IMG/VR virus record: IMGVR_UViG_3300017759_000118
Coordinates: 1-20,013 of that record
Strand: one strand, 5' to 3'
Length of the DNA: 20,013 nt
From: a virus
Shown: positions 1 to 20,013 of the stretch, piece by piece
Layout of the letters: each line of letters begins with the position of its first letter
Numbering within the stretch: position 1 is the first letter of the stretch
Notes under the pieces: model-generated
The model's database searches: none
What the model was told of the DNA's origin: nothing
Seen by the model: only the letters and a program-made list of their open reading frames with translations
Position numbers and translations under genes: made by a program

Positions 1-792
1 AAATGTTGAGGAAAGACTTCCGCTAGGCGTTCCCTTTAACAACTGACTCCCAAGCTGTAGTCTTGTAAACGGATCTTGATATTGTTGCATTAAGTTTTGT
101 CTCTGTGCATCGAGTTCTGCTTGTGACTGAGCCTGTCTTGCGCTTCCTAAAGAAGTAAGAGACTGTATGTCTGCTCTACCTAATTCAGACTGTAATCTAC
201 CTATATCGCCTAATGTAGAAGCTTGCTGGCCTATTGCCTGACCTAAACCACCAGATAACTGTGCGGCTCTCTGTGCAGCGGCTACAGCGTCTTGATAACC
301 TTTTCTTTGAGCTTCTCCAACAGTAGCAAGTCTACGTCCTTCTGCCTCTGCTCTTTGAATACCTTCCCTGCTTCCCCCAAATGCGCCAGAAGTAATAGCC
401 TTCTGAGCTATTCCTTGCTGTCCAATTGCCGCTTGTCTATTTATTTCGTCAATAACATTGGATTGATAAGGGTTCATAAATTGCTGTGCAGCATCGGGTC
501 TTAAAAATCCTAATCCCGAAAGTGCCGCGCCAATTCCTAATTGTGTTCCTTCAGCGCCAGCTTGTAAGTATGGTTGAAAAGCACCAAACTGCGCTTGCGC
601 TTGCTGCATAGCAGCATTTTGTAACGGGTCAAGCCCTGCTATTTGATACTCAGGAAGCTGAAGTGGCTGGTCTAATAAACCAGGATCTGTTTGCGTAGAA
701 CCATCAAACGTACCAAAAGCAGTTTGCAGTATTCTTTTTTCAAGACCTTCTAAGAAAGGCGCGAGTCTCTGGGCTTCAGTAGTGATTGCCAT
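1..792 (-). CDS. Gln/Ala-rich virion protein, 3' end beyond window (possible DNA-delivery protein)
   Basis: A reading frame starts at 792 and stays open for 264 codons to the window edge, so the C-terminus is missing. The stop of the preceding gene overlaps the ATG by one base (TAATG), with an AGAGGA Shine-Dalgarno about 8 bases upstream. The protein is rich in Gln, Ala and Gly and looks mostly helical. Visible landmarks are MNPYQSNVIDEI near residues 106-117 and SGAFGGSREG at 135-144, followed by a long Ala/Gln/Arg-rich helical stretch. I recognise this landmark pair from uncharacterised late proteins of marine phages next to tail genes. Its place after the tail hub gene fits an internal virion or DNA-ejection protein, but that role is inferred from position and composition only. 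The gene is certain; the function is weak. Confidence 0.8.
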   Translation of the reverse strand, partial: MAITTEAQRLAPFLEGLEKRILQTAFGTFDGSTQTDPGLLDQPLQLPEYQIAGLDPLQNAAMQQAQAQFGAFQPYLQAGAEGTQLGIGAALSGLGFLRPDAAQQFMNPYQSNVIDEINRQAAIGQQGIAQKAITSGAFGGSREGIQRAEAEGRRLATVGEAQRKGYQDAVAAAQRAAQLSGGLGQAIGQQASTLGDIGRLQSELGRADIQSLTSLGSARQAQSQAELDAQRQNLMQQYQDPFTRLQLGSQLLKGTPSGSLSSTF

Positions 793-1550
793 TATGCCAT
801 CCTCTCAAATTTATCCATCATATTATACATGCGATTGATGCCTTGATTAATATCCCCATCTCCTGCGCCCTCAACAGCATCACGGGTCATAACAAACTCA
901 CCAGCCATCAGCATAGCTGGTACATCATCTTTCGTACCAGAGCCCTCGCTAGGGCTTATACCGCCATTGCGTCTGGGAAAGTATGTATCTCCACCATCTT
1001 CCATATAATTTATACCGCCAAGTTGTCCACCTGGTCCACCAGCACCAAAAGGTCTTTTTTCAAATTCTGACCTTGTATCTTCTTCTTCCTCTAAACCAGA
1101 TAGCAATTGAGCCAATAATCCAGCACCAATTCCTTGCCCTAAGTCTGTGTTTAAAACTTTAAATAATAAATTAGGATCATCTTCTGTACCAGCAAAACCC
1201 AATGAAGAAAGAAGTTCTCCTGAAATTGTTTTTGCTTCTGGGGCCGCTACAGCTTGTCTTGCTGTTTGATTTGCCATTTTAGCGGCAACATTTGCCATTG
1301 TGGGGTCTGCTCCTTGACGCATCAAAGACCCTGCGGTTGTTACGGCTTGCGTTGCAGGATCTGCTGCAGGAAAAAACTTTTGCGCCCCTACTCCACCAAG
1401 ACCAGAAAGCAATGCATATCTTAGAGCATCTTTTGGTTTTCCGCCAGTAGCAACTGCCCCTAAACCAGAAGCAACAGCACCACCTACAGGGCCTAAATAC
1501 GCTCCTGCAACAACTGGAGCTATTGTTTTTACTAAATCACCTAAATTCAT
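792..1550 (-). CDS. Virion-associated protein with GEFVMTRDAV C-terminal motif
   Basis: The product has 252 residues. Residues 1-55 are hydrophobic and Gly/Ala-rich (GAYLGPVGGAVASGLGAVA) and could form membrane-active or glycine-zipper-like helices. The middle is helical. Residues 152-170 are acidic to basic, followed by a Gly-rich linker. The C-terminus (about 205-225) carries TKDDVPAMLMAGEFVMTRDA, a motif that recurs in tape-measure and other late virion proteins of many phages. The start at 1550 overlaps the upstream stop by four bases (ATGA) and is preceded by AAGGT. The glycine-zipper-like N-terminus and the position between the tail hub and the 1-792 protein would suit a DNA-channel or ejection component. 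That is inference; the exact role is unknown. Confidence 0.85.
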   Translation of the reverse strand: MNLGDLVKTIAPVVAGAYLGPVGGAVASGLGAVATGGKPKDALRYALLSGLGGVGAQKFFPAADPATQAVTTAGSLMRQGADPTMANVAAKMANQTARQAVAAPEAKTISGELLSSLGFAGTEDDPNLLFKVLNTDLGQGIGAGLLAQLLSGLEEEEDTRSEFEKRPFGAGGPGGQLGGINYMEDGGDTYFPRRNGGISPSEGSGTKDDVPAMLMAGEFVMTRDAVEGAGDGDINQGINRMYNMMDKFERMA

Positions 1551-1774
1551 GTCACTACCTTAATAGTTCCGTTATCATTATACAATGCTCCTGTTTCAAG
1601 TCCAGAAGGAGATATAGGTAAGTCAGTGAGAGTTATTTTAGTACCCCTTAACTCACCTGGGTTATTTAGTTGTATCACAAGTTGAGACAAACTGCGAACC
1701 ATATCATCAAAATACGTTCTATCATACTCTTCGGGCGGTACAGAAAACTGTGGTGGTACTAATTCTCTACTCAT
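1547..1774 (-). CDS. Short conserved-type tail-region protein
   Basis: This gene encodes 75 residues and overlaps both neighbours by four bases (ATGA junctions at 1547-1550 and 1771-1774), so it is translationally coupled. The N-terminal half (PPQFSVPPEEYDRTYFDDMV) is acidic and aromatic. It is followed by a predicted helix (RSLSQLVIQLNNPGELRGT) and a short strand-rich tail ending TGALYNDNGTIKVVT, a motif common in phage tail-associated proteins. There are no catalytic residues, membrane segment or signal peptide. Its place directly after the tail hub gene suggests a small tail accessory or assembly protein. I cannot name it more precisely. Confidence 0.85.
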   Translation of the reverse strand: MSRELVPPQFSVPPEEYDRTYFDDMVRSLSQLVIQLNNPGELRGTKITLTDLPISPSGLETGALYNDNGTIKVVT

Positions 1775-3324
1775 CTTCTGCCATCTGTTTTAACATCTAC
1801 ACGATTCGAGCCTAGTCTCCAAGCAACGCCAGAACCACTACTTTGAACTTTAATACCAAAAGAGCGACCTCTAACACGAGAGTTTTTTTGTTCAGTGGTG
1901 CTACTAACGGTAAAAGCATCATTTGTTGTAAACCCTGTTCCAGGATATCTTTGTCCTTTTAACGTATAAGTAGCTTCTTTTGTTGCACCCGTAGTAGAGC
2001 TTGAAAAATCAATATCAGGAATAAATCTACGGATTAAAGCAAACTGTTCTCCATCTGCTATGTCTATAGGGCTGGAGTCAATGAACGCGGTCAAGGCTAA
2101 GTCGTCTGCGTTGTTACCAATCTCGTGAGTATACAACTGACTAGCTGCAACAGAATCAGTATCATTTGTGGCTCCAAAAGGATATTCATATATACCTCTG
2201 TCTAACCAAGCAGACCTAGCTAAGTTGCCATAGTACCAAACTTTTTCTTCGTAATTATAAATTACATACTTATCATTTTCCCCCGTTCCTCCAGACTTGG
2301 AAGGGTAGTACCAAACAACCTCCCCATAAGCGGTATTTAAACCAGCTATTACTTTTTCACTGTTGGTAGTATCAAAATCTTCAAACACATAATCTTTTAC
2401 AGTGCAAGGTATAGGTTGAACACGTCCATCGTATAAGTAAAACCTATCCACACCCATCCAAAAAACTGTATCATTGTTTGCTATAGCTGCGTTAGAGTTT
2501 CTGATTGTAACATTCCCCGATATTTGAGAAATTCCAAAAGTAAAAGGTGCGCCAATAAACTGCAAAGAATGTACACTTGTATCTGTTATGACTACAATTT
2601 CTCGTCTTGTTTCAACAGCGGCAACAATTTCAGAGCCTGACCCAACTCTTAAATCTCCAGCAGTGTTTGTTGCAGTAGGTGTCCAATCAAAAGGGTCTTC
2701 TTGACTACTAAAACGAATTAAAAGAGGATCTAGCTCAGTGCCCCCGAAAGGGGTTGTCCCAAAAGTTATTACATGTCTGTCTCTATCGGACACTAAAACA
2801 TTTTTGCTAATAGTGGGTGCGTTAGAATCTCTTTGAGTTATGGGGAAAGCTCTAGAGCTAAAGCCTTGGGTTTTGTCCCAATAATATAATAAACCGTTTT
2901 GAGGAAGTATTATTAAGTCTTCTCCAAAATTATCTTGTTTCCAAATGCGTAAAGCTTCATCTAGTGTAATAGCATCACTAGCTGCCAGACCCCAACCTCC
3001 TGCGCCCCAAGAGTCAGCCCCCCAACCCGTTCCTAATAATTGAGAAACACTTCCTTTATTAAGTAAGTAATCTGCATCGCAAGCTCCAGCGTCTGTTAAA
3101 TCAAACCCAGCGTTTGAAGAAAGTGTAACTGTGTAAGTGCTTCCAGTTATAACAGTCATATCAAACTCTCCTGTTAAGAGAGCTATTAAACTATCGTAAG
3201 TTGATCCTGCGCCAAAAGTTATATTTGAAAAAATAACAAAGCTGCCTGTTACCGCCCCATGATTTGAATGATTAACTGTTACAGTAGAACTTCCAGAAGT
3301 GGTGGTGAAAGTAATTAAGGACAT
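1771..3324 (-). CDS. Tail hub/nozzle protein, C-terminal part (P22 gp10-like beta-propeller type)
   Basis: The product has 517 residues. Residues 1-75 are a strand-rich segment beginning FTTTSGSSTVTVNH. Residues 98-112 hold a Trp-Gly string (GTGWGADSWGAGGWG). From about 120 the beta-propeller-like body starts, with landmarks NFGEDLIILPQNGLLYYWD, RFSSQEDPFDWTPT, AGDLRVGSGSEIVAAVETR and DTVFWMGVDRFYLYDGR. These are typical of the P22 gp10 / T7 gp12-like nozzle family in marine phages. Family members I recall begin with the sequence that here sits in the preceding gene (3329-3847), so this ORF lacks the usual N-terminus. It has its own strong ribosome-binding site (GGGAGG, 8 bases from the ATG), and an in-frame TAA lies directly before the ATG, so it is a separate translation unit. 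The expected role is a tail component between adaptor and tail tip. Confidence 0.85.
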   Translation of the reverse strand: MSLITFTTTSGSSTVTVNHSNHGAVTGSFVIFSNITFGAGSTYDSLIALLTGEFDMTVITGSTYTVTLSSNAGFDLTDAGACDADYLLNKGSVSQLLGTGWGADSWGAGGWGLAASDAITLDEALRIWKQDNFGEDLIILPQNGLLYYWDKTQGFSSRAFPITQRDSNAPTISKNVLVSDRDRHVITFGTTPFGGTELDPLLIRFSSQEDPFDWTPTATNTAGDLRVGSGSEIVAAVETRREIVVITDTSVHSLQFIGAPFTFGISQISGNVTIRNSNAAIANNDTVFWMGVDRFYLYDGRVQPIPCTVKDYVFEDFDTTNSEKVIAGLNTAYGEVVWYYPSKSGGTGENDKYVIYNYEEKVWYYGNLARSAWLDRGIYEYPFGATNDTDSVAASQLYTHEIGNNADDLALTAFIDSSPIDIADGEQFALIRRFIPDIDFSSSTTGATKEATYTLKGQRYPGTGFTTNDAFTVSSTTEQKNSRVRGRSFGIKVQSSGSGVAWRLGSNRVDVKTDGRR

Positions 3325-3328
3325 TTAT

Positions 3329-3847
3329 CTAGCCTCCCACTGGAACATCTACATCAGATGTTATAACTGTTACAGTACCCAATGCGCTTGTAGCAAACAA
3401 TGGTGCAGGCGATGGTATTGCACTTACTGAAACAGCACCTAAAGAAGTATTTCCTTCAACTCCTGTGACAGAAACAGTTGGTTCTGTTGATAATCCTATA
3501 ACTACTGAATTTACAGAAGTAGTTCCTTCAACTCCTGTGACTGCAAAAGGCTGTCTTACACTAAGCCTAACAGGGGTTATATCATTAAAATCTCCTCCTG
3601 ATTCAATGTAATATTTTACATTTGTACCAACAGCTAGATATCTGTCACTTGCTAAAGTGACCCAAGCATGTAAAGTTCTTGGTGTTCCAAGATATGTACT
3701 AGAGGTATATTTATTCCAACCCCCTATTTTCTCTGGGAAGCCAAACCTAAATCTGATTTTGTCCCCATCGAACCAACCCCCTTCATTAGAATATGAAGTG
3801 GTTTCTCTGTTGATTCCGGGTCTAAACTGTAATTTAGTTAAAGGCAT
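3329..3847 (-). CDS. Tail hub/nozzle protein, N-terminal part fused to 24-residue repeats
   Basis: The product has 172 residues. Residues 1-95 match the start of marine gp10-like nozzle proteins: KLQFRPGINRETTSYSNEGG, DKIRFRFGFPEKIGGW, an RTLHAWVTLASDRYLAVGTN segment, then KYYIESGGDFNDITPVR. In relatives the chain continues into an FTTTSG segment, which here opens the next gene. Instead, residues about 102-162 hold two to three copies of the VTGVEG(N/T)TS repeat that fills the 636-residue protein at 5441-7351. The gene ends in VPVGG and a TAG four bases before the next ATG, in a different frame from it. The start overlaps the previous stop by one base (TAATG). I read it as a natural split of the nozzle gene in which repeat DNA was acquired at the break. 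An assembly or sequencing artefact is possible but would not explain the repeats. Confidence 0.85.
   Translation of the reverse strand: MPLTKLQFRPGINRETTSYSNEGGWFDGDKIRFRFGFPEKIGGWNKYTSSTYLGTPRTLHAWVTLASDRYLAVGTNVKYYIESGGDFNDITPVRLSVRQPFAVTGVEGTTSVNSVVIGLSTEPTVSVTGVEGNTSLGAVSVSAIPSPAPLFATSALGTVTVITSDVDVPVGG
3362..3544 (-). repeat. 24-residue repeat copies inside the nozzle N-terminal gene
   Basis: Two clear units (TGVEGTTSVNSVV and TGVEGNTSLGAVSV) are spaced 24 codons apart, and a third degenerate one (TSALGTVTV) follows. At DNA level the string ttccttcaactcctgtgac recurs exactly at 3451 and 3523, 72 bases apart. The units match the consensus of the large repeat protein at 5441-7351. Confidence 0.85.
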
Positions 3848-4551
3848 TAACTTGCTCTGCCTCCGTAAAAGTCAGCAAAATCTATTGTGCCACTAGTAGG
3901 AACATTGGGATTAGCGTTTATTGTGAAGGAAATATTATAATCTCCAGACGGAGAAATTGCAGAACTCGCTCCATTTGCAATAGTAGTTCCTTCTATTGTT
4001 ACATCAAAACCTGTGTTGTTTGTAAAAGTGTAAACAGTAGAAGAAGTAACCGATCTATAAGCATAACCAATATCAACATTTTGGTTAGGAGTTAGAGTAT
4101 ATGGACCAGTAGCATTTAAGGTAATATTTGCAGAAATGGTTCCACCAGTGCCAAAACCACCAGATGTAGAGCCTCCTGAATAACTAACACTAATGGTTCC
4201 ACTTGAGTCTCTTCCTCTACCACCATACTTCAATCGATTGGAATTACTACTACCTAGTGTAATACTACTGCCTGCTGATCTATAAACAGTATTTATTCCA
4301 CCATTACCTCCATTTGATGGAACCCACGTTGTAGTGCTTGTTAAAGCTCTAACTAATGTTAACCCAGTTACCCCTCCAAAGTCAGAGTATGTTCCATCAG
4401 AAGACGGGGCTGCTTGTGTTGCGCTTCCTGATACAGTAGTGGGGACAAGGCTACCACCTCTATAAAATTCATTCATAGAGTTAGGTTGACTATCGCTATA
4501 TTCTGTAGCCATTTGCCCTAAAGATATTGCACCACTGGTAGGTAAAACCAT
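3847..4551 (-). CDS. Fibre-type protein with 'SGAISLGQMATEY' N-terminus and FADFYGG C-terminus
   Basis: The product has 234 residues. The N-terminus (LPTSGAISLGQMATEYSDSQ, then MNEFYRGGSLVP) and the C-terminal VPTSGTIDFADFYGG are paired motifs I recognise in marine phage tail-fibre and structural proteins, where similar 'SGxIxFxDFYGG' units recur. Between them lies a Ser/Thr/Gly-rich, strand-rich region (about 40-215) with no catalytic motif. The stop overlaps the next ATG by one base, and the start sits two bases after the upstream stop with only a weak ribosome-binding site, so coupling is likely. An exposed adhesin or fibre component is the best reading; the receptor is unknown. Confidence 0.85.
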   Translation of the reverse strand: MVLPTSGAISLGQMATEYSDSQPNSMNEFYRGGSLVPTTVSGSATQAAPSSDGTYSDFGGVTGLTLVRALTSTTTWVPSNGGNGGINTVYRSAGSSITLGSSNSNRLKYGGRGRDSSGTISVSYSGGSTSGGFGTGGTISANITLNATGPYTLTPNQNVDIGYAYRSVTSSTVYTFTNNTGFDVTIEGTTIANGASSAISPSGDYNISFTINANPNVPTSGTIDFADFYGGRAS

Positions 4552-4553
4552 GA

Positions 4554-5441
4554 CTAGAAGCTCTGATATGCTGTTATGTTATCGGCTGTTTCTAATGCTC
4601 CAGCACTAGAAAGTCTCATTATTACTGTGCCATTAAATTTAAACACTAAACGATTGCTTGAATCTACTTCGGCTGTAAAGTGACCACTTGGACCTAATTG
4701 TAGGGCAGTAGCACCATCTGCTGTTGAAGCAATAACACCTGTCGCAGTTATATTTCTTGCACCGCTTGTATCTTTGTTGCTATCTACGACTACCGCTTTT
4801 GAAGCGGCAACAGTTCCTGCGGTTGTATCTACGTAATTAAGTTCTGTTGTTGTTGCGGTTACACCATCTAGCTTATTCAACTCTGTAGCTGTGGATGTAA
4901 CACCATCCAAAATATTTAATTCAGCAGCAGTAGAGGTTACATTTGTACCTCCGATAGCCAAGGTCGCGGCATCAATTTTTGTCACAGCCAAACTAGCATA
5001 CACATCGGTAACTGTTGCTGTAGAACCGCCACCGCTAAATTTTAAGAAAACGTCACTACCGTTGGTTATCTCAAAGTCTCTACCTGAGTTGTAGGTTCCT
5101 TGAAAGATAAGAATTGATCGACTGCCTGATAAGCTATTTCTTATATGAACAGTTTTTTCTGCATCATTAGGTGTTAATTGCACATATGCGGTAGCACCTA
5201 AATCTCCACTATCTGTAAACTCTATAAACTTGTTACGACCATTCGATACTGCTCCATCACTTATAGGTAAGGAGTTAGGAGATCCAGAAGACCCAGCACT
5301 TGATAGCGTTATAGATATGATGCCATCTATCGCTTGATCTAATATATCAAAGTTTGTATTTGTTGTAGCACCCCAAGTACCAGATTGTTCACCTGTTGCT
5401 GGTTTTTCGATGCCAAGGTTTGTTGTATATGAACTTGCCAT
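4554..5441 (-). CDS. Tail fibre protein with ELNxLDGVT repeats
   Basis: The product has 295 residues. The N-terminus (MASSYTTNLGIEKPATGEQS, then TWGATTNTNFDILDQAIDG) is the typical opening of marine phage and cyanophage fibre proteins. Residues about 168-207 carry three tandem units, TAAELNILDGVT, TATELNKLDGVT and TTTELNYVDTTA, known from trimeric phage fibre shafts. The C-terminal part (ALQLGPSGHFTAEVDSSNRL, FKFNGTVIMRLSSAG) is a common fibre-tip module. The start at 5441 overlaps the repeat-protein stop by one base and has an AGAGGAAG ribosome-binding site. Family knowledge supports a trimeric fibre. The specific target is unknown. Confidence 0.9.
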   Translation of the reverse strand: MASSYTTNLGIEKPATGEQSGTWGATTNTNFDILDQAIDGIISITLSSAGSSGSPNSLPISDGAVSNGRNKFIEFTDSGDLGATAYVQLTPNDAEKTVHIRNSLSGSRSILIFQGTYNSGRDFEITNGSDVFLKFSGGGSTATVTDVYASLAVTKIDAATLAIGGTNVTSTAAELNILDGVTSTATELNKLDGVTATTTELNYVDTTAGTVAASKAVVVDSNKDTSGARNITATGVIASTADGATALQLGPSGHFTAEVDSSNRLVFKFNGTVIMRLSSAGALETADNITAYQSF

Positions 5442-7351
5442 TATGCGGCTTCCTCTGTCCAGTTAGGGTTTTGTGACGGCTCTTCTTCACTCCAAGACGG
5501 TGTTTGACTTACAGTTATATCTGACCAACTTGGGGACTGAGAGGGACTTTCTTCACTCCAAGACGGTGTTTGGGATGGGTTAATTTCTGAATAGTTTGCA
5601 TTCTGATCAGGAACAATCCTTCCCCACACAACTACATTACCAAGAATTGCAGTGTTTGACAATCCTATTGGTGTAACAACGCTTGTTCCTACAATGGTTA
5701 CAGAACCAACTGAAGCAGTGCTAGAAACACCTGTAACAGAAACAAAGGTAACGGTTTCTATAGTTACAGCACCTAATGTACCAGTGGCTTCAACACCTGT
5801 AGGAATAACAATACAATTACCAACAACTGTCTCGTTCCCTAAAGCAGAAGTTGCTTCTTCTCCCGTTACATCTACAGTAGCCCCTGCGCTTACTGTTTCA
5901 TTGCCTAATTCACCTGTTAATGCAGGAACACCAGAAGTTATAGCAGTAACACTTATTGCTACTGTTTCATCACCTAGCTCTCCTTGCGCTTCCACTCCTG
6001 TTGGAACATGATTTGAAGTTCCTGTGACGCTAACAGTTCCTAAAGTTGTGTTTGCAGAAATGCCTGTAACAGATAAATTTGCATCTCCTGTAATGGTTTC
6101 CTCACCAACGGATGATGTTGCTTCAACGCCTGTTACAGTTACACTTGAATTGCCTATTGGAGCAACATTTCCAACTGATCCAGTTGAAGACACCCCTGTT
6201 ACAGAGTATTTAGATTCAATAACTACTGAACCTGTATTTCCTGTAGCAGATACCCCTGTTGGAAATATGTTTGCAGTACCAGTAACAGTTTCATCTCCTA
6301 TATTTAAGGTAGATGCTTGACCCGATACTCCTGTAACTGCGGCACCTGACACAATTAGAGTTCCTGCGTTTGCTACTCCTTGAGTTCCTGTAGATGTAAG
6401 AATGGAAGACCCAGTAACAATTTCACTACCCAAATTAACAGCAGAAGAAACGCCAACAGGAACAAATGATGTGTTTTGTATTGCCTCAACTGTTACAGTA
6501 CCTAAAGCAGAGGTAGCTGACACACCTGTTGGGAATACATTAGCGTTTAAAATTGTAGTAGCAGTTACAGAACCAACAGTTCCTGTAGCAGATACACCAG
6601 TAACAGATACGGGTGTTTCAAGAGATACAGTAAGAGAACCTACTGCTCCTGTAGCAGCCGCAGCTTCTGTAACAGATACGGAAGCTCCTGCTGCCACTGT
6701 TTCGTTACCAACTGAGCCTGTGGCAGATAATCCTGTAAGGCTCAAAGTAGAGTTTGCGGTTACAGTTTCATTACCCACTGAACCCGTAGAAGAGGCGCCT
6801 GTAGGTGAAATGGAGGCTGTGCCAGTGACAGTTTCATTACCCACTGAACCTGTCGCACTTATACTAGTAACACTAACAGAAACACTTACTGTTGTTGTAA
6901 CTGTTTCATTTCCTAAAGCAGTTGTTGCATTTACCCCAGCAACACTAACAGAAACACTTACTGTTGTTGTAACTGTTTCATTCCCAAGAGCAGACGTACC
7001 AGCTAACCCTGTAACTGATACATTTGCCGTGCCAACAACAGACTCTTCACCTAATCCACTTGTGGAGGCTAGTCCTGATACGCCAGTTACGGCTGCACCA
7101 GAAACAATTAAAGACCCTGCATTAGCAACGCCTTGTACTCCTGTTGTTGTGGTGGAAGATGTACCTGTAGCACTTTCATTGCCCAGAACAGAACTAGCAG
7201 CAACACCTGTAACAGAGACAGCAACCCCGATTGCACCGCCCCAACCACCATCGCCCCATGTACTGCCACCCCACTCTCCTGCGGAAGGAGTGGTTACTTG
7301 GTCAGCATCAGCAAAAGGACGTTCCGAAAACGCTGAAAAAGGCAACGCCAT
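5441..7351 (-). CDS. Giant tandem-repeat virion protein (about 24 copies of a 24-residue unit)
   Basis: The product has 636 residues. Residues 1-43 contain FSAFSERPFADADQ and a Trp-Gly string (EWGGSTWGDGGWGG). Residues 44-575 are about 24 imperfect copies of a 24-residue unit with consensus VSVTGVxATxxLGNETVxGT, spaced alternately by Val/Thr-rich strands. Residues 582-636 are five 11-residue units of the type SQTPSWSEESP. There is no signal peptide, Cys pair or catalytic residue; one Cys lies near 513. The composition predicts an elongated beta-rich rod or a chain of small beta domains, and the position among fibre genes suggests an extended fibre or adhesin. The start at 7351 has a perfect AGGAGG seven bases upstream, overlapping the stop of the previous gene, which implies strong translation. 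The antisense frame is also open because of the repeats but is not a gene. Confidence 0.9.
   Translation of the reverse strand: MALPFSAFSERPFADADQVTTPSAGEWGGSTWGDGGWGGAIGVAVSVTGVAASSVLGNESATGTSSTTTTGVQGVANAGSLIVSGAAVTGVSGLASTSGLGEESVVGTANVSVTGLAGTSALGNETVTTTVSVSVSVAGVNATTALGNETVTTTVSVSVSVTSISATGSVGNETVTGTASISPTGASSTGSVGNETVTANSTLSLTGLSATGSVGNETVAAGASVSVTEAAAATGAVGSLTVSLETPVSVTGVSATGTVGSVTATTILNANVFPTGVSATSALGTVTVEAIQNTSFVPVGVSSAVNLGSEIVTGSSILTSTGTQGVANAGTLIVSGAAVTGVSGQASTLNIGDETVTGTANIFPTGVSATGNTGSVVIESKYSVTGVSSTGSVGNVAPIGNSSVTVTGVEATSSVGEETITGDANLSVTGISANTTLGTVSVTGTSNHVPTGVEAQGELGDETVAISVTAITSGVPALTGELGNETVSAGATVDVTGEEATSALGNETVVGNCIVIPTGVEATGTLGAVTIETVTFVSVTGVSSTASVGSVTIVGTSVVTPIGLSNTAILGNVVVWGRIVPDQNANYSEINPSQTPSWSEESPSQSPSWSDITVSQTPSWSEEEPSQNPNWTEEAA
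5444..5608 (-). repeat. Five 11-residue Trp repeats at the C-terminus of the repeat protein
   Basis: The units are DQNANYSEINP, SQTPSWSEESP, SQSPSWSDITV, SQTPSWSEEEP and SQNPNWTEEAA, each 33 bases long and in frame. Their aromatic and acidic character differs sharply from the Val/Thr/Gly repeats before them. Similar PSWSE/PNWTE strings occur in other marine phage structural proteins. Confidence 0.9.
5627..7222 (-). repeat. Tandem coding repeat, 72-base period
   Basis: About 24 in-frame units of roughly 72 bases encode the motif G(V/L)xAT(x)(x)(L/V)GN(E)TV. Units differ at many positions, so most duplications are old. The section encoding residues about 68-116 recurs at 320-367 (both contain GVANAG(S/T)LIVSGAAV), pointing to a block duplication of about ten units. 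Confidence 0.92.
6869..6982 (-). repeat. Perfect 42-base direct repeat within the tandem array
   Basis: The 42 bases at 6869-6910 are repeated exactly at 6941-6982, a distance of 72 bases or exactly one repeat unit. Each copy encodes part of ETVTTTVSVSVSV. This is the most recent visible unit duplication in the array and a likely site for unit gain or loss. Confidence 0.9.
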
Positions 7352-7361
7352 CTTTAGCCTC

Positions 7362-7754
7362 CTATGCTAAGTCTCCGTGAACATTAGAAAATGTAAATTC
7401 TCTATCTACATCAGTATCACCAGTTGCAGACCCAGTTCTTATTATAAAAGTAGATGCTGTTTGTTGAGGACATAAAATAGCACCAGAAGTTGTATTTGGG
7501 TTAGACCCATTTCCACCAGTCAGTCCTCCAACAGAAAAATTCGTATTTGCCATGTTGCTTGTAAAGTTAATTGTATAGTTTCCAGTACCGTTGTCTGTAA
7601 TAGAACCTACATTAAGGTTATCTCTAATAGCTACAGTACCTGTACCATTAAAGTTTACCCAAGCCTTCGCACTACCATTTGCTACATACGACAAGCCAAC
7701 GGAGTTAGCACCACTGGCATCTTTTAATGTGTCTACTCTAAGTTCGCTTGCCAT
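7362..7754 (-). CDS. GDLA-family short fibre/receptor-binding-type protein, copy A
   Basis: The product has 130 residues. The N-terminal peptide MASELRVDTL is shared with its paralogues. The core has AKAWVNFNGTGTVAIRDNLN followed by VGSITDNGTGNYTINFTSNM, the family signature common in marine phage fibre loci. The middle (about 70-115) is variable, and the C-terminus is HGDLA. The codons for GDLA (GGAGACTTAGCA) precede the TAG and an AGGAGG used by the next gene. Its nearest relative in the window is the protein at 11871-12248, and a 53-base stretch (7561-7613) matches that gene at 50 positions. A small beta-sandwich fibre-tip or decoration protein is likely; binding specificity would lie in the variable middle. 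Confidence 0.87.
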   Translation of the reverse strand: MASELRVDTLKDASGANSVGLSYVANGSAKAWVNFNGTGTVAIRDNLNVGSITDNGTGNYTINFTSNMANTNFSVGGLTGGNGSNPNTTSGAILCPQQTASTFIIRTGSATGDTDVDREFTFSNVHGDLA

Positions 7755-8194
7755 TACGCTAAATCTCCGTGCAATATAATCTGACAGTACGTTGCATCTC
7801 CAACAGATGTATTGCTAAAGTTTGTATTAGAAAACATTTTTGCAAAATTGGTTTGTTGTGTTTGATGTATTTGTGATACGTCACAAAAAGAACTTCCCGG
7901 AGTTACTGTATCTGCTTGTTGAACATTAGATGCCCCAGCCCATTGAGCAGCCGCAAAATTAGTAGTAAAATTAATTTGCGTTTGACCTGCGCCCAAATCT
8001 CCTAAAGAACCAACATTTAAACTATCTCTTATTGTATGACTTGAACTTTGTTCATAGTTAGCCCAAGCCTTCGCCAACCCCTGTTGTAAATTAGTAGTTT
8101 TACCAGTAGAATCACTAGATGTAACACCAGCCTCACCATGTATTGTAGTGCTACCACTTGCTATAAGATTAGCTAAATCAGATGCTCTGCTCAT
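7754..8194 (-). CDS. GDLA-family short fibre/receptor-binding-type protein, copy B
   Basis: The product has 146 residues. Its N-terminus differs from the other copies (MSRASDLANLIASGSTTIHG), but the core LAKAWANYEQSSSHTIRDSL then NVGSLGDLGAGQTQINFTTN aligns with them, and it ends LHGDLA. The usual SITDNGTG block is altered to SLGDLGAGQ, so this is a diverged copy. Residues about 80-135 are unlike any other copy and contain several Gln and one Cys near the end. The start at 8194 overlaps the previous stop (ATGA) and uses the GGAG inside the previous gene's GDLA codons. The role is inferred by family: a short fibre or receptor-binding component. Confidence 0.85.
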   Translation of the reverse strand: MSRASDLANLIASGSTTIHGEAGVTSSDSTGKTTNLQQGLAKAWANYEQSSSHTIRDSLNVGSLGDLGAGQTQINFTTNFAAAQWAGASNVQQADTVTPGSSFCDVSQIHQTQQTNFAKMFSNTNFSNTSVGDATYCQIILHGDLA

Positions 8195-8625
8195 GCTAAG
8201 TCTCCACTAAGCATTGTGCCGTTTAGACCGTTATCAAATTTGTTACTTGAAGCTCCTGAATTATAAGAAAAGTTTAAACGTATCGTGCTTGTTGTTAAGG
8301 AATAAAAATCTCTGTCTGGACCTATAATTCCAATATTAAAATCGTTAGTTCCATCGTCTAAAGAAGACATCCCAGAAAAAGCATAATTTACATTGGAAAA
8401 AGAATTAGTGTAGTTAAGTGTTCCATCTCCTGTACCATTATCTGTAATACTAGCCATGTTGATGCTATCTCTAAAAGCAGGAGTACCACTCATACTGAAG
8501 TTAGCCCACCCCTTAACTAACCCTTGTGTTAAACTAGTAGTTGTAGTGCCACCTTCAGCCGTCACAAGCACTGCTCCAGCAGAAGCGACACCTGATATTT
8601 TATCTACTTTGAGTTCACTAGCCAT
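8191..8625 (-). CDS. GDLA-family short fibre/receptor-binding-type protein, copy C
   Basis: The product has 144 residues. It begins MASELKVDKISGVASAGAVL, continues with an EGGTTTTSLTQGLVKGWANF segment, then AFRDSINMASITDNGTGDGT and NYTNSFSNVNY, and ends MLSGDLA. Its VTAEGGxxTxSLxQGL segment is shared closely with copy E (11455-11874), which suggests a common subgroup. The C-terminal third (about 85-135) is unique and aromatic. The start overlaps the preceding stop by one base (TAATG), with GGAG ten bases upstream inside that gene's GDLA codons. Function is inferred from the family only. Confidence 0.87.
   Translation of the reverse strand: MASELKVDKISGVASAGAVLVTAEGGTTTTSLTQGLVKGWANFSMSGTPAFRDSINMASITDNGTGDGTLNYTNSFSNVNYAFSGMSSLDDGTNDFNIGIIGPDRDFYSLTTSTIRLNFSYNSGASSNKFDNGLNGTMLSGDLA
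8195..8205 (-). promoter_or_regulatory. Ribosome-binding site embedded in GDLA codons (copy C to copy B)
   Basis: On the minus strand GGAGACTTAGC lies directly before ATG at 8194. It encodes the end of copy C (Gly-Asp-Leu-Ala) and supplies a GGAG seven bases before the next start, which forms an ATGA overlap with the stop. Confidence 0.8.
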
Positions 8626-9017
8626 TACGCCAAGTCTCCAAATACTAAAGTAAAACCATAACTATTTATGTCACTACTTGAATCTGCGTCATGTTGTTGT
8701 GTTGCCAATAAACTTGTAGTTGTGACACCTATATCTACATTCTGTGTATTGTTTGCGGCTATAATACCATCTGGATAAACATTTTCTAACCCTGCCATAT
8801 TAGTAGTATAGTTTCCATGAGCATCTCCAGTTCCAGCATCTGTACCACTTGATATATTTAAAGTATTACTAGGTAACGAATTTTGAGTTACACCAGCATA
8901 AGTAGTAGAACTTAAATTCATACCAAAAACAGCTTTCGGAGCTAGTTGCTTAGTCAACGCAACAGGGCTAGTGCCATCTTTTGCTGCAATCGTATCTACA
9001 TTTAATACACTGGTCAT
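8625..9017 (-). CDS. GDLA-family short fibre/receptor-binding-type protein, copy D (diverged)
   Basis: The product has 130 residues. The N-terminus MTSVLNVDTIAAKDGTSPVA and the next segment VALTKQLAPKAVFGMN match the layout of copy F (VTLTKQIAAKAWCNFN). The hallmark NFxGTG and RDS residues are lost, and only DAGTGDAHGNYTTNM recalls the DNGTGNYTINFTNNM block. It ends LVFGDLA. This is the most diverged of the six. The start at 9017 overlaps the previous stop by four bases, with GGAG six bases upstream inside that gene's terminal codons. It is likely a short fibre-type protein that has drifted or recombined in its core. Confidence 0.83.
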   Translation of the reverse strand: MTSVLNVDTIAAKDGTSPVALTKQLAPKAVFGMNLSSTTYAGVTQNSLPSNTLNISSGTDAGTGDAHGNYTTNMAGLENVYPDGIIAANNTQNVDIGVTTTSLLATQQHDADSSSDINSYGFTLVFGDLA

Positions 9018-9472
9018 ACAATACTCCAGTAGCCATTAACAGTGACTGTAGCACTTTGTGTGATAGGCCCAGCAGACATACCATTCTCATCACTATCTAT
9101 TGTAAGGTCATTGCTTATTGTCTGACCATTAAGGCGTATAATACTGTTGTTACCTTTAAACGGATAGCGTGTATCTGACTCTGTTTTAGTGTAGTTACCT
9201 TGTACACTGAATACATCATAGACAACCATTTCAAGTACATCGTTACCTTGTGCGCCTGTTGTAAGCGTGACAGTTGTTCCGTTTGTCGCTGCATAGTCAG
9301 TAGTTGGTTTAAGTAACACACCGTTTTGGTATACGTCCATGAACATGCCATCTGTGTACACAAGAACATTAGAACTGCTGTCACTGCCTGAGAACGCTGT
9401 CTGTGCATCAGTAGCTGTATACAGGTATCGTGTTCTTACACCGTTAGTTGGACTTTTTCCTATATATGGCAT
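9014..9472 (-). CDS. MPYIG-type tail fibre protein, copy 1
   Basis: The product has 152 residues. The opening MPYIGKSPTNGVRTRYLYTA and the following domain (FSGSDSSSNVLVYTDGMFMD, then VYQNGVLLKPTTDYAATNGT and DVLEMVVYDVFSV) form a very common N-terminal domain of marine phage and cyanophage tail fibres. Here the chain stops soon after a short C-terminal part (NDLTIDSDENGMSAGPITQS, GYWSIV) instead of continuing into a long fibre. That end resembles the C-terminus of the second MPYIG protein (12245-12691). An AGGATAA ribosome-binding site precedes the start. It probably forms a short attachment or adaptor piece of the fibre complex. Confidence 0.88.
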   Translation of the reverse strand: MPYIGKSPTNGVRTRYLYTATDAQTAFSGSDSSSNVLVYTDGMFMDVYQNGVLLKPTTDYAATNGTTVTLTTGAQGNDVLEMVVYDVFSVQGNYTKTESDTRYPFKGNNSIIRLNGQTISNDLTIDSDENGMSAGPITQSATVTVNGYWSIV

Positions 9473-9476
9473 ATGT

Positions 9477-10031
9477 TTATCCTAAAGCTGTAATTTTTAT
9501 CTGCGGTCTATGAAACTGAGAACTAGTAGCCCCGTCAAACCAAAGTGTCTGATGTAATTTTATCGTGTTACCAGTTGCATATTCTCTAAACTGTAACTTC
9601 AATGTTTTGGCAGAAGACCAAGAAGCTTGTCTTCCAGTATCTGTATTAGCTGTACCACCTATAGGAATTACCCAATTAAAAGTAACTTGTTCTCCGTAAT
9701 ACGATCCTGCGCTCGTTACTCTAGCATCAACAACTTCATCACTGTTTATATAAAATCTTGTATGAAGTATGCCATGTTCATCAACATGCGATCGTAAGTA
9801 AGTAAATTCATATATTACACAAGTCGCCCCAGTTGGCGGGGTATAGTCTATTGAACTTCCTGAAATATCTACATAGGACGTTGTGCCAACTTGTACTGCC
9901 GTAACATTTGTCGTGGTATATGCACCACTTGATACGGTGTAACTTTGACCATCGCACAAAGCGGCAAGTGTCTCCAAAGTCCTCCCACTTGAAGGAGCAA
10001 TTCCTGCTGGTCTAACTTGTGTAAGTGTCAT
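9477..10031 (-). CDS. CDGQS-type fibre/receptor-binding domain protein, copy 1
   Basis: The product has 184 residues. Residues about 15-80 read RTLETLAALCDGQSYTVSSG, TNVTAVQVGTTSYVDISGSS and IDYTPPTGATCVIYEFTYLR, followed by a strand-rich half with FYINSDEVVDAR, FNWVIPIGG and SWSSAKTLKLQFREYATGN, ending in RPQIKITALG. The whole chain aligns with the protein at 10889-11458, so the two are paralogues with different N-terminal leaders. This CDG-YTPPxGTxxVIYEF domain recurs in marine phage fibre loci and looks like a jelly-roll beta-sandwich, possibly trimeric. That fold is my inference. An AGGAAC ribosome-binding site precedes the start at 10031. Confidence 0.87.
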   Translation of the reverse strand: MTLTQVRPAGIAPSSGRTLETLAALCDGQSYTVSSGAYTTTNVTAVQVGTTSYVDISGSSIDYTPPTGATCVIYEFTYLRSHVDEHGILHTRFYINSDEVVDARVTSAGSYYGEQVTFNWVIPIGGTANTDTGRQASWSSAKTLKLQFREYATGNTIKLHQTLWFDGATSSQFHRPQIKITALG

Positions 10032-10040
10032 ACTTTGTTC

Positions 10041-10415
10041 CTATGCGTAAGGACTTGCTCCTAGTAAACTTGTATCCCAAGCAGCTTTAAGTTCAGCAAT
10101 CGTTGTTGCATTTGTTATTGCACTTGCGGCAGGAGCGTTACGAAGATTTGTTTTCTTTGTAACAGATGCAGTCTTTGCACTTGCATCATCTGCCTCTAAT
10201 GCTTTCATATACACAACATCTTCTGCTTCAAGCAAAGGTGCGCGAACTTCCCTAATTTTATCTTTAAAAATTGTTTTCGCAGTATCTAAGTCTTCTGATA
10301 TCACGTTACCAGAAAGTGTCCAAGCATCACGAAAATTACGGTCAGACGGCTTGGTAACACTAGCGGAATTAGCTTGATTGCCGTCCTTATCTACTATGTA
10401 TGTTGTTACAGCCAT
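10041..10415 (-). CDS. FRDAW-motif tail-fibre-assembly-like protein
   Basis: The product has 124 residues. It contains RNFRDAWTLSGNVISEDLDT, then AKTIFKDKIREVRAPLLEAE and DVVYMKALEADDASAK, an Ala-rich helix with KKTNLRNAPA, and an end with TIAELKAAWD. This order (FRxAW, AKxIxxDKIRxxRxPxLxxxDVxxMKALE, LRxAP, IxxAxTxxxLKA) is a widespread small-phage-protein family near tail-fibre genes. It is often assumed to be a fibre-assembly or chaperone-like protein, but I know of no defined activity. The AAGGAG ribosome-binding site is strong. The length is normal for the family. Confidence 0.87.
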   Translation of the reverse strand: MAVTTYIVDKDGNQANSASVTKPSDRNFRDAWTLSGNVISEDLDTAKTIFKDKIREVRAPLLEAEDVVYMKALEADDASAKTASVTKKTNLRNAPAASAITNATTIAELKAAWDTSLLGASPYA

Positions 10416-10426
10416 CTAAATCTCCT

Positions 10427-10885
10427 TTATGCGGCTAGTTCTTCAGAGATACGCCATGCGTTTCTCCACTCTCTTGTTGCAGGAAGTTGGTTCTTCCTAC
10501 AGATAACCATCTTAGGACGATTACCTTCATCCCAATTCTTCCAAACATGCTCTGGCACATCTTTCTGAATCAAGTATTCTATTGCCTCTTCTTCTGTCAT
10601 TGCCTTAATAGGTTCTGTCTGATGTAACAAATACCCACGAGTATGTTTTTTAAAATCAGGTTGAGCTTCATCCTTCTTTAACTCCCAATATACCCAAACA
10701 GGTGGCAATATACCACCCTGTAAAGCACACGCCATCCAGTTAGGGTCAGGCACAAGAATCTTTGCACACTCTTCTAGCTTATCCTCATATACAACTCGAT
10801 ACTCAGACTGCACTCCATCTAGGTTTTCTTTCGCCCAACATAATCTGTCAAATAAGTGTGTGCCTTGAAACTGTGGTGTATCCAT
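10427..10885 (-). CDS. Conserved-type phage protein ending in an FRNAW-like motif
   Basis: The product has 152 residues with a mixed alpha/beta composition, more charged than its fibre-like neighbours. Landmarks are GTHLFDRLCWAKENLDGVQS, YEDKLEECAKILVPDPNWMA, LQGGILPPVWVYWELKKDEA, a helix with MTEEEAIEYLIQKDVPEHVW, and the terminal LPATREWRNAWRISEELAA. The last segment resembles the RNFRDAW opening of the next gene product (10041-10415). I recognise the family as a hypothetical protein beside marine phage fibre genes, with no established function. An assembly or chaperone role is possible because it is soluble, charged and nested in the fibre array. The AGGATAA ribosome-binding site overlaps the previous stop. 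Confidence 0.87.
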   Translation of the reverse strand: MDTPQFQGTHLFDRLCWAKENLDGVQSEYRVVYEDKLEECAKILVPDPNWMACALQGGILPPVWVYWELKKDEAQPDFKKHTRGYLLHQTEPIKAMTEEEAIEYLIQKDVPEHVWKNWDEGNRPKMVICRKNQLPATREWRNAWRISEELAA

Positions 10886-10888
10886 TAT

Positions 10889-11458
10889 TTATCCTATTGC
10901 TGTTATTGTTAAGACAGGTCTAGTAACTTGCGTTGTATTGCCAGATCCATTCCAATATCGAGTATTATGATAACGCTGATCATAACCGGTGCTATAAGAA
11001 CGAGCCATTATTTTAAGTGTTTTAGAGGAGGTCCACGAAGTAAACGACCCTACATCAGTATTGTCTGCACTTGCATTACATTGTATTGGCCATTTAAAGG
11101 TTTGATTCATAGCTCTATACGCACTTGGAGCGTGTCTAGAAGATACAACTTCAACATCATCAATATATAATATACTATGGCATATAGAATCTGCACCATC
11201 TTCTGCGCCTATTTGTGACCAAAACTCATAAATAACAGTTTTTGTTCCTTCAGGGGGAGTGTATGTGATTGAAGACCCTGTTACAGCAGTATAAGTAGTG
11301 TTTAATAATTGAACAGCCGTTACATTTTCTAAAGAATACGTACCACTCATCGTAGTAATGCTCCTGCCATCACACACACCAGATACTACCTCAAGTATTC
11401 TGCCAGTGCCTGCATTATTGTTCTGCAACAGGAGATTATCTACTTTTAATGTACTCAT
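10889..11458 (-). CDS. CDGRS-type fibre/receptor-binding domain protein with GDLA-array leader, copy 2
   Basis: The product has 189 residues. The first nine residues (MSTLKVDNL) are the same leader as in the GDLA-family proteins. The rest (GRILEVVSGVCDGRSITTMS, YTPPEGTKTVIYEFWSQIGA, FKWPIQCNASADNTDVGSFT, SWTSSKTLKIMARSYSTGYD, ending RPVLTITAIG) is paralogous to the protein at 9477-10031. So it appears to combine the leader of one family with the body of another. The start at 11458 uses the GGAG within the previous gene's GDLA codons and overlaps its stop (ATGA). A fibre-tip or receptor-binding role is inferred. Confidence 0.87.
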   Translation of the reverse strand: MSTLKVDNLLLQNNNAGTGRILEVVSGVCDGRSITTMSGTYSLENVTAVQLLNTTYTAVTGSSITYTPPEGTKTVIYEFWSQIGAEDGADSICHSILYIDDVEVVSSRHAPSAYRAMNQTFKWPIQCNASADNTDVGSFTSWTSSKTLKIMARSYSTGYDQRYHNTRYWNGSGNTTQVTRPVLTITAIG

Positions 11459-11874
11459 GCTAAGTCTCCTTTAGTATCTACACATAATATAGTACCGTCA
11501 AACGCCCCATAATTTCCTGATTGCAAACAATGTGTCCTTATAGTGCTTGTAGTCATATTAGCTGTATTAGCACCAAAACCAAAAAGCGAACCCCTTGCTA
11601 CATCACCATTCCAACTACCTGTACAGGCTGAGTTATAATTAGCATTATTCATATTGTTTGTGTAATTTACAGTATAATCACCTGTTCCATTATCAGTCAA
11701 AGAACCTACATTTAGACTATCTCTAGTAGCAATTGTTCCTTCACCACTAAAATTTACCCAAGCCTTTGCCAACCCTTGTTGCAAGGATTGCGTAGCCGCA
11801 CCACCCTCGCTTGTAACTGTAATGTCACCAGCAGAGGTCTTACCTGTGAGATTGTCTACTAAGATTTCACTCAT
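11455..11874 (-). CDS. GDLA-family short fibre/receptor-binding-type protein, copy E
   Basis: The product has 139 residues. It starts MSEILVDNLTGKTSAGDITV, then EGGAATQSLQQGLAKAWVNF, GTIATRDSLNVGSLTDNGTG, DYTVNYTNNMNNANYNS, a variable and partly Cys-containing region (about 82-130), and ends VDTKGDLA. It carries the complete family core (AKAWVNF-RDSLNVGS-DNGTG-NYTNNM). The EGGxxTQSL segment groups it with copy C. It is joined on both sides by ATGA overlaps with GGAGACTTAGC ribosome-binding sites. Function is by family inference: short fibre or receptor-binding component. Confidence 0.88.
   Translation of the reverse strand: MSEILVDNLTGKTSAGDITVTSEGGAATQSLQQGLAKAWVNFSGEGTIATRDSLNVGSLTDNGTGDYTVNYTNNMNNANYNSACTGSWNGDVARGSLFGFGANTANMTTSTIRTHCLQSGNYGAFDGTILCVDTKGDLA
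11459..11469 (-). promoter_or_regulatory. Ribosome-binding site embedded in GDLA codons (copy E to CDGRS gene)
   Basis: The minus-strand string GGAGACTTAGC is followed at once by ATG at 11458. It is identical to the strings before 8194 and 11874, although the downstream gene here belongs to a different family. Confidence 0.8.
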
Positions 11875-12248
11875 GCTAAGTCTCCGTGTACAGCATCATT
11901 TACTTGAATAGTATCTACATTTGTACCACTGTTGTTTTCTGTTGTTGTTCTAAATGAACTGGTAGTAGGTGCAGAAAACATAAAATCGTACAAACCATAG
12001 CTTCCATAATTAGCCGCACCTGCATTAAACTGATAAAACGAATAATTTGCGTCTGCCATATTGTTTGTAAAGTTAATTGTATAGTTTCCAGTGCCGTTGT
12101 CTGTAATTGAACCCACATTGAAGCTATCTCTCAATGCTACAGTGCCAGTGCCATTAAAGTTACACCAAGCCTTTGCTGCAATCTGCTTAGTCAGCGTAAC
12201 AGCACCGCCAGCAGATGTTTGTAATGTAGTAACTTTTATTGTACTCAT
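11871..12248 (-). CDS. GDLA-family short fibre/receptor-binding-type protein, copy F
   Basis: The product has 125 residues. The leader MSTIKVTTL is followed by TLTKQIAAKAWCNFNGTGTV, ALRDSFNVGSITDNGTGNYT, INFTNNMADANYSF, a Tyr/Gly-rich variable region (about 70-110) and the end DAVHGDLA. It is the copy most similar to copy A (7362-7754): the DNA at 12067-12119 matches 7561-7613 at 50 of 53 positions although the genes lie about 4.5 kb apart. The stop overlaps the next start (ATGA) with the embedded GGAG ribosome-binding site. A fibre or receptor-binding role is inferred from the family. Confidence 0.88.
   Translation of the reverse strand: MSTIKVTTLQTSAGGAVTLTKQIAAKAWCNFNGTGTVALRDSFNVGSITDNGTGNYTINFTNNMADANYSFYQFNAGAANYGSYGLYDFMFSAPTTSSFRTTTENNSGTNVDTIQVNDAVHGDLA
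11875..11885 (-). promoter_or_regulatory. Ribosome-binding site embedded in GDLA codons (copy F to copy E)
   Basis: GGAGACTTAGC on the minus strand lies directly before ATG at 11874. It doubles as the Gly-Asp-Leu-Ala codons of copy F and the Shine-Dalgarno of copy E. Confidence 0.8.
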
Positions 12249-12691
12249 ATTATCACCAACGTACCGCCATCTTCTACTTGAAGAGTGACACTAGAGTTAA
12301 CTGTAATAGGGCCAGTGGCACTAGCATTTTCTGCACCACCTATCGTTACATTAGTACCTACCGTTTTATCATTCACACGAAACATACCCCCACCAAGAAA
12401 GTCCGACTTGTTAGCCGTTGGAGGTGTAACTGTGGCAATATTAAGACCAAGAAAATTTACAAAGATATTAGCAGTACCCGTTGAAGGTGCTGTGCTAAAG
12501 CTAAGTGTTGTACCACTCACGCTATATTTATTTGTATCTTGAATAACACCATCAACAGAAACAACAATATCTTGGTCGTTTCCTACTGTTCTAGACAGTG
12601 TAAAAGACGTAGTAGAGTTATTGCCATTAAATCGCTCTACGGCTGGTATATCCACAAAGTTTGCTGTTGGTTGACCACCGATGTAAGGCAT
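12245..12691 (-). CDS. MPYIG-type tail fibre protein, copy 2
   Basis: The product has 148 residues. MPYIGGQPTANFVDIPAVER is followed by FNGNNSTTSFTLSRTVGNDQ, DIVVSVDGVIQDTNKYSVSG and LSFSTAPSTGTANIFVNFLG, the usual fibre N-terminal domain of marine phages with its phage-fibre 'TxFTLxR' and 'VxVxGVxQ' strands. The C-terminal NVTIGGAENASATGPITVNS, then SVTLQVEDGGTLVII, parallels the end of the first MPYIG protein (9014-9472). It has a TAGGAG ribosome-binding site and overlaps the first GDLA-family gene by four bases. It opens the fibre array and may be its attachment piece. Confidence 0.88.
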   Translation of the reverse strand: MPYIGGQPTANFVDIPAVERFNGNNSTTSFTLSRTVGNDQDIVVSVDGVIQDTNKYSVSGTTLSFSTAPSTGTANIFVNFLGLNIATVTPPTANKSDFLGGGMFRVNDKTVGTNVTIGGAENASATGPITVNSSVTLQVEDGGTLVII

Positions 12692-12699
12692 TATAGCTC

Positions 12700-12984
12700 C
12701 TACTCTACGTTGTTATAAAAAACGGTGCATGATTTTACATTGGTCATGTTGGATATCCAAAGATTACTGGCTCTTAGTCCCGGAGCAGGAACATAAATAC
12801 GAAATTCGTTTTCTGGCACAAAATCAATATCTAAGATAGTAAACCCACCATCCCCACTTGTAAAAGTTAATCTAGGAGAACCAGAGGTGGTAGTTACAGT
12901 TAGTTGTACTATCTCAATGTTTTGAGTTATTTCTGTGTCACCAACAGAATCGTAACGCTGAGAATATGTTATAATGTTAGTCAT
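12700..12984 (-). CDS. Small strand-rich virion-type protein
   Basis: The product has 94 residues. After MTNIITYSQRYDSVGDTEIT the chain is mostly beta-type: IEIVQLTVTTTSGSPRLTFT, DIDFVPENEFRIYVPAPGLR, then ASNLWISNMTNVKSCTVFYN. The end NVKSCTVFYN is like the strand-closing ends of small phage decoration domains. There is one Cys and no membrane segment or catalytic motif. The ribosome-binding site is AGGAAAG. It lies between a conserved 108-residue structural-type protein and the fibre array, so a minor tail or fibre-base protein is plausible. I do not recognise a named family. Confidence 0.83.
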   Translation of the reverse strand: MTNIITYSQRYDSVGDTEITQNIEIVQLTVTTTSGSPRLTFTSGDGGFTILDIDFVPENEFRIYVPAPGLRASNLWISNMTNVKSCTVFYNNVE

Positions 12985-12992
12985 GATCTTTC

Positions 12993-13319
12993 CTATGTAC
13001 TAATTGCGTCAACTACTGAAACCCAAGCATCACAACTACTTGCTGTGTTACTAACAATCTTCAAAGCATCTCCCGATTGTAAAACAATCTTAGCCCCTCC
13101 GTCTAAAACTTGAAGGGAAGAACCCGTTGGTATAGGAGCATTTTTAACAATATAATAATCGGCAGAACTTGCAGTTACATAGACATTAACTAATATTTGA
13201 GATGTGTGAACATTAGCTATATTAATACCAACGACTGCATCATCTGAGTTAGCTGTTCTCAGGGTACTTGCGGAAGTCCCTATGTTTCTTGCTATGTTTC
13301 TTTCAAAGTCTTGTGCCAT
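12993..13319 (-). CDS. Conserved-type small virion protein ('MAQDFERNIARNIG' family)
   Basis: The product has 108 residues. MAQDFERNIARNIGTSASTL is followed by DDAVVGINIANVHTSQILVN, VYVTASSADYYIVKNAPIPT and GSSLQVLDGGAKIVLQSGDA, ending DAWVSVVDAIST. I recognise this as a frequent short structural-type protein of marine phages with a beta-sandwich-like strand pattern (VxVYxTxSxxDYYIVKNxPIPxGSSLxLxDG). Its biochemical role is not established. The TAGGAG ribosome-binding site is strong. Its neighbours are fibre-type genes, so a tail or fibre accessory role is the simplest inference. Confidence 0.88.
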   Translation of the reverse strand: MAQDFERNIARNIGTSASTLRTANSDDAVVGINIANVHTSQILVNVYVTASSADYYIVKNAPIPTGSSLQVLDGGAKIVLQSGDALKIVSNTASSCDAWVSVVDAIST

Positions 13320-13328
13320 AGTTTACTC

Positions 13329-13847
13329 CTACAAGGCTATCGCCATAGCGGTAGCAAAACCTTTAGACGCACCATCTCCAATGCCTAAATTTGACGGTGT
13401 TATCTTTTTCATCGTACCACCATCGTCTATTAAAATAAAATCAGCGTCACCACTTGAAGTCGTAGTTGAAGGAGTGTCTGAATTTAATGTGGTCATAATT
13501 ACAGCACCAGAGGACAACGCATTAAGATTATTACTAGCGTCCAAAAATACTGCCTTATCGGCTGGGTAACAACAGAAAATAGTTTTTGTACCAGAACTCC
13601 AACTTACAGCATTATCTGAATTACTAGACTGTAATATAGTAGTTCGGGCTAATGTAGTGCCAGAAGCGGTGTACGTTCCTATTCCAACTTCAAAGTTGGA
13701 ACTGTCTTGGCAACAATAGTAAGTTGTATTTCCGTTGCCTATAACAGAAAACGCTTGAAAGTTATTCTCAGCACCGCCAAGACTATAGGTTCCTGTTCCT
13801 GTCGTAGTCGTGGTTTCTTTTACACGATCTCCTAAAACAAGAGCCAT
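13329..13847 (-). CDS. Fibre-type protein with 'DRVKETTTTTGTGTY' domain
   Basis: The product has 172 residues. The N-terminal domain reads LGDRVKETTTTTGTGTYSLG, NFQAFSVIGNGNTTYYCCQD, FEVGIGTYTASGTTLARTTI and SSGTKTIFCCYPADKAV. This is a common domain in marine phage fibre and structural proteins. Here the usual 'YYxIxD' and 'FxxYPAxKAV' positions carry two Cys-Cys pairs (YYCCQD near 43-46 and IFCCYP near 90-93), which is unusual. The C-terminal third (about 110-172) contains DADFILIDDGGTMKKITPSN, another fibre motif. The ribosome-binding site is TAGGTGGTG. A fibre or baseplate-like role is likely. Confidence 0.88.
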   Translation of the reverse strand: MALVLGDRVKETTTTTGTGTYSLGGAENNFQAFSVIGNGNTTYYCCQDSSNFEVGIGTYTASGTTLARTTILQSSNSDNAVSWSSGTKTIFCCYPADKAVFLDASNNLNALSSGAVIMTTLNSDTPSTTTSSGDADFILIDDGGTMKKITPSNLGIGDGASKGFATAMAIAL

Positions 13848-13858
13848 AGCACCACCTA

Positions 13859-14314
13859 TTAAGCAATACGAATGATTGCGTTAGATGCGTCAGCAGTGGG
13901 AAACTGAATTGTAAACGTACCAGAGGTAGATGTTTTATTACTAGTAAAATCAAGAACCGCAACAGCCTTATTAGAGGCACTAGAATTATAAATTAAAGCA
14001 CCCATTGCTGTAATCGTAGCTGTTGTAAAACTAAGATTAGCAAAATCAGTTAATGCTGTAGTTCCAGAGAGTGATGGGTCTACTCTGGTTAAAGAACCAC
14101 CCCCAGTGGTGTAAGTACCACTTGAAGCAACTTCACCCGTTGTAGTGAACGCAGTTGTTGTTGCACCCAATGTTGCGGTTGTAGAACTTTTACCACCACT
14201 TCCCTCTGCATATAAAGCAAGTTTAAAAGTGCCTCCACCAGAGTTTTTAAAATTATGCACACCTTCTAAAAGTTCTTTCTTAAAAGAACTGCACATTGCT
14301 TGAGCTATAGCCAT
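13859..14314 (-). CDS. Conserved-type phage virion protein ('FKKELLEGVHNF' family)
   Basis: The product has 151 residues. MCSSFKKELLEGVHNFKNSG, then TFKLALYAEGSGG, TTAFTTTGEVASSGTYTTGG, DFANLSFTTATITAMGALIY, VLDFTSNKTSTSGTFTIQFP and DASNAIIRIA follow the exact order of a widespread family of small structural proteins in tailed phages. The predicted fold is all-beta after an N-terminal helix. The biochemical function is not established. The start abuts the previous stop (TAA then ATG with no gap), and the upstream AGGAGA is formed by the Arg-Arg codons ending the preceding gene, so the two are tightly coupled. Confidence 0.9.
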   Translation of the reverse strand: MAIAQAMCSSFKKELLEGVHNFKNSGGGTFKLALYAEGSGGKSSTTATLGATTTAFTTTGEVASSGTYTTGGGSLTRVDPSLSGTTALTDFANLSFTTATITAMGALIYNSSASNKAVAVLDFTSNKTSTSGTFTIQFPTADASNAIIRIA

Positions 14315-14605
14315 TTATATTCTCCTAACAAGATCAGCCATTTCCTTTTGTCCAGCTTTCGCCATCCTATAAGCGATTGTAGCACGTTCTTCTCGTCTTG
14401 CCAATTCTATATAGTATCTTAGCACATTCTCTATAGAACTGCGAAAAGCTTCTGCCTGATCCCTTATAGCAGGCGGTGCGCTATCTGCAACATTAATTAC
14501 TTTATCCATAGCTAATTCAGTAAGCTGTTCTGTGCTTAGACCCCCTTCGTCTGAGGTCATCACGTTTACAGATTGAACAGTTACTCCTGTCTCTACACTA
14601 ATCAT
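14315..14605 (-). CDS. Conserved-type helical phage protein
   Basis: The product has 96 residues. After a short N-terminal strand segment (VETGVTVQSVNVMTSDEGGL) the chain is helical: STEQLTELAMDKVINVADSA, PPAIRDQAEAFRSSIENVLR, YYIELARREERATIAYRMAK, AGQKEMADLVRRI. The pattern APPxIRxQAxAFRxxIxxVLxxYIxLAxREERAT-AGQxExADLxRR is familiar from many tailed phages with no known activity. It often sits beside the family at 13859-14314, as here. It overlaps the preceding stop by four bases (ATGA) and has AAAGG seven bases upstream. An assembly or chaperone-like role is possible but unproven. Confidence 0.9.
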   Translation of the reverse strand: MISVETGVTVQSVNVMTSDEGGLSTEQLTELAMDKVINVADSAPPAIRDQAEAFRSSIENVLRYYIELARREERATIAYRMAKAGQKEMADLVRRI

Positions 14606-15375
14606 TTTGTAACCTTTCTAGGTCGGCCTCTTTTGGGCTTGTTTTCTTTAACATAACTAACATTTGGGATGTCGTGCCTACCAATTAATACAGCGTCTTT
14701 TTCTTGGGTATCAGTTGGTTCTGGAGCAGTCATCTCACTTTGCTTTGCTATCATTAAATTTCCTTCAAAAAAAGTTTGAACTAAAGGGTTTTCTAACCTG
14801 TGATATCCATAAAGTTTTTCATTGTCAGGAACATTAGTGTCTAGCAGTGAAGAAGATCTTGCGACTTGAACAGGTATGCCATTTTTTGTAGCTATAGCAC
14901 ACCAAAACTCTACACAAGCTCTACCAGCCTCTGCGTGGTGTATATTTTTTTTGTATGAAAAATCTATTCCAAATAAATTAATTTTGCCTACTTCGGCTGC
15001 AATAGCAAAAGCAACAGCATATGCTACTGTATTATTGAAATAACAAGCTTCTACTTTTTTAACAACTTCTGCTAAAGGATATTCAATAATTTCAGGAACA
15101 CGTTCATCTAATGCACAAGAATAAATAGGCCCTTTATTAGGTGTTTTTAATAAAAATTCTCTGCCAACACCTGTTTGCAAACCAGCCTTTACATCATCTA
15201 AAAACCTACTCGCAGGATCCATCATAAATGTTTTGTCTACATGAAATATAGCACCAATACTATTAATGCCCCATACTTCATCATATTTTACAGAGTTTAT
15301 TCTTGATAAAACATATTCTGAAAACGAACCGCCTAATGCGACAATCGCTATGTTTTTACCTTTTAATTTTTTCAT
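14602..15375 (-). CDS. MptE/DUF115-like Rossmann protein with C-terminal AT-hook-like motif
   Basis: I choose the ATG at 15375 (257 residues), because AAGAGGGG lies five bases before it and a start at 15429 would overlap the upstream gene by 44 bases. Residues 6-15 (GKNIAIVALG) form a first Rossmann-like strand and turn. VWGINSIGAIFHVDKTFMMD and later INLFGIDFSYKKNIHHAEAG, then RACVEFWCAIATKNGIPVQV, match the layout of MptE/DUF115-like proteins, which include pyrophosphokinase-like and glycosyltransferase-related members. Phage copies usually have no tested activity. The C-terminal 50 residues are polar and end KPKRGRPRKVTK, a close match to an AT-hook core. It sits inside the connector operon. 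Possible roles are nucleotide-sugar-linked virion modification or DNA-associated packaging help; both are speculative. Confidence 0.8.
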   Translation of the reverse strand: MKKLKGKNIAIVALGGSFSEYVLSRINSVKYDEVWGINSIGAIFHVDKTFMMDPASRFLDDVKAGLQTGVGREFLLKTPNKGPIYSCALDERVPEIIEYPLAEVVKKVEACYFNNTVAYAVAFAIAAEVGKINLFGIDFSYKKNIHHAEAGRACVEFWCAIATKNGIPVQVARSSSLLDTNVPDNEKLYGYHRLENPLVQTFFEGNLMIAKQSEMTAPEPTDTQEKDAVLIGRHDIPNVSYVKENKPKRGRPRKVTK

Positions 15376-15385
15376 ATTGCCCCTC

Positions 15386-16030
15386 TTATGTTTTTTGAAC
15401 GCGAACAAGACCCTCCCTGTATGCGTCACTGTTTTCTACGCCCTCACCGTAGTTCTTTAAACGAGATATAGCTTCGTTAAACCTGGCTTGATAAAGTTGT
15501 AATAAGTCAGCCTCACCTTTCATAAAAGTATATGCTTCAACTAAACATCCGTAAAGCAACGTATCTGGCGCATTTGTGCCAAGCCAAGAAGTTCCATCGC
15601 TAGTAGCAGTAATTGATTGAGGCCGATAATAATAATGTAGCTCAGAAGCATAGTTTGCATCTGGAGTTGGAGCCAAAATAAAATTACTTACATCAAAAGG
15701 CGCATAATATCTTGGTGTTCCAGTAGTTGAAGAGTTGGGATTAAACTCTTGTATAAAATTAACATCCTTCAGCAGTAAAAACTCTTTATTACTGCCATTT
15801 GTAACAGATAATGAAAAAGATGCTAGATAATCAGTAGGTGTAGCTAAAAAACGATTACTACTTGAAGTTGAACCAGACACGTTCTTTCTAAAAAAATCTA
15901 AATCAACAAGTTTTAAAATACGTTCTTCTGTGTTTTTAATAAAAATATTAAGATTGTTAACGAAGGTTGTTTCGTCATTTTCTGTCCAATCTTGAATAGT
16001 TTGTTTTAAAGTTGTAAATGTAAAACTCAT
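15386..16030 (-). CDS. Head-tail adaptor-type protein
   Basis: The product has 214 residues. FTFTTLKQTIQDWTENDETT, FVNNLNIFIKNTEERILKLV, DLDFFRKNVSGSTSSSNRFL, a RYYAPFDVSNFILAPTPDAN segment with LHYYYRPQSIT, and LLYGCLVEAYTFMKGEADLL, then YQARFNEAISRLKNYGEG, are the landmarks of the marine-phage adaptor family placed between connector and tail tube. N- and C-terminal helices flank a beta-rich middle, as in gp4/gp11-type adaptors. The start overlaps the previous stop by four bases. It would join the portal-adaptor ring to the tail nozzle. The family call is fairly strong; the precise P22 or T7 equivalence is inference. Confidence 0.88.
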   Translation of the reverse strand: MSFTFTTLKQTIQDWTENDETTFVNNLNIFIKNTEERILKLVDLDFFRKNVSGSTSSSNRFLATPTDYLASFSLSVTNGSNKEFLLLKDVNFIQEFNPNSSTTGTPRYYAPFDVSNFILAPTPDANYASELHYYYRPQSITATSDGTSWLGTNAPDTLLYGCLVEAYTFMKGEADLLQLYQARFNEAISRLKNYGEGVENSDAYREGLVRVQKT

Positions 16031-16758
16031 GGTGTATTCGCCTGACCGCCCATGCCGCTATGGTTTGTACAGTAGTAATATAAGGTTGGCGCACTAGCCG
16101 CAACAGTTATTTGTGTGTAAGCCCCTGCGTTCCCTGGTGTTCCATACGTTGTTACTCCTGTGGTGTACTCACTACCTCCTCCATGACTTCCATCAGAAGT
16201 AGTAGAAAATCTCAAGGGATGACTTGAATTAGAACTGTGGCTTTGGTCAAATTTATAAGTAGAACCCTCTGTCAAAGTTATTGCTGAACCTGTTCTATTT
16301 ACACCATCTAAAAAGTATTTGTTGCCCCCAGAATCAACCACTGTTACAGCAAATAATTGATAAATAGAAGTTGAAGTACCTACTGATACTGAACTACTAA
16401 AACCTGTTGCACTTGTTGAAACATCCGTTCTACTGGAAGAAGTATTTGTTACTGTCACACTACCTACACTAGATGTTAAAGAAGTTAAATCTTCAATAGA
16501 TGAAGGTATAATGTCCTTACCTGTGCTAGTAAAAACAACAAAAGGAATATTGTCATCATTTGTATCTGGTCTAGGATTTTTTAAAGCTTCTGGGTCTGTT
16601 CTGTATCTCAATGGTTCAAGCTGTGGATGTTTTGGTTCAAATTCATCAAATCCAACCAAAGAACCGTTCCATTCTTTTCTCATATCTTTTAATCGATATC
16701 TAAAACCAGAGCGATCTGAAATCCCATAAGCATATTTACCAGATGCAAAGTTACTCAT
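16027..16758 (-). CDS. Virion protein with C-terminal cupredoxin-like (type-1 copper) domain
   Basis: The product has 243 residues in three parts. Residues 1-75 (SGKYAYGISDRSGFRYRLKD, MRKEWNGSLVGFDEFEPKHP, NPRPDTNDDNIPFVVFTS) are a conserved N-terminus seen between adaptor genes in marine phages. Residues about 90-128 are Ser/Thr/Val-rich and look like one or two degenerate copies of the 24-residue repeat (SSVGSVTV, ATGFSSSVSV). Residues about 135-243 resemble a plastocyanin/amicyanin-type domain: NKYFLDGVN, TYKFDQSHSSNSSHPLRFST, GSHGGGSEYTTGVTTYGTPG, then LYYYCTNHSGMGG. His180, Cys230, His233 and Met236 supply a full type-1 ligand set with amicyanin-like C-x2-H-x2-M spacing. The gene overlaps both neighbours by 1-4 bases. 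Copper binding is predicted, not shown. Confidence 0.87.
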   Translation of the reverse strand: MSNFASGKYAYGISDRSGFRYRLKDMRKEWNGSLVGFDEFEPKHPQLEPLRYRTDPEALKNPRPDTNDDNIPFVVFTSTGKDIIPSSIEDLTSLTSSVGSVTVTNTSSSRTDVSTSATGFSSSVSVGTSTSIYQLFAVTVVDSGGNKYFLDGVNRTGSAITLTEGSTYKFDQSHSSNSSHPLRFSTTSDGSHGGGSEYTTGVTTYGTPGNAGAYTQITVAASAPTLYYYCTNHSGMGGQANTP

Positions 16759-17426
16759 TAGGAAACCCTGTAGTATCTAAGATTAGGAGATACATTAAAT
16801 GAAGCTCTATCTCTGTCTTCTGTCATTGCTCTTTCAAACTCTTCATCATAAATAGCTTTTAAAAGTTGTATTCTATCTGGAGACTTTTTAATTGCTAAAT
16901 AATATGCAAGACCAGCAGCAAGACAAGGATAAAATCTAAAAGGAACTTCAACAGTATTTGTAAATGTATCAGCGTCATCAATTCTTGTTAAAGCATCATA
17001 GACTAAAATATCTGTGCTATTTTCAGGAGCAGGCCATATTTTTAATACTGGTGTTATTTGTCTGTCTATAAAAAATTGAGTGGGTCTAGCTTGAGTGGAT
17101 TTGTTAGGTATAGATAAATATTCGTCCCTACTAACACGCTCCATGCTAATGTCTGTGCTGTCTCTGCGAACAACCATAGACAAAACATCAATAACATCTG
17201 CACCCAAAGTAATATCCGCGTCACCTTGCGTTACAGTTTGTGTTCTTTGAGTGATAGTCCATTGATTAAGACCTCTATTAGCCCAATCAGCAAATAAAAG
17301 ATTCAACGACCTTTTAGCAGTTTTTAAATCATAACCAGTACGAACCTCTAAACCGCAACGCTCAAAAGCCTCCTCAATGTAATCAGATACATCGAGTTCA
17401 AAATTAGTTGAACCTGATACAGTCAT
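16758..17426 (-). CDS. P22 gp4-like head-tail adaptor (tail accessory factor type)
   Basis: The product has 222 residues. TNFELDVSDYIEEAFERCGL, EVRTGYDLKTAKRSLNLLFA, DWANRGLNQWTITQRTQTVT, DVIDVLSMVVRRD, EYLSIPNKSTQARPTQFFID, LKIWPAPENSTDILVYDALT and VEVPFRFYPCLAAGLAYYLA follow the order of marine-phage gp4-like tail accessory factors, which attach to the portal ring and receive the tail hub. The C-terminal helix (YDEEFERAMTEDRDRASF) is also typical. The start overlaps the stop of the 54-residue gene by one base (TAATG). The adaptor assignment is well supported by motif order. The P22 equivalence rests on family knowledge. Confidence 0.9.
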   Translation of the reverse strand: MTVSGSTNFELDVSDYIEEAFERCGLEVRTGYDLKTAKRSLNLLFADWANRGLNQWTITQRTQTVTQGDADITLGADVIDVLSMVVRRDSTDISMERVSRDEYLSIPNKSTQARPTQFFIDRQITPVLKIWPAPENSTDILVYDALTRIDDADTFTNTVEVPFRFYPCLAAGLAYYLAIKKSPDRIQLLKAIYDEEFERAMTEDRDRASFNVSPNLRYYRVS

Positions 17427-17590
17427 TATTTTTTAACTTTACCACCACGCATCATTTTTTTGGCTTTCTTTACTTTGCCGCCATCCATCATGCCCATAGC
17501 CATAGCTTTTCTAGGTGATACATTGCCACCACGCATCATTTTCTTGGCGACACCGCCACGCATCATTTTCTTAGCTTTTTTCATTACCAT
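17426..17590 (-). CDS. 54-residue Lys/Met/Gly repeat protein (KKMMRGG)
   Basis: This is a short gene that is easy to miss. The sequence begins MVMKKAKKMMRGGVAKKMMR and contains three copies of AKKMMRGG, with a central VSPRKAMAMGMMDGG segment. It ends GGKVKK and a TAA that overlaps the next ATG by one base. At DNA level the minus-strand string AAAATGATGCGTGG(T/C)GG recurs three times. I choose the ATG at 17590, seven bases after AGGAG; an alternative ATG lies at 17584. The first 20 bases overlap the end of the preceding gene. It is strongly basic with no acidic residue except one Asp. Similar KKMxxGG peptides are common in marine phage structural loci, with unknown function. Nucleic-acid binding or packaging with the genome is a guess. 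Confidence 0.78.
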   Translation of the reverse strand: MVMKKAKKMMRGGVAKKMMRGGNVSPRKAMAMGMMDGGKVKKAKKMMRGGKVKK

Positions 17591-18143
17591 TTTTTAATCT
17601 CCTATAAATAGATTTTCTACGCTCATATAAAGACCCAGCATCATAATAATCTTCGCATACATTATAATACCCTTTTATTCTAAGGGAATCTGAAGCTTCT
17701 TGCAACTTACTTAATCTTTGGAAAAAAATCATAGCATAAGGAGGACTTGAATCTTCTTCCATATCAAGACTTTCATCTAATAACTCATTACTTTCATCTT
17801 CTGGATGAAAGCCCATGAGATACATATCTTTTGTATTATACTTTCCTTGACTTATATCTTGATTTAAATCATCTAAAAAAATATCCAATTCATCTAAATC
17901 CATTGGGAAGAAGTCAATTAATATCAATACTTCTTTGTCATCTTTCCAATTGTTTATGCATGAATATATTAAATCTTCACCGTTTATATAGTTAAATTCA
18001 AAAGCTATTTTTTCATTCATCCAAGCCGCTTTTGCGTATGGGCAAGGAGGTAAATTATTATAGTGTTCGTTAGGAATTTCTAAAGCATATTTAGACCAAT
18101 TCCTTAAATCTGATTTAATTTTTTCTTCTAAATCAGGAAACAT
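17571..18143 (-). CDS. Acidic protein with PPCPYAKAAW motif, unknown function
   Basis: The product has 190 residues. It opens MFPDLEEKIKSDLRNWSKYA and LEIPNEHYNNLPPCPYAKAA, followed by W. The PCPYAKxAW box near residues 32-41 is recognisable from uncharacterised marine phage and bacterial proteins. A hydrophobic strand (KEVLILIDFFPMDLDELDIF) and a long acidic stretch (about 113-135) follow, then IFFQRLSKLQEASDSLRIKG and a Tyr/Arg-rich C-terminus. It is one of the few acidic, globular-looking proteins between basic ones. The start overlaps the preceding stop (TAATG). It may be an enzyme or accessory factor, but I cannot name an activity. Confidence 0.85.
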   Translation of the reverse strand: MFPDLEEKIKSDLRNWSKYALEIPNEHYNNLPPCPYAKAAWMNEKIAFEFNYINGEDLIYSCINNWKDDKEVLILIDFFPMDLDELDIFLDDLNQDISQGKYNTKDMYLMGFHPEDESNELLDESLDMEEDSSPPYAMIFFQRLSKLQEASDSLRIKGYYNVCEDYYDAGSLYERRKSIYRRLKNGNEKS

Positions 18144-18427
18144 TAAGAAGACCTTTTTTTCCTTTTAACAGCCTGCACTCTTCTTGGTTTACCCGCTGGT
18201 TGTCCAAGCTTTTTTTTCTGCGCTATTCTGCTTCTTTTTTCGGATACACTAAGTTCGCTTGCTGTTTTTGGTGTTTTAGAGCTAACCCGCTTGGAGGGGC
18301 GACAATATGGAGTACCCCGTTTTTCACTTTTGCCACGCCCACACGCCTTCCCCGTTGATACGTCCTTCCAATCTTCTTTGAACCATCTTTTAAGAGCCAA
18401 ACCTTTTTTTGTTTTTCGTACTGCCAT
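18143..18427 (-). CDS. Small basic phage protein ('LKRWFKEDWKDV' family)
   Basis: The product has 94 residues and is very rich in Lys, Arg and Ser. AVRKTKKGLALKRWFKEDWK, DVSTGKACGRGKSEKRGTPY, then CRPSKRVSSKTPKTASELSV and a basic tail with VQAVKRKKRSS. The LKRWFKExW-CGR-YPxCxPSxRVSxKTPxT pattern is a widespread small domain in phages and large algal viruses. No function is known to me. The two Cys (in CGR and YCRPS) could pair or bind metal. An alternative overlapping frame at 18223-18438 is rejected because it lacks any family pattern. The stop overlaps the next start by one base. Confidence 0.87.
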   Translation of the reverse strand: MAVRKTKKGLALKRWFKEDWKDVSTGKACGRGKSEKRGTPYCRPSKRVSSKTPKTASELSVSEKRSRIAQKKKLGQPAGKPRRVQAVKRKKRSS

Positions 18428-18434
18428 TCTTTGC

Positions 18435-18683
18435 TCATGTAAACTTTGTAACCTTGCGCCTGTCTTCCATCACAAGACCACAGCCACGAGCTACATTAGA
18501 GTTTTTAGAAGGTCTTTTGGCAGGCAACGCAGGCCCACCATCTTTCATTTTCTTAGCTTTAGACTTATTACCCCAATTTGAAGCGCCAACTTTTCTACAC
18601 TTGGCGATAGCACCTGATGCATAAGCGGAAGGGAAAACTTTGTATCTAGCCTTTACTTTTCTATAACATGCATCTTTAGCCAT
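18435..18683 (-). CDS. Small basic phage protein ('YASGAIAKCRKVG' family)
   Basis: The product has 82 residues. MAKDACYRKVKARYKVFPSA, then YASGAIAKCRKVGASNWG is a compact domain I recognise from many phages and some algal viruses. It is followed by a basic linker (KSKAKKMKDGGPALPAKRPS) and RGCGLVMEDRRKVTKFT, a tail motif (RGCGxVMxxRRKxTK) frequent in marine phages. There are three Cys in all. The function is unknown; the strong positive charge suggests contact with DNA. No clear Shine-Dalgarno precedes the ATG at 18683, only an A/G-rich run, so coupling to the upstream gene is likely. Confidence 0.88.
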   Translation of the reverse strand: MAKDACYRKVKARYKVFPSAYASGAIAKCRKVGASNWGNKSKAKKMKDGGPALPAKRPSKNSNVARGCGLVMEDRRKVTKFT

Positions 18684-18703
18684 TTTTTTTCTTCTTTTTT
18701 TTC

Positions 18704-18961
18704 TTAATAAATTTTTTCTTTTGAGGAGGATTCGATATCTGTTGCCTCATTGAGCCACGCGAGATTGCCATTTCCGCTCCTATTTACATAATCTTCCCAC
18801 AGAGTTGTTATCATTTTATGATTTTCATTTACTTTAACAGCTATAACAGCCGTATCTGTTTTTAAATCTACTACAGATGTTGCGATCCATGCAAGCAAAC
18901 CTATAACAGAGGTTAATACGACAGTAACGAATGCAATAGATATTCCATTTAACATTTCCAT
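18704..18961 (-). CDS. Small single-span membrane protein (holin-like candidate)
   Basis: The product has 85 residues. Residues about 6-31 (GISIAFVTVVLTSVIGLLAW and onward) form one strong hydrophobic span with a short N-terminus. A polar helix follows (DLKTDTAVIAVKVNENHKMI) that could form a coiled coil, then a soluble tail ending SSSKEKIY. The layout is compatible with a holin, a spanin-like helper or another small phage membrane protein. No endolysin is visible in the window to support lysis. The start overlaps the end of the preceding gene by 13 bases and has AAGGA upstream; a second in-frame ATG lies at 18955. It is one of very few membrane candidates in the window. Confidence 0.75.
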   Translation of the reverse strand: MEMLNGISIAFVTVVLTSVIGLLAWIATSVVDLKTDTAVIAVKVNENHKMITTLWEDYVNRSGNGNLAWLNEATDIESSSKEKIY

Positions 18962-19233
18962 CTTTTCCTTGCTTGTCTTAAACGGCTATTCGGGTCTTTA
19001 GCGGCTTTAGGAAATTTCTTCATTTGACCAGCAGAACGAGCGCAGAAAGACTTACGCCTTTTAGCATCTTTACTACCTTTTTTAACTTTTCCTGTTACTG
19101 CTGTTTTTAATTTAGAACCAGGATTATCTTTCCTGTATTTAGCAACACCAGCTTTCGTCATCCCCGCTCCACTTTTTGTGGAACGGAAATATTTTTTGGT
19201 TTTTGGTGGCTGTTTGTCTTGTTTACGAGCCAT
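18949..19233 (-). CDS. Small basic phage protein ('NPGSKLKTAVTGKV' family)
   Basis: The product has 94 residues. A basic leader (KQDKQPPKTKKYFRSTKSGA) precedes GMTKAGVAKYRKDNPGSKLK, TAVTGKVKKGSKDAKRRKSF, CARSAGQMKKFPKAAKDPNS and the terminal RLRQARKRWKC. This is a highly conserved small domain I recognise from many tailed phages and some algal viruses, with no established function. The two Cys (SFCARS and the final residue) are conserved in the family as I recall it. The charge suggests nucleic-acid contact. The AAGGAA ribosome-binding site lies five bases from the ATG. Confidence 0.9.
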   Translation of the reverse strand: MARKQDKQPPKTKKYFRSTKSGAGMTKAGVAKYRKDNPGSKLKTAVTGKVKKGSKDAKRRKSFCARSAGQMKKFPKAAKDPNSRLRQARKRWKC

Positions 19234-19242
19234 AAAAATTCC

Positions 19243-19524
19243 TTATGATAGGAAAATTGTAAGTTTATTACCTGAACCTGATAAAGCAGCAACAAAACAA
19301 CCACTAAAAGCAATAATGCCATCATCAGGAATATTCAAAACATGATTCCCCGCAGCAAAACTTTGCTGAAGCAAAACATCTCCTGAAGCACTACCATCTT
19401 TTATAGTAAATGCACCAGCAGCCGCGCCAAACATAACAACCTGACGTATACGAGATCGAGCAGGCCCAACAATTGCTGGTGTTGCTCCTTGATCAAAGTT
19501 AAAGGATTTTACTGGACCAGCCAT
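19243..19524 (-). CDS. Small strand-rich capsid/virion-type protein
   Basis: The product has 93 residues. MAGPVKSFNFDQGATPAIVG, RSRIRQVVMFGAAAGAFTIK, DGSASGDVLLQQSFAAGNHV and LNIPDDGIIAFSGCFVAALS, ending KLTIFLS, give a run of beta strands with the 'IRQVxxF-FxIKDGxxSGxVLLxxxF-IPxDGIxF' layout seen in small phage virion proteins near capsid genes. There is one Cys and no enzymatic motif. The ribosome-binding site is AGGAG, six bases from the ATG. It follows the decoration-type gene at the right edge, so a minor capsid or decoration role is plausible but not proven. Confidence 0.87.
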   Translation of the reverse strand: MAGPVKSFNFDQGATPAIVGPARSRIRQVVMFGAAAGAFTIKDGSASGDVLLQQSFAAGNHVLNIPDDGIIAFSGCFVAALSGSGNKLTIFLS

Positions 19525-19544
19525 TAGACTCTCCTATCTTTCAA

Positions 19545-20013
19545 TTAAGTAGCAACATCGTAACCAGTGATTTCAATTAAAAAACGACCAGCAGTATATG
19601 TTGCGTCACCTGTGCCTTGACTTACAAGATACAAAAACTGATCTGCTGCAATATCACCACCAGCAGTAAGAGTTCCTGCTGCTTGTGTTCCTCCATTAAT
19701 AATAGAGGTTTCTGTTAAAGCACCTATTCCTGTGTCATTGACTCCAGTACCTTCAGTAGCTGAGAATAAGTCAATATCTGCTGATCCACCAGCAGGGGCT
19801 TCCACACACTGCATAGTTACACCAAACACCACACCTTGATTTGCTGTAGTGACTTTGGCAATATAGGCAACTCCTGCGCCATCTTTACCAATAATATCAC
19901 CAGCAGTACCACCATCTTTAAGACCAGTAAGGTCAATCATAATAGTGGTCTTTACGATATTAACATTTGTTGTAACATCACTTTTAAGACGATTAACTTG
20001 AGTGACATAAACT
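19545..20013 (-). CDS. Capsid decoration-type protein, 5' end beyond window
   Basis: The frame is open from the right edge (codons from 20012) to the TAA at 19545, giving about 155 residues. An internal Met at 19940 lacks a ribosome-binding site. The 24 codons before it read sensibly (VYVTQVNRLKSDVTTNVNIV), so the true start lies outside the window. The visible part, with IDLTGLKDGGTAGDIIGKDG, VFGVTMQCVEAPAGGSADID and LFSATEGTGVNDTG, then FLYLVSQGTGDATYTAGRFL and IEITGYDVAT, is beta-rich. It resembles the small decoration-like proteins that follow major capsid genes in marine phages (MKCVExPxGGxxDIDL, TAGxFxIExxG). It marks the capsid-to-connector boundary. The role is inferred. Confidence 0.83.
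   Translation of the reverse strand, partial: VYVTQVNRLKSDVTTNVNIVKTTIMIDLTGLKDGGTAGDIIGKDGAGVAYIAKVTTANQGVVFGVTMQCVEAPAGGSADIDLFSATEGTGVNDTGIGALTETSIINGGTQAAGTLTAGGDIAADQFLYLVSQGTGDATYTAGRFLIEITGYDVAT

Follow-up and report, generated by a model that had tools for sequence, protein, structure and literature searches.

Shufflons, Rhs/CDI toxin tips and tail-fibre adhesin exchange all combine a fixed N-terminal anchor with an exchangeable C-terminal recognition part. Integron gene cassettes form an array of exchangeable units. The array of short fibre-like phage genes described here resembles the former in its fixed N-terminal anchor and exchangeable C-terminal part, and the latter as an array of exchangeable units. 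Unlike C-terminal module shuffling, it is made of tandem expressed paralogues with no invertase identified, and the end of the module is predicted to be the ribosome-binding site of the next gene. Unlike an integron cassette, the unit is part of a gene, its ribosome-binding site would serve the next gene and not its own, and no integrase was found among the window genes scanned.

Host-recognition metaviromic islands of marine phages carry variable genes of the tail-fibre and C1q types, in which the N-termini are conserved and the C-termini vary, according to passages of the paper describing them (PMC3909814). The present fibre genes are alike in this pattern, and, relative to those passages, which contain neither the word "cassette" nor the word "ribosome", slots, cross-slot bodies and a translation signal are described only here. 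When a Shine-Dalgarno (SD) sequence falls within the 3' part of the upstream member of an overlapping gene pair, it constrains the codons of that gene (Eyre-Walker, as cited by Palleja et al. 2009, PMC2784483). Passages of the same paper state that genes at most 4 nt apart have their SD in the upstream coding sequence, and that the SD moves into the spacer when the spacer is longer. The present locus is alike in both respects, with upstream-gene SDs that constrain codons and spacer SDs where the spacer is long enough. It differs from the cases in those passages in that the signal lies in one conserved protein end, in hundreds of paralogues, with nearly no exception, and on a module exchanged between loci. 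No report of an SD carried by a shuffled or exchangeable fibre module was found in the open-access literature on SD and fibre topics. The SD within the upstream gene is a known principle, and its coupling to module shuffling appears to be new. Puniceispirillum phage HMO-2011 (GU557055) has the same array families and junctions (TTGGTGACGCTATGAG, GGAGACCTAGCATGAG, TGGAGTATCGTATGA); its bodies and slot number differ, and its annotation names only putative tail fibers.

The window analysed is the whole virus record IMGVR_UViG_3300017759_000118, positions 1 to 20,013, a 20-kb fragment of 20,013 bases whose main genes are all on the minus strand. An array of short fibre-like genes occupies positions 7362-12691. 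Six of them end in the residues GDLA, and five of these six match phrog_11355, "tail fiber protein", in PHROGs (E 3e-11 to 6e-25). Gene 8625-9017 has no PHROGs match and aligns with its GDLA paralogues. Pfam gave a single weak match, between one array neighbour and the T7 tail-fibre N-terminal domain. The GDLA codons of all six genes read GGAGA(C/T)TT(A/G)GC(A/G) on the minus strand. The features of the array are as follows.

7362-7754, minus strand: GDLA-family gene, last slot, slot type 3 (N-terminus MASELRVDT); its GGAG at 7373-7376 is too distant for the next gene
7765-7768, minus strand: GGAG in the Gly-Asp codons of gene 7754-8194, predicted SD for gene 7362-7754; TAATG overlap, 10 nt
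7754-8194, minus strand: GDLA-family gene, slot type 4 (MSRASDLAN)
8202-8205, minus strand: GGAG at the end of gene 8191-8625, predicted SD for gene 7754-8194; ATGA overlap, 7 nt
8191-8625, minus strand: GDLA-family gene, slot type 2 (MASELKVDK)
8636-8639, minus strand: GGAG at the end of gene 8625-9017, predicted SD for gene 8191-8625; TAATG overlap, 10 nt
8625-9017, minus strand: GDLA-family gene, slot type 1 (MTSVLNVDT)
9024-9027, minus strand: GGAG in TGG AGT, the Trp-Ser of the terminal WSIV of gene 9014-9472, predicted SD for gene 8625-9017; Ser is AGY in 107/107 homologues with a WSIV end
9014-9472, minus strand: short fibre-like gene with a WSIV end, first in the slot 1-4 array
9480-9483, minus strand: AGGA in TTA GGA TAA (Leu-Gly-stop) of gene 9477-10031, predicted SD for gene 9014-9472; the family's terminal Gly is GGA in 27/29
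10892-10895, minus strand: AGGA in ATA GGA TAA (Ile-Gly-stop) of gene 10889-11458, predicted SD for gene 10427-10885
11466-11469, minus strand: GGAG at the end of gene 11455-11874, predicted SD for the other-family gene 10889-11458; ATGA overlap, 7 nt
11455-11874, minus strand: GDLA-family gene (MSEILVDNL)
11882-11885, minus strand: GGAG at the end of gene 11871-12248, predicted SD for gene 11455-11874; ATGA overlap, 7 nt
11871-12248, minus strand: GDLA-family gene (MSTIKVTTL), best match phrog_11355 tail fiber protein
12253-12257, minus strand: GGTGA in TTG GTG ATA (Leu-Val-Ile end) of gene 12245-12691, predicted SD variant for gene 11871-12248; TTG 51/53, GTG 50/53, one register in 68/71 family junctions

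In five GDLA genes the distance from GGAG to the next ATG is thus 7 nt at an ATGA overlap or 10 nt at a TAATG overlap. In the sixth, gene 7362-7754, GGAG lies about 21 nt from the next start, and the gene that follows carries an AGGAGG of its own (7358-7363). Sites at other -4 overlaps in the window are more variable than those at the GDLA junctions. A first-pass annotation had reported the GDLA ends and their codons in all six genes, GGAG 7-10 bases before the next ATG in five of them, and three identical junctions with an ATGA overlap (8195-8205, 11459-11469 and 11875-11885), and its coordinates and sequences were correct throughout. Its statement that the signal is independent of the family of the next gene also holds. 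Gene 11455-11874 precedes gene 10889-11458 of another family.

About 300 related loci were collected from IMG/VR and 16 from bacterial genomes. They contain 796 family genes that are distinct in their last 265 bases, and 569 of these end in GDLA; in 532 of the 569 the following gene starts at -1 (ATGA) or +2 (TAATG). The terminal Gly codon of the 569 genes is GGA in 547, GGG in 21, GGT in one and GGC in none, whereas at internal positions in these genes Gly is encoded by GGT (44%), GGA (23-24%), GGC (21-22%) and GGG (11%). With one gene per 60%-identity cluster (n=399), the terminal codon is GGA in 385, GGG in 13 and GGT in one, compared to 123 GGT, 91 GGA, 49 GGC and 26 GGG for Gly before Asp inside the clustered genes (Fisher p about 1e-81, which is a guide and not an exact probability because the clustered genes remain related). 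These internal Gly controls reveal synonymous constraint at the SD site relative to the rest of the gene, and they rule out composition or AT bias as the cause of GGA. The first-pass annotation had proposed a test for stricter GGAG use at the terminal Gly than at other Gly codons; the terminal codon is GGR in 568/569, against 35% internally. Free synonymous variation at equal spacing, which it had named as evidence against its reading, was not found in the 532 GDLA genes with a near start. The observation is real and stronger than first stated.

The signal also survives changes in the protein. In genes with a start close behind them, replacement of Asp usually leaves GGAG intact, as GGAGAA, GGAGGY or GGAGCA. 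When Ser or Arg takes the place of Asp, the Gly codon becomes GGG, and GGGAGT and GGGAGG hold GGAG in another frame. A few ends lose GGAG (GN, GK, GI, GT, GQ and GL). It is improbable that GDLA is kept for the protein only, through folding, trimerisation or docking, with codons that follow composition. Leu and Ala are nearly invariant, beyond any need of an SD, and Gly-Asp or Gly-Gly is retained with GGC codons in array-last genes that have no close follower. However, the codon part of this explanation is refuted by the internal Gly codons, including those before Asp, which have no such bias; GGAG outlasts changes of Asp to Glu, Gly, Ser or Arg; and unrelated families encode other SDs. In the predicted structure (pLDDT 86), moreover, GDLA lies after the last strand, with reduced confidence there. 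In a PDB fold search nothing reached E<=0.001, the top hit being a phage tailspike at E 0.066, and a PDB sequence search gave no convincing match.

The other terminal codons are biased as well, with Asp GAC at 83%, Leu CTC at 33% and Ala GCA at 92%, and this bias goes beyond what GGAG alone explains. The openness of the RNA has only a modest effect (native codons have a mean fractile of 0.65 against synonyms, p 4e-8) and is at most a partial cause. Since the Leu-Ala residues are nearly invariant and the Leu codons vary, either the protein must be under some constraint here or exchange must homogenise these ends. The earlier suggestion that GDLA is kept for the RNA signal therefore stands for Gly and the codon that follows it, and does not extend to Leu-Ala.

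Three other families of the array encode in-frame anti-Shine-Dalgarno matches at their ends: TGGAGY, TTGGTGA and AGGATAA. WSIV ends read TGG AGY in 107/107 genes, compared to 61% AGY at internal Ser. LV[TI][LI] ends use TTG in 51/53 and GTG in 50/53, producing GGTGA, compared to 11% and 18% internally. Ends with [IL]G before the stop use GGA in 27/29, compared to 28% internally. A register model was used that assumes the standard bacterial 16S 3' tail, which may not be that of the host. Free duplex energy without register was rejected, as it wrongly favours GGT. Under this model the ends can pair with the 16S 3' end at a spacing suited to initiation, and the register to the next AUG is 14 for ATGA-type junctions (200/204), 17 for TAATG-type (310/328), 13 for WSIV (107/114) and 15 for GGTGA (68/71). 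Different strings at different distances with nearly equal register are best explained as ribosome-binding sites. The GDLA-end codons are the predicted Shine-Dalgarno sequence of the next gene, and codon constraint and register together support the role that the first-pass annotation had assigned to them. At ATGA junctions GGT also pairs with the anti-SD in the register model, yet it is nearly absent. A possible reason for the use of GGA rather than GGT is that GGA suits both slot spacings.

The position of the SD follows the distance to the next start. When that start is at +6 or nearer, the SD core lies wholly within the upstream gene in 623/638 cases. When it is at +12 or more (n=102), 53 cases have the SD in the spacer and 20 have it spanning the stop, no SD is found in 29, and in none does it lie wholly inside the gene. 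In a sister group, the stop comes directly after Gly-Asp or Gly-Gly and the spacer lies outside the gene (GGAGATTGATCCATGAGC). Members of this group without a gene within 28 bases have GGC as the Gly codon in 5/5 (GGCGAT three times, GGCGAC and GGCGGC); the five contigs carry two kinds of downstream sequence and are perhaps two independent cases. One FGDQ-stop end retains GGAGAT. Last-slot GDLA genes have GGA in 10/11, even though the gene behind them either carries an SD of its own or begins further off. The idea that the constraint holds only with a close next gene is thus borne out by the array-last FGD-stop and FGG-stop genes and not by the last-slot GDLA genes. Recent arrival of these modules from other slots would explain the latter, and so would another constraint. 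Several of the cross-slot pairs described below involve precisely the last-slot GDLA genes.

These junctions could also be ordinary overlapping genes, where each is separately selected for an SD in the upstream gene for lack of a spacer and portability is a by-product. The general principle is published (Palleja 2009, PMC2784483), and "IFR-stop" relatives with longer spacers place the SD after or across the stop. Such separate selection is a serious though rather less likely account, as it leaves unexplained the GGA of the last-slot genes and the use of one universal end for three junction types. It further leaves unexplained the preference for GCA in TAATG junctions, which stands at 270/328 (82%) although the final A is not needed there, compared to 40% for internal GCA. 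This preference is consistent with a portable end.

The array that follows homologues of gene 9014-9472 has a set order. The first position has M[TS]SxLNV (99), the second MASxLKV (89), and the third mostly MASxLRV (70) or MS[KR]A..LA (11); the window's own group has the last two slots in reversed order. Slots were named by N-terminus, and N-terminal fidelity was therefore tested through array position and not slot label. Bodies, taken from residue 76 to the end minus 4, were compared between loci. In 123/285 cases (43%) the best match of a body in another locus occupies the same slot, against 29% by chance, and this partial slot fidelity favours separate selection of each junction. Cross-slot transfers with the SD aboard are observed as well and argue against it. 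There are 23 cross-slot body pairs with 65-100% identity, and thirteen pairs were aligned at the nucleotide level. Their N-terminal parts are at background, identity climbs at the conserved core, the segment from the core to GDLA is mostly ~75-100% identical, and identity is 36-56% past the stop. The same body is thus joined to different N-termini with sharp boundaries. For example, window gene 7362-7754 ends ...cacggagacttagcaTAGgagg, and the end of its relative in L002, which sits in another slot, is ...cacggagatttagcaTGAgtag. High identity from the core to the GDLA codons, lost at the stop/start junction, indicates that the SD travels with the body. Gene starts are bound to ordered slots, and it is the C-terminal bodies that move from slot to slot.

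Shuffling of whole-gene cassettes is ruled out by the slot-bound N-termini. The first-pass annotation had proposed cassettes that each carry the signal of the following gene; the mobile unit does appear to carry that signal, but it comprises the core, body and GDLA end and leaves the N-terminus behind. The data are mostly metagenomic contigs, and related genes are not independent. The common conserved core of the paralogues could mislead assemblers, but it is very improbable that the cross-slot bodies are assembly chimeras, because some arrangements recur in contigs from several metagenomes and the bodies of the isolate HMO-2011 are matched elsewhere with other N-termini (92% and 83%). The first of these is 92% identical over 66 residues to an L247 body with another N-terminus and another junction type. 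Isolates HMO-2011 and Mel-JY33 have the same junctions. In a tblastn search of isolate phages, the slot-1 gene was found in 0 records and the slot-2 gene in 2. Two, three or four family genes lie between the same flanking genes.

The string GGAGAC..GC might instead be primarily a DNA recombination anchor or site, with its SD likeness secondary. It is the right boundary of moved segments, the Asp, Leu and Ala codons are biased too, and concordance of Leu codons within loci is raised (0.49 vs 0.31). This origin is unlikely, since the Leu codons vary, the WSIV, LVTL and IG-stop ends share with it only anti-SD complementarity in nearly the same register, and the five array-last FGD-stop and FGG-stop genes have GGC. 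Furthermore, no recombinase or integrase was matched in PHROGs among 30 of about 36 window genes (six small genes aside).

The array is likely one of ordered slots and exchangeable bodies whose end codons form the SD of the next slot. A start codon and an N-terminal segment would belong to each slot, and the slot would be filled by an exchangeable C-terminal fibre body, putatively a receptor-binding part. The last codons of every body would supply the SD for the slot that follows, as GGA GAY in GDLA genes and as other in-frame SDs in the neighbouring families. Bodies are apparently transferred through homologous recombination, with the conserved core (KAW.NF..TGT..RDS.N...) at one boundary and the GDLA codons at the other. 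The SD would move along with the body, and the stop codon and the start behind it would come from the recipient slot (GCA+TGA, GCA+TAATG or GCA+TAGGAGG). The SD presumably drives initiation in vivo. As the SD arrives with the body, the next gene would retain a ribosome-binding site whatever body is inserted. SD-carrying exchangeable fibre ends are probably real. They would tie a translation signal to the recombination unit in the host-recognition genes of aquatic phages, the HMO-2011-like ones included, account for the reshuffling of tightly overlapping fibre arrays, and supply a DNA-level rule for locating module boundaries in metagenomes. They would also illustrate how the ribosome-binding site of a neighbouring gene can dictate the codons of a protein end. 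More tentatively, and with a probability slightly below even, selection may have made the 3' end of the module a universal connector, in which an SD and an A-ending Ala codon fit ATGA, TAATG or TAG starts. Host-recognition tips would then be shuffled among translationally linked slots while downstream expression is kept.

The neighbouring genes at 3329-3847 and 1771-3324 both match one profile, phrog_3287 virion structural protein, the former covering its front part (5-98) and the latter its rear part (108-524). VTGVEG repeats lie at the break between them, and at their junction, GTGGGAGGCTAGATAAATG, the terminal Gly-Gly codons contain a Shine-Dalgarno sequence. The two are apparently a single structural gene divided in two, with a new start. 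The VTGVEG repeats resemble those in gene 5441-7351, which encodes a 636-aa protein with numerous VSVTGVxAT..LGxETV repeats and a PSQTPSWSEE repeat at its C-terminal end. Among relatives, the N-terminus of this protein is conserved and the middle is variable. Searches of Pfam and PHROGs with it returned no match in either.

In two related loci, the exchangeable C-terminal bodies of family genes L247:4991-5393 and L334:6429-6809 are 92% identical over 66 aa, and their N-termini differ (MASELRVNT and VALTQVINK). The spacer upstream of gene 10041-10415 (window 10415-10426) reads AAAGGAGATTTAG-ATG, a string almost identical to the GDLA codons, yet located in no gene. The region 3' of the last family gene in three further related loci (L061, L057, and L031) shares an AT-rich string, GATATACTAAAAGAAAAA, which is possibly a promoter or terminator.

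Elsewhere in the window, 17426-17590 encodes a 54-aa peptide rich in Lys, Met, and Gly with repeated KKMMRGG units, and similar small basic genes are found at 18143-19233.
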